NCBI GenBank assembly: GCA_019915015.1
Contig: JAHBBC010000009.1
Location: 1,302,001-1,366,000, forward strand
DNA from: Auriscalpium vulgare
Lineage: Eukaryota; Basidiomycota; Agaricomycetes; Russulales; Auriscalpiaceae
Reading direction: 5' to 3'
DNA: 64,000 bases
Shown: piece by piece, positions 1-64,000 of the stretch
Layout: every line of letters begins with the position of its first letter
Numbering within the stretch: position 1 is the stretch's first letter
The notes under the pieces: generated by a model
The model's input: the letters and a program-made list of their open reading frames with translations, nothing else
Databases searched by the model: none
What the model was told of the DNA's origin: nothing
Translations under genes and position numbers: made by a program

Positions 1-440
1 GACCACGGGCGTCGACGGTGCCCTCACGCGTCCCAGCGCCGACGAGGGGCGACGGCGTGGCAACGGTCGGAGCGGACCGCGGCACGGTCGCCTGGGGCGC
101 TTCAGGGGCCTCCGCAGCCTCGTCGTCTTCGTTCGCCTCGTCGAGGAACAGGGGCGGGGGTCGCACGGCTTCTTCAAGCGCGTCGTACCGCGCGCGCGCC
201 TCGGGGGAGAACGTCACCCCACGACCACGGGCGTCGTAGTAGGCACACTAGGAAATCGCAAGTCAGAGAGGAAGGCGAGATCAGGAAGAGCAGACGTACC
301 AGGAGCTGGCGCGCTTGCGGGCGCAGCAGCGCGAGTTGGGCCTCGGAGGTGGCGTCACGCGCCATGGGCCCGAGTAAGCCCAGCTGGAGATCCAGCATGG
401 CGCGGGTAGCGGTGGCGTCGGCGACGGTGGCAGCGTCCAT
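1..440 (-). CDS. Partial hypothetical gene, 3' end beyond window
   Basis: Two exons are visible: 300-440 (47 codons from an ATG at 440) and 1-247, separated by a 52-nt intron (248-299, GTACGT donor, CTGAC branch, CCTAG acceptor). Splicing keeps the frame in phase 0 and turns an unconvincing tail into a readable protein that contains AYYDARGRGVTFSPEARARY and an acidic stretch EANEDDEAAEAPEAP. The frame is still open at base 1, so the C-terminus lies outside the window. No domain is recognised. It lies on the same strand as the next three genes and the truncated retroelement, so it may be part of a repeat-rich cluster rather than a conserved host gene. The splice call is fairly firm; the function is unknown. 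Confidence 0.5.
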
Positions 441-929
441 GGGGTGAGGAATCGGGGGAGCGGGAAGGCGAGCGAGCGAGGTGAGGGGAAGAGGGAAGAA
501 GGGCGACGGCGACTTCGCCGCAGGCGCACGAACAATGGTGCGTGCGTGGGAGCGACCGGCCGCGTGGCCCGGCCAGAGCGCTGGTTTTGCCTCCGAGCGC
601 CCACGATGCCGGGTCGATCCGCGATCTGATCAGCAATTGTTGATTTGATCCCGCGACGTACACCGGGCCGCGGCGGGACGACGCGCGCGGCCAAGCCGCG
701 TGGCGACCACGTGCCCCCGTCGCGAGCGAAATCTCTCAAGTCATTGGCGCCCGTCCCTCCCTCGACGCGCGGCCCCTGCACACTGACGTCGCCTAACCAG
801 GCAATGGGTCGCAGATCTAATAGTCCTATTGGGAGGCATTCAACGACGTACATGCAGATGCAAAATGACTACACTAATGCGGGCGCTTTCTTTCCCTCTA
901 CTCCTCGACGCCCCGACAACGCGACAAAG
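441..929. other. Intergenic, no gene seen
   Basis: GC-rich stretch upstream of the partial gene. Open frames here are short, overlap on both strands and show no codon-usage or domain signal. Confidence 0.4.
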
Positions 930-2111
930 CTATAGTATGGCAGGGTCGTCGCGTGGGATGCGCCCCTGCTGGCTGACACGACCCCGATTCGCGCCTCCAC
1001 CTCGGCGACCGCGGTGAACGTTCTGCCACCCCATCGGGACAGCGCGAAACGTCACGATCTCATCCAGAAACATAGTCGGGTTGCTGTGGATGTCGGCCAA
1101 CAATTGAGTGGGGAGGTTCGACACGAGGATCGCGCTTTCTATCGCAGTCCGGGCATGGAGGCTGTCGATCGTGGTAGCCCACTGTAACGAGTCGCGAAGA
1201 AACGCCGCCGCGGCGGCCTCCAGCGACCCATCCGCCGAATCAAAAGCGTCAACGTAGGGACCCCAGCGACCGCGCGCACTCCGATCGTCGGGTCGCGCGA
1301 CTCGAGCGATGGTAGTATAGACCGATTCCACGGTCGCCACCGTCTCGGTAGTGTGGGTGATAAGAGTGTCGGAGAGGGGATGCGCGAGGGTGCGCAGGAG
1401 GTCGGGAAGGGATACGCCAGTGGTCGAGTAGGCCAGGCGATGGACCTCGGACAAGAGGGCCTCCTCCCCGCCATTCAGGCGCTGGAGCGCGGACGCGCAA
1501 GCCTCCATCGCGGAAATAAACTCCGCGTGCACGGTCGCGTCAATGCCCGCGCCGCGACCAGTAGGATGAGCGGCCAGGCAGAGCTCGCCGAGGCTGCGGC
1601 GGTACTGGGGGACGGACGTGCGACCCGATTCGAACGCTGCCCACAGAGCACTCTCGCAAAGGCGGGCGAGCTGCCGAGCATGATCGCGATTGTTGGGAAA
1701 GGTGAAGCCAGCAATTGGGCGAACTGCGAACGTCGGATCGAGTGGAGCGGACGTCGGGGGCGCGATGTCGCTGATGAGAATACCACCCCACTCGGCGAAG
1801 GCAATACGCGACTCGGGGGACACGGTGAACAACGTCTCGAAGATCGGGCCCGCAATCGCCTGCACCAGGCGGAGGACGGATGGCTTCGCGGTATTGAAAA
1901 CTTCGCCCTGGAACAACCCGACACCAGGATGAGCGGCGGTCGCGATAACAATGCGAGGACGTACGTAGAGGGCGGCTACCTTGCGACCCCACTCTTCACG
2001 ATCCGCGACCAGGGTCTCTACGGGGGCGGTCTCCAAGTCAATGGCAGGGGGCGCGAGGAGTAAGCCGACAAGGGCGAGTGCGCGCGATTCAAGGGCAAAG
2101 GTCGACGACAT
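930..2111 (-). CDS. Hypothetical protein, paralog of the gene at 2532-3760
   Basis: Uninterrupted 393-codon frame. The frame opens further upstream, but the ATG at 2111 (protein begins MSSTFALES) is preferred because the paralogous gene starts at the equivalent place and the promoter-like region lies just 5' of it. The protein is mostly helical and Ala/Leu-rich; the tail is basic and Gly/Arg-rich (RGRRGGGANRGR), like a nucleic-acid-binding or nucleocapsid tail. It aligns with the neighbouring gene in several blocks, for example a REEWGRKVAALYVR segment against RERWGQEVLAVIVR, and a GPIFETLFTVSPES segment against the other's MPILENAILLVPEV. No known domain is recognised. It could be an accessory gene of a mobile element or a lineage-specific family; no function is assigned. 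Confidence 0.5.
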   Translation of the reverse strand: MSSTFALESRALALVGLLLAPPAIDLETAPVETLVADREEWGRKVAALYVRPRIVIATAAHPGVGLFQGEVFNTAKPSVLRLVQAIAGPIFETLFTVSPESRIAFAEWGGILISDIAPPTSAPLDPTFAVRPIAGFTFPNNRDHARQLARLCESALWAAFESGRTSVPQYRRSLGELCLAAHPTGRGAGIDATVHAEFISAMEACASALQRLNGGEEALLSEVHRLAYSTTGVSLPDLLRTLAHPLSDTLITHTTETVATVESVYTTIARVARPDDRSARGRWGPYVDAFDSADGSLEAAAAAFLRDSLQWATTIDSLHARTAIESAILVSNLPTQLLADIHSNPTMFLDEIVTFRAVPMGWQNVHRGRRGGGANRGRVSQQGRIPRDDPAIL

Positions 2112-2531
2112 GTCAGACAATGGGTCGCAGGCACCAACAGCCCGCGTTTTGTACGCCGTCGGGCACTTGTCGCGACCCGATGCACCGCGGTTTGACCGGG
2201 GAATGCGCGTCTGGGGATAGGCGCAGATTTCAGTTGGGGGGAGGATGGCCAGTCGCGAGCGACGAGGAGAAAGATAGGGATTTCCTCGGCGACGGGTGAC
2301 CAGCCCGCGCAGGGCACACAAGGAACAAGTGGCCAGAAGTGAGCGGGACAAGACAAAGTCGGAACCGACCACGCGCGACCGAACCCGCGACCCATCAGAA
2401 TACTGTCGGAGACCTCGCGACGCTACGAGTTGCCTACGCAGCGGAACACGATGATCATTGCTATGAGACATTGGGGCCACAGTCCTGTGCGATTCACGGT
2501 GGCCGAAGAGACCATTTACAGAAGGGGTACA
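2112..2531. promoter_or_regulatory. Intergenic region with a motif shared by the two paralogs
   Basis: An identical 18-nt string (TCAGTTGGGGGGAGGATG) lies at 2230-2247, about 119 nt upstream of the gene starting at 2111, and again at 3907-3924, about 147 nt upstream of the gene starting at 3760. This suggests that the duplication included the promoter. No gene is seen in the gap. Confidence 0.35.
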
Positions 2532-3760
2532 CTACTCGCGACTGCTCGCGATGTCGCTATCACTATCGCTGCGATAATCCACTATCGCCCCGACATCGCC
2601 GACCACCACACGTTCCATCACAGCGGCATTACCTCCGACACCCCCGATGTTCACGGGATCGCCCTGCATCTGCTCGTCGGAGTCGAAACCGCCGGCATCG
2701 TCGTCAACCGAGCCGACACCATCACCGTCGGGCAAGGCGGGGAGACCCGACAATACACGATGGCGCACGAAGGTTACCAAGAGGTTGTTCGTGTAAAGGT
2801 CGGGCTCGGTCGGGGCGGCTGGGAAATGGCGCAGAACGTATGCCGCAGTCACTGCGTACTCCAGGAAGAGTCGGGTTGCGTGCTCGAGGGAGAGGCAGGG
2901 GTCGCGAACGATGGCTAACAGGTAGGGAGCGTCGGCCCAGAGGGCTTGCAGATTGGCGACGTTCTCCGTAGCCCCGGCGAGCTCCTCGACGGTCTCGCGG
3001 TACACGGCCTCGAAACGAGCTAAAAGGCGCGCACCCAGTCCGCCGAGGTTGCGACCGTACTGCGTGGGGGGCGAAATGGGCCAAGCGGTCGACTCGCGGG
3101 CGACGTAGTCGGGAAGGAAAGCGGTCCCACCACGCGAGTGGCGAATGGAGAGCGCGGAACATTCCAAGGCCTCTCGGAGGACGTACGCGACCCACGTCTG
3201 GTTGCCCAGGGGACGGTCATCGGGGATGGCGGCATGGAAAATGGCAAGCTCGCGCAAGTACGACGCAACCGAGCACCCGCGTTTGCGAAACACGACCCAA
3301 AAGTTCTCCTCAACCAGCGTCGCAGTCAGCCGGACCTTGGGAGCGTCAAGTAGGTCGACCCGATCAACAACGGAGGTCCACGGGTGCAGCTCGGTCGTAG
3401 GGAGCGGGGCGGGACGAAGAAAGCGCCCCGCCCACGAGCGGAAGCGATCCTCGACCTCGGGTACGAGGAGGATGGCGTTCTCGAGTATCGGCATGAGGAT
3501 GCGCTCGGCGAGGGGGATGATCAGCCTGGGGTCGGAATCGGTGATGGATTCCTACAGCCGATGGGAGCGGACGGTTAGCGCGACAACGGGGCGGGAAAAG
3601 AGGGGAATCGTACGATGACAGCCAACACCTCCTGTCCCCAACGCTCGCGCGACTCGATCGCTTCAGCGGCTGCTGCGAGTGGGAAGTCCGCGCTGGGGGC
3701 CCGACCCAGGTGGTACAGCAAGAGAGTACCGCGACGGTACGTGTGGGGAGACCAGGTCAT
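2532..3760 (-). CDS. Hypothetical protein, paralog of 930-2111, one intron
   Basis: Exon 1 is 3614-3760 (49 codons) and exon 2 is 2532-3551; the 62-nt intron 3552-3613 has donor GTACGA, branch GCTAAC and acceptor CTGTAG. Without splicing, the first frame stops at once and the second lacks its N-terminus. With splicing, the product (388 residues) aligns with the intronless gene at 930-2111 across the join. The start at 3760 (MTWSPHTYRRGTLLL) was chosen by that comparison; an in-frame ATG at 3835 also exists. The C-terminus is acidic and Asp/Ser-rich (SDEQMQGDP, DYRSDSDSD), unlike the basic tail of its paralog. No family is recognised. The tandem arrangement, the same strand and the shared upstream motif point to a local duplication, followed by loss or gain of the intron and a change of tail. 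Confidence 0.55.
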
Positions 3761-4230
3761 GATGGTGTGTGGGGGGGGTTGTGTCGGGAGTTTGGTTGGG
3801 TCGGACGGGCGGTGCGACGCTACCTGACGACTCATCGAGACGGCGCGAGGGAGCCTTTATCAGGAGGAGCCATCCGGGGATTTGCCGACTGAGGACAGTC
3901 GGTAGCTCAGTTGGGGGGAGGATGATGGGACCCGCCGCGCTACAGGCACCGAAACGGGCCGATCGCACCGCTACAGAACGATACACACCCCCGAGACGCC
4001 CATAGGGCGTCGAGGCAACCACACGACCACGATGCGATACTCCGGAGGCAGGGCGACACAGCTGCGATAACAGACGGCGTAGGGGAAGCGTACCATGGAG
4101 GGGGGCGAGACTTAGCGGGGCGCGAGTGCACGGGCCGTGGGAGAGCTGACGAAGCAGCGGTATATAGATGCGATTCATACTCTTGTATAGACACTTTTGG
4201 ACCTTGGGCCTACACCCGAGACTACACCTT
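3761..4230. other. Intergenic between paralog gene and truncated pol
   Basis: Contains the second copy of the shared 18-nt upstream motif (3907-3924). The rest is probably eroded 3' sequence of the truncated retroelement; no coding signal or LTR was recognised. Confidence 0.35.
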
Positions 4231-4881
4231 TCATTCCTGCTTCACAGAGAGCATCGCACGACGCGACACCGCCAGACCAGCCCGACACGATGCCTTAAAC
4301 CAGGAAGCCGTAGCGACATCCGGGTCGCGCCACCTTTGCGGTCCGTGGACCACGTCGAACTGGGCTCTCCTCTCAGCCGTATACCGGCCTTCAGCTTTAA
4401 AGTCCGGGGGCTGGGTCGGCAGTACCGGTATGTCCGCCAGCGGGTCGCCAGCGATATCGCGCACTATCCGGAACTGCTGGGGCAGGTCGGCAAGAACGGG
4501 TTGCACTTTGAGATGTACTGGCTTGTACTTCTTTTTAGTTGCCGCAAAGACGGCCTTCGCTTTCTCGTTCTGTACCAGGGGTTCGGCGCCGAGGGTCTTG
4601 TCCGAACTCGCGTGCGAAGGCAGCTCAGCCGCTGCGAAATAGAATAAAGGATCCGCGGGTATATGGACGACATCGACCGGCGACGTCTTAAACAATCGTG
4701 GGGTATCCCCCGGCAAATCACAGAAAGATAAATAGGTTGCACGTAACTCGTTTGCTCCCGTCGAGGAGTCGAAGGGGACCAGGTTTTCAATCTTAAGCTC
4801 TTCAGTGTCGCCGGGCCGGAACGAGACCACTAGCGCCACCTCCGCCTGATCCACCAACGACCCCTCTAGTTCCGAAAACCC
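4231..4881 (-). pseudogene. pol: Ty3/gypsy pol N-terminal fragment, reached by -1 frameshift
   Basis: An open frame of about 210 codons overlaps the end of the gag-protease frame and continues to a stop at 4231. Read from the slippery site it begins GFSELEGSLVDQAEVAL and includes the linker conserved in Agaricomycete gypsy elements just before reverse transcriptase (KYKPVHLKVQPVLADLPQQF, DPLADIPVLPTQPPDF, GRYTAERRAQF). After that the match ends, and none of the catalytic motifs of reverse transcriptase follow. It is therefore called a truncated pol. There is no convincing methionine start of its own, which agrees with expression by frameshifting. Confidence 0.65.
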
Positions 4882-7800
4882 GCAGCCTTTGTTTCTTGTT
4901 CCACAATCCGCCGCGATCCCCGTTCGATAGTGGGGACGGTCGCTGTCTCCTGAGTATTGGGGTCTGTGATCGTGATGGTCTGACGCTCATCCGGAAAGTT
5001 GCGGACCACGCTGCCCGTCAATACGTCAAACGGCCTCCCCAAGAGGATGTCATATGCCGGTGAGCGAATGACGTGTATCTGAACGTAGAGCGTGATTTCG
5101 CCGAGTTTGAGCGCTACGTTGCGCGCCAAACCCAGCGACTTGTCGACGGACCCGTTTGCCGACAGCATATCTAGCGTGATGGTGGGGTCGTAAGCGAGCC
5201 CTAAAAAGTGGCATGTATCTTCGGACATGGAGATGACCTGCGATCCTGGATCCAGGATCGCCTCTATGTGCGCTTGGTTGTCTACCAACGGTAGTACTGC
5301 CCGTAGCGCCGACGATTCTTTTGCCACGATCAATGGTTCCGACGGCCGCTCGGTCGCGTTGAGGAACTGCGATAAAACCGGGTCCGGCAAGATGAGGGCG
5401 CCGGCGGGCGGCGCCGCCGTCTGGAAGCCCATCGCCTGCATGAACGATGCCGGCATATGCGAAGATATTCCCCGGGCACGGTCCCTCTCGGATTCGCGCT
5501 CACTGCTGCCGTCGTCTAAACCGCACAGGTCGCCGAAGGCTTCGGCGAATTCATCCCGTCCTGCCTGTAGCTCCGTTTGCATCACCGCCACCGGCTCTTG
5601 TGCCGCTCGGGCCGGTGCGGTAGGGATACGCCGAGGGGTGACAGCGTGTCTTATCTGCGCCCGTACTTCTGGGGCCAACAACAGTAACTCCCGTTGCGTC
5701 AGCGTAACTGATGCTCCCATTGCCCGCTCGTAAACCGTGGATGCTATGCCCTCCTCGTGTACCGGCGTGTCCTTGACGTAGGCCGCGGTTGCCTTCTTAT
5801 TCCTTTCTGCGCGCTGTTCCTCCTCCGTGGCCACGTACGTGGCATCCGGTACTAGCGCGAACGGGTGTATAGGCTCCGTGTCTAACTCCGGTTCTTCTTC
5901 GTGCCCCGCGACCGCCTCGCTGGATGGCTTGGCGTTCTCCGGTTCGGCGAATGCGACTTTCTTTGGCTTCGCTGTATACTTGGATGGCGAAATGACCACT
6001 TCTGGGACCATGCGCCTCGTCTTAACCCGCTCTCCGGGTAGGGGACCTATGGGTTTGGCTAGCTCCCCGTTCGCCAAGGCTCGCTCCCTTCTAGCTTTCT
6101 CCTCTGCCCTCTTGTCTCGCAGATTCATCAAGACTTGCACCTCCTGATGTAGTTGTGCGATGCGTTCCTCATCCGTGAGCTGGGGTATCATCTGGATCAT
6201 CCCTGCCACCGGTTGGTCGCGTGCAGGCCTCAGCGGGTAGTCGGTAACCGCGATCGGCCCCGACGTGGCTAACATCATGTTCTCGGTCACCGCATTCCCG
6301 AGTCTCGCTGCGACTTCGGGCCTCAACGCCGCCGGGTTCGCTCGATAGTAATCATCGACAATCTGCTGTAGAGTTCCTTTGCCCCAGGGTATCTCCAGAC
6401 CGCTGGCGAGCGTCACTTGGCCACGGTTGTTTCGGCGAACCTTCCCGTCGGCGATGCTCTCCTGGAGCACCATGCACTCGCGCATGAAGTGGTCCGGCCC
6501 CCCACAGAACGTGCACCGCGCACCGCCTTGTCCTGGCCCTGGGCGCGGCCGATCGTACCCCATGTTGGCCGCCTGCATCGGGCCCGCGGGTCCGCGCGTG
6601 AAGTTCGGTGCACCGTTGCCGTTGCCAGCTAGTGCCTCAGCTCTCCCGGCCTGGTACGCTCTCGCTATCTGTTCGGTCGCCTTCTCCAATAGCGCCCCAA
6701 ACTGTTCGACCTTTACTACCGGTTCGGCGGCCTTTGCTGGCGGCAGCTGGCTCTCCACCGCCGCGGTTACTGACGGCATATCCGTGTGTGAGCGCGGCGT
6801 CGTCGTGGTCCCGTGCAGCAGGTACTCGGCGGCCTCAAAGACCTTCGTTGGATAAGGGTCATCGCGATCATGGTCCGGCTCCTTGTACTGCAACCGCTGT
6901 TCCACCCTGTCCTGCAGCGACCTGGGAAGCCCTCGGAGGAATGCGAAGTCTTGATCCCTCTCCGATACGCGGCCCCTCTTCTTCAAGAATTCGGAGATTG
7001 CGTAGAACTCCCGGTAGTAGTGGCTCAGGTCACCAAGAGAAGTAAGCCCCCCGTTTGCGTACTGGGCCACCAGCCTATCGAGGTCCCCTAGGACGTACTT
7101 CCGTTCACCGTCCGCGCCCGGGTAGAGGGCTATGATCGCCTTCTCGAAATCGGCGAACTTCTTGCCCTTCTCAAACTCCGGACGTATCACCCACTGATCC
7201 GCTGTGAGGACGTCGAGGTAACGGACCGCATGCGCCTTCATCTCTTCATCGTTCGTAATCCCAGCTTGCGTCAACAGGTGCTTGAGTTCGGCGAAGTAAC
7301 GGGGTAGCTCGCGGGGACGGCTCCCATCGAACGTGGGGGCGCGCCTATCACCGCGCGTAGGCATCGGGGTTGTCATCCTGGTGGGTAACGGCTGGTTTAC
7401 GGGGGAACTGGGTGTGTCTGAAAGTGGGGAAGAGGCAGCCGACCCGCTTCGCTGCCGCTCGCCTGATAAACCTCCCTGCGACCCGCGGTTCGGCGAAACT
7501 GGGCTATTTCGCCGTGACCCTGGATTTGATGGTTGCCGTTCCCCGCGCCCATCAATGATGTCGGCGACTTCGGGCTCCGAATCGTCCGCCTCCGCGACTC
7601 GTCGTGAGCGCGGTGTCTCGACTGGGCCAATCCTGAGCCTGGCCGGGCTCTCGCCCATGCGCAACAGTTCCCTATGCAGCATTAGCGACTCTACCCACCC
7701 GTCTTGCTCCGCTGGGCGACCATCTGGCCCGTCGTGTCTTGGCAAGGGAGGGCCCTGACGCGACACTTCGACCTCGTCGACCCCTCCACGGCTTCCCCTG

Positions 7801-7976
7801 CCTGCGTTGGTCGGGTCGAGTGCAGCGTCGTAACCAGCAACGTTCCCGTCTTGTTCCTCGTCTTCGAAGTGGCCTGGCATCTCGGCGAATTGAGCCACGG
7901 CATATGCGTCCGTGCGTGAGGCTCGCAACGGCTGTCGCCTTGTGGGCTCCAACACTACTCTGGCCTTCGGTCCCAT
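4866..7976 (-). CDS. gag: Ty3/gypsy Gag-protease polyprotein
   Basis: A frame of 1,036 codons from an ATG at 7976 (MGPKARVVLEP); an in-frame ATG at 8018 would add 14 residues. In order: a disordered, charged and Ser/Pro-rich N-terminus; a retrotransposon Gag domain (from RAPTFDGSRPRELPRYFAEL to about EAAEYLLHG); a single CCHC zinc knuckle (CTFCGGPDHFMREC); a long linker with charged segments; and a retropepsin-like domain near the C-terminus (IEAILDPGSQVISM, later YDILLGRPFDVL). The protease motif is D-P-G-S rather than D-T/S-G, a variant seen in fungal gypsy elements. The frame closes with TAG at 4866-4868, seven bases past a slippery heptamer, so pol would be made as a frameshift fusion. 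Confidence 0.8.
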   Translation of the reverse strand: MGPKARVVLEPTRRQPLRASRTDAYAVAQFAEMPGHFEDEEQDGNVAGYDAALDPTNAGRGSRGGVDEVEVSRQGPPLPRHDGPDGRPAEQDGWVESLMLHRELLRMGESPARLRIGPVETPRSRRVAEADDSEPEVADIIDGRGERQPSNPGSRRNSPVSPNRGSQGGLSGERQRSGSAASSPLSDTPSSPVNQPLPTRMTTPMPTRGDRRAPTFDGSRPRELPRYFAELKHLLTQAGITNDEEMKAHAVRYLDVLTADQWVIRPEFEKGKKFADFEKAIIALYPGADGERKYVLGDLDRLVAQYANGGLTSLGDLSHYYREFYAISEFLKKRGRVSERDQDFAFLRGLPRSLQDRVEQRLQYKEPDHDRDDPYPTKVFEAAEYLLHGTTTTPRSHTDMPSVTAAVESQLPPAKAAEPVVKVEQFGALLEKATEQIARAYQAGRAEALAGNGNGAPNFTRGPAGPMQAANMGYDRPRPGPGQGGARCTFCGGPDHFMRECMVLQESIADGKVRRNNRGQVTLASGLEIPWGKGTLQQIVDDYYRANPAALRPEVAARLGNAVTENMMLATSGPIAVTDYPLRPARDQPVAGMIQMIPQLTDEERIAQLHQEVQVLMNLRDKRAEEKARRERALANGELAKPIGPLPGERVKTRRMVPEVVISPSKYTAKPKKVAFAEPENAKPSSEAVAGHEEEPELDTEPIHPFALVPDATYVATEEEQRAERNKKATAAYVKDTPVHEEGIASTVYERAMGASVTLTQRELLLLAPEVRAQIRHAVTPRRIPTAPARAAQEPVAVMQTELQAGRDEFAEAFGDLCGLDDGSSERESERDRARGISSHMPASFMQAMGFQTAAPPAGALILPDPVLSQFLNATERPSEPLIVAKESSALRAVLPLVDNQAHIEAILDPGSQVISMSEDTCHFLGLAYDPTITLDMLSANGSVDKSLGLARNVALKLGEITLYVQIHVIRSPAYDILLGRPFDVLTGSVVRNFPDERQTITITDPNTQETATVPTIERGSRRIVEQETKAAGFRN
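4875..4881 (-). promoter_or_regulatory. Candidate -1 programmed frameshift site (G GGT TTT)
   Basis: On the minus strand the gag frame reads GCG GGT TTT CGG AAC TAG. GGGTTTT fits X XXY YYZ exactly in the gag frame, and a -1 slip moves reading into the pol frame as GGG TTT TCG GAA CTA, which stays open. The gag stop follows two codons later. No downstream pseudoknot was worked out. Confidence 0.6.
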
Positions 7977-8018
7977 TGTGAATTTGAGCAGAGAGACCCC
8001 TCGCGGTGGGCTCCACAA

Positions 8019-8855
8019 ATGATGAGTAAACCCCCACTGCAGTCGCTGGAGGGGCCAAGGGTCGGGGTGAGGAGTGCTCTACTGCCTGGGGCGAGAGGAG
8101 AGAGGGTAAGAAGGAGCGTGAGAGCGCGCGACCGCTGGCGAAAACCCCCAACCACAGCGCGCTCTCTATCCTGGGGCGCGCTGCCGCTGCCGTCCTTCTC
8201 CTACCAGCCAGATACCGTCAGTCCCGTCGCAAACGTAATACACATACCGTCAGTCCAGCACCGTGCCGTTGAGTCCCTCAGTCTCCCATTTCGCTCGCCG
8301 TGTTCGCCTAAGCCGTACTGACTTGGTGACTCTTCGCCGAGACTACCGCTTCCCCTGCCGCTGCTATCTTCGCCTTTCCCCTAGTGCATGGTTAGGTCCC
8401 GTCGCCTGGTTCGCCGAACGCTCGCTAGGATCGTATCTCTTGTTTTGAGCTGTGAAGTCTCGGGTGTCGTCTCCCAAGGGTAGATTGCTTTGTCATCACT
8501 CGTACACGTACACTCTATGCTCTATCACCTCTCGATTCCCACGCTACCCTTCGTTCGGCGCCTACGACATCTCCCGCCTCCGGTCACTCTACCCTTCGCG
8601 AGTGGCAACCTTCCCTCAGTTCGCTGCGTTTCGCCGACCTTGGTTCTGTCCCGCCGCGCCCAGGGGAGAGTGTGGTGGTGTGGTTTGAGGTGTGCGGTCC
8701 GGTCTACGTGCCTGTAGCACGCGAGGTCCCATCAGCGGCTTGTACAAAATTTTGAGTCGCTTGTGCCCTCGTTGCTAACGGTCTGTATGTAGATCTTTCC
8801 CCAAAATCTCCGGACACTTCAGTACAAAAGAAAATTAAGCAGTAATAAGCGTACT
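8019..8855. other. Intergenic, probable 5' flank of the truncated gypsy element
   Basis: This should hold the leader and 5' LTR of the minus-strand retroelement if they survive, but no repeat pair, primer-binding site or TG...CA boundary was found by eye. No gene seen. Confidence 0.3.
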
Positions 8856-9306
8856 ATGCATCTTTACCAGGAGGTTGACGTTGAACGTCTGGCGTGGAGG
8901 GAGCACGGCGGACCGGCTGGATGGAAGCAATTGTGAGCCCTTGTCTGCCCCCTCTACATACCGACGGCCGGTATTGACCTGTGCATGCTCCCGGCAGTAT
9001 GGATGAGCAGTACAAGATGTACAAGGCGGAATATGAAATTTGGCGCACGAACCCCCAAGTGATGCAGAAACCCATATTTCACTGCCCTGACTTGTACTGC
9101 CCGTGAGTTCTGTGCACTACCTCAATACTGCGCATCGTGTTGAAGGTTTGCAGGCCAGACGACGGAATATAAACATGGATGTAGGCTGCGTAGAAGAAGA
9201 CTCAGAGGACGAACTTGGTTGACGATGACGATCACTTCCGGCGCCGGCACCATATGGATGATGAGGGAAAGACTGGCCCTCCAAGCATGAGATAGTTGGA
9301 GCGTAG
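8856..9306 (+). pseudogene. Degenerate copy of the gene at 19564-20801, 5' part
   Basis: Starting at MHLYQEVDVERLAW, the translation follows the intact gene at 20092-20326 closely (MHLYQEVEVERLAW there). Both introns are recognisable at the same places: after GWKQ/GWKW, and after the block ending in a CPD...Y segment. After the second intron the frame runs into TAA within a few codons, whereas the intact gene continues into an acidic domain. The upstream coding region is missing. The copy is interrupted at 9306 by the LTR retrotransposon and resumes at 15567. The fragment is called a pseudogene because it lacks its N-terminus, has a premature stop and carries the insertion. Confidence 0.7.
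9302..9306. repeat. Target-site duplication CGTAG (left)
   Basis: CGTAG directly precedes the 5' LTR here and directly follows the 3' LTR at 15562-15566. Five bp is the usual duplication length for Ty3/gypsy integrases. Confidence 0.9.
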
Positions 9307-9589
9307 TGTAAGCTCAGAGCTTACTACGTACCCTTTTTCTTCTCTATCTTTCTCTCTCTGTACGATACCGCTACGACAGTCTCGTTCTTACTTACGCACT
9401 GGCGCGAGCCCGGCAAACGCCGCGCCGCAGCCACGTCACAGTTGTCGTTCGCCTCTCGCTCTCTCCTCACCACGACCACGATTCTTCTCTCCTGTATTCG
9501 CATACATCCTGCTGTCTAGCAACCAGGCTAGGTTCCTTTCTGTGTCGTCTGATCTCCGTCTCAGTGTTTCTGCCTCACGGCAGTCTCCA
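9307..9589 (+). repeat. 5' LTR
   Basis: 283 bp, TG...CA ends. Compared with the 3' LTR it differs at one T/C site (within CACAGTTGTCG) and one G/A site (within CACCACGACCACG), giving 281 identical positions of 283. Confidence 0.95.
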
Positions 9590-9796
9590 CTTTTTTTTTG
9601 AAACCGAACCTCTGCCAAACTGCCGCCCGTCACCCGCCGTCGTTCTGCCATCCAGCTATCGGTCGACATCCCCCCGCTGCACTCCCCGACTCCCTCTGCT
9701 CTATCGTCCATCATCAGCAGTGACCTTTCCGAGCCGTCCCCGGTCCTCGTCTCGCCCGTCCACGAGGCCGATATCGCCGACCTTTCCCCGATCTTC

Positions 9797-10144
9797 GTGT
9801 CGCCTCCCAGCGACGACGCTCTCGCTGTACCCCCACCGACTCCTGTCACTCCCGACGTGATCGTCAACCCGGTTACCATCCCCCTACCGCCGTCACCTTC
9901 TCTCCCCACACTCGTTGTCCCACCGTCGTCAGCGTCGTCTTCGTCCCCCGCCGAACCCACTGCACAGCCGCCGCCGTCCCGTCTCCGCCCCCATCTCGCC
10001 GCATACCATTCCAATTCTGACTCCGACGACCCTCCGCGACCCCGTAAACCGACCATGCCGATCCAATCTACCCTCGCCGCGGCGCGTTTTGAACAAACCG
10101 CCGTTAACAAACCACCCACTTGCTGGGAGTGGGCCGACGCATAG
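9797..10144 (+). pseudogene. gag: N-terminal part of gag, interrupted
   Basis: A Pro/Ser-rich open frame (MSPPSDDALAVPPP...) that ends RFEQTAVNKPPTCWEWADA at a TAG, just before the AT-rich segment at 10153-10587. It has the low-complexity composition of gypsy Gag N-termini. The rest of Gag resumes after the segment in another frame, so this part is probably cut off from it unless the segment is spliced out or another frame is used. Confidence 0.45.
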
Positions 10145-10152
10145 CGCGGCAG

Positions 10153-10587
10153 TACGATTCCAGGTGCAATACGGGGTTCAATAATCTTCTCAAATTGGAA
10201 GAATATGTAACAGAGACTACTTTATTTGACATCTTTGCCCTGCGGTTTGAGCTCAAGAGCAATGACATCATTTCGGGTTTTAAATGCAATTTAATAGCCG
10301 GAATGACGTCATCATCTCTTGCTAGCAATCGTGCTGTTCTATACGCTCTGCTGTTCTATACGCTCAATCCTAGTAATATTACTGTGTGTGTGGAATGCTT
10401 TATAGGCAACAATATGTGTACAGTGAGTGTATCATCCCGAGTAGACGTGAGGCTGGTGAGGGAGCTGAAAGCGCGAGTGGACAAAGCGTGGGAGTAAATT
10501 TCCAAAAAAGGCGACACAGACTGTCGTTGCATGGGTCGAAAAAAAGCTGGATGTAGATGACATAAGCAACGATTCATAGGAATCGTA
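10153..10587. mobile_element. AT-rich 435-bp insertion with 9-bp inverted ends inside gag
   Basis: The base composition is clearly more AT-rich than the GC-rich gag on either side. The segment starts with TACGATTCC (10153-10161) and ends with its exact reverse complement GGAATCGTA (10579-10587). It encodes nothing recognisable. A small non-autonomous inverted-repeat element is the simplest reading; no clear target duplication was found, so the boundaries are uncertain. Confidence 0.45.
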
Positions 10588-10602
10588 ACCGTCACCGCCG
10601 GC

Positions 10603-12168
10603 TTGATCACGCCCGAAGTCCTGCGCAGCTGGGAGTATGGCTGCCACGCCTACTTCAAACACAAGGACATCGAAGACCACCTCCAGGTCCGCATGGTCAC
10701 AGACGGCTTCCAAGATCCGCTCATCCAGGAATGGATTCGAGACGACGCGGACTCCTTGGAGGCACTCACGTTCCCCGAGTTCGTGGAGGAGCTCCGCTCC
10801 ACCTGGCTCGAGGAAGACTGGGAGCTGCGTGTCTCCAACACGTTACTCAACGCACAGCAGGGCGAGGCCTCGTTCAGGGACTGGAAGATCCAGATGGGTA
10901 CCCTGAACAGCCTCCTCAAGGGCACGCCGTCGCACCTCGACGCGAGCGCCTTCCGCCGCAAGCTCCAGGCCGGGCTCAATCCCGAGCTCGGCGTCGACGT
11001 CGCCAACTCCAACCTTGCTGTGTCGCTCCCAATCAGGACCTGGGCCCTGGAAGTCACGCGTTTGGACAACAAGCGACTCCAGGTGAACGCCAAGGTCGCC
11101 AACGAGGTGGCGCGTCTCTCTCGGCTTCGGCTGGGAAACGCGCCCACCACGAAGTCGGTCCCGCCCCGTGCATCGGGTAGCGCGTCCGCTTCATCGTCAG
11201 GCACCTCACACGCTCGGCCGCCGCCGCTTTCGGACTTGGAACGTAGCCTCCTCGCTAGCCACGAGGGGTGTTTCAAGTGCCGGAAGTTCTACGCTGGGCA
11301 CCACTCGACCGCGTGCCCGTCCGGTTACCCCTCTGGCGAAGGGTATAAGCCGCTGACCGAGGCCATGGCGAGGGCGGCCGCTCCGGGCACCGCTCCGAGC
11401 AAGGGAAAGGGTAAACTGCACGGTTTCGTCACCGCTGCGGTCCTTCCCGCTGCAGACGTCACGAGCGGCATCATCGGTGCTGACTCGGACACAGACTCGG
11501 CCGACTTGTACGTTGCCCATTCTGTTGACGTCTCCCCCTCCAGCCGTCCGTCGTCGCCTTCCGCTTCCCCTTTCGCGCAGGAGGCGATGCACTGGTATTG
11601 CACTGTCCGCGGCCCGCAGAACCGCGACGGGTTTGGCGCGTCTCGCGAGATCGCTGCGCTAATCGACGACGGTTCACAGGTAGTGCTCATCCGCGAGCGT
11701 CTCGCCGCCGATCTCGGCCTTCGTCGCCACCGTCTCCCCTCCCCTGTTCCCCTTGGCGCCGCCTTCGATGCAGGAGGTGATCGGACGCTTTCTGTAGATT
11801 CACATTCCGTCGTCGCCACCCATTGGGTCAAGCTCTCTCTTTCTTCTGATTGTTCCACTTTTCGCGCCCGTTCCGTTCGCGCACTCATTGCGCCAGATTC
11901 AATGTGTTTTCCAGTCATACTCGGCCTACCTTTCCTCCACGCAAATCGAATTGTAATTGATCACGAGCTGCGCACGTGCACCCCGAAAGATACTGTCTAC
12001 GACCTTCTCAAGCACGACGACGACGACAATACCGCCTTGCCTGCCACCCCTCCGAAGCCTATCGCTACGCCCTCTCCGGCTCAGGTTCTCCTCTGCGCGC
12101 GCCACCGTCCTTCGCGAACTCGAGGCTCGTCTCTTGTCTCAGCGGGCCTCCTGCGAACGCCTGGCTGA
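10603..12168 (+). CDS. gag: Ty3/gypsy Gag-protease
   Basis: The frame is open from just after the AT-rich segment; the reading TVTAGLITPEVLRSWEYGC suggests the domain continues from upstream and that no true start lies here. Contents in order: Gag core (LRSWEYGCHAYFKHKDI to about RTWALEVTRLDNKR), a Ser-rich linker, a Cys/His knuckle (CFKCRKFYAGHHSTAC), a disordered linker, and a retropepsin-like domain (REIAALIDDGSQVVLI, later FPVILGLPFLHANRIVIDHE). The protease motif is D-D-G instead of D-T/S-G. The last residues before the stop at 12168 are out of frame with the conserved downstream protein, which continues in the +1 frame. The Gag-protease to pol transition therefore needs a +1 shift at about 12075-12115. 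Confidence 0.75.
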   Translation: MITPEVLRSWEYGCHAYFKHKDIEDHLQVRMVTDGFQDPLIQEWIRDDADSLEALTFPEFVEELRSTWLEEDWELRVSNTLLNAQQGEASFRDWKIQMGTLNSLLKGTPSHLDASAFRRKLQAGLNPELGVDVANSNLAVSLPIRTWALEVTRLDNKRLQVNAKVANEVARLSRLRLGNAPTTKSVPPRASGSASASSSGTSHARPPPLSDLERSLLASHEGCFKCRKFYAGHHSTACPSGYPSGEGYKPLTEAMARAAAPGTAPSKGKGKLHGFVTAAVLPAADVTSGIIGADSDTDSADLYVAHSVDVSPSSRPSSPSASPFAQEAMHWYCTVRGPQNRDGFGASREIAALIDDGSQVVLIRERLAADLGLRRHRLPSPVPLGAAFDAGGDRTLSVDSHSVVATHWVKLSLSSDCSTFRARSVRALIAPDSMCFPVILGLPFLHANRIVIDHELRTCTPKDTVYDLLKHDDDDNTALPATPPKPIATPSPAQVLLCARHRPSRTRGSSLVSAGLLRTPG

Positions 12169-15100
12169 ACACGTCCGCCCCGTCCACGTTGTCTCTGCCA
12201 TCGCTCTCCGCATTGCGGCACTTGCGCACGCTGAAGATCTGAAACGCTTGGACAGCGCCATGAAGGAGAAATTCGTCGACCGTTTCCCCGCCGACATTCC
12301 TCACATCGACGAACTCCCTTGCGACGTCTACCACCGCATCCGTCTCAAGGACGCGAACAAGACTATTGCTACTCGCTCGTATAACTGTCCTCGCAAGTAC
12401 CGCGATGCTTGGCGGACGCTCCTCGACCAACATCTTGCTGCGGGTCGTATTCGGCCCTCCTCGAGCGCCCACGCCTCGCCCGCCTTCATCATCCCCAAGG
12501 CGGACCCGACGGCTCTGCCTCGCTGGGTCAATGACTATCGCGCGCTTAATGCCAACACGGTCCCCGATTCGCATCCCCTCCCGCGCGTCGACGATATCCT
12601 CGCCGACTGCGCGAAGGGGAAGATATGGGGCAAGATGGACATGACGAACGCGTTCTTCCAGACGCGTGTCCATCCTGATGACATCCACCTCACCGCTGTC
12701 ACGACTCCGTTCGGACTGTATGAGTGGCCTGTCATGCCTATGGGCGGCCGCAACGCTCCGGCTACGCACCAACGCCGCATGACGGTTGCCTTGCGGCACC
12801 TCATCGGCAAGATATGTCATGTCTACCTTGACGATATCATTATCTGGTCGCAAACTGTCGCCGAGCATACGCGCAATGTCTGCGCGGTCCTGCAGGCGTT
12901 ACGTGACGCACACCTCTACTGCTCGCTGAAGAAGACCGATCTCTTCTGCGAGTCGGTGCACTTCCTCGGGCACGAGATCTCTGTGCGCGGCATTGAGGCC
13001 GACCCCACAAAGGTCGACCGCATTACGAACTGGCCTGTGCCGCGCAATGCTACGGAGGTTCGCGCCTTCCTTGGGCTTGTGCGCTACATCGCTTCGTTCT
13101 TGCCGCAGCTGGCGGAACACACTCGTGTGCTGACGCCGCTGACCACGCTCGACGCGCAGCACGATTGGCCGGGGTGGCTCCCTTGCCATCAAGCTGCGTT
13201 CGACGGCGTGAAGGCTCTGGTGCTGAGTCGAGAGTGTCTTACGACCATCAACCACCAGACGCCTGGCGACAACCGGATCTGGGTCACTACCGATGCGAGT
13301 GATTTCCGGACCGGCGCTGTTCTCTCGTGGGGACCCACCTGGGAGTCTGCTCGCCCGGTGGCCTTTGACTCCATGCAGCTCAAAGGGGCGCAGCTAAACT
13401 ACCCGGTGCACGAGAAGGAGCTGCTCGCCATCGTGCGTGCACTCCAGAAGTGGCGAGTTGATCTGCTTGGCACGCATTTCATCGTTTGTACTGACCACCG
13501 CACGCTTGAGTACTTCTCTACGCAGAAGGACCTCTCACGACGGCAATGTCGCTGGCAAGAATACCTTGCGCAATACGACTTCGACATCGAATACGTGCCG
13601 GGCCCCGAGAACACCGTCGCCGACGCGCTCTCTCGTCTACCTGTCGAGCCCGACGCTGGCGTCACTTCTGTGTGGGCTGCAACGGTTTGTCTTGCCCGCG
13701 AGGCTCCTTCGCTTGACGTCCTCCTGTCATGCCCCGTCTCGAGCTCGCTGTCCCGCGTCTCTCTCGATCGGCAACTGCTCGACGATATCCGTTCTGGCTA
13801 CCCGTCCGACTCGTTCTGTGCCCGCCTGCTTCGCAATCTCGACAGTACTCCTGGCGCCGCACACCGCGATGGTTTGCTCTACCTCGGGGATCGCCTCGTC
13901 ATCCCGCGCGTTCCTCTCCTTCGCGAGACTTTCTTTCAACTCGCTCACGACGCACTGGGCCATTTCGGGACAGACAAATCTTACGCTTCCCTGCGCGAAA
14001 CGTACTACTGGCCTGGCATGCGCCGAGATCTCGACCAGGGCTATATAGCAACCTGTGCCCAATGCCAGCGGAACAAGTCTCTGTCAACGAAACCTGCCGG
14101 TCCCCTACACCCTCTCGCTGTCCCTGATGCTCGCGGCGACAGCGTTGCTATCGACTTCATTGGTCCACTTCCTCCCGATGAAGGTTTCAACGCAATCGTT
14201 TCTATGACCGACCGCTCAGGCGCCGACGTACGTCTCGTCCCGATCAAAACCACCATGACAGCCGAACAATTCGCTGGGGTCTTTTTCGAGCATTGGTTCT
14301 GCGAGAACGGTCTCCCTCTGGAAATCGTCTCGGACCGCGACAAGCTTTTCATCTCGCGCTTTTGGAAGGCTCTCCACCGCCTCACGGGCGTAAAACTCAA
14401 GATGTCATCCGCATTCCACCCGCAGACTGACGGCGCAAGCGAGCGTACGAACAAAACGGTCAACCAATGCCTGCGTTTCCACGTCGACCGCCGCCAGCGC
14501 GGCTGGGTTAGAGCCCTCCCTCGCGTTCGTTTTGCTATCATGAATACGGTGAATGCCTCCACTGGTTTCTCCCCGTTCCAGCTGCGCATGGGGCGTCAAC
14601 CACGCATCATCCCTCCGCTGGTCGACGCGCACGTCCGTGAGTCCGTTCGCAATCTTGGCTCCGACGCCGAGCGGGCTGCCACCCTGCTCGAGCTTATCGC
14701 TGCCGATTTTGCTAAATCTCAGGACAATCTCACTGCTGCTAAGTTGTCCCAGGCTGACGCTGCGAACAAGCACCGCGGTCCTGAGCGCGTTTACACCGTC
14801 GGTGACCGCGTCCTACTGTCTACCTTCCATCGCCGCCGTGACTACCAGGCTCAGGACCCGTCACGTGTTGCGAAGTTTATGCCTCGCTTCGATGGCCCTT
14901 ACACTGTCACTCGCGCCTATCCGGAACGCAGCTCTTACACCCTTGACCTGCCGTCCACTTCCTCCACCTTCCCCACCTTCCATGCCAGCCTTCTCCGCCC
15001 GTTCTTGCCTAACGACCCCGACTCCGCACCGTCGTGTGTTTTGCAGCGCCCCGGGCCGGTCGTCACGGAGAACGGCGAGGAAGAATGGGAAATCGATGAG

Positions 15101-15283
15101 ATCGTCGATGCTCGCCGCCGCGGCCGCGGTTGGCAATACCTCGTACGTTGGAAGGACTGGGGTGACGAGGATGCCCAATGGCTCCCGTCGCGCGAACTCC
15201 AGGACTGTGCCGCCTTGGACAGGTGGCTCCAGCGCTCCTCTTCAACCCCTGATTCCTCTTCTTCTGAGGGGGGAGGAGTGTAA
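11957..15283 (+). CDS. pol: Ty3/gypsy Pol: reverse transcriptase, RNase H, integrase, chromodomain
   Basis: Convincing homology starts near 12110 (VLRELEARLL); the first 50 or so codons are probably the wrong frame over the protease tail. Reverse transcriptase: the substrate-side motif RWVNDYRALNANT and the catalytic YLDD in ICHVYLDDIIIW. RNase H: the acidic residues are in TTDASDFRTGAVL, the E of VHEKELLAIV and the D of CTDHRTLEYF. Integrase: an HHCC zinc site (HDALGHFGTDKSY ... CAQCQRNK) and a DDE core in VAIDFIGPLP, VSDRDKLFISRFW and HPQTDGASERTNK. The C-terminus is a chromodomain (EEEWEIDEIVDARRRGRGWQ, then YLVRWKDWGDEDAQWLPSRE), which in chromoviruses directs integration to marked chromatin. 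All catalytic motifs are intact. The stop lies at the 3' LTR boundary. Confidence 0.93.
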   Translation: MITSCARAPRKILSTTFSSTTTTTIPPCLPPLRSLSLRPLRLRFSSARATVLRELEARLLSQRASCERLAEHVRPVHVVSAIALRIAALAHAEDLKRLDSAMKEKFVDRFPADIPHIDELPCDVYHRIRLKDANKTIATRSYNCPRKYRDAWRTLLDQHLAAGRIRPSSSAHASPAFIIPKADPTALPRWVNDYRALNANTVPDSHPLPRVDDILADCAKGKIWGKMDMTNAFFQTRVHPDDIHLTAVTTPFGLYEWPVMPMGGRNAPATHQRRMTVALRHLIGKICHVYLDDIIIWSQTVAEHTRNVCAVLQALRDAHLYCSLKKTDLFCESVHFLGHEISVRGIEADPTKVDRITNWPVPRNATEVRAFLGLVRYIASFLPQLAEHTRVLTPLTTLDAQHDWPGWLPCHQAAFDGVKALVLSRECLTTINHQTPGDNRIWVTTDASDFRTGAVLSWGPTWESARPVAFDSMQLKGAQLNYPVHEKELLAIVRALQKWRVDLLGTHFIVCTDHRTLEYFSTQKDLSRRQCRWQEYLAQYDFDIEYVPGPENTVADALSRLPVEPDAGVTSVWAATVCLAREAPSLDVLLSCPVSSSLSRVSLDRQLLDDIRSGYPSDSFCARLLRNLDSTPGAAHRDGLLYLGDRLVIPRVPLLRETFFQLAHDALGHFGTDKSYASLRETYYWPGMRRDLDQGYIATCAQCQRNKSLSTKPAGPLHPLAVPDARGDSVAIDFIGPLPPDEGFNAIVSMTDRSGADVRLVPIKTTMTAEQFAGVFFEHWFCENGLPLEIVSDRDKLFISRFWKALHRLTGVKLKMSSAFHPQTDGASERTNKTVNQCLRFHVDRRQRGWVRALPRVRFAIMNTVNASTGFSPFQLRMGRQPRIIPPLVDAHVRESVRNLGSDAERAATLLELIAADFAKSQDNLTAAKLSQADAANKHRGPERVYTVGDRVLLSTFHRRRDYQAQDPSRVAKFMPRFDGPYTVTRAYPERSSYTLDLPSTSSTFPTFHASLLRPFLPNDPDSAPSCVLQRPGPVVTENGEEEWEIDEIVDARRRGRGWQYLVRWKDWGDEDAQWLPSRELQDCAALDRWLQRSSSTPDSSSSEGGGV
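15266..15278 (+). other. Polypurine tract
   Basis: A GAGGGGGGAGGAG run directly abuts the 3' LTR, the expected place for plus-strand priming. Confidence 0.8.
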
Positions 15284-15561
15284 GCTCAGAGCTTACTACG
15301 TACCCTTTTTCTTCTCTATCTTTCTCTCTCTGTACGATACCGCTACGACAGTCTCGTTCTTACTTACGCACTGGCGCGAGCCCGGCAAACGCCGCGCCGC
15401 AGCCACGTCACAGTCGTCGTTCGCCTCTCGCTCTCTCCTCACCACAACCACGATTCTTCTCTCCTGTATTCGCATACATCCTGCTGTCTAGCAACCAGGC
15501 TAGGTTCCTTTCTGTGTCGTCTGATCTCCGTCTCAGTGTTTCTGCCTCACGGCAGTCTCCA
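15279..15561 (+). repeat. 3' LTR
   Basis: 283 bp, same ends and length as the 5' LTR, two substitutions between them; followed directly by CGTAG. Confidence 0.95.
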
Positions 15562-15566
15562 CGTAG

Positions 15567-15660
15567 GTGCATGCCACATGGACAGCTTGCGCGACGTGGT
15601 CGGGTGTTTCGCTTTTGATGGGTACTACGACGAGTAAGGCTCCGTGCACGCCGGCTCAGG
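15567..15660 (+). pseudogene. Degenerate copy of the gene at 19564-20801, 3' part
   Basis: After the target duplication the sequence resumes similarity to 20600-20680: the CATGGAC...GCGACG block and TTTGATGGGTACT are shared. The intact copy encodes MELARDEADNGLDFDGYCDEE there. A TAA follows GGGTACTACGACGAG, so this part does not code through. With 8856-9306 it shows that the retrotransposon landed inside a dead gene copy. Confidence 0.6.
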
Positions 15661-16015
15661 ACGACGGTACGTCGTAGAACTATCCCAGTTCTCTAGCACA
15701 GTAGCTCTGTGGATTGGAATCGACACTACTAGTAGGTTTCTGTGACTGGAAGTCTGTGGTATGGATGCGGTGAACCCATGTCGTGTTTTCATTAGGATTT
15801 TTGGCCATGCGAGTTACCTTAGCTATCGCTACACACGACAACAATAAGAAATTCCATGGGGCCCCTTTGGACCGTCACTAGTTCTCAAGGCTTATGCCTA
15901 ATGAACGCGCACGAACTGACAGCACTGGGGTAACCAATGCAATTTGAACCGGACAAATGGGAGGGTAATACAACATGCAGATAAGACATCTTTCTACCTA
16001 GATAACTTTAACATT
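15661..16015. other. Intergenic, 3' flank of protease gene
   Basis: AT-richer sequence downstream of the minus-strand protease stop. No gene seen. Confidence 0.4.
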
Positions 16016-18094
16016 TTACAACCCGACAGCAGTGAGAAGCTTGGAGAAGTTGGGCGTGCCCAGGCCGGTGACCTGCAGAATACAGCAAATCAGCTCCGGC
16101 GCGACAGCATATAGATCGCGAGCACGTACCGGGTCCCAACCAGTGGCCGCGGGGAAGCCGTTCGTGCTGCAGCCGGGGTTGCTGCCGGACTTGATGTCAT
16201 TGAGGGCAGCGGCGCCGGCGGTGGAGTACAGGAAGGGGTTGAGGAACCCAAGGGGGCTCTTGCCGGCCGCGATGAGGCGGTCGTTGAGGAGGGCGACGAC
16301 GCTAGCGAAGATGGGGCTGGCGCAGCTGGTGCCGTCCACCGAGGTCGAGCTGCCCTGGTAGACGATGCCGACGTTCTGTCCAATGGCGGCGACGTCGGGG
16401 TACCCGCGGCCGCTCGAGTTGTACTTGCCGCTGTTGGTCGTGCCGAGCGTCTTGAGGTACGCGGCCTTCGCCGTGGTCTGGTAGTCGGGTGTGCCGAAGA
16501 TGTTGGAGAAGCCGCCGGCGGAGAGCGTCGCGGCCGTCTCGGAGGTGCCCGTGGTTGCGCCGACAGAGGTCAGGCTGGGAGGCGGGTGAGTGGAGACTGC
16601 GGCGGGGAAGAATAGAGGAAGACGTACAAGGGGCAGCCCGAGGGGAAGGTCGGGACGAACTTCGTGCAGCTCTGGGACTGGGAGCCGGACACACCACCGT
16701 CACCGGAGGCAAAGAGGACGGTCGTGCCACGGGCACCGAGCTGTGCGTAGGCGTTGCAGAGGGAGCTATCGAAAAATGAGCCTCGCGAGCGCGCTCGAAG
16801 AGGATGAGTACTTACTCGGCCAGCGCAACCGACATGTCGCTCTCGTCCTCGCCGTAACTGGTGGTCATGACCTGGTTAGGAGTGGTCTTGGCGAGGAGGT
16901 AGTTGACAATGTCCAAGAAGCCCTCGAGGTCGCCATCCTGGAAGTTCTCGCCAACGGAGATGAACGCAGTGGGCACACCGGTCGCGAGGCCGACGGTGTA
17001 CTGAACGTCGAGGTCCTGCATTTCCTGTCAGATCCTGGGCGTGTCTTCCAGCACAGACGAAGGACTAACCGCCTCAACACCAGCCTTGCTCTTGGTCTGG
17101 GGGTTGGATCCGCCGTCGAGAGTCTCCAAGGTGAAAGTGGTCGACGAGGATATATCCTTGCGGTCGGCTGCGAGGAATGACTGTACAAGTCCGATCAGCC
17201 CGTGCCCTGTGTCCCGAATCACAGTAGACTCCGCACCTTCAGGTCAGCAGAGTTAGCGTACTGCTCAATGAACCCAGCGACAGCGATCGAGTTGGATGTC
17301 TGAGTCGCAGCCGTGGTCGGGATGCCGTAGAGTGACTGAAGGCAGTTGGGGGTGAAGGTGCTGCACGACGCGGCGGCGGTGATATTGCCTTGCGGAACGA
17401 TGGGCGACAGGGGGGTGGACACGGTCGGGGGTCCAAGAGTGCGGCGCGAGAACCTATACATTATCTGCGATGAGCAACAAATCTCGATCCGAGAAGGCAC
17501 GTGGCGCGTACGAGATCGTCGGGTGCACGAGGTTGATGTGCTCCTTGAGCGATCCGGGGATGGAGTACTCAAGGGTGCGGATGGAATCCACGCCGGACTC
17601 CTCGTGCGTGAACGTCGTGAACTGCGCATCGAAAAGCTCGTTGGCCTTCTCGACAGTCGTCTGAATGCCGATCCAGTCGCCAGCAGGGGACATCTTGGTC
17701 GCCGTCAGGCCGTTCTCGGCAAGCCAGGCGTTGACGGCCGCGACCGTCTCCGCCGTGGGCGCGACAAACTCATTCACCTATGGAAAAAAGGGTTTGGCAT
17801 AGGTAACAGGCAGCAGTAGCAGTGACAGCGTACCTCCTCCTTTGACAGATGCTGCCCGTAGTTGGGGCTGCTGGGCGTGCTGACATCGTAGAGCGCATCC
17901 TGGAGCCCCTTGATGTCGGTCTGCTTGAGCGCCAGACGCAGCCTGAGCACCTTGTCAGAAGCAGCGGGGCCCTTGCTGGCGAAGCCAGCGGGTACGTGCT
18001 CGCGGCGCTCGTGCAGGCGGAGGTCGCGGGCGGCGTGCGGCTTGGCGAGCGCCAGGGTGAGGAGGGACGCGAGGAAGATGGCTACTTTGACCAT
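16016..18094 (-). CDS. Secreted sedolisin / tripeptidyl-peptidase (family S53)
   Basis: Eight exons: 17834-18094, 17512-17777, 17237-17453, 17070-17180, 16816-17015, 16628-16765, 16130-16574 and 16016-16072; introns are 50-58 nt. The product is 564 residues, the usual fungal S53 length. Residues 1-17 form a signal peptide (MVKVAIFLASLLTLALA). A pro-domain follows (YGQHLSKEEVNEFVAPTAET), then the catalytic domain. The S53 triad is visible: E284 and D288 in VEADLDVQY and S481 in DGTSCASPIFAS, with the oxyanion D374 in ASGDGGVSGS. The C-terminal LNDIKSGSNPGC matches the calcium site. It should cleave peptides at acidic pH outside the cell, supplying nitrogen. The choice between tripeptidyl-peptidase and endopeptidase cannot be made by eye. 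Confidence 0.93.
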
Positions 18095-19563
18095 TGTGAC
18101 TGTACTGGACTCCGGAGGGATGAGTGAATGAAGTGCGAGTGCGCTTGAATTTTCTGGGTTGCTGCTCGCCCATTTTATAGACGGGCATCCCTAGCTGGAC
18201 GGCGAGGAAAGTCAGCAGGGCCTTCTCGTGAATGATACGGCCGTCTCAGCCCATCTGAGGTTGTAGCGCAATGATCATACGCAGCGCCCATACGCCTGCC
18301 CGCCGATAGCGAGGGTTGAACCGCCATCAGTATGGCACGACCACGCGAGTGACCTTCCTGGCAGGAAGCCGGGAAATGATCTCCGGCTCGAGTCAACGCG
18401 ATGCCTCGAGCAACCGTATCCACTCGCGCATGGACCAGCGAGCGTGCGGAAAGATAAGAGCCTTCATGGACCTATGTCATCAAACGACGATCAGAGAGCA
18501 GTGTTGAACTAGTGTTGATGACCCAAGGGAAATGGGACGACCCTCGGAGCACATGGGCCGGGGGTAGGCCCCGGTAGTCTCCGTAGCTGACCTTGCGCAC
18601 ATAAGACAGTTATTCTGTTGTTGTAAGGTCCCGACCATAGATGCCACAAGGGCAATGCGGTCACGCCGCAACCAACATATGGGTTGCTCGCAAGTTGCTC
18701 GGCAAGAGATGATTGTAGATGTGGACGAACGCATGCTTCGTCTTCAAGATAACCGGACACCGAGCATCCTCCTCCGAATGGAAGAGCAGGCTGCAGCGTG
18801 CTGTCGCGAAACTTGCATTTTGATTCGAGCTATCGGCGCAGTCGACGCCCTGAACCGCGAAGTCCGCTCCAAAGGCCACCCTGCCACAAGCGCTGTAGTC
18901 AAAGTACCGAGTAGAGAGACTGCAGCGCAGCGCAAAGGTGACGGTTTCGAAGAGCGCTGCCCCAGAGCCTTGCCAACTTTGATGCTCTTTGATGGCGCTC
19001 ACCCGGCCGAAATGCGTAGTATTATGTAATGCACGACTCCCAGGCAAGTGACTCGTGAGCACTGTGCACAAGTGACTCTCAAGCTATGGCAAGCTTCAAG
19101 GCCTCATCAGATACGCCTGTCGCGCCTCCCGAACAATCGAGTCCCGCCAAGGAGCTAACCCTGCTCCCTGTCGGCTACTTGAAGCTTCAGTTACTAACAC
19201 TTTATAGGCGACGCGAGGCACGCGCCTCTCGCGATCGAAGCCCCGACGATTTCAAGTTCCAGCCGACTGACAGTCTCTGTATATTGCTCAGAAATTCGAA
19301 CTTTCGTCTGCGGTCTCATACATCTCTGAGAAACTGGTGACCAGCCTTTTTCCTGAGCCTGTGACGAGGCATGTATCTCAGATCTTAGGGTCGCTACGAT
19401 GAAGGCGCTGCCCCACTATATATTTGATCAGTGTGACATCGGTGCGACATCTCCGCTTGGACCCTAGTCGCCGTCTATATAGCTCTGACAAGGCTCTCCT
19501 CAGCTCTCCTCTCCCCACAACACAACGATCACGATCTACACCTGCCTCGAGAGCATCAGCGAT
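18095..19563. other. Intergenic 1.5 kb, no supported gene
   Basis: Upstream region of the protease (minus) and of the next plus-strand gene. Several overlapping open frames of 60-136 codons exist on both strands at 18655-19071, but none shows splicing logic, a domain or a consistent start. Confidence 0.4.
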
Positions 19564-20525
19564 ATGGTGTCGAATCGGTCTAATGCGGAGAAGCGAGCCA
19601 AGAAGATGACCACCAAGACGACCCCGAAGACCGCAGTCGTAGGCAAGGCGTCGACGGAGATGAAGGCTTCTAAGAGCGCTGCTAGTGGTAGCTCTCGGAA
19701 GGCTGCGACGGCCGCTGGAAACCCAACAGCGTCCATGCAAATGACGAGGCAGGCGCTCACTGTCACCTGCGCGCCTATCGCGACGGCCACCAACGACAAG
19801 CAGCCCGTCGACGACAAGAAGCCCGAGCATGTTCCTGAAGCCGACTGGCCACCCTCGACGATCCGGAAGAATACCGATGTGAGCAATTCTCTTCTCGCTC
19901 TTGACAAAATATCTCTGATATTTCCTTGTGAGATCACTGCAACGAATGCTATTCAGAGATATAGAGTATGCGGCAGACTTATGAGCGGCATTCATCATCA
20001 CTTTGCTGAGAATATGATCGACCATCGAGAGCTCAAGGCTCTTCCCTACGAAGAACGGTACAGCAGGAATTGGCAGCCGGGCCATTACCCCATGCACCTC
20101 TACCAAGAGGTCGAAGTTGAACGCCTCGCATGGACGGAGCACGGCGGGCCGGCCGGTTGGAAGTGGTTGTGAGTTCCCCATGAAGAAGAGATCACGCATC
20201 TTTGCTGACTTGCGCCCATAGTATGGACGACCTGTACAACAAGTACGAAGCGGAACTTGAAGTGTGGAGCAAGAATCCGAAGGCGATGGATAGGCCTACA
20301 TTCCCTTGCCCCGATTCATATTACCCGTTTGTTTTCCTACATCTAATCACGACGGCGTCGTGCTGAGGTTCATCTAGCCCCGGCTCCACCAGACCTTTCA
20401 ACCGTCCATCCAATTTCTATGACATCGAAGAGATGTTGGAAGAAACGTACGCCGGGGAGGGCTTCTACGGAATGTACGACGACGACAACGACGACAATGA
20501 CGACGACGACGACAAAGACGACAAA

Positions 20526-20559
<34 letters not shown>

Positions 20560-20801
20560 GCTCAGATAACAGCGAGCGCAAGCGTGAACTGAAGAGCATA
20601 TACATGGAGCTCGCCCGCGACGAGGCTGACAACGGTCTCGACTTTGATGGGTACTGTGACGAAGAAGGGCCCGACCCTGGTGACTTCGACGACTTTACAA
20701 GCAACGACTACGGGCCGGTCACCGATGTCAGCTGGCTAGCAGAACAGGTCCGTGGGGTGGGCATTGGTAGATCGGTACTATATCATGACTTTGTATCATG
20801 A
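19564..20801 (+). CDS. Hypothetical acidic protein, intact paralog of the split pseudogene
   Basis: Three exons: 19564-20168, 20222-20326 and 20378-20801, with introns of 53 and 51 nt; 377 residues. The N-terminus is basic and Lys/Ser/Ala/Thr-rich and contains a MTTKTTPKTA segment. The middle holds the conserved block YEERYSRNWQPGHYPMHLYQ and EVERLAWTEHGGPAGWK. The C-terminus has an Asp/Gly run (about residues 255-285) and then an acidic segment. A strong GTGAGC donor inside exon 1 (19879) opens a possible extra in-frame intron of about 54 nt, so the exon 1 sequence is provisional. Function unknown; no membrane segment or signal peptide. A broken paralog lies at 8856-15660, so the family is locally duplicated. 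Confidence 0.65.
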
Positions 20802-20871
20802 CGAAGGTCTTATGCATTATCCGACAATATATACAGTATTCCGATCTCGCGCGGACGCACGCCGCAAACAC

Positions 20872-21575
20872 CTACTGTCTAGGCTGCACAAGCAGAACAT
20901 GCACCTTCTGGCAACTCCCAGCATCATACACCGTCGTAGCACTCGACGCATTGTAAACCACCACGTCTTCGCCGCCCTCGCTCCTGCACACCGAGAAGTT
21001 CTCACTGTCGCTGTTCACCGCGAGGACCGGGTACGGATACGGGCTCCCATTCGGGTCCGTATTGACCTACATATCGCGTGAGCCCGCAGTCCCGCTCGCC
21101 AACGCGCTCGGACGCACCAGTTCGCAGTAAGCTTGCGCGGGGGCAGCGGCATCCGCGGTGAACGTCAGCAGCGCGTTGCTCCCCGGCACCGCTCTCGACA
21201 CGCTCGGCGCGCCCGCGCCGGCCACGGGCCGCGCGGCGACGCCGGACTGCGCCATAGCGAATGTCGAGCCGACGGGCACCCTGATCGTCTCCGCCGTCTG
21301 CAGGAGTCCATTAGCCATGCCTCACCGAGCGGGAGTCAGAACACGCGGCGCACCCCGAGATAGCTTTCGCTCGAGGCGGCCGACGGCGCGCCGAGGACGA
21401 GCGTCTGAGGCCTCGTGGTGGCGTTGACGTAGTGCGCGGAGAGGGTGAACTGCGCGACGGCGGGCACGCCGTTCGGGAAAGCGGCGCACGCGGGGGGAGT
21501 AGCGCGGCTCGTTGGCAGCGCGAGGCCAGAGGCGGCGAGGAGGGGCGAGAACAGGATGGAGAGGGAGGCGAGCAT
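20872..21575 (-). CDS. Small secreted protein, unknown function
   Basis: Three exons: 21354-21575, 21118-21297 and 20872-21066; introns of 56 and 51 nt, all phase 0; 198 residues. It begins with a clear signal peptide (MLASLSILFSPLLAASGLALP). The mature part has four cysteines (about positions 30, 130, 151 and 185) and several N-glycosylation sequons (NAT, NFS, NAS), which fits an extracellular glycoprotein. The coding frame only becomes consistent when both introns are removed, and each has a good donor and acceptor. No family is recognised. Small secreted proteins are common in wood- and litter-decay basidiomycetes; a role in cell-surface or substrate interaction is a guess. Confidence 0.7.
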
Positions 21576-22073
21576 TGTCGTCGAGGCAGGTGGACCTCGA
21601 GCGATGTTTATATGAATGTACGGGGCGAGCGTCGGGCCGTCGGACCAGAGGTATGGAGCATGTGCGCGGGCGGTCCGAGTTAGAGGACGAAGAGCGTTGC
21701 CGTCGTGCCAAATCTAGGGAGGAGAGGCGTGGTCTGCGTCATCAGAAGCCGCGATTCACGGCGCAGACGTTGTGGCGGTGGGCGCGGCGTGCTGGGCTTT
21801 CCTGAGACGCGTAAAGTAGGCTCCGATGTAGAGTCGAACGTTGATTGTGACGTCGGTGCACTGGAAAGGTGATCTGCATTCTGTGACGAGAGGGCCAGCC
21901 GCGTGGTAGATAGAACACATTAAAATCATACGTCAAGTATATTGCCAGCGTCCGACGGCGAAGAGCTATGTACTGCGAACGAACGAACATCACACGCGAC
22001 TGAGTACCACCTGTAGAATTCATGTCAAACAACCTGACGCAACCGGTGCAGAGCCACGGCTCACCTCTGCTTC
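21576..22073. other. Intergenic, no gene seen
   Basis: Promoter side of the secreted-protein gene and 3' side of the RED/IK gene. No supported coding sequence. Confidence 0.4.
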
Positions 22074-23478
22074 TCACTCTCGCCTCCCGCCCTTTTTCTT
22101 CTCCTTCCGCGCCTTCCTCTTCTCCTCTTTCTCGACCGCCTCGTTCACAGCCAGCAGGTCCTTTATCGACGGGATTGCGGACGACGCGAGCGGTGCCAGG
22201 CGCACCTGCCCTTCTTCATCTTCACCTTCGTCGTCCCGTGTTTTGGGCTCGGCAGAGGGTGCTTTGGTGTCGACTGCGGGCGGCGGTGGCGGTGGTGCTG
22301 CCTCTTCGTCGTTGTCAAACCACCCTCTGCGCTGTGGAGAAGCTGCATGGAGACTCGGAGACCTAGACGGAGACTGCGGGCGCCGCGGCGGGGGAGCATC
22401 GTCGTCGTCGTCTGAGTTCACGACGATGCCTTCGTAGTCGCCCGCGCCCGCGAAAATGTCAAAGTCTTCCTCAGATGTTTCGGGCTCCGGCTCCGGCGTA
22501 GGTGCCCTCCTCGCGGTCGACGGGCCAGCTGTTGCGCTGGCGGAAGAGGGGAGCGGGAGTGGTACCGTAGAAGCGTCTGGAACAGTGTCCACCTTGCGCT
22601 TCTTTTTCTTCCTATCGCCCTCCTCGCCCTCCTTCCTCTTTGCCTTTTTCTTCTTTGAGTCCTGCCCAGTGCCGATTGGTTTGAACCCTATGGGCTTGAA
22701 CTTGTCGGGCGGTGGGGGCTTCTCCGCGGGGGCAGTAGCGTCCGCGTCCGCGTCGCCGGCGCCACGCTTCTCCTTGAGCGCCTTGATGATATCCGCACGG
22801 GAGCGTTTCTTCGACGTGGAGGAGGTGTCAGCTGGATCGGGCGCAGATGCGACCTCGGCAAAGGCCTGCTCGAGGAGCTCGTCGTCTTGCTTGGACGAGA
22901 CGGAGGCGAGGCGCGCGCGGTTCTGCTCGAGGAGGGCAAAATCGAGGCCCTTGACGAGGATGGAGTGCTCCGAGTCGCCGCCCAGGTACTTCCGCTGTTC
23001 TTCGAGCTGTGAAAGTCCGATGTTAGCGAGAATATGGTGGCGTGGCAGCGGGCGACGCACGGCCTGCTTGTCCTCGGCGTCGGCATTCCGACGCTCAAAG
23101 TCCTCCAGCACCGCCTCGACCTGCGCATAGTCGCTCTCCTTGCCCAGCCGGCGCTCCTCGGCGCGGTCGCGGTACGAGTCGTCCTTTTTCTTGACTTTGC
23201 GCGGTTTGAAACTGGGCGCGGCGCTGGCAGCCGCTTTCCTACGAGACGGGTCTGAGAGTCATGATTTTCCGTGTGCACCAAACATATATTGGGAGCGTCG
23301 CGTACGGTTTAGATGGGCCCGCTTTTGTGCTCAAAAAAGAGCCACGGGCGACGGTCGCTGTCGGCGTTCCGCCAGGCCCAGCCGTCTGCAACAACTGTCG
23401 AAAGGAGTCCTGAAATGCGATGTTGAGCACAAGAACAAGATGGACATGCGTAGAAATTTGAAGCCTTACCTGGTCCAT
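22074..23478 (-). CDS. RED/IK-like spliceosomal protein
   Basis: Four exons: 23470-23478, 23306-23409, 23061-23238 and 22074-23006; 407 residues. The first coding exon is only nine nucleotides (MDQ); the join reads MDQDSFRQLLQTAGPGG, typical of fungal homologs. The diagnostic RED N-terminal block is present: DDSYRDRAEERRLG, then LEEQRKYLGGDSEHSILVKG and LDFALLEQNRARL. The rest is charged and low-complexity with Lys-rich nuclear localisation runs (KKKKAKRKE, RKKKKRKV), acidic Ser/Asp patches and a Lys/Arg C-terminus. RED/IK is a component of the activated spliceosome (B complex) and a nuclear protein. Human RED has RE/RD/ER dipeptide repeats, which are not seen here. The gene is divergent from sterol O-acyltransferase. 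Confidence 0.85.
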
Positions 23479-23747
23479 GTCAACAGCTGGACAGAAGTTC
23501 GCAATATTAACCGATGTCGTTCGACGTTGGCAGTGAGCGTCGAGTGGAAGACCGACAAAACGGCTTGGCGGACCGGTTTGTGATCGGATCTTCCGAATCA
23601 GTTCCGCGGGACCGTGCGGGACCCGGCGGCGGGTTCGATTCGGCATGACGTTTCGCGCCGTCACCGCGATGGCACTTTGCCGACGGGGCAAACCACTCTT
23701 CTACCGCGCCAACTCTCCTTTTCTTTCTACTCTCATCACATTCTATC
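23479..23747. promoter_or_regulatory. Bidirectional promoter between RED/IK and sterol O-acyltransferase
   Basis: 269 bp separate the two start codons. A pyrimidine-rich tract (CTTTTCTTTCTACTCTC) precedes the plus-strand start, a common feature near fungal transcription starts. No TATA box was recognised. Confidence 0.5.
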
Positions 23748-26179
23748 ATGTCCAGGTGCGTAGCGATTTCTCTTCACCGCGATGCTCTCTGTTCCAACGT
23801 GCTCGAGCAGTGGGCCCGCAGTGGTCGTCGCCGAAACGGAGATTAATGGCAGAGCGCCAGCTTCCAAGGCGAAGGTGCCCAGCGACGCCATCCAGACCAA
23901 GGAGGGCACATTCTACGTATCAAAACCGTATCGATCAAGTTATAACAAGAAACTAAAGGCCGCCATCGCGTTCGTTCCGCGACGCTCGCACTTCGACATC
24001 GAGAATGAGCAGTCGGGCGCGAACGAGTTCAGGGTGCGTGACACCAACGCGCACCTTCCTGTATCTCACGACGTCCACAGGGCTTCTTTACGCTCTTCTG
24101 GATATCCCTCTTTCTCTTCACCGTCCGCAGCTACGTCCGCAGCATCGAGACGAATGGCTACCCGCTTAACTTCGAGTTCGCGAGCATGTTCTCGCGGGAC
24201 GCGCGCACGCTTGCGCTCAGCGATGCCGTGCTCGTACTCAGCACCGGGCTATGTGTCCCGTTTGCCAAGGCCGTGCAAAAGGGCTGGATCAAGTATTACT
24301 ACTATGGTGTGGTTATCCAGCACCTCTTCCAGACCCTCGTCCTCTTCACCGCTGTCAAGTGGACATTCAATAGGTGTGTATCGATATCTTCTTTTGTCTG
24401 TCGTCGCTACTGGCTGTGGTTCGTGTGGGCTTCCGCCGGGTCCGCCCCGGCCATCTATGGCACGCGACAACCTGTATGCGGGCGCCCAACGTCATCACGG
24501 CATGGAACCTCACATTCCAAGTAGTGCATTCGTTAACGCAAGGCGACGCGTGTTGCTAGGCACGAGGATTCGGCCATGATATTCCGAGCGTGATCGTAGC
24601 TCCATGCTCCATTTTCTCCTCTCGGTGGTTCCGCCCTGCCGAACGCTCATGCATTGCCTCTTCACAGGCATTGGCCATGGGTTCAGTCCGGTTTCCTCAC
24701 ACTCCACACCCTAGTGCGTGCCGGCACCAAGTCTGCTGCGCACTAGCGCTGACATATCCGCCCCAGACCCTGATTATGAAGATGCACTCCTACAACACCG
24801 TTAACGGTTATCTCAAATGGGCGTCGGAAGAGAGCGGGCGCCTCCTTACCCAGCTGCGTACGGCCACCGAGCGCGTCGGCGGGTGGGATGCCGCGCTTGC
24901 CGCCGCGAAACAGAACCTCGAGGAACGCGACGCGGCTGCCGGGACGACGTCTAGCTCGCCCGGAGTCGGCACACCCGACATGCCTGACGGCTCGCAAAAG
25001 TCTTACGTCGACGCGCCTGTGGCGGCCGCCTTGCGCAACCGCCTCGTCCGTGTGTCTGAGGACGTCGCCGCGGAGGCTCAAGAGGAGAAGCCTAAACCTG
25101 TTGGTCCGTTCCCTCACCCCCTTGTGGACCACCCGGACGCAGAGATTTCTGCCCTTGCGGCGGATTACACGGACGCCGAGTCCGATTTGGTGGGCATGGG
25201 CCCAGAGTATGTGCGCTGGCCGGCGAACCTCACCTATAAGAACTTCGCGGTCTATATGCTCATCCCGTCGCTGGTTTATGAGCTCGAATACCCGCGCACG
25301 AACAAGTATGCCGGCTACATCGTTCCTCAAAGTCAGTGCTGATCGACGGTGGCAGGATTCGCCCGCTATACGTATTCGAGAAGACGGTTGCGACGGGCGG
25401 GACGTTCGCGCTGCTGTACACCGTCACCGAGACATTCATTCTGCCGTTGACCCCTGGTCCGGACCAGTCGTTCTTTAGAAGTTTGTTGGATTTGGCACTG
25501 CCGTTCATGCTGGCGTATCTACTGCTGTTCTACATCATCTTTGGTGCGTTTTTCCTGTCTGAGAGCCGAGTCAGCCTGACTGTTTCATACGCACAGAGTG
25601 TATCTGTAATGGCTTTGCGGAGCTCTCTTAGTGCGTGATCCCGATCCGTTTGCTACCTAGTTGCTGAGCGATGACATAGTTTTGCTGACCGCGGTTTCTA
25701 CGAAGACTGGGTATGTCGGCTCCTTAGGCCCCAAGCAGGGCTGTCTTCGTTCTTCGCCGATTTACTGACTTTGTTCCAGTGGAACTCGACATCGTGGGAG
25801 GAATTCTCCCGGAAATGGAACAAGCCCGTGCATACCTTCCTCCTGCGACACGTGTACGCGTCCTCAATCTCATCATACCACCTCTCGCGCTCGGGCGCGA
25901 TGTTCTTCACGTTCCTCATCAGCGCGCTCGCGCACGAGCTCGTCATGGCCGTCGTCACACAGAAGATTCGGTGCGGGTTTTGTCGTTCCTTCCTCGCCGC
26001 TGACGCTGACGCGGCGAGACAGCATGTATCTATTCACGCTGCAGCTCATCCAGATCCCGCTCATCGCGGTTGGGCGCATCCCCGCGATCAAGCGCAACAA
26101 GCTCATGGGGAACATGGTGTTTTGGCTCGGCCTGTATGCGGGCTTCCCGCTCTTGTGCGTCGCCTATGTTGCGTACTGA
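23748..26179 (+). CDS. Sterol O-acyltransferase (ACAT/ARE-type MBOAT)
   Basis: Ten exons: 23748-23755, 23811-24033, 24081-24373, 24668-24713, 24767-25305, 25356-25543, 25597-25630, 25680-25710, 25780-25970 and 26023-26179; 569 residues, all phases consistent. It is a polytopic ER membrane enzyme that esterifies sterols with fatty acyl-CoA for storage in lipid droplets. Family motifs: FYEDWWNSTSWEEF (F450 onward, the FYxDWWN signature), the putative catalytic His506 in FLISALAHELVM, and several hydrophobic segments (GFFTLFWISLFLF, ATGGTFALLYTV, LPFMLAYLLLFYIIF). Intron 3 is unusually long (294 nt). The 8-nt first exon makes MSSGPAVVV; an unspliced start at 23782 (MLSVPTC...) is the alternative. 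Exons 7 and 8 are only 34 and 31 nt. Confidence 0.9.
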
Positions 26180-26852
26180 TTGATCTTGTGGCGGGCGAGA
26201 TATAGCGGCGGATAGCTTGGATATATGCGGTGGACCGTCTATTATACCCGTTAATACTGGGCGGCCGTGATGGGGGGCTGTTTAGCGACTAATTATTTGC
26301 TTTCTTCGATTACTGCAGCTGGTGCGGGAGAGCACATCATACGAAGGCGAGGTTCACATACTTACTATGGCAGGGTAAGCGATGAAACAGACGTACTAGC
26401 GGCGAGTTGTCTTTGGCACCGGCCGTGCCACACTAGACCTCCGTGTCAAGAAGTCACTGCGAACATGTCTGAGACTGACGTCTCTTTCGGCTCGCTTCAA
26501 ACTCCCCTGGCATCATAGTCTGAGACCGCTTTTATATTCAGCATAACCATCTTCTGATGCCATAAGGTCAAGAGGGTGCGTCGCCAGCATTACAGTAAAT
26601 ATACTTTGGTGGACTGACTGTTCCTTCACTCAAGGTATCCTTCTTTGTGTCACTTAGTCTCGTGGGTAGTGACCGGCGCGCTGTGCAGCCAACGCAACGA
26701 GAGTAACTAACACAAGTCCGTTTGAAACCATATGCTATATATACAAGACAACGAGTCAGAGTACTGCGTGTTATCGACCACCACGAGGAAGAGCCGAAAG
26801 AAGTCAACATCCGAGACTCTGACACATAGTGCTAGTGGACCTGTAGTGGACG
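26180..26852. other. Intergenic, convergent gene ends
   Basis: Lies between the 3' ends of the acyltransferase (plus) and the first glutaminase-like gene (minus). No gene seen. Confidence 0.45.
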
Positions 26853-29800
26853 CTAGTACGGTGCACGCGGCGGTGCACGCGGCCTATCATCTACGTATTC
26901 CGGCGGCGACACCCAGTGCTCTGCCAGCGTCTGATTGATTTCCCTCCGCACGTTAAGCATGATCTCTTCTCGCAGTCGTTCTGCAACGAGCGAGCTGTTG
27001 CCAGTGCTGCTCGGGACCTCAGACACGGGCGCAGGTGCCGGAGCTGGCGGTGGACTCTGGGGTGGTGTCAGTTCCACTGTCGACGGAGGGCGACCCGCGG
27101 CGAGCATGGGAATATTGACGTCGTTGACATGCTGTGCTTCGTCTTCGTTTGCTACCGCGTTCATCGACCTCAGCCGCGCTAGAAGCTTGTCGGACGGGTT
27201 CTCTTGGTAGGGTTCGGGCTCCGGTTGCTCGGGCTCGGTCGCGGGCGGGATGGCAGTGCGCCCTCGTCCTCGGGCCACGGGCCAGCGCGCGAGCAGGCCC
27301 CGCCCCGGCCGATATTTTGCGTCGTCTCGCGTGTGGAAAGGCGACACCGGCAGCGCGCCCGCACCCTGGAGCTCGCGCTGGAAGCGCCGTCGCCGGAGGA
27401 ATATAACCAACACGGCGAGAAGCAGCGCCAGTCCGCCGACGACACCGCCGGCGATGGCGCCGGCCTTCGAGTGACTGCCGCCCGACCTTTCTGATGAAGA
27501 TGAACTTGACGACGAATTGCCAGTATTGCCAGTAATAGGGTTGTTGTACGCTCTGCTGTGTGTCAGAACCTGGGCACGGTGGTGGTGGTGGTGGTGGTGG
27601 TGGAGAAGACTCACAGAAGGGCGTGCATCGCGCCTTGCGCAGGGCTAGAATGATATTGGTGTATCTGAGTGAGAATTTGATTGTTGTGATGAGGACATAT
27701 GCTGACCTTCGCGCTCCGGAGAGAGGGTGGCCATTCGAGCTATTATAGAGGAGCGGAAAGACCTGCCCTGGCGTTGACAGGACGTCGTCCATGGCAGCAT
27801 GGACACCTTTGATGATGCGATCTCGGACATCGGATGTTGTGACCATCGCAGCTGAGAAGAGATTCCAAGCGGCTGCGGAGACAGGAGATATCACTACGAA
27901 GGTCCACGTTCAACTCCACAACAGTCCTTACTTTGGGATGTTAGGGCCGGCTTGAGGTTGTTCGTGGGAATTCCAAACTGGAAGGAGGAGTTGGTGTCAG
28001 AGGCAAGGAGGCCGCCCAGAAATGTCGTGTGAGCCTCGTAGATCTGAGACAATGTTAGCAGGCACGACACAGTTTCGTTACAACGAAAATCAGGAACGCA
28101 CAGACGGGTCCAGTAGGTTGGTCCCGAGCCACCGGTCTGTAAAGAGATTGTATCCCAGAGTCCAAGAGGACTGGTCTCCATACACCGCTAACATGTGCTT
28201 ATCCGGTCCTAAAGCTAAGCTTGTCCACTGGGACGCAAAGCTTGAAGCTGTCGACTAGTGACACAGTTGAGGACGTGAACGCTGCGGACTTAGAAGGGCA
28301 CGCACAGAGTAGTATGCAGAGTCACTCGGTTCGTTGAGAGCGGAGCTGATGCGTGACATCGCTGCGATCGCAACTATGCCTTTCAGGGCGAGGTTAGTCT
28401 GGTTGCTGGCAGTGTCGTCGTCTGAGGAAAGCCTGCGATGCATCTCGGTAAGGCGTCGACAACACGATGAATTTTGCACACGTACTGATTCTCTGTGAAC
28501 AGAGTATTGGCAACTAGATAGTCAGACCAGGTTTTAAGCAGTGGGTACTACGGTTATGCGAATCGTTAGGTCATTGACGTCAAGATGGTAAAACATTATA
28601 CATAGCGTTCCACCAAGGAGGTGTCGTTGCTTGCACGTAGATGGGCGTAAACCATTACCAACATACTGCCAGTCGCTACCACCAGATCAGCCAAGAGGTG
28701 AGAGCAAAAACCCACAGCTCCGCTTACTTTCTACGCCGTATTTGTGGGATTTATTACTTGGTGTCGCAGTGGGATAGGACGAGCCTGGAAAGAAGGTAAT
28801 TAGATAGCGAATGCTGTTTCTGATGGTCCGCTATACCGGCGTCGAGAGCCGCATAACCATTGGAATAATTTGAAGAGCTTTGGAAGCGGAGCAACGGCTC
28901 TAACAGAGGCGCTCCTAGCGTCGCATCGATGAACATGAACACGGGAAACGAGGGATAAAGTGTTCTAACGGCGTTCACGCGACTAGATTGAAAATGAGCA
29001 AGGACTGGCTGTTAGCACGATTGAACGAACTTGGAGTTATCACCGCCGGTATTCCTCATGAACATCATGACATCGGACTGATTCCACGAGCCGTCAGAGC
29101 CTTGGGCGATCGTGAGCTCCGTAGCAGCATATGCCTGTCGAGTCGCAATCGAAACCAAATCGGCATAAGCTGGGGACACCTTGAATGCTGCGTTCATGAT
29201 ACTGTTGTCCAGCTGTGTTGCTCGAATAAGTGCGCTTGGAAAGTCGGAGACAACAAAGTCCACCTGTCGTGATCATCTGGTCAGCGATTGCATGAAATAG
29301 ACGACGAGAATGAAGTTGCACCAATCCTGCCATGCTGTTCGCAAGCAAGCTCGAGTTCGCGCTGAGGTACAGGCTTCGCGTTTGAGTCTGTCCATTGAGG
29401 TCGTTGTATTGCACGGCAGCATCGCGGTAATTCCCCAGAGCCCAGAAGATCGAGCGAGGCGTCACCGTGATGTTCCCTAGATCATGCGCCATGGCGAAGC
29501 ACGTGTTTTCTCCTACACTCGCGACGGTGGTGGTCGTATTGTAAACGCTGTTGTCTAGACTCTTGGAGTTCTCGAAGAGCGCCTCCGCTTCAGTGCAATT
29601 CCCGATTTTATATGTAGCCTGCTCGTCCTGTGATGAATTCCTTAGAAGGGGCGCAACCTCTGTAGAAGAAGGATTACCGCTGAAGTCGCGTAGAAAACGG
29701 TGCCCCATTGCGGAAGGCCGTCGTTGTCTTCTACAAAGTATGAGGGGGCATGCAAAGTTGTGCTCAGAGAAACACTCGTCGGGCCTATTGTTCTCGTCCA

Positions 29801-30475
29801 AACAAAAGTCGTCGAATCATTACGGGAGCTCCAGTCTGGCCGCAGTGGATTAATGAGGATCCAACACGCTGAACAAGTGCGCACCTGCGCCAATGGCAGA
29901 ATAAAGCTGCACTGAATGAGGAGCTCCGTCCTGCGACTGGGCGTCGACGGACACATAAACGAACGGGATGGACTGCCTGACCCGATCTCCGGGCTTGAAA
30001 TTACGTCAGAACATGAAAACCCTCCTCCACGGCATGGGGTCCTGACCTCGATTGGGCTGAGGAACGTCACAGTAAGTTCCATCGCTCCGGCACCCATGGT
30101 CGCAACCGTGCGCGTAGGGGTGACCTCCACCTTCGTGATTTCCAATGTCGCGGTCGTGACTGGATCACCCAGCCAAGTGTACGACACCCCATCGACAATC
30201 ACTATCCCCCGCCATATTGCACCATCGGGCTGTGTTCACGTCAGTGAAGAACGGAACTGCTGAAGGATATGGCAACGACGCACAGGAGGATATGATGACT
30301 GGCCAGATGCCGGAGGAGGGCTTGACGCGCCAGGTGCCAAGGCACTCCAGTAGTTCAGGTATGGTGTCCGTGCAGCAAGAGGGATCCAGGTTAAGGGATC
30401 AGCGGAAGACTGCGAATTGCCGGGAACGAGACAGAGCAGCGCAAAGGCAAACACAAGGGTACGTAGGACATCCAT
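26853..30475 (-). CDS. GtaA-type glutaminase-like protein with C-terminal membrane anchor, copy 1
   Basis: Sixteen exons: 30284-30475, 30047-30229, 29885-29993, 29678-29835, 29322-29627, 29031-29263, 28837-28982, 28728-28784, 28602-28675, 28486-28547, 28306-28432, 28102-28254, 27932-28043, 27707-27872, 27615-27644 and 26853-27555; 936 residues. Signal peptide (MDVLRTLVFAFALLCLV). The N-terminal domain has PLAARTPYLNYWSAL and IVDGVSYTWLGDP. The central DUF4965-like domain has GSDGSWNQSDVMMFM and YPSFPVFMFIDATLGAPLLE. The C-terminal DUF1793-like domain has YGDQSSWTLGYNLFTDRWLG. A transmembrane helix follows (AIAGGVVGGLALLLAVLVIF), then a cytoplasmic tail of about 170 residues rich in Pro/Glu. 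Fungal GtaA proteins are extracellular glutaminases; the fused anchor suggests a cell-surface form. Activity is inferred from family only. Confidence 0.85.
27578..27603 (+). repeat. (GGT)n microsatellite in an intron
   Basis: About eight GGT/GTG repeats lie within the last intron (27556-27614) of the minus-strand glutaminase-like gene. Confidence 0.85.
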
Positions 30476-31657
30476 CGGCGCGGGATGTGTACGCGCGGTT
30501 CGTTGTGAGGGCAAGAGGAGAGGGTTGAAACGCTGACGCTGGCGCCGGTGCATGCTGATGCTAGACCGGCAACCCCGCCTCGGCGGAGAGTACCTGGGTC
30601 TAGTACTAAAGGCACAACATGGCCATCCACACCGAGCAGGACCGGCGTTGGCGCCTACTGTTCGAGCGAAATCAGCGATGAATCATGATATTTCGGATGG
30701 ACCGGAGACAAAGGGCATGCGTCGATGGACATGCCATCATAGTAGGAAGCCTGCATGCTCACCTGGAGGTTGTGAATCTCAAGGAAATCTTCACCGCGCA
30801 GCGAAGGCGAGGAGGTCGTCCGGGATGGCCGATGTGGACTTCCTGACTAGCACAGTAGAGTTGACGTGTAATCAGCTGAACAGCTGAAACGCTGACGGAC
30901 CGAAGTCGACATATGCATGATGATATGGAGATAAGTAGAACAGGCGCTGTCAATTTTCAAATATGTCCCGGCGAACGTGAGATTTGAACATCACAGTACG
31001 TTGAACGTTGATGGGAGAACAAACTCAAAGTCCTCTGTGGAAGCGCGGGCAAAGATAAGATAAGATAACGCGACCTTCCTTGCATTTCTTTGTGCTCACA
31101 TCCAGATTTGAGGCCCTGGTACATATGAAACTACATTCCTGTACGAGTTTAAGCAACATGTACAGGCCGAAATGGCTTCTCCAGATCACCACGTCACTGA
31201 GGGGACGAGTCCACAGAAGATTGCTGACCGTCACGACACACGGAGTCGTCGCACCCCGGAATATGATCGCGGGTATCTGCATCGAGCCAGTTTATGTGGG
31301 TGGGCCGATACAGGCCGAAACGCCGTCGAGCTCTAGGTTTGCGCCGAACTATATACGACTAGGCCACCTTGCCTGTAACACAATCGTCCCGGGCTTCATT
31401 TCGCATTTCGCAGAAGAAAACTCTTGAGTTTTGTGCTCGACACCTTGTCGGAGCACCTCGAGGATTGAAGTGTCGGATCTGTGCATGAACTGGCGCGTTC
31501 TCCAGGGTCCGCAGGAACGGACTGTAAGAGGGTGGTAAGATCGACATACTCATAGTACATTACGATTGGATGCGAACCGTGGTCCGTATATACAGCTGGT
31601 CATGGAGGTACGTTCCGAAGATAACACTGAACGCTTGCTGGACACTACTTCTCACGG
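30476..31657. other. Intergenic between the two glutaminase paralogs
   Basis: Promoter side of copy 1 and 3' side of copy 2. Open frames here are short and unsupported. Confidence 0.45.
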
Positions 31658-34600
31658 TCAAGTCTCAAGCCTTCCATCAACATAGACCGGAGGCAATCCC
31701 CAGCGCTCCGCTAGCACATGCTCGATTTCGACCCGAACATCGTCCATGAGCTCTGCTCGCATTTGCTGTCGCGACAGTAGTTCCTCCTCGGCCATGCCCC
31801 TCGGAGCAGGATCTTCGTCAAGCAGCTGCTCGTTCATTCGCCTGAACCGGGCTAGGACCTTGTCAGATGGAGCTTCCCTGAAGCGCTCCGGAATCGGAAC
31901 CAATCGTTCTTGCTCTTCACCTTCCGAAGACGCGCGCGAGAGTGGGCGCCACCCTGGCCAGTATTCTGTGTCTTCCTCGCTGGCGATAAAAGGCGTGACG
32001 AGGAGTGCACTTGAGCGGGGTGCGCGGCTGTGGCGCCGTCGTCGTCTTCGTAACCAGAGCGCGAGAGCGAGCACAGTGGCTGCTGCTCCTAAGAGTCCAC
32101 CGATGACGCCGCCCATCCAAGGGGATAGGGAGTGTCTGGACGCGGGCGTAGACGGGTTGCTGATTTTCGGTGGGGCTCCAGGCATAGTGACGTTCGCTGC
32201 GGCGTCCGCTGCACTTTGAGAAGTTATGTTACCTCAGCTACGTTCTTGCTCGGAGGAGATAGCTAACTCACAGAAGAGCATACATGGCGCCTTGAGCAGG
32301 GCTAGTGAGGACGCTTCAGAAATTGGCAACACGACAAGGGGAAGTGCACTGTACCTTCCAGATCCGGAGATCGAACTGCCGTCCAAGCCGCGGTAACGAA
32401 GCGGGAACGGCTGTATAGTTGAATTTGCCTTGTACGAATCAACTGCTGCTCGATGCACACCAGAAATTATAGCATCGCGGACACTAGAGTTGGTGGTGGC
32501 TGCTGCTGCAAAGAGATTCCAAGACGCTGTCGATGGTCTCAGTCAGCGCTTGCCACTTGAAGCCTCGGAGCACGCTGGCAATTACATTGTGATACGGCCA
32601 CCACACCAGTGCTGTCTGTCGATACCCCGAAGAATATGTCAGGGGCCGATGTGGTCAATCTTAACAGGAGCTCTGTTTGTGCCTCGTAAATCTGCAGTGG
32701 AAGTTCAGGATTCGCCTAACAAGACGAAGGACAAAGTGGCATACGGAGGGGTTGATTAGATCAGTGCGTAGCCAGCGATCCGCGAAAAGATTGTAGCCCA
32801 AAGTCCAAGATGATTCTTCGCCATATGTGGCCAACATGTGCTTGTCCGACCCCAGCGCCAAATTCGCCCACCGTGTTGCGAGGCCGGTGGCAACTTCCTG
32901 CGAAATCGCTTGGATCGCGCACCAACGAATGACATTGAGATCCACTCACAGAATATTGGGTAGCGTCCCTCAATTCATTGACGGCAGAGCTCATGATAGC
33001 CATTGCTTGGATGGCGATGACACCTTTCAAAGCGAGATTTGTCTGGTTGCTGCCAGAACCACCATCGGTCGAACCCCTGCGCGATCCGCAGACGATTGAT
33101 CAGATGTTGATTCCAACCGGGATGTCTAGATACGCACTGATTATCCGTATAGAGCGCATTGGCGACCAGGTAGTCGGTCCATGATTTGAATACGCTGTAC
33201 TGAGTGATCGTGACGATGACTCTACTCGATGAATATCCAAGAAATTGAAAACTCACATATCGCTGGACCAAAGACCTATCTCCGCTCAGCCGGAAATGAG
33301 CGCAGGTCATAATCAACATACTACTAGTGTCTAGGCCCCGCAGTTTAGTTACGAAGGCCTAGCAAGACTTAGACACGCCCACGTACGTTCAACTCCGTAT
33401 TGGTGGTGGGAATCGTTCCCTCTTACTTTCGGATAAGTGGATCCTGAAAGAATAGTGTGAGCACATACTACAAGGGACAGATATCGTAGCACTTGGCTTA
33501 CCGGCGTCGGGTGCAGCGTATTTATTGGGATAACTCGACGAGCTTTGGAATTGGAGTAATGGTTCCAGAAGCGGAGGACCCAACGTCGGGTCGATGACCA
33601 TAAAGACAGGGAATGATGCATACAGTGTCTCCACAGCGTTCACGCGGCTGCGTCATCGACTGAGCGAGAGTCGCGCATGTGATCAGAGCCCGAACTCACT
33701 TTGGGTTTGCGGCACCTATGTCCTTCATGAACAGCATGGCGTCTGACTGGTTCCATGCCCCGTCGCTACCCTTCCCGATTGTCAACTCAGTTGCACCGAA
33801 AGCCTGTCGAGCAGCTATCGAAATTAAGTCGGCATATGTCGCGGGGGTGTTGTTTGCAGCGCCGAGGATCCGTTCGTCAAGGTTCACAGCGCGAGCGAAG
33901 GCGTCTCCGTAGTCATTCAATACGAAGTCCACCTGACAACATGGAAAAAGGTCAGCTTGACAAGCTATCCATTCTATGAATGATAGACACACGAGTCCGC
34001 TCAGGTTTCCGGCGAGAAGGCTTGGATTGGCGTTGAAGTACAAATTCCGCGCCTGCACATTGTCGGACAGGTCGTCGTACTGAACAGCAGCGTCTCGATA
34101 GCTACCTACAGCCCAGAATATGGATCTTGGGGTAGTAGCGATGATCCCCAGGTCGTGCGCGAGGCCCAAGCATGGGCGATCGCTAGCCACGTAATTGCTT
34201 GTGCCGTTGTAGACGGTGTTGTTAAGTGCTCTTGAATTCTGCATCATCGACAGAATATCGTTGCAGTCGCCGATCTCGAAGGTGACGGAATATCCCTATC
34301 GCGTTTGGGTAAAAAATATTGCTTGATTACTCCAAGGAGGTTCACTGACTGGTTTGGTGGCGTAGAAGACAGTGCCGGATTGAGGAAGGCCGGTAGCATC
34401 TTCAGCGTATGGAACAGGATACAGTACTGTCGAGCTCAAAATGAGACTCGACGATGTGCTCATCGCCGAAGCAATAAGAGAAGTCGATGAATTTCCTGTT
34501 GCCCATTCTGTTCTCGGATGCGTCACGCATCAGGTTGAGAAAAATCAAAGCGAAAGGTTACTTACGGGCTCCGATTGCAGAATATATCTGGACTGAATGA

Positions 34601-35158
34601 GGTGCACCATCGAGCGACCGAGCGCCCACGGCGACGTAAGAAAAAGGAATGGACTGCCTGATCCAATCTCCAGGCTGCACTACCTGAGTGACGGAATAAG
34701 CGGGCGACACGGCGAGCTCACCTCGATTGGACTCAGGAATGTGGCAGTGAGCTCTACTTGCCCGGCACGTATGGTCACGATTGTACGCGTGGGAGTCAAG
34801 TCCATGTCCACCAACACGCCCGCCTGTTGGTTGGCGACGGAAGCATCACTCAACCAAACGTAGGCTGTGCCGTCGACGATGACGAGCCCATGCCATCCGC
34901 CTGCTGTCTATGTATCTGATCAGCTATGTCAGTTTCGCAGTGAACGATTTGACGCACAGTCGGGTAAGAAGTCTCGGGTCTTCCAGCGTCTGGCAGAAGG
35001 GTCCCGGGGCCGATGGCGTGCCAATAGCTCAAGTATGGCGATCGTACTGCGAGAGGCACGACGAACGGTGACATCAACTGCTGCGAACTGCTCGGAGCAG
35101 CGTAGAGGAAGAGTTGGCAAAGAACAAGTAGAAGGAAGGTGTGCAGATCCAGCTGCAT
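31658..35158 (-). CDS. GtaA-type glutaminase-like protein with C-terminal membrane anchor, copy 2
   Basis: Sixteen exons: about 34954-35158, 34722-34903, 34566-34674, 34350-34507, 33993-34295, 33700-33932, 33502-33647, 33387-33443, 33257-33330, 33138-33199, 32950-33076, 32745-32897, 32586-32691, 32355-32526, 32272-32301 and 31658-32213; about 890 residues. Ten internal exons have exactly the same length as in copy 1. Motifs: a signal peptide starting MQLDLHTFLLLVLCQLFLY, PLAVRSPYLSYWHA, IVDGTAYVWLSDA, AHDLGIIATTPRSIFWAVG, GSDGAWNQSDAMLFMKD, YASFPVFMVIDPTLGPPLLE, YGEESSWTLGYNLFADRW, and a transmembrane helix GGVIGGLLGAAATVLALALW before a charged tail. The exon 1/2 join is the weak point: the good donor at 34957 gives the wrong phase, and only a poor GTCAAA donor restores it, so a small frameshift in this copy is possible. 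An ATG at 35182 is an alternative start. Confidence 0.8.
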
Positions 35159-36214
35159 TGCGTGGGGAGAGATAGGGAGCAAGGGTGTAAAAAGGCTCCT
35201 GGAGCAAAGCTCTTAACATAGATAGTCGCGGACTTCATCATCAAGAAGAAGCAGCAGTACTTGTCTGTTGGCATCTTTTCGTGTCCACTACGATCTGTTG
35301 TATATCAGCTAATAGGCCCGGTTCGGTGTCATTGTCGCCCGATGAAGTAAATCGTTCCCTTCGATAGAGAGCTCGAACTATGCCGAGCTACCGATTGGGG
35401 GGGGGGGGGGGGGGGGGGGGGGGTCAGCTGTCTCGTTTGGACGCAACTTCATGGAGCTCACCTATAGACGCAGTAACAGTACAGTGCATCTGACCTTAGC
35501 GATGCCATGAACTGATGGCCAGTGCGATCGAGATGTCCCCAACTGGCTGTAACCAGGAGCGGGCGCACCTGGGCGCACCAACGTTAATGAACGTCGTGGC
35601 AGAGGTTCCGATGTTCCAGAAACCAACAGCGCCGCATTTTGGTTTGCTCCGTGTGGCCCCGTTGATGGCGAGAACCAGGTGCGAACACTACGTTACCCAA
35701 AAAGAATGGAATATCTCTACGATGAGGCAGATTTTGAAGATGTGCAGAGCAAGTGCAGAGGCAACGCTCCCTGGCAACTGCACTGCGGGTACGCCTGAGC
35801 ATACGCGAGCGTTATGGACACAAATTCGTCAAGGGGGGTCGGATTATTGGCACGCTTGTCTTGCCAGTGGTTAGCGTGGTCAGTTGGAAATTTCGTGAAG
35901 TGCACTTTGTGGGCCAGTTGGAAAAGTTCCGAGTCAGCCACCGGGTCACCTGTGGCTGGAATTTGGTCAGGCTGGTGCACGAGCCTCATCCGCCGCCAAG
36001 TTTCCTCCCGCGCTCACCAGCAACGCTTTCTGTTCCCGAGCTCGTTGCCAGCAGCGTGCACGCGCATAGAGGATCCGTCGTGTCTTGTCTGTGCTCTGCC
36101 CTTATACCCAGATCAACCAGGCGACATCACTCGACGGATCCTCCTTGTACCTTCCCCCGCTCTTGAACCAACTCTGAACCGCCGTCGACTGTCGCTCTCA
36201 TTTTCTCCCTTCAT
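35159..36214. other. Intergenic, divergent promoter side of copy 2 and KAR9
   Basis: Roughly 1 kb with a homopolymer (35397-35423) and no supported gene. The segment just upstream of 36215 is pyrimidine-rich (TCTCATTTTCTCCCTTC), as expected near a fungal transcription start. Confidence 0.45.
35397..35423 (+). repeat. Poly-G tract, 27 G
   Basis: Uninterrupted G run after CCGATT; likely length-variable and error-prone in sequencing. Confidence 0.95.
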
Positions 36215-39200
36215 ATGTCTACGCTCAGTGTTTCCACATCAAGTGCATCTAGCTTACATTCCGCTGCATCGCAACGTAGTTTTCACAGCATAAACAACAC
36301 CGTCCCGGCGTCCCCCGTTGCATCGTCTGGTGGCTCGTTTTCGTCCTCCTCCCAGGCCTCCCTTGATCGAGCAGATGAAGGTGTGTACCATGTGCACTCT
36401 ATCTATGCTTCTTCCTCACCGTGGGGAGCGTAGAGAATGTGACGATCACAGCCAATCGGGCGCTGTCAGGGAGGAAGGGGTCGGCGAACCAAGAGTGCGT
36501 GACACATTCTATCATTACAACCCACAATTGACATAATGGACAGGGACATCCAACTGCTTGCTGTCTCGACGCGTATTACGGAGCTCTCGTACAGTATTTC
36601 GGATATCCAGACGCGTATCTTCGGTGCGTTCCCTCGCCGGCCTTTGTCCGCCCGACGCGCTGCCAACGCGCCGCCGACCTTTCCCACCTCCAGAGATACA
36701 AGAGCTTCGTCATAAGTCACAGTCATCGAGTGACACGGCGGCGACCACCGTGATTGACCAGTCGCTTATGGCGCTGGACGAGAGGCTCGAGGCAGTATCG
36801 GAGGGCGTTACGGCTGTCAACAAGTTGCTCGAGCCGCTCCTACAGGCGGCGAAAACGCCGACGCCAGAGGTGCCCGCGGACGAGTCGGAGAGTGCCGTCC
36901 TCTTGCGCAAGCACGCCGCGTTCATGTCTGAGTGGGAGAGTGTGCAAGAAGAGAGCGACGTGTTGCGGGAGGAGCTGAAAGAAGACAAGTGGTTGACGGT
37001 GTTTCGCACGGTGACGGATCAGGCGGACGGCATGATGTCGAGCCTTGAGAAGGCAGTGAATCGGTGCCAGGTGCGTCGTCGCGACTGTCGTGGTCGCGAG
37101 GAAGTGCTCACAACCCAGTCGACAGGATTTCATATGGCAGGTCATGCGGCATGGGAACGACGACTCGCTATCCAAGTCCACATCCATGGCGTCCATGAGC
37201 TCGGTACGCTCACAGAAGTCGCCTCTAAGTATGGACGTGTATCAGTCGCTTATCGACTCGTTCGAAGCGAAGAAGAAGTAAGCGTCAGCTTCCGGTCCTG
37301 TGTATCTTTCGTCATTGACAAGGGTTTTCAGACACTATATGCCCGCGACTTCGAAGGTGCTCTCCATCATTGATAAAGGCGTGCAGGATCGCGTCACCAA
37401 GAATGGCGAATGCCTACGTCGGCATGCCGAATCGACGGCCCGGTGGAAGCAACTCCGAGAGCGTATAGCTCGGACAGATGCAGAAATGGGGAGCGTGCGC
37501 AGTATCTTGCAAGGAGAAGATATCGCGCCCAGCGAGAGCGGCTCGACGACATCTGGTCCAACATCGAAGTCGAAGAGTCGCAATGGCTACCTAACCCCCC
37601 CGAGCAACTCCTCCTCTGGTAAGAAGAGTCGCGGCCTGAGTGCGGCGAGCACCCTCTCCCGTTCAATTTCGCCCTTCCGAAAATTTGCTCGGAAGCTGAC
37701 TGGAGCTGGAAAGTCGCCCACCGTCGCGGTGACACCGATCCCCCCGAAGAAGACGCAGTATCCTCGCACGCCGTCCTCGGAACCTGTGGCGACTGTTCGC
37801 CATCGCTCGTCCCTCTTTTCTTTCCCTCCCCAACCAACTACCCCCGTGACGCCAGACCGGCCGGGCCACTCTTACAGCCAATCACTCACTCCCGATTCTT
37901 CGCCTAGCACTAGGCGAGTAGATCAGGACATAACGATCAGGTCCCGAGGATCGCTGGCTAAGCAGCCGTGGAACTCTTCCACCAAGATCGAAGCTGAAGA
38001 GCGCCTAGCCAAGTCCCGACGTCCGTCAGCTGCTGGTCTCTACGGTCAGCCGAATTTACCGAGTGTATATGCCAACGGCTCCCCGTATCAGCGGAGTCTC
38101 TCCCGTAGCTCGATGGCGTCGTCCCGTCCATGGTCCCCTGTTACTTCGTCTGTGTCTACTGTCCCGTCATCATCGTCACCGCATTCGCACAACATACCCT
38201 TCCAGCGGCCCGCCTCCCGCACACAATACCAAACATTCCAGAGGCCGCCATCTCGCTCTCAAACGCCGAGCATTGCAGGTACTACCCGCCGCGACCCGCG
38301 TCCGCAGACTCCATCGCACATCCCTTCGCCAGCGCGGGGCCACTGGCGCTCTATTTCCAGCAACCAGTCTGAGGTCAGCGCCGACGAGGAGGAGCCCACG
38401 ACACTCATGCAGCGCGCGTTTTCTCCGACTTACTCCTCGCCTCCGCGGTCCGAGACGCCGGGAGGGACGCGCATACCGCACGCACGTCCGCCCAGCCGCT
38501 CCATGATCCCCGCGCCGACCTTTCACTTCTCCACCCCCTCCCGCCCCGGGTCCGCCATGTCAGACTACCGTCCCGAGAGCCCCGCCCAGTCCACCGTCTC
38601 CTCCTTCCGATCCTCTGCTATTCGCGCGCAGACACCCGAAGCGATGCTGCGCTCGCGCGCGCAGCAGGTCCCGTTCTACGCGGGGCACCAGAGCCAGAGC
38701 CCCAGCCAGAGCGGTGCGCCGTACAGCACGCGCACCGCGCGCCCGTCGCTCATCCACAAGCTGCCGCCCTCGAGCTTCCGCGAGGGCTCCGTCCCGCGCA
38801 CGCCGTCGCGCCCCGCGTCGCGCTCGGGCGCGTACACGCCGGGCCTCGAGGCGAGCCCGTCGTACATCTACACGCCCGGCAACCCGCGCGACCCGCTCGA
38901 CGCGGAGGTCGCCGCGATCGTAAACTCCATCGCGCATGGGCTGCTCATCGAGCGCATCGATCCGCCGCTGCGCGCGATTCCGCGCGAAGGCGAGGAGATC
39001 CGCGCGCAGTACGCGTTCTCGAACGCGTTGGCGCGCAAGATCGTGACGTGCCGCTTGACTACGCAGTCACGCGCGGGCGCGAAGGGCGAGGCGTCGACCG
39101 CGAGCAAGAAGGTTATGGTGCGCGTTGGCGGAGGTATGTCTATCGTGCTGTATTTCGCGACCATCGTTTGCTGATGGTGCTTGCAGGTTGGCAGGATCTG

Positions 39201-39236
39201 CATCTCTATATGCTCAACCGAGCAGCAGGCATGTGA
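36215..39236 (+). CDS. KAR9-like karyogamy / spindle-orientation protein
   Basis: Seven exons: 36215-36380, 36434-36494, 36544-36623, 36694-37070, 37126-37277, 37332-39133 and 39187-39236; 895 residues. The N-terminal half is helical (DIQLLAVSTRITELSYSISD; ALDERLEAVSEGVTAVNKLL; TDQADGMMSSLEKAVNR), the KAR9-type region. The long sixth exon encodes a Ser/Pro/Arg-rich disordered region with many SRS, TPS and SxIP-like segments, as in proteins that bind EB1 at microtubule plus ends. The C-terminus (DAEVAAIVNSIAHGLLIERI ... KKVMVRVGGGWQDLHLYMLN) resembles a Gas2-related microtubule-binding tail. In yeast, Kar9 links microtubule plus ends to cortical myosin for nuclear positioning; here that role is inferred. 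Confidence 0.82.
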
Positions 39237-39699
39237 GGGGTTGTCCTTCGCTCTCCGTCTTGGACGGCCGTTGGCGTCGGGAGGCGCACAGGAAGATATC
39301 GTCGCTGAGTCACCATTCAGGTCAAGGGTACAACAGCAGCAACTCGTACTACAGGTTCTCGCATTCTAGCTTGGTATCATCTTGTCGCACCCGTTTCGCT
39401 ATGCATTAACGACCCGCCACGACGCATGTCTCCCCGCAGTACTATATGCATATGAAAGGTGTTATAATGAGTTCTGTGAGCATGGGCCTTTGATCGGATG
39501 CCTCGGACATCCCTTGGAAGTTGTCAACGGTCAACGGCTCCACATTTAGTGACTATTGGGCAAGAATGTCAACGACCGGATAGACAGGGAGTGCATAAAT
39601 ATGACTCGGATACGCAACAGGAGCCGCGAAGTCTTCACCTGCCGAGCGACGCTGACTCAATCAATGATCAGCGTCTCGACCTGCATGCCTCACTGCAGC
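39237..39699. other. Intergenic, 3' of KAR9
   Basis: No gene seen; AT-rich stretch around 39440 may be the transcript end. Confidence 0.4.
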
Positions 39700-40290
39700 G
39701 CCCGTCCCATTCACGCCTCTGCGGCCGAATGCGGCACTTGGGGCACGCAGGCGCGCCCTGCCTAACCGCCAGCCTGAAAACAAGCGCCTTGGATCAGCTC
39801 GTCACTCGCGCACTCGCAGCAAGCCCACGTACTGGGCGTGGTCGTCCGAGCAGTGCCCCGTATAGCCCCGCGCATCGGACGTCTGTTTCGCACTACACTC
39901 ACTGATCTGACAGGTAGGCCAAGCTGACCAGCATGTCTGGCCGCAGCACCCCGCCCAGCTCTGCCTCTGCGGTCGAATGCGGCATATGATGCAACCAGGC
40001 GCGCCTTGCCTAACTGCCAGCCTGCAAACAAGCGCCCTCAATCAGCTCACCACTCGCGCACTCATAGCAAGCCTACGTACCGGGCGTGGTCGTCCGAGCA
40101 GTGCCCCGTATAGCCCGCGCATCGGACGTCTGTTTCGCACTACACCCACTGATCTGACAGGTAGGCCAAGCTGACCAGCATGTCTGGCCGCAGCACCCCG
40201 CCCAGCTCTGCCTCTGCGGTCGAATGCGGCATATGATGCAACCAGGCGTGCCCTGCGTAGTGACTGCCAATCTGCATGCAAGCGCCATCA
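39700..40290 (-). repeat. About 2.4 tandem copies of a 247-bp unit with a Cys/His-rich reading frame
   Basis: Blocks such as GGTCGTCCGAGCAGTGCCCC recur at 39840 and 40088, and the block ACTGATCTGACAGGTAGGCC at about 39900 and 40148, giving a period of 247-248 bp; a third partial copy ends at 40290. On the minus strand the unit reads through CQIS[E/G]CSAKQTSDARGYTG and then HCSDDH, a candidate zinc-binding pattern. One copy keeps the frame and another has lost a base. A related block (reading CHIHGC ... GYTGYCSDHH) lies at 60785-60865, beyond the Plavaka gene. The unit therefore seems tied to that element. Confidence 0.55.
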
Positions 40291-40627
40291 TGAATCAGCG
40301 AGATCCATGCACGAACAGCACGCGCATCGCGGCGCACTTACCGGCATCAGTACTTCCCCGGCACCCCTGACATGCGCTGAGATGACGACATCAGAGCGAG
40401 TCAGGGCGATCAGAGCGAGTCAGCGAGTGTCAGAGGATGTCAGACCGGCGAGGTTTTCCAGTAGCTGAGCGAGAGTCGGACGATGGCATTGGCTGAGCAG
40501 ACCGGTAATACTATCGTAGCACAAGGCTGTAAAGATCACATATGGCTTGTAAACATGTAAATTCTAACAATCTAAGAACTTATAGGCCTCAAATATCTAA
40601 GTATTAGTAGGTGGAGAGAGAGCCAGG

Positions 40628-42766
40628 TTACGCGTCCGAGACGGGCTCGATTGGGCTGCTGGGGTCGTACGCAAGTAGGGCTGTGTTCAAACCATCAGCT
40701 ACACTACTAGTAGACCGCTGAGTGGAGAGTCGGGTGGCCCGCTCGTGGGCCGCAACGTATGCTTCGGCGCGCTCTAGGAAGCGCGGGAAGCGTTTCTTCT
40801 TTTCCAGCTGCGCAACGGCCCCGCGAGCGTATGACATCGCGAGTGGGCCCGCATTTGCGTTCGAGAAGTCGGGTATCTTCGTGCGCACCCCAGATTTCCA
40901 CGCAAACACCGCCCGATGAAGCTACACATATGATCAGGCAGGCCAGGAGCAACAGTTGATTGCGGACTTACAGCAGCAACGGCGAGCGCGAGCGCCGCAA
41001 TCGGAGGGTCCTCGACCAAATTCCACGTCCCTTTGATAGCTTTGAGGTGGTGTGAGAACACCTCGAGCACGTAGTCCGACATCAGGGCACCTGTTGGGGG
41101 CTGGGAGGAGTCAGCTCAGAACGGCAGTGACAATATACAGTTGCGCACGTTAGAATACGGATTGGCCCAGATCCATTCATTCTGGAATCGAGAAATGAAT
41201 GCCTTGATATCTTTCTTGCTGCGTGTGAGCGCGCTTGCGATGGCGGCAGGGTTGTCGCGGGATCTTCCTCCGAAGCGAGTGACGAGCTCATTTCGTACAA
41301 CGATGTCGGCCTTCGCTTGAAAATAAGAGCGCCAGTCATGTACCTTCTGACGAACCTAGGGATGATCACGAAAGGTCAGTACACGCACGACTCAGTTACA
41401 CGTCATACTCACACAACGATACAGCGGTGTTCCCTTCTGCAGTGTGAACTTTGGGTGTCGGCACACGTCGCGGACCAGGCGTTCCAGCTCGTCGAAGAAG
41501 TTGACATTACCCTGGTCCATGTCGAACGGATGCTCGAGGACGCCGTAGATCTCTCTCATGGTCGGAAGGATGACGGACTCAAAGTAAGGCTTGACAAAGT
41601 CCGGTATGTTCTCTGCGCTCGACGACTTGTCCTCGGCAACCGTGGTCTTGCTTCGGCGAGGTTTCCTGACCGACTCTTGCCCAGAATTTGATTCATCCGC
41701 ATCCTGATCGCTGTCCGCGTCGATGGCTACCATCTGCACCGGCAAAGCTGAGCATCATTCGTCAGATCATGTCAATCCAACAACGCACCTCTCGATTGCC
41801 AGATCCCTTGGTCTGGATCATGTCCTCACGGCTTGTGGCGACATCCTCGTCACGCAGCCCTCCAAGATCGTCGCTTGTCGGTGAGTGTCCCGCTGTTGCG
41901 GCTTTGCTGGGACCGCGAGCGCTCCACCCTTCGTTGACACCTTGCAGACTGTGCTTGGTTTTCTTAAACCGAGATCTGGGCAGCGCATGGGGCCATATCA
42001 GTATCGTGCTAACAATCTGGACTTGAAAACTCACTCCGCTGGGTCTGGGGCAGGTCGCTTCACTGACGCTGCAGGCTGTTGGTTGCTGGCACGTTCGACA
42101 CGGTGGGAATCGATCTCGCTGCGGACAGCAAAGGTACGCAGTCTCTTTTTCTCGGAGGTCGAGGGCTGATGAACGATTATGTGGTAAACAAGTCGGACAG
42201 TAAGCGGAAAGGCAGTGTGAAGAACGCCCACCTTTTTGGGACGCGATGCCGGCACATCTCCGTCGTCCACATCCATCTCCTCGCCTCCTTTCCATTCATC
42301 ATCTCCACTCTCATCTGGTTCCTCTCCGTAGTCTTCGTCCTGCAGACTCTGCCTGGCATGGTTGTCCATCGCGGCTGCAATGGCTTTGGCACCGGTAAGC
42401 TCCTTTCGGGTCTTCGTCGCAGCGCGAGCTTCTTTATCCTTGGCCTTACTCTCCTTTTTGCTCCGCTTGACGTTTGCAACTGCTTGTATGTCTTCCTTGG
42501 TCTTTTTCTCTAATCCAACCTTCTTTGCAGGATTATTCTTGTTGGACGGACGAGTTGCATAACGGCGTGGAGTCGGCTGAGCAGCAGTTGTGGCCACAGC
42601 AGGTATGTCATCGTCCCCTGTGGAAAAAAAGTCAGCGACCACGGAGCACTAATTTTAGAGCGGCAGGGAATAGCGAACCGTTCAACGATGCTCGGGGCAG
42701 TGCGCTAGTCTCGTCGACAACAGGGTCGACCTTAGACTGTGTTACTCGCCGCGGTTTCGGTTTCAT
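40628..42766 (-). CDS. DUF6532-like basidiomycete protein
   Basis: Eight exons: 42679-42766, 42232-42617, 42035-42165, 41789-41975, 41413-41733, 41149-41355, 40972-41100 and 40628-40921; 580 residues with consistent phases. The first half is disordered and rich in Lys, Asp and Glu (KRSKKESKAKDKEARAATK; acidic EEMDVDDGDVP). The second half matches the pattern of DUF6532 proteins: NIPDFVKPYFESVILPTMRE, LYRCVRQKVHDWRSYFQAK, then GALMSDYVLEVFSHHLKAIK and PPIAALALAVAALHRAVFAW. Function is unknown. The start is 178 bp from the oppositely oriented Plavaka start, so the two may share a promoter and the gene may belong to the Plavaka element. The family name rests on remembered motif resemblance. Confidence 0.6.
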
Positions 42767-42944
42767 TCTGGGATCAACCCGGACGTACGCTGGGGAGGGC
42801 AAGAGAGTAGCAGGAGGATTGATAAGGGCACTAGTGTTGCGAGGGCGCACCCTAGTGATTGATATTTGTGAGTGTTTTGGTTGATTTTGCGAAAATTGCC
42901 TGACGCGGTGCCGGCGACAGACTCCCTATGCACCTACCGCTACG
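42767..42944. promoter_or_regulatory. Divergent promoter, DUF6532-like gene / Plavaka transposase
   Basis: 178 bp between two ATG codons on opposite strands. No specific element was recognised. Confidence 0.4.
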
Positions 42945-44742
42945 ATGGCATTCTTCTGTGACTCTTGTAACACCTCCTTCCCCACCCGATCCTACCTTGC
43001 GAGTCACTACAACCGTGTCCATCGACACCCCAAGCCACCGCATTGTCGATCTAAAATCCGCTATCACCCGGACTTGAACGGTGTGCGACTTGAGCACCGT
43101 CATTCAACTTCCTCTGACTTTCTTCGTTGCAGCCCTCCCATGCGACGAACACGGGAACTTCCTCCCGCCTGGATCCCCGCCGCTCCCGCCCAATGTCGAC
43201 CAGGATTGGGCACCGTTCGAAGATCGCCCGTCTTTTGAGTTTGCTGAGCTCATGTTTGAAAAGTCGCAGTCGTCTCAAGGTGATATTAACCAGCTTCTGA
43301 AAATCTGGGCTGCAAAGGCCATTCTCCATGGACACGATGGCGAGTTCTTCCCCGACAATGATGCTGTCAAGGCCGCAATCGACGAAATAACGGTCGGTGT
43401 CGCATCGTGGCAATCTTTTAGAGTTCGGTACACTGGCCCCACCACTCCTGACTCTCCATCATGGCATCGCGAAGAGTACACTGTTCATACACGAAATATC
43501 CGCGCGGTCCTGCACAACATGGCCGCTAGCCCAGATTTTGACGGCAAATGGGAAACACGTCCATATCAAGAGTTCCGAAACGGCGAACGACGCTTCGCAA
43601 ACCTCATGTCCGGTAATTGGGCATATCGTCAGGCTGTAAGTATCCTCCCGCTGCCCTGGATACTGTCTATTCTGACGTTGTTCCCGCAGAATATCGTGGC
43701 TGAGGACCCCGACACCCATGGTTCAATGCTTGTGCCGGTTATCCTCGGGGCCGACAAAACAACAGTCTCAGTTGCGACGGGCAATACCGAGTTTCACCCG
43801 CTCTATGTCTCAGCCGGCAATGTCACGAACGAGCTACGACGTGCGCATCGCGACGCCGTCCTCCCGGTCGCTTTCTTGGCTATCCCCAAAGGTTTGCGTT
43901 GTTGTCCCTTTTATCCCGCCACCAAACTTATGCGTGCTCTAGCTCCACGAGAAGAAGAGAACACCGCTGAGTTTCGACTCTTCAAGAAGCAAGTCTACCA
44001 TGCGTCCATCGCTCGCATACTTCGCCCAATCGAGCGTTATATGACCAAGCCCGACGTCGTGTACTGCTCTGACCGATACTATCGACACGCAATCTACGAG
44101 ATCGGTCCATTTATCGCCGACTATCCAGAGCAAGTACTACTCGCAGGTATCGTGCAAGACTGGTGCCCTAAGTATGTCAGGGCTCGTTAGTTTTACCTTG
44201 ATATCATCTAACTCTGTTGCTATTAGGTGTCTGGGACATCCAGACGACCTCGATAACATGGGTTCCCTTCGGTTTCGGGAGCAGACCGAGCATCTCAAGG
44301 CGACGTACGATGCCGAGACACTCTGGGATGTCTTCGGCGTGGCTAGCGGTGTCACAGTATGTCTTCGTATCCACGCATTTCTGTCGGCGCCAGCTCATCT
44401 GTGCTCATAGCCATTCACGCACCGGTTTCCTCGTGCCGACATCCACGAGCTTCTCACACCAGATCTCTTACATCAAGTGATCAAAGGAACATTCAAGGAC
44501 CATCTTGTGACGTGGGTGCAAGAGTATGTTGAGCAAAACAACGGCAGGAAGGAGGCTAAGCAGATCATGGATGATATCGACCGCCGGTATGTGCTTCACG
44601 ACGTCTTGGCGCAGCATATTTGATTGACTGACATGATCCGAAAAGCATCGCAGCAGTCCCTGCATTTCCGGGCCTTCGCCGTTTCCCTCAGGGCCGCAAC
44701 TTCAAGCAATGGACAGGAGACGATTCAAAGGCTTTAATGAAG
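42945..44742 (+). CDS. Plavaka-family transposase, exons 1-7 (continues at 59328)
   Basis: Exons: 42945-43080, 43133-43635, 43690-43891, 43943-44171, 44227-44356, 44411-44586 and 44646-44742. The protein starts with a C2H2 zinc finger (CDSCNTSFPTRSYLASHYNR ending VH), then the Plavaka-type block LPCDEHGNFLPPGSPPLPPN. The transposase core shows VILGADKTTVSVATGNTEFH with PLYVSAGNV, and a D/H-rich ADIHELLTPDLLHQVIKGTF, as in KDZ/CACTA-like DDE transposases. Exon 7 ends ...QWTGDDSKALMK at a GTTCGT donor. The next exon is 14.6 kb away because a KDZ transposon occupies the intron. Joined to the exons at 59328-60634 the gene encodes 908 residues, a normal size, without a frame break. Plavaka are DNA transposases widespread in Agaricomycetes. 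Confidence 0.87.
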
Positions 44743-44758
44743 GTTCGTATCAATCACC

Positions 44759-44766
44759 ACAAGCAC
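44759..44766. repeat. Target-site duplication ACAAGCAC (left)
   Basis: The same eight bases lie at 59292-59299, just outside the other end of the KDZ element. Deleting the element and one copy leaves a 52-nt intron (44743-44766 joined to 59300-59327), a typical size here. Eight bp is the duplication length known for the related Zisupton elements. Confidence 0.8.
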
Positions 44767-45876
44767 AGGCGTCCCTGTACCCCGTTTACAAAGGTACATA
44801 CATGTATGTACCCGCCTGTTTACAAAGGTACCCACCTAGAAAAGTGCTCTTTATTAATAGGGACCTGTATACGAAAGTGGTTGGAATGAATGGGGGAGAA
44901 TGTAGGGTCCCCCTAGGGCTCCCCTAGGGTGCTCTAGCGGTGCTAGCAGCGGGTTTGTAGGGGGTACTTTGTAAAGAGCACCTCTTTATAAAGAGCACCT
45001 GCCGAAACACAAACGATTCCCCAGGTCCAAATAAATCTGGATAAATCTGTAAAATGCGCAAAATATTCGTAGCCTGCTCTGATTGTACAATTTTCGGGTT
45101 CCCAGCAGGGGGTACTTTGTAAAGAGCACCTCTTTATAAAGAGCACCTGCCGAAACACAAACGATTCCCCAGGTCCAAATAAATCTGGATAAATCTGTAA
45201 AATGCGCAAAATATTCGTAGCCTGCTCTGATTGTACAATTTTCGGGTTCCCAGCAGGGGGTACTTTGTAAAGAGCACCTCTTTATAAAGAGCACCTGCTG
45301 AAACACAAACGATTCCCCAGGTCCAAATAATTCTGGATAAATCTGTAAAATGCGCAGAATATTCGTAGCCTGCTCTGATTGTACAATTTTCGGGTTCCCA
45401 GCAGGGGGTACTTTGTAAAGAGCACCTCTTTATAAAGAGCACCTGCCGAAACACAAACGATTCCCCAGGTCCAAATAATTCTGGATAAATCTGTAAAATG
45501 CGCAGAATATTCGTAGCCTGCTCTGATTGTACAATTTTCGGGTTCCCAGCAGGGGGTACTTTGTAAAGAGCACCTCTTTATAAAGAGCACCTGCCGAAAC
45601 ACAAACGATTCCCCAGGTCCAAATAATTCTGGATAAATCTGTAAAATGCGCAGAATATTCGTAGCCTGCTCTGATTGTACAATTTTCGGGTTCCCAGCAG
45701 GGGGTACTTTGTAAAGAGCACCTCTTTATAAAGAGCACCTGCCGAAACACAAACGATTCCCCAGGTCCAAATAATTCTGGATAAATCTGTAAAATGCGCA
45801 GAATATTCGTAGCCTGCTCTGATTGTACAATTTTAAGGTTCCCAGCAGGGGGTACTTTATGAAGAGCACCTGTTAT
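44767..45876 (+). repeat. Left terminal inverted repeat of the KDZ element
   Basis: Reverse-complement match to about 58334-59291. It comprises an outer AT-rich segment with two TTTACAAAGGTAC copies, a GC-rich palindromic stretch (CCCCCTAGGGCTCCCCTAGG), six 148-bp units, and an inner degenerate copy ending near GTACTTTATGAAGAGCACCTG. Confidence 0.88.
44960..45847 (+). repeat. Six tandem 148-bp units (left array)
   Basis: Units start with GGGGGTACTTTGTAAAGAGC at 44960, 45108, 45256, 45404, 45552 and 45700. Outer units read AAATAAATCTGG, inner ones AAATAATTCTGG, so variants are ordered along the array. Each unit contains a direct repeat of TAAAGAGCACCT. The long open frames across it are artefacts: the unit length is not a multiple of three. 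Confidence 0.95.
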
Positions 45877-46146
45877 GTTATGCTGTTGGTGGGTGGGAAC
45901 AAATCAGATGAAATCTTACAAATAGTCAGAATATTCATATCTCTTGATGATTCTTCATTTCCAGGTAGGGGCTACTTTATAATGTGGACCTGCTATACAA
46001 TATTTGTTGCCAGGCATTCAGATCGTACATGCCTCCATCATTTTCCCAGCTATAGATGACATAGCAGAGGGTACTTCATAATGTGCTCCTACTATATCTT
46101 TGTATATTTCTTCTACTCACTGCCCATTGGATCATTATGTATTATC
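45877..46146. other. Subterminal AT-rich region with decayed repeat units
   Basis: Short echoes of the array motif (GGGGCTACTTTATAATGTGG, AGAGGGTACTTCATAATGTG) suggest eroded older units between the repeat and the transposase 3' end. Confidence 0.5.
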
Positions 46147-49100
46147 TCATTCTACATCTATTTCAATAGGTGTAGATAACACAACTAGAGGTCTACCATC
46201 CTCCTGACGTGTCTGTAGGAATGTTTCAGCAGCCTTTCGAACAATAGCCCAGGAGGCTGAAAATTGCACTGAAAAGTCAGAAAACATGACAGCCTGTTTA
46301 CCTGCATATCCAACCAGCCCCTCCTGTAGCTCACGAGACACATCAGGCCTTTGACCAGATTCGCCGCGAGAGGTCCACAGGTCCGACTTCCACATGCATG
46401 TTGCCACAACACGACGCATTTCCTCATAAAGAAGAAGTACCTCCTCAACCCAACGCTTCGATCTGGCACGCGCCTTGAACCACTCGATCTTCAAATCTGC
46501 GAGAATATCAGCCTATCAAGTTGTATGATACACCAGGCTGTGAACTTACCATCACCGATCTCCATCTCCCCGTTCTCGCCCTCCCCATATGAGTACCAAA
46601 CCCACGGCACAGTATGACTGCTTTCTCCGCTAGCCGCACCTCCCGGGTGGCGGCCACGAACGTACTCACGGAGCCGTTGCTCATCAGCGTGGTCAATCGC
46701 ATGGATCATTCGTTCCCCCAGCCCAACCAGGTGCTCATCCTTGAGCTCCTGGAATCGACGCTGCCAGTCCCCATCTCCCGAGAGCCCTTGATACGCCGCG
46801 CGGTGCTTTCGATAAGCTTCTGCCGCGCGTTTCACGGAGTCCTCGATACGAGCCTGCATGTCCCGCGCACGAGTGTTTGGCCGTTGACCGCGAACGTTCT
46901 TGATTTTCCATGTGTTGACATACGTGCGGAAGCGGAGCTGGTGGCGGACATCCTCAAGGGCGTCGCACATGCCAGCATATCGAAGCTTTGACTCCGTAGA
47001 GACGATCGTCGGGCTGCAAAGCTCGTCACGCTGTGCTGCTGTGAAGTCGGAGGGAAGGTACAATTTGATGCGCTCGGGCTGCTCGCTGGAAAGGCTAGAT
47101 GCAGACTCAGCTGCATCGATTTGCGGCGTGACAAATGGCATGTGTAGTTCTTGATCCAAACGAAAGCGGCGAATTTGCCGTAAGATAGCTGTTCTCGCGT
47201 CCAGTAGTAGCGTCGCTTGGTTCGCCGTGGTATCGCTCTGACGGTCAAGCCGTAGCTTCAGCCTGCAAGAGAATGTTGAGCGCAAGGTGGGGGAAACGCG
47301 TCAGGGTAGCTTACTGTGCGGCTTCAATACGCAGACCCTGCAATAAGAAGGTGCCCACGGCGGGCTCTGAAGTCGTGTTGCTGTCCAAACGAACCGCCGC
47401 ATGTTCGTCCCGCGAGAGTTCCAATCGGACATCGTCCACTGTGAGGTCTAAAGGCTTGTCAGTGGATTGGATGCCAGCGCATCAGCTATGTGCACGCACC
47501 TGACGTTGGCTTTCGATAAGGGTTGCTCTTGCCGCTGGGATCTGCCTCCCAGGACTCGATGGTACCTTGCCATTCACCCAGGACGTCCGGGTGCTGAGCT
47601 TGCAGACTGTCCGTGAATTCCGCATATATATCGCCATGCTCCTCCGAGCGTTGGATTGCCACCTGTAACTGTCGTCGTAGGAGCTGTACTGTAGGTCCAT
47701 GAGCGCGAAACAGACAATGTGAGCGGTGATAAAAACGTACGAAGCCCGGTAAAGCGACGCCAGTTTGACTGGCCGCACTGGTCGTCGAGTGTGTCGTGCC
47801 GTCCGCCGGGGCCCATTTCCTTCGTGCTCGGGGCAGCCCCGTTGACAACCGACCAGCCGCGCTCGACACTCTCTCCATCGGTTTGACCGGCGCCCTGTTC
47901 CTTGTGTGACGAAAAGTCGTCTTGACATTCCTCCTTGTGGGCAAATATGTGGAACTTCGGCACCATGAAGTGGATGAATTCGGGGAGGGTGAACCTAGTA
48001 TCGGCGACGCGCGTCCTCAGGTTCTTCGACCATTGGCACGCGATGTCGTAGGAAACGAGGAGTGCGCGGTTCGCGGCGCTCGAAATGCTGCTGAGAAATA
48101 CAAAGTCCATGTTGCAATACCTACAACCAGGAAGTTGGGTCAGCAAGCATGATCAACGCCGAGTCAACGTAGCACGCACCGTTCTCCTTTCTGCAAGTCT
48201 GCGAGCCCCAAAGGCCGCCAGAATCCGTGCCTCGCGCAGCACACCCCTCCAACGCCCGTCGCCCTCAACCCCTTGCTACTCTTGAGGTTTGCGGCCGCTA
48301 CCGCCGAGAATCGCGAGCACCCCGACATCTGTCATGGTACAAATAATCAGCGTATGTACAGGTCCCGGCAGCAGACCCTGCTCACCACATCTTGGTCCCG
48401 AAATTTCGCCAGGTGGGTCTCATATTCTTCATCCGAAACGAAATATGCCTTGCCTGTTCCCAGGCCGGGGTCTCTGGTGCTGGATGATCGCAGTCGATTC
48501 TTGAGCCGGAAATTTGCATCGACTGCGACCATGAGCCTGTAAAGCCAGCTATTGGAAACATCAGCTAGCGTCGGGCGGGATGCTGCTGCTACGCACCTTC
48601 GATTTGGCGGTGCGGCCTCCCATCCTTCTGGTAGGTTGACGTCCGGCATGGGGCATGCAGGACACGTCACTGCCAATTCACCAGGGCCTGTCCCCACAAC
48701 GCCCGCTGGATCGTGACCCCTTCCCGCCCGTTTCATCATTTTGATATGCCGCCACTCACGCGCCATCGTCATGAAAGCCGTCAAACGGTCCTGGGCGCGT
48801 CGTGAGCATACTGAGAGGCAAGCTAACCAAGCAGAGCTCACCGGTGGCACGCTCAAACCAGACCCGTCCGTCAGAATCTCCAGCGACTTGTAGAAGTCGT
48901 AGCCGGACAGTTTGCCCTGCAGTGACAGCTGCTGAAAGGTGTCCAGGCACGCAAAGGTCGCGGCCGTCTGGGGATCCACGACGGTGGCAGGCCAGAGCCC
49001 GGAGCGCATGAACTGTTGCCTTCGCTCGAGGCCGGTGGACAAGCCGCATCCGCAGTAATCGACTTTGACTTTATGTACACCGTTCGTATGCAGGACAACA

Positions 49101-49859
49101 AAGTCGTCGCGGGCGGGGCTGAGGCTGCCGCATTTCATACCGGGGGTGTGGCACAGTTGCAGGCGCAGGCCGAGGGAGGAGAGTGGCGACCGTTCGAAGA
49201 ATGTACCGTTCCATCTCTGCCAGTGGCTGTGAGTCGTGTGCTGTAAGAAACAAAGTGCCGTGACGCACCTCCGTCCAATGAAAAGGGCAGCGCACATGGA
49301 ACGCGACCGTGCACTCAGCGCAGAATAACTCGAATCCCGCACAATCTCGACAGCGGATGGTGGCAGGCCTCTCCCTGCATGATCGGCATGTCGAGTCTTG
49401 CGCATATTGCCCGCGACCCTCCAACAACAGCAGGCCGTCCAGATATTCGTCGCGGTGCATTATCCAGGAGAGAAGGGGCAGATCCTAGAACGTGCCGTGT
49501 AAGTAGCAAAAGAGAACAGGATGGTATGAACTCACCGAAGACAGCCATCGGCGAGTGCGTCCCAAGGCTACGTCAACCGGCGTAATGGGAATGACCTCGC
49601 CATCTTCATCCAACGCCAGAAGCCCGTCTGGTTCGACTGTCAAATCGGTGCGCCCGTTGCCATCCCAGAGGTCGTTGCGCGGCGGGGATGGGGCTGGAGT
49701 GACGGGTTGCAGAAGTGGGCGAGTCGGTGCAACCGGCGTCCGCCTCTCGACAAGTCGCCGTCCGTCTTCAGATGCAGTGAGAACAAGAGAGCGATTGACA
49801 GCAGTAGGGGTTTTCTCGAAGAAGGTGGATTGCCGTGGGTTGGCCTTGGGGCGTGTCAT
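46147..49859 (-). CDS. KDZ transposase with CxC2-type cysteine cluster
   Basis: Eleven exons: 49536-49859, 49269-49484, 48842-49216, 48597-48790, 48386-48548, 48180-48328, 47741-48120, 47500-47688, 47315-47447, 46550-47262 and 46147-46496; 1,061 residues. Near the N-terminus lies the cysteine cluster CRSCRERPATIRCRDC ... FCAECTVAFHVRCPFHW, followed by RWNGTFFERSPLSSLGLRLQ, typical of CxC2 domains fused to KDZ. The DDE-type core: D380 in VAVDANFRLKNR, D499 in LVSYDIACQWSKN, and E557/E560 in GQTDGESVERGW, plus CARHGFWRPLG and ADLQKGERYCNMDFVFLS. The C-terminus is helical and charged (KIEWFKARARSKRWVEEVLL). It is expected to bind the terminal repeats and cut and paste the element. Phases agree at every join; the extreme C-terminus could have another intron. 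Confidence 0.9.
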
Positions 49860-49967
49860 GGATGCGCACCGTGCAGCCCTGGTGCAGCCACAGCCGCGTT
49901 GTTGACAAGTCAGAGGCGGTCACGTGAGCGCATGCGCTTTGTTCAACATGTGTTGTATTGTACTATA

Positions 49968-51747
49968 CTAGCCTATCTGCTGATGCCCGCCCTTCTCTGC
50001 GTCTGACGGCCCTAGCCCAAAGACCTCCCGCACATCGGCCTCGAGCGCCGAAAGATGGGAGAAGAGGCCCATGGCATCCGTCGCGCGCTGAGACCTCTGG
50101 GAGTACACCTCTGCGAAACCCTTGGCGTCCTCCTTCTCGAAGGCCTTCTGGCTGCGAAAACCATACTCAACGTAACGAAACAGCGCGCCGGATGTGTACT
50201 GTGTGATGCACGCCCTAGTCTCGCCGTCCTGGATATCGGTATTGCCGTGCGGTACGCTGCCCGAGGGGATCGCGGCTGTGGATCCTGAGGGGAATTCAAT
50301 GATGACACCCATCTGCCAGAGAACAAGGTGGCCGCCCCGCTTGTGGTCGAATTCCCCCAGGGGGGTGATCGTGCACCAGCCGTGGGCAAGATTGGCACTA
50401 TCGACGTGGGCCTTCGTAGTCGCGTGGGGTCCGAAGTTGAACGTTGTGGTGGCGAAGATGCTGTTATCGTGAGGGAGGGATAGGCCTTCATGGTGCTCCA
50501 GAAGGCGGTCGACCATGTGTTCGTATTTGCGATATAGTTTTGGGGAATTCAATGCGACGACGCCTACAAAGCCTGTCAGAAAATATCTTGGTTCCACAAG
50601 GGGCCACGCACTGCTTCCGAATCCTATGATGCGGCGGACATGGCAGTTCCTCTTCAAGCAATACACGACCTCCTTGTTTTTGCCCAAATTGAGCTCCTTG
50701 GGCTCCTGCGCATCGTGTCAGAAAGGCGGTGGGGCGTAAGGCTGATGCTACGCACGGTGTGGCCGCGACCGTATGAGATGCCCGTATGAATGGATGGGAA
50801 TTTCCCTCGACGGCGGTCCTTGCCATCCCCCTGGAATTCCAGTTGGCCGCGTGCAGCGTCGAGTGCGGCGTACGCGCCTCGTCTCGTTTTGTCCCAGCCA
50901 TCGTCATCGCCGTGGGGATGACCAGCGAGAACGGCGAGGATGCGGCCTTCGGAATCCACGAACGCAATGTGCCTCCTGCATACCCAGGTCAGAGCTCCCC
51001 ACATGCGAGGAAGTCCGATGCTCACCTTCCATCCCATTTGATCAAGCGCATCCCGCGCTTTTGCAGCTCTTCCGATGTTTGCATGCCCTGCGAGAGTCCG
51101 TGCGAGGCCCCCGGTAGGCCAACCCACGCCCCTTGAGCATACTTGAGTGCGTCCGCGGCCATGGCGACGTATTCGGGGGCAGGGTGCGTGTGCTTCTTCG
51201 CGACGCCTCCGCGGACTTTGTACCTGGGCATGCGCCCCTCCTGCAACACCTTTTCACGCTTGCGCGACCTACGCAGCTTGTTGTGGAGGCGAGTGATCTC
51301 CTTGTGCCCCAGGGCCATTGGTTCGTGTTGCTCCGACGCGTGCACCTGAGGAGGTGGCGCGCTGTCCGGCGCGGAGTCTGCCATGCTTGGCCCCAGGACA
51401 ATGACTTCCTCGACCCATGAAGGAAGAAGAGAGGCGAGGTGCTCGGGGTATGGATCATGCGCGGGCGCGTCGAGGCCTTCCTCCGCGAGATCTGCGTGCT
51501 CCAAGGCAGCCTGCACAAGCCGTGGCATCTCGCAGTCTGCGGCAATGGGAACGGCCTCGGACACGCCATCCAAGTGCCATCGGGTGAGCTCGGAGGGGCT
51601 GTAAAAGGGGTTGTAAACACGTTTGGAACGCGTCTGCAAAAACCGCGTCAGCGTCTGTTCCCGTGGAGACGTGTCAACTGGCTCACCGTTTTCATCGCCG
51701 TGCAGTGAGTTGACGCGACCTGTCGACGCGGCCTGAAGCCAAGGCAT
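49968..51747 (-). CDS. TET/JBP-family 2-oxoglutarate/Fe(II) dioxygenase (5-methylcytosine oxidase-like)
   Basis: Exons 51026-51747, 50756-50972 and 49968-50705; 558 residues. The C-terminal TET/JBP domain shows the iron-binding HxD (H413, D415 in KAHVDSANLAHGW), the TITPLGEFDHKRGGHLVLW block, a distal His466 (IPSGSVPHGNTD) and the 2-oxoglutarate-binding Arg477 (DGETRACITQY), so the catalytic set is complete. The N-terminal part is basic and helical (KEITRLHNKLRRSRKREKVL) and may bind DNA. Family members oxidise 5-methylcytosine or thymine in DNA; the substrate here is inferred. The gene lies 108 bp upstream of the transposase on the same strand. Intron 1 uses an unusual GGAG acceptor, and the start at 51747 is provisional because an upstream exon is possible. 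Confidence 0.87.
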
Positions 51748-53221
51748 GCATAAGCAAGGGGTGGTTCTGACAGAAAGAGAATGGAGGGCGTGTTATTCGC
51801 CCCAGCACTTGGGTGGTGCCGTGTCCGGCTCGCTGCACCAAGTGCTGAGGCGTGCAAGCACCTCCAGGCGCGTACTTTTGGGTCCGTAGAGGGCGCGCGG
51901 GGTGAAGGGAATCCAGATATAACAAAGGAATGATGGGATTGAATATCGCAGGTACAAAAGATGGTGACAAAAGAGGGTGGGTGTGGCCGTGTGGTTGTGG
52001 GCGCGATGGCTCGGAGATGCGGCGAATTGAACTCGTTGAGCGCTCAAGCTCGGAGCCGCTGGTCTCGATCTTGCCAAATATCCTCTGGCAATCCTCTGAT
52101 TGGGATGGATGCACATCGTCTTCTGGGTCACTGCGGCGTGTCTCTGTCCTTGCATGCTTTACTCAGTCATCTGGCAGGATTTCTGCGCAAAGCTCAATCA
52201 AATGTCAAAGGTGCACCGTTGTTGAGATGCCGAGAACTTTCGACTTGGTTTTGCATGTAAGTACAAGTTTTACGCACTCGGTCAAATTCCAAAAACAAAA
52301 CAGAGCAACTGATCATCGCAAATGCGATGATGCACGCAGGTGGTCGTGAATTCATGGGATGTATGTATACAGCGCAGGTGTGCCCCATCCTCAGAGTCCT
52401 CTACTCCAACGATCAGGCTGACTCGGATGCTCGAATACTGCTTCCTCCGCTGCCCCCGCTTACACATCCCCATTTTACTCCTTCGACTTTCGAGACGGAC
52501 TTCATCCTATCCTTGAGCTTGGGGTCATGATGCCCGGGGACATCATCCAACGTGTAGATCTGGTACCGCGTGCTCTGGACTCTGGAGTCAGCAAGCAGAT
52601 TGAATGAATGAAACGGTGAGCGCGCAATGTGCGCATCTTCTCCGCAGCTTCCTTGGGGTCGATCTGCTTCACCTCATGCCGCGGGCTGCTAGGCGGCGGA
52701 GTTGGCGGCCGTGGCTCGCTCAGCCTCGAGGGTTGCTCGAGGGGAAGGTGTGTGTATGTTATCGCCGCACTTTGTCGCAAGGCCTCCCTTCTCCTGCCGT
52801 ATACTTATGTCCACGCCCCATACAGGACGAAGTGGGGGCTTGCTAGCGCATGGGAGATGCTACGTTGGGCCATGAAGAGCAAGAACGGCCTGTTCGAAGA
52901 CCGGGAGCTATAGCACGAGGTGGGCAGATGCCCACCGGGACAGAGCCCAGGCGTGGCCTCCTCACACTTCTTATGATCAGATCGATGAGCAGGGTCATGG
53001 GGAACCCTCGAGTTGTTCCATATCCCGCAGGCATCGCACCAACGGTGCTCGCTGCACCGGATAGAAATTAATCACGTGCAGGTGTGCTCCCCTAAGTCAC
53101 ACGCTTGGACGCCCAAGGCCGACACACAACGCTGTGATTCTGCATCCTCGACACGTCCTGTTACGCCGCCAACACAACGCTGATTCTTATAAGACTGGCC
53201 CTCTAGGTAGGCATCCGCACC
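51748..53221. promoter_or_regulatory. Central divergent promoter region of the KDZ element
   Basis: About 1.5 kb between the leftward pair (TET/JBP, transposase) and the rightward pair of genes. Several open frames overlap on both strands, but none has convincing splicing or start context. An upstream exon of the dioxygenase could hide here. Confidence 0.4.
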
Positions 53222-54485
53222 ATGGCTCCCTTCGACTTTGTCAATCAACTCATCCAGCCAGCCGTTGGTAGCTTGCCCATCAAAGTCCGCGTCAAGTGCC
53301 AACCTGCTTTCTTCGATATCTGGGTGCCGCCCGACGCAGATATGACGACAACTCACCGGTATACCCAGTATGCCGTACGCCAGTGGGTGGCCACAACTCT
53401 GGGCCTCCCCCAGATGCCGGAAGTCAAAGCCAGTGCCATGACTATCCTAGACAAAGACCGTTCGTACATAGTGCATATAATTGCTCATCCATCTAATCCT
53501 ATCGCGTCTCAGATAACATCAAAGGCAATGCTCCGCCTGGCCGCAAAATGGTCCGCAACGTGGTTCCGAAGGACGGTGCGCTGTGGGCGGCTATGGATGC
53601 GCAGTTCGCACTTAGCGAACTAGCTTGGCCCAATGGTCCACCTGACGCCCAGGGTGGCGATGAGGATGAGGTACAGAGCAGCGATGGCGAGGAGGAGGAA
53701 GACGAGGAGGACGAAGGGATGGATCACTGTGAGTCCGCTTCGCCCTGCGATATTGGATCGATAGCTTACCCTACCCTTCACTCAGTGACAATCGTAGGAA
53801 CTGTCGCATCCTTCCAGCAACAGTATGTGGAAACCAACAACGCCCGGGTCGACCGGCTGGAAGAGACTGTCGTCTCCAGGATGGACCGGCTGGAAAAGGC
53901 CGTTGTCGCTCTCCAAGAGCTTAACGCCGGTCTAGAAGGGCGTAACATCGAACAGAGGGACACAGTGAGCGCCCTTCCCACTCAACCCGATCGGCGTCTG
54001 ACCGTACAAAATAGTACCAAGCAATCAATGCCGACCTAGGATCGCATGCCTCCGCGCTGACCGACACAGTCCAGCGCAAAGACCTTCGCATTGAGAGCCT
54101 TGAGGCCGACATCGGCGCCCTTCAGCGGGCAATTGACTTTCTCTCCATTCGTCACCTCGTAAACATCAGCGAGGACGCCTACTGGAAGTTTCGTGGGCTG
54201 ACCAAGCCAGAGAAGAGGACGCCCGTCCCCACCCTCGTCTCCGACGTGGAGACCATTACCCGGAGCGACCCATTCACCTCTTTCAATGCAAAGGAGCTCG
54301 CCGGGGCCCTTCGTCTTGCCGTCGAACCAAGCCTGTCCCGGAAAGGCGGCAATACCGCCGCCCATAGCGCCTCTCTGGGTGACATCCAGAAGGCGCTCGA
54401 GCGGAACAACTTCGATGTCGAGAACCGTGACCATTATCTGTTGCTTCTTCGATTCGTTCAGCGCGCGTATCCTAAGAAAGTTTAG
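53222..54485 (+). CDS. Coiled-coil cargo protein of the KDZ element, unknown function
   Basis: Exons 53222-53459, 53513-54013 and 54070-54485 (384 residues). A further in-frame 57-nt intron (53729-53785) with a GTGAGT donor is likely and would shorten the protein to about 365. The N-terminus is compact (MAPFDFVNQLIQPAVGSLPI). An acidic run (DGEEEEDEEDEG) follows, then two short heptad-like repeats (VDRLEETVVSRMDRLEKAVV) predicting a coiled coil. The C-terminal third is a folded-looking helical domain with WKFRGLTKPEKR, DPFTSFNAKELAGALR and NRDHYLLLLRFVQRAYPKK, which resembles nothing I can name with confidence. It may act as a DNA-binding or oligomerising partner of the transposition machinery; this is a guess from context. 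Confidence 0.65.
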
Positions 54486-54917
54486 TGATACCCGGCATCG
54501 TCCAACACAGATCGTTCGCATCCTCATCCTCATCGCATCGTCTCCTCATATGATATCCCCTTTGTACGATACGTCGGTGGCGCGCTCGCATATATACACG
54601 TACAGTTCTATCGGTAACGGATTCCCGGCTATATATTCCATGCTGAATGACTCGCGTGAGAACGAGTTGAGTATGGCCGATCATTTCGGCTGCTATGGAT
54701 TGACACGGGAGGAAGTATCTCGAGTGGCAAGAATGAACCCCATATCATAATTGGGAAGTCGAGTATGCACAACTGTAAATAGATGGTTGGCCCTCGAGAC
54801 AGCCGGCGGTCGGGGCCCAACCAAGCGCCTTGACCGCGGACAAACCCTCTACCAGAGCCAGCGAAAAAGAAATACGCTGCCTCTCCCCACCACTTTCACA
54901 ACCCTATCGACCCCGCC
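54486..54917. other. Intergenic between the two rightward KDZ cargo genes
   Basis: Contains a TATATATACACG-like stretch at about 54590-54602 that could be promoter sequence for the next gene. No gene seen. Confidence 0.35.
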
Positions 54918-57900
54918 ATGCCCCGAGCGAGCACAGGAAAACCGCGCGGTCGTACGTCCTGGGCGCAGGGAACAAAACTCGCCTTCCTCGTTCGCCACAT
55001 GGACGGCTATAGGAAGGTTGAAGGCGATAAGCTGAAGGTCGCAAAATTTTATAATTCGCTCACCAGGCTGTGGATCCTGAGGTATAAGTATGAAAAGGCC
55101 ATCGACGGCGACCTCGAGGAAGACAGCCCTGACCCCGACATCTCCCTCCTCGACGAGATCTCCGACCACGAAGGCGAGACGGAGGAGGAGTCTCAGCAGC
55201 GCCTGTCTGTGCGCAAGGTAGTTCATAAGGTGTGTGGGACTTCACCACAAGCGTAACACGGCGTTGACCATTTCACAGCGCATCTCGGGATGGTATCAGT
55301 ATAACTCGAAGAAATTAGGAAACCTACCGGCGCCGTCGGTCGCGTCGCACGAGGAAACGTTCCTTGAGCTCGTGCAGGGCGTTATCAAGCAGCCGCGCCA
55401 TGAGAACATCCTGCATGTCTTCGCAGAAATGTATGCGGAGTTGATCGAGCCCGAGTACGCAAAGGAGTGGGCGACGGCTGTCGCCTTGGCCGGGCAGGGC
55501 GCTAAGGGGCTTCCCAAGGCGGTTGAAGTCCGAAATCGACTGGTGAAGCGCATCTTCGACCGGCAGAATGAGACTGTGCAGGCGACCGTCAAGCAAGTCG
55601 TCGACACCCGCTACGAGAAGGCGATGGCCGACTACCAGAGGGCTTACATTGACGCGCCGAGGACCCGCGAGCAGAAAGAATGGTAAGCTATAGCACACCC
55701 GTACAGCGCAATCAACACTCACCTCGCTGCAGGGCCCTCAATTCTGCGTTTTCCATCCTGCAGCCAATGGTCGATATGGTTTCGTCCCGGTTCGGTGTCG
55801 CTGCGACATTGATGATGGCCGGCCCTATGCCATCGAAGGGCGGCGAAGTCGACGTGTTGAGGTGAGAGGCTGTGTACGCACCTTAACCGTGACTGCGACA
55901 TTGAAATTTGACTGTCTTGCAGCGTTCACTCGGGGGAGTTGCGTGGCCTGGTCAACATGATCTGGCCGGAATACGACCGCGCTGGGTACGATACAGCAGC
56001 CAACTCGCTGATAGGATTTGCGCAGGCCGTGTTTCGTAAGTTTGAAGCCTTCATGCGCTCGTTGGTCGTGTGCTGACGAATCTGGACCAAGGCGATCTCC
56101 CGGACCGGCCCGCAGGTGCCAGCACAGCAGCAACTGGCAAACGCGCCTCTGAGTCTGACAGCGCCTCCAACAGCAGCAACGAAGAGTCAGACCACCCCCT
56201 CGAGGACGACTTTGGCGCCCATCCCTCTGCTGCCCTCTCCATTGCAACTTCCTCCACTGCACCATCCTCCGCTGCGCCCTCATGCACCGCACCCGACTCC
56301 AGCACGCAAGCGTCCAACACGCCTGGGGCAGGTGCGCTCGCCTCCAGCGCGCCCGACTCCAGCGCGCCCGCATCCAACACGCCTGCGGCAGGTGCACTCG
56401 CCTCCACCGCGCCCGACTCCACCGCGCCCGCATCCAACACGCCTGCGGCAGGTGCGCTCGCCTCCAGCGCACCCGACTCCAGCGCGCGCGTGTCCAACAC
56501 GCCTGTGGGAGGTGCGCTCGCCTCCACCGCGCCCGACTCGAGCGCGCCCGACTCCACCGCGGCCGCATCCAACACGCCTGGGGCAGGTGCGCTCGCCTCC
56601 AGCGCACCCGACTCCAGCGCGCGCGCATCCAACACGCCTGTGGCCGGTGCTCGCGCCTCCACCGCGCCCGGTTCCACCGCGCCTGCGTCCAGCACACCTG
56701 CGGCAGATGCGCTCGCCTCCAGCGCACCCAACTCCAGCACGCCTGCGGCTGGCGCCTGCACCGCGCCCGACTCCACCGCGCCTGCGTCCGGCACGCCTGC
56801 GGCAGAAGCGCTCGCCTCCAGCGCACTTGACTCCAGCGCACTTGACTCCAGCGTGCCCGACTCCAACACACCTGTGGCCGGCGCGCGCGCCTCCACCGCG
56901 CCTGACTCCATCACGCATGTTTCCTCCACGCTGAACTCTAGCAGGCCTGCGTCCACCACCCTCTCCTCTACCGCACCCGCGTCCTCCGCTCCTGTGCCAT
57001 CGTCCACTGCACCGTCAACTACGGCCGCCGCGTCCGCTGCGGTCACACCGTCGTCCGCACCAGCAGCCGGCTCCAGCACGGCGGCGGCCGTATCTACCAC
57101 TGCGCTGGCCCAGGGCCCTCCCTCGGCGTTTTCGGTCTTCACCGCCGTGCTCGCCGACGTGGAGAAGGCAGCCAGCACTGCGAGCGGGAACAGTGTATTG
57201 ACCAAAACCATCACGGCGACAGCTGAAACCCCCACGGCCGCAGCTAACCCCGCCACAACGCTCGCCTCGACGCCGAAGTCGACTGGAGCGTTTGACACGT
57301 CTTCGTGGCCGAAAACCTTTCGCGAGGCGTACCAGAGTATGGCATCACATAACTTTGGGGAGGAGTGGCATACGCTGGTAGGCACTTACTTCTCGTTTGA
57401 GATCTCTCGTCGCTTCGAAGTGAGTGGTCGCACTTTGTCATTTTGTAATGATGTCTCATCTCTCTGATTTCAGGGAAGGCGTTTGGGGGGAACTGATCGC
57501 CCAGATGCAGTGGGGAATTGGATCAGGGACGCGCGGAAGTGGCACAGGGCGTCCGTTGACCCGACGGAGGTTTCGTCCTTCGAAACCTCGTGGTGGCGGT
57601 GGTGGGTTTCCTTGCAACCTGCGGAGCGTGTCATCGACGCCGAAGCATTCGTCCTGGATGTACCAAAGGACGACATGTCCTGGGAGCAGGTCAACATCGC
57701 CGGCGTCAATGGACTTCTTAGCGTCGTCGCGGCGCTGACATGGTGGGGCGTTGCTGTGCATCAAGTTCAGGATGGTATACCCCGCTGGATGGATGCCGTT
57801 GTTGATGTCACACACGCCCTCCTTGCCATGCCTACCCCTCTCTTACAGGCCTTGATGACTGCCTCGTCATCAGGTACCTCTGTGCCATCGTCGAAGACGG

Positions 57901-57962
57901 CACGTCGTCAGCGATCAGACACGACGGGCACCAAGGGGCGGCCTGGCAAGCGTCGCAAGTAA
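54918..57962 (+). CDS. Large low-complexity cargo protein of the KDZ element, unknown function
   Basis: Exons 54918-55229, 55279-55682, 55733-55861, 55923-56035, 56092-57419 and 57474-57962; 924 residues, phases consistent. Residues about 1-320 are helical and charged (RTSWAQGTKLAFLVRHMDGY; RHENILHVFAEMYAELIEPE; NETVQATVKQVVDTRYEKAM). Exon 5 then encodes about 250 residues of Ala/Ser/Pro/Thr repeats. The C-terminus has a Trp-rich domain (FGEEWHTLVGTYFSFEISRR, DAVGNWIRDARKWHRASVDP, TSWWRWWVSLQP) and ends in a basic tail (KGRPGKRRK) that could be a nuclear signal. The family is not recognised. The bipartite structure with a repeat linker suggests a scaffold or DNA-associated protein; no enzymatic motif is visible. 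Confidence 0.72.
56280..56930 (+). repeat. Coding minisatellite, about 60-bp period
   Basis: About eleven imperfect units encode variations of ASNTPAAGALASSAPDSSAP. The period is a multiple of three, so length changes keep the frame. Because of the biased composition, other frames on both strands are also open, but these are shadows. Confidence 0.85.
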
Positions 57963-58333
57963 TTGTAGGCTGTATGTTTCATATCAATCATATGTCCCAT
58001 CTTGATATTGCCTTCCTCTACCTTGTTTGGCTACACTTTGGCATCTACTCCTTAGTTACTATGTTGTAGCTAGTCTCACTGGAGTATTGTGTGCTGGCCA
58101 TTTGCTACTGCAGTGACTTAAGAGCTCAAAAGTGAGGTAAATCCAGGAATAAATATTACTTGTCATGAGTTTGTTAGGACTTGCTGGCTGGGAGCAGTCA
58201 CTGTATGGCAGGTACCAATCAGAGATTAGAATAATACATACCCAGAAATACAGAATTGGCAGGGGGTATAAATATTCTGACCATTTTTGAGATTTTTCCC
58301 AATTTATTCCGACCTGAGAACAATGTGATGTAG
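57963..58333. other. Subterminal AT-rich region, right side of KDZ element
   Basis: 3' flank of the last cargo gene, with decayed repeat fragments (GGCAGGGGGTATAAATATTC) next to the right inverted repeat. No gene seen. Confidence 0.5.
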
Positions 58334-59291
58334 CAGGTGCTCTTCATAAAGTACCCCCTGCTGGGAACCGAAAATTGTACAATCAGAGCAGGCTACGAAT
58401 ATTCTGCGCATTTTACAGATTTATCCAGAATTATTTGGACCTGGGGAATCGTTTGTGTTTCAGCAGGTGCTCTTTATAAAGAGGTGCTCTTTACAAAGTA
58501 CCCCCTGCTGGGAACCCGAAAATTGTACAATCAGAGCAGGCTACGAATATTCTGCGCATTTTACAGATTTATCCAGAATTATTTGGACCTGGGGAATCGT
58601 TTTTGTTTCAGCAGGTGCTCTTTATAAAGAGGTGCTCTTTACAAAGTACCCCCTGCTGGGAACCCGAAAATTGTACAATCAGAGCAGGCTACGAATATTC
58701 TGCGCATTTTACAGATTTATCCAGAATTATTTGGACCTGGGGAATCGTTTGTGTTTCGGCAGGTGCTCTTTATAAAGAGGTGCTCTTTACAAAGTACCCC
58801 CTGCTGGGAACCCGAAAATTGTACAATCAGAGCAGGCTACGAATATTCTGCGCATTTTACAGATTTATCCAGAATTATTTGGACCTGGGGAATCGTTTGT
58901 GTTTCGGCAGGTGCTCTTTATAAAGAGGTGCTCTTTACAAAGTACCCCCTGCTGGGAACCCGAAAATTGTACAATCAGAGCAGGCTACGAATATTCTGCG
59001 CATTTTACAGATTTATCCAGATTTATTTGGACCTGGGGAATCGTTTGTGTTTCGGCAGGTGCTCTTTATAAAGAGGTGCTCTTTACAAAGTACCCCCTAC
59101 AAACCCGCTGCTAGCACCGCTAGAGCACCCTAGGGGAGCCCTAGGGGGACCCTACATTCTCCCCCATTCATTCCAACCACTTTCGTATACAGGTCCCTAT
59201 TAATAAAGAGCACTTTTCTAGGTGGGTACCTTTGTAAACAGGCGGGTACATACATGTGTGTACCTTTGTAAATATACTACAGGGACTGGTG
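58334..59291 (-). repeat. Right terminal inverted repeat of the KDZ element
   Basis: Mirror of 44767-45876, about 150 bp shorter because it carries five instead of six 148-bp units (about 58347-59096). Its outer part is nearly identical to the left one, with small differences such as TACATGTGTGTAC against TACATGTATGTAC. Confidence 0.88.
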
Positions 59292-59299
59292 ACAAGCAC
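59292..59299. repeat. Target-site duplication ACAAGCAC (right)
   Basis: Matches 44759-44766; see the left copy. Confidence 0.8.
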
Positions 59300-59327
59300 G
59301 CACATTAAACTCACGCTAGAGGTACAG

Positions 59328-60634
59328 GTGTTTGTTCCCGCGATAGTGGGTCATGTCCCGGATCGCATGGTTCAGGCAATGGTCGCATTCCTCGACTTCT
59401 GTTACTTGGCACGGCGATCATCTCATATGCCATCGTCACTCGCATCTATGGACAGCGCCTTGGCGCGGTTTCATGCTCATCGCGAGGTATTTTGGGAGGA
59501 AGGCATCCGTCCGGACGGGTTTTCCCTACCACGTCAGCACGCGCTTACCCACTACATCCGCGCAATCAAGTTATTCGGCTCTCCATATGGCCTGTGCTCT
59601 TCCATCACCGAGTCAAAACACATCCACGCTGTCAAGAAGCCCTGGCGCCGCTCCAGCAAGCATCGCCCGCTCGCCCAAATACTTCTTACCAACGAGCGCA
59701 TGGACAAGCTGGCCGCAGCGCGTGTTGAATTTGGAGCGCGCGGCATGATCAAGGGCGATGTTCTTACCGCAGCATACCGTGCAATTGGTGTTGACCTCAA
59801 TGGAATCTTCGAGGACGACGATGACGATCCTGAGCCAGATGAAGCGGCAGGTATGGATGGCGGCGGCGAGGGTGACATAGGGGATGTCGACGACGAAGCC
59901 GAGCCGCTCATTGTAAAAATGGGGAAATGTGCAGGTACGTCAACTCGTGCTTGACATGAGAGGCATGCTCTGATGTGTTCCTGCCAGCTGAGACGTGCTC
60001 CGTTCCCGCCATGGCTGCAATAGTTGGACAACCCGCCCTCCTCTCCATAATCCGGCGCTTTCTGTATAGTCAGATGTACCCCGACAACGATCTTCCCCCC
60101 GACGCTGTTCCAATCGACGAATGTCCTCCATTTCACGGCAATCTCTCGGTCTTCTACAATGCGCGAGCAACATATTATGCGCCCAGCGAGCTCGCGGGTC
60201 CTGGAGGGATGCATAGCGAGGTCATACGGAGTAATCCGCGTTGGTATCAGCAGTACGAACGCCGTGATACTGTCCTGGTACAGCACGGCAGCGACCACGA
60301 TCTCATGGGAGGTCTCCTGGTGGCCCGAGTGATCCGATTCGTGACACTCGTGCATCGCGATACAGACTTCCCGTGCGCCCTCGTTGAGTGGTTCCTGCCT
60401 GTCGGCGGCATGCCCGATCCTGTCACAGGGATGTGGATAGTCCGGCCGGAACGCGGTCGTCCTGTTGACCTCATTCATCTCGACACCGTCGTTCGGTCAT
60501 GTCATTTGATTGGTGTCTACGGAAATGCGCCCATCCCTCGTAACCTGCAGTTTTCTCAGTCACATACGGCCTTTAAGGCCTTCTACCTTAATAGCTACGC
60601 AGATTATCATATGCACGAGCTTCTGTTATCCTAG
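59328..60634 (+). CDS. Plavaka-family transposase, exons 8-9 (continued from 44742)
   Basis: Exons 59328-59934 and 59988-60634. Exon 8 starts in phase 0 at VFVPAIVGHVPDRMVQAMVA with FLDFCYLARR, which continues DDSKALMK from exon 7, as in other Plavaka proteins. Further family blocks: LPRQHALTHYIRAIKLFGSP, YGLCSSITESKHIHAVKKPW, and a C-terminal part with VPIDECPPFHGNLSVFYNAR and CALVEWFLPVGGMPDPVTG. An acidic linker (FEDDDDDPEPDEAAG) precedes the last intron. No stop or frameshift is seen, so the split gene would still code for an intact protein if the 14.6-kb intron were spliced or the KDZ element excised. Confidence 0.87.
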
Positions 60635-61252
60635 CTACTACTACAGTATGTACAATATGTCGTCTCTGAGTGAGTAAGGTTCTGGATTCTTCTGACTGCC
60701 TCTGACGTCGCGATGTCAGAGCTGTCAGGGATGTCAGCGCGTGTCAGAGCAGGTCAGAGAAATCGGGAAGTACTGATGGGGCATGGTGGTCCGAGCAGTA
60801 CCCGGTATACCCTTTCGCATCAAACTTCTGCGACGCCCTGCACCCGTGGATGTGGCACGTAGGCGGCGGTGGCTGTTTGCTAGATTTGGAGGCGGCTGGT
60901 CGCTGTCAGCCAGTCCGGTGTGGGACTCCGAGGGGGAAGCGTCTGCACATACCTTGGGGTTGTCCGCCTGCCCCACCATGCCCGCCTGCGCGTGGTGCAC
61001 GATAGTTAGGGACTGGATAGAGGTCAGGTGCGGATTGGACTGCGGTTGGTCGCTGTCAGCGTGTGCGGTGTGGGCCTCCTCGGAGATGGGAGCGGCGCGT
61101 CTGAACATACCTTGGCGACTTCAGCAAAAGTGACGAAATATTATGGTGTTTATATTGAGTTATACTGATATTGCCATGCAGATAAGGCAAGATAAGATAT
61201 TCGGGCGCGGCCATTACTGCTGTCTGAGCAGGGTATATGCACCCGATCTCTT
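60635..61252. repeat. Plavaka right flank with TCAGAG-rich repeats and Cys/His block
   Basis: Short TGTCAGAG-type repeats (60700-60765) followed by CAGTACTTCCC on the complementary strand mirror a similar run at 40345-40440, so the two runs are inverted with respect to each other and could be subterminal parts of the Plavaka element. The block at 60785-60865 is related to the 247-bp units at 39700-40290. Element ends were not found. Confidence 0.45.
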
Positions 61253-62288
61253 TCACAAACACACAATCATACTGTCTGTATAACTCGTGTGTAGTACTGG
61301 GACCTGTTGAGCTGGTCCTTTTTCTAGAATGGAGTCATCGCTTTTTGAAGGGAAGTAATATAACCTCATATAATGTAATATAAGATTCTGGGGCTTTTGC
61401 TGATGGACCCCCGCCCGCTCCACCGTGTCCTTCCCCGAAAGCACTATAGTTAGGGTCTGGATCGGCGTCTGCATCCGCGCGCGCGACTTCAGGCGCGGAT
61501 TGGCCCTGCGAGTAGTTGTCTGCACCGGTGGCATTTTTGTAAACTGCCAAGTTCGGGCTAGAGAGCAAGGCGGCGTACAGTTTACCTGAGGCGCCGGCGG
61601 GGCCGTCGCGGTTGACCGTTGAATGCTGGGAATATTGCTGCCGCTGTGGGTACGGGGCGGAGGGCGAGTATAGTATGGCAGCAGCCCCGCCGGCTGCGTA
61701 ACCTGCGTTCTCGAGGCTGGATGAGTAGCCTGTTGCGGTGGGAAGTATTGCGCGGGAGCAGTCAATGGAGGGTCATATGATGGTGACGCGGCCGGCATCC
61801 CAATATGCTGATAAGGCTCCGCCATGGGCATTGACACGGAGTGTTGCATTTGCGGGGCCGTAGGATAGGCTGCTGAAGGACGGCGTTGGAAACGTCTGAG
61901 TGGAGCAAATCGTGGATGGCTTACAGGGCGCGACATTTGCGGGACGCGGCCGAGCACCCTTGTACTCGCCGCCGGGCGGCGCGTTGGCGCCATACTGCGG
62001 GACATATCCCTGTTGATCTACGATCAATGAATGTCAGAGCTGCAAACGTGAGGAAGAGCCATTGACCTACTGCTGTACGCCATATGGTGGGGAGGGGATG
62101 CTACGACGCGAGTACCGTGATGGTGGAGATGGGATGGAGGGTATAAGAAGGGTCGGCGATGCGAGCAGTATAAGTATCTCGGCGGGCAAGGCGTAACTAC
62201 TCTCAGTATGGTTGGCCGCGGAGAGATCGCGAGCTAATCCAGGTGGGCGGGGCCTCTTGACACCGTCGATGTACTGCATTAGAAGCAA
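61253..62288 (-). CDS. Predicted Pro/Gln-rich protein, uncertain
   Basis: A chain of exons 62079-62288, 61925-62009 and 61872 downward gives a continuous Pro/Tyr/Gln-rich protein: SPPYG joins GYVPQYGANAPPGGEYKGAR, then joins SAYPTAPQMQHSVSMPMAEP. The second and third exons line up only after removing introns with donors GTACAG and GTAAGC. Exon 3 either reads on to the stop at 61253 or has another intron at about 61581 (GTAAAC ... TTGGCAG). Composition resembles disordered nuclear or secreted proteins. No domain, start evidence is weak, and the region is next to transposon flanks, so this could be a decayed gene. Confidence 0.35.
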
Positions 62289-62348
62289 TGTTCAATGCCT
62301 CATTGATCGAGACGATAGAGCGAACACGCCCAAATCAAAAGTACACTC

Positions 62349-62887
62349 ATACTGTACCATTTCGATCGGTTCGCCACCCTGGTGTGACCGTGACCTGACA
62401 GGCGAAATTTCAGGTTTGCCGCTCATCGGGTGTGACCGTGACCACTGCAGCATTTCACCTTATGAACAAATACACCACATCCATGAGACTGGGAAGTGTG
62501 AGTAGCTAGCCTACACAACAACATCAATTGTCCGCGTCAGTCGACACCGAAGCTGAGACAATGGGAGAAGCCGCTCGGTGACTGCCGAATGTACTAGATT
62601 AGATTACTCAGTGTGATAGATAAGCAGACAGCTAGTCATATGATTATTCAATTCTACACAGCAAGTCAGAACTCGTACCAGATGCTGTGTACCAGCTATG
62701 CGATCCAACGTAACCTTGACTTGCAGGCCTCCCAGTGCTCCTTTCAAGGCCCTTGAAAATATCAAACTCAAGACTCGCTGGAGGCTTTCGCCACTCCGCC
62801 CTGTGACCCGTGACAGCACCCAAATTTCGCCTCGCCGGACACCCCCTGTGACGCGTGACCGGCGAACCGATCGAAATGGTACAGTAT
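62349..62887. mobile_element. Short inverted-repeat element, about 540 bp
   Basis: A perfect 27-bp inverted repeat occupies 62349-62375 (starts ATACTGTACCATTTCG) and 62861-62887. Next to each arm, inside, are TGTGACC/GTGACC iterations and a shared GGCGAAATTT-type block. No open frame of note lies between. This fits a MITE-like element or a solo subterminal region of a larger transposon. Flanking duplications were not identified. Confidence 0.5.
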
Positions 62888-63037
62888 ACGCATATATGTG
62901 GGCTTGGGCAAACACGGTTCAAATTTTGTGACCTTACATAATCCACGCGTCAATTAAGACACGGCCCCGACACGCTCGCGACCGTATTTCGAGCGCACCA
63001 GCTTCATTCCCTCTACTACCTGTGCCTACGCGTGTAT

Positions 63038-63631
63038 CTACGCTTGTGTTCCCCCTCCTTGACAATCTGACAAGCTTTCCACCTGCATTGGGGTCAGATT
63101 GGGCTCCATCAGACCATTTGAGCGTGTGATCACAGCCTGCAACTTCCCGAGCTTCTCTGCCTTCCGTGTAGAATCTTTCTTCAAGCCAATGGTAGTATCC
63201 CCAGCTTTCCTACGCTTGTCAAGTTGGTCCTCGAGCTGTGCGCTTGTCATCTCTAGTAAAACTGCCACGTCGTCAACGAGTTTGATCGCATCGAGTCTCT
63301 TGACCTTGTCGGCTTTCTTCTTCTCCTTCACGACGTCCTTTGCATGCTTGGCCTCTACCACTTCTTTGTCATGCAAAACCTGGGCAGCTCGAGCTTTTGA
63401 CGCAAGCCCACTGGAGTCAAGTGCTCGTGCTTGACGCATGAGATGGAGGTGGTCATCTGGCTGGATGAAAACTGCCGTCATGAAGGCCTCCGTATCATTG
63501 TGAGTGTATGTTGCCTGTGCGTTGTATGCATGGATCGTTGAATTGGGCTTCGTACGTGCGTGCAGACGAAAGGATCCCAAGGCGCCCTCATTTGCGTCGT
63601 TTGTCGCAGGCATCCACTGATGGGCACCCAC
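63038..63631 (-). pseudogene. C-terminal fragment of an unrecognised charged protein
   Basis: About 190 codons read MPATNDANEGALGSFRLHAR, then HNDTEAFMTAVFIQPDDHLH and LMRQARALDSSGLASKARAA, then a Lys/Asp-rich helical stretch (EAKHAKDVVKEKKKADKVKR). The sequence upstream (CCCATCAG) looks like a splice acceptor, so this is probably a last exon, but no further exons are seen up to the window edge. I recall similar NEGALG...ND proteins as repeated, possibly transposon-linked families in mushrooms, but cannot name one. It may be a truncated copy or the end of a gene that continues beyond 64000. Confidence 0.45.
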
Positions 63632-64000
63632 AGGTAGTAGGGTGGTAATGTGTCAGATACCAGATCCCTAGAGCGCTGGTGAGGGTACCGTGATGTGTGC
63701 GAGTGAGTGTCAGGGTCCCGAAGACAATCGGAGTGCGTCTCCGACGAGTGTGGGGAGGTGTGTGATCGGATGCGCTGGACGGAATGCGTGATCGATCGGA
63801 GAGTTGTCGATGAGGGGTCGGAGGCGCAGATGCGATGGTCGGAATGTGTGGACAAGTGGTGCGAGTGGTGCGATCGAGGCTGCGACCGCTGCGAGACGAC
63901 AGAGTCAAGACTGCGATCTCCGAGGTCGCAAGACGGTCGGAGCGACGATGAGTCGTGCAGGCAACGACGCAGAGGCGTGTGGACGGTCGGAGGAGCGGGG
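63632..64000. other. Window edge, no gene seen
   Basis: Low-complexity GAT/CGA-rich sequence with repeated GATCGGA and GTGCGAG words; overlapping open frames without support. Confidence 0.35.

Follow-up and report, generated by a model that had tools for sequence, protein, structure and literature searches.

A KDZ transposon of Auriscalpium vulgare with Kyakuja-like termini, a predicted TET-fold dioxygenase, and a gene that recurs beside KDZ transposases

Introduction

The association of TET genes with KDZ transposons was reportedly described by Iyer et al. in 2014. The closest systems in print are the TET-bearing Kyakuja elements of Agaricomycetes, complete copies of which have been published together with the idea that the TET enzyme aids escape from silencing (Kojima, 2025; PMC12730594). 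Like the element analyzed here, they encode a KDZ transposase, hold the TET/JBP gene within the element, and count Russulales among their hosts. The Kyakuja signature, comprising 7-bp target-site duplications (TSDs) and CA..TG ends, is also common to the present element. Two Kyakuja families of L. bicolor lack terminal inverted repeats (TIRs), an absence that the text seen does not state as defining for Kyakuja, whereas our element has inverted 148-bp arrays at its ends; in addition, it has two genes, C and D, that the text consulted on TET-bearing Kyakuja does not mention (Kojima, 2025; PMC12730594). Since TET-bearing Kyakuja elements were published in 2025, the core of the element is already known.

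A second point of comparison is provided by the Cryptococcus elements KDZ1-KDZ3, which are likewise mobile KDZ elements, of about 9-11 kb, with TIRs and a cysteine-cluster domain (PMC12810828). They differ in having CxC1 rather than CxC2, TIRs of 139-241 bp, and TSDs of 8 bp (KDZ1) or 4-8 bp (KDZ2 and KDZ3) rather than 7 bp; moreover, the parts of that report covered name no TET enzyme in them (PMC12810828). Plavaka transposons possess a transposase unrelated to KDZ, and a member of this group was the insertion target here. TET-bearing Plavaka families are in print as well, from Agaricales only in the text consulted (Kojima, 2025; PMC12730594).

Results

Boundaries, Insertion Site, and Copies

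The window is a stretch of 64,000 nucleotides of the A. vulgare genome (contig JAHBBC010000009.1), and positions given without a contig handle are those of the window. The element, unstranded as a whole, occupies positions 44766..59291 (14,526 bp; ends CAGGCGTCCCTG...CAGGGACTGGTG), as established by copy comparison and an empty site. A sequence-only reading had proposed a bounded element with inverted ends starting at 44767; the element is real, and its true start lies one base further out. All four two-ended copies have a C immediately before the position corresponding to 44767, and on the right flank the eighth base varies among them (C, C, T, A); the TSD is accordingly 7 bp long and the element ends are CA..TG. 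All four copies possess the ends CAGGCG...CTGGTG and are flanked on both sides by exact 7-bp TSDs (ACAAGCA, CGCCTTT, GAATCTG, and GTTTTGG). An 8-bp TSD, and with it a Zisupton/Dileera-like identity, was considered and dropped when the fourth copy showed that the additional C belongs to the element: on the left this C is constant, and on the right the eighth position fails in two of the four copies.

The tips themselves are short and match imperfectly (CAGGCGTCCCTGTA / CACCAGTCCCTGTA), with more than 0.9 kb of inverted arrays lying inward of them. The inverted arms (44771-45694 and 58363-59286) extend over 924 nt, are 98% complementary, and consist mostly of 148-bp tandem units. The left subterminal array (44959..45871, plus strand) contains 6.2 units and the right array (58335..59098, minus strand), inverted relative to the left, 5.2 units, both with 98% matches. 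Whole 148-bp units distinguish the copies, which differ by gaps of 147-148 bp. These inverted end arrays are apparently new. Relative to the gene core, the terminal regions (44767-46000 and 58201-59291) are rich in AT (GC 0.43) and poor in CpG.

The insertion lies in a Plavaka gene, and a paralogous empty site exists within the same genome. The Plavaka transposase domain is encoded at 43078..44518 on the plus strand (PF18759, E 7e-75; ORF 43078-44187), and both matching profile segments, 1-243 and 240-325, map to the left of the insertion (C9:1345348-1346518). The interrupted sequence continues at 59299..60700 on the plus strand, a segment that is joined directly to the left flank in a paralog on C23 at 88-89% identity; the right-flank ORF 59238-59951 itself matched no Pfam family. 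In this uninterrupted paralog (L035), ACAAGCA occurs once, versus twice in the window, where it forms the left (44759..44765, plus strand) and right (59292..59298, plus strand) TSDs.

Copies were sought in the same genome (51.6 Mb, 96 contigs). Besides the window copy, two complete copies were found, each at a different site: C19 (14.4 kb) and C2a (14.1 kb), with only 3 and 10 substitutions, respectively, relative to the window over 12,201 core bases. In both, all four genes are open and GT-AG is kept at 22 of 22 introns. A further two-ended copy, C2b, is damaged: D is interrupted by an insert, a second insert separates the right array from the right tip, KDZ contains a stop, and the frame of C is broken. 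Copy C39 begins at element base 8230, contains C and D only, and has a frame break in D. The case that would have spoken against the sequence-only reading, namely most copies lacking the cargo, was sought and not seen: four of the five large copies, window included, hold all four genes (one of them with KDZ, C, and D broken), and the fifth is cut down to C and D. The proposal that this KDZ unit, including its TET/JBP-fold enzyme, is complete and mobile is thus borne out by the two additional intact copies and the empty site on C23; the element was recently mobile and its structure is complete. A short end piece on C18 is about 80% alike and so represents a related family. On C24, a lone 116-bp left end (L034:1346-1461) is 99% identical, the rest of the element being absent from the 3 kb around it.

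Gene Content and the KDZ Transposase

A KDZ transposase, a TET/JBP-fold dioxygenase, and two further spliced genes with intact predicted frames had been read from the letters, and gene models free of internal stops support this. Their arrangement had been described as two divergent pairs; they actually form two tandem pairs transcribed apart, KDZ and TET on the minus strand and C and D on the plus strand. The models, with introns placed by hand from the DNA sequence alone, comprise the KDZ transposase (46147..49859, minus; 11 exons, 1061 aa), the dioxygenase (49968..51695, minus; 5 exons, 508 aa), C (53222..54485, plus; 4 exons, 367 aa), and D (54918..57962, plus; 6 exons, 924 aa). Across the four, 22 GT-AG introns of 48-61 nt were placed, including a second intron of C (57 nt) that preserves the frame even if unspliced. 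The KDZ domain is complete (PF18758, 220 bits, profile 1-217 of 217), as is the CxC2 domain (PF18803, 132 bits).

The TET/JBP-Fold Dioxygenase

In the protein database, 149 relatives of the dioxygenase were found. Those named by organism among the 120 matches listed presumably all belong to mushroom-forming fungi, and the closest among them are two A. vulgare proteins, one 98% identical over 308 residues and the other 77% over 287. Two alignments were used, A1 with 36 sequences and A2 with 77 of the 120 listed relatives. A structure model of the 98% relative, built from A2, reached a pLDDT of 93.8. With this model, Foldseek ranked CcTet, NgTET1, CMD1, and TET2 at the top, and VIA-align returned CcTet, NgTET1, and TET2. 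The fold is thus a TET fold according to a confident model, despite only 15% identity over 240 aligned residues with CcTet of Coprinopsis cinerea (PDB 8jkk, 7w5p, 7vpn). The window protein itself matches nothing in Pfam up to E 1, PF12851 included. As 10 of the 36 A1 members match PF12851 at E 0.01 or better, this is a miss of the profile and not a defining property. Sequence searches of solved structures with the protein, its alignment, and three relatives likewise returned no TET entry.

The metal triad and the 2OG-binding arginine are present as H363, D365, H416, and R427; for CcTet, the metal- and 2OG-binding residues are given as His326, Asp328, His376, and Arg385 (PMC11040006). In A2, the second His is invariant and the other three residues are conserved in at least 90% of sequences. 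By ungapped offsets from the first His, rather than residue-level superposition, Asn368 of the window enzyme falls at CcTet Gly331 and Cys374 at CcTet Asp337. A2 shows no variation at either residue; in A1, the Cys is invariant and the Asn is found in at least 90%. At the Gly331 position, hTet2 has Asn1387, the side chain of which clashes with 6mA (PMC11040006). AG-type TETs, in turn, have Gly or Ser at CcTet position 331 and Asp at 337, and PE-type TETs an HxE motif (Kojima, 2025; PMC12730594). The window enzyme has Asn and Cys at the former positions and HxD as its motif. With Asn368 and Cys374 in place of Gly/Ser and Asp, it is similar here to conventional TETs, and an Asn of this conventional type in the predicted active site is apparently new for these elements.

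Within 10 kb, 20 of the 73 TET matches in the genome have a listed KDZ match and 27 a listed Plavaka match (the latter, e.g., at C8:134-137 kb, C22:734-745 kb, and C25:583-586 kb). Of the Plavaka-near matches, 17 of 27 are in tandem with Plavaka. Among the A. vulgare database proteins, TET and C relatives occur at 98% and 81%, and TET and D relatives at 77% and 70%; if each pair is linked, elements may have exchanged TET, which would account for the unequal divergence.

The core contains 1,030 CpGs in about 11.9 kb, so that about one base in six belongs to a CpG, and the observed/expected ratio is 1.02 in the core versus 0.59 and 0.55 in the terminal arrays. Among the differences from the window copy, CpG transitions account for 6/10 in C2a, 32/53 in C2b, 14/22 in C39, and 0/3 in C19. 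In C2b and C39 they run in both directions, the window having the CpG 21 times and the copy 11 times for C2b (11 and 3 for C39). The predominance of CpG transitions in the older comparisons is the pattern that deamination of 5mC would give, and it fits an element that meets CpG methylation, as judged within transposon copies only.

Genes C and D

D comprises an N-terminal domain, an Ala/Ser/Pro/Thr-rich repeat region, and a Trp-rich C-terminal domain. The long linker is encoded at 56237-57100 by a 15-nt-based coding repeat with super-units of 60, 75, and 135 nt. Residues 1-330 matched one A. vulgare protein in the database (70% over 258 residues). For C and D, this search requires shared 5-residue words and similar protein length, so the single match is no sign of rarity, and relatives of D are numerous in the same genome. 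A structure prediction for the A. vulgare gene model P0002 with the window exons of D, which covered part of D, was too poor to use (pLDDT 35.4).

For neighbor counts, 55 matches to the D C-terminal domain, 108 to KDZ, and 77 to Plavaka were kept, lists that are lower bounds. A listed KDZ lies within 10 kb of 27 of the 55 D matches and within 15 kb of 36, leaving 19 with none in that range, versus 0 and 6, respectively, for Plavaka; random placement of the 55 matches gave a mean of 5.2 and a maximum of 12. These counts are non-independent and inflated by recent duplicates, although distance and strand are consistent across families of low similarity. The nearest KDZ is divergent in 31 of the 36 cases (6.8-14.4 kb apart), convergent in four, and tandem in one. 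Matches to the D N-terminal domain agree: 10 of 16 have a KDZ within 15 kb, in every case divergent. A listed TET lies within 6 kb of the KDZ in 9 of the 31 divergent pairs, with none listed in the other 22. Viewed from the transposase, 41 of 108 KDZ matches have a D within 15 kb and 15 of 108 a TET within 6 kb.

D, being near KDZ, never within 10 kb of a listed Plavaka, and mostly without a listed TET nearby, goes with the KDZ transposase. The suggestion that C and D are both partners in demethylation is therefore unsupported, and D is best understood as a factor in KDZ transposition, tracking transposition rather than demethylation in these neighborhoods. Its recurrence beside KDZ transposases is apparently new. 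No description of D or C came up in the literature searches or in the article texts consulted. Cargo can in this way be set apart from machinery, as D recurs with the KDZ transposase across the genome and points to a component missing from descriptions of KDZ transposons in the literature covered.

C consists of an N-terminal region without a recognized fold, an acidic stretch, a probable coiled coil, read from the sequence with weak matches below the cut-off only, and a C-terminal region. The same word- and length-limited database search yielded one relative, from A. vulgare (81% over 217 residues), and in the genome C occurs only in the five copies of the window element's family. With one relative outside that family in the searches made, C is apparently new. 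Five matches to solved structures (E 0.29-0.84) were taken as chance, and a phage collection held nothing for the C region. Fast evolution, suspected from per-copy counts, was unsupported by distinct-site counts (9 nonsynonymous and 5 synonymous changes among copies; neutral expectation, 0.74 nonsynonymous).

In three sister elements, on C9, C10, and C25, the interval from TET to D contains a small gene that differs from C but has the same orientation (L058:1870-2470, L060:2283-2873, and L059:2890-3500). A stretch related to this third gene precedes D in P0002 (E 4e-7 to 1e-3), which has PF01693 in a stretch other than the third-gene-like one. C takes the place of this small gene, and homology between the two was not found in sequence comparisons. 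A supposed remnant of the sister gene in the window element (best E 0.025, antisense within the D coding region) was rejected, as was a match of C in the three sister gaps (best E 0.78). None of the three versions of the sister gene from this genome, one of them partial, reached E 0.1 against Pfam. By eye and by motif only, it is RNase H1 N-terminal-like, with a motif resembling WxGxAWVVxKGxxPGVY. PF01693 (RNase H1 N-terminal) has 29 matches in the genome at E 0.1 or better, several of which adjoin KDZ by eye; the sites include C22:284-286 kb, C47:80-81 kb, C44:34 and 50 kb, and C2:2528 kb.

Discussion

We read the locus, with a probability of about 0.7, as an autonomous cut-and-paste KDZ-group transposon with Kyakuja termini, in which D belongs to the transposition machinery and the TET enzyme eases silencing. 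The KDZ transposase would recognize the inverted 148-bp terminal arrays through its zinc clusters, with D, and perhaps C, as accessory factors in array recognition; the parts assigned to D, C, and the arrays in DNA binding are conjecture. Insertion would then proceed with 7-bp staggered ends. The TET enzyme would oxidize CpG-context 5mC, both in the element and elsewhere in the DNA of the cell, easing methylation-based silencing. Such relief is plausible and is in print as a hypothesis. D would serve transposition and not a demethylation system, and C may be a lineage-specific addition in the slot of the other small gene of related elements. A broader version, held tentatively and at slightly less than even odds, is that KDZ transposons here are multi-component, with a transposase, D as a divergently placed core transposition protein found in families with or without TET nearby, and an exchangeable third gene (C in the window element, the other small gene in its sisters), to which a conventional-type TET was added and exchanged with Plavaka.

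Alternatively, TET, C, and D could form one anti-silencing module, with D as an adaptor bringing TET to element DNA. The order and strands of KDZ, TET, and D are indeed kept at C9:883-893 kb, C22:184-193 kb, C48:46-57 kb, C10:1005-1017 kb, and C25:164-174 kb, but the 22 divergent KDZ-D pairs with no listed TET, and the closeness of Plavaka to TET but not to D, make such a module improbable. A passively carried TET gene, the enzyme acting mainly in trans by oxidizing 5mC across numerous transposons or by serving the host, is unlikely to a lesser degree. TET matches adjoin two unrelated transposon groups, KDZ and Plavaka, and oxi-mC occurs at retrotransposons too, where untargeted oxidation has been suggested (Kojima, 2025; PMC12730594); against this, TET has no internal stop in any of the four copies holding the gene, and one of three distinct substitutions changes the protein, too few for a test. 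The enzyme might also make a hypermodified or stable oxidized base, or act on 6mA, rather than serve demethylation, given that CcTet acts on both 5mC and 6mA (PMC11040006) and CMD1, with the same fold, makes another base. Asn368, at the position of the clashing Asn1387 of hTet2 (PMC11040006), and the lack of a glycosyltransferase domain among the four element proteins in Pfam render this improbable as well.

Returning to the transposon with a silencing-easing TET, three near-identical intact TET-bearing copies whose insertion sites are mapped, together with an empty site, make it a defined unit, and with such a unit the use of TET by transposons to escape silencing becomes testable.

Scans of the whole window for tRNA genes and Rfam families returned none. 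Outside the element, positions 22077-23258 on the minus strand encode a RED-like protein N-terminal domain, probably from a host gene. A retrotransposon at 10561-15280, which we take from its domains to be of the Ty3/gypsy type, encodes an aspartic protease, reverse transcriptase, RNase H, an integrase zinc domain, and a chromodomain.
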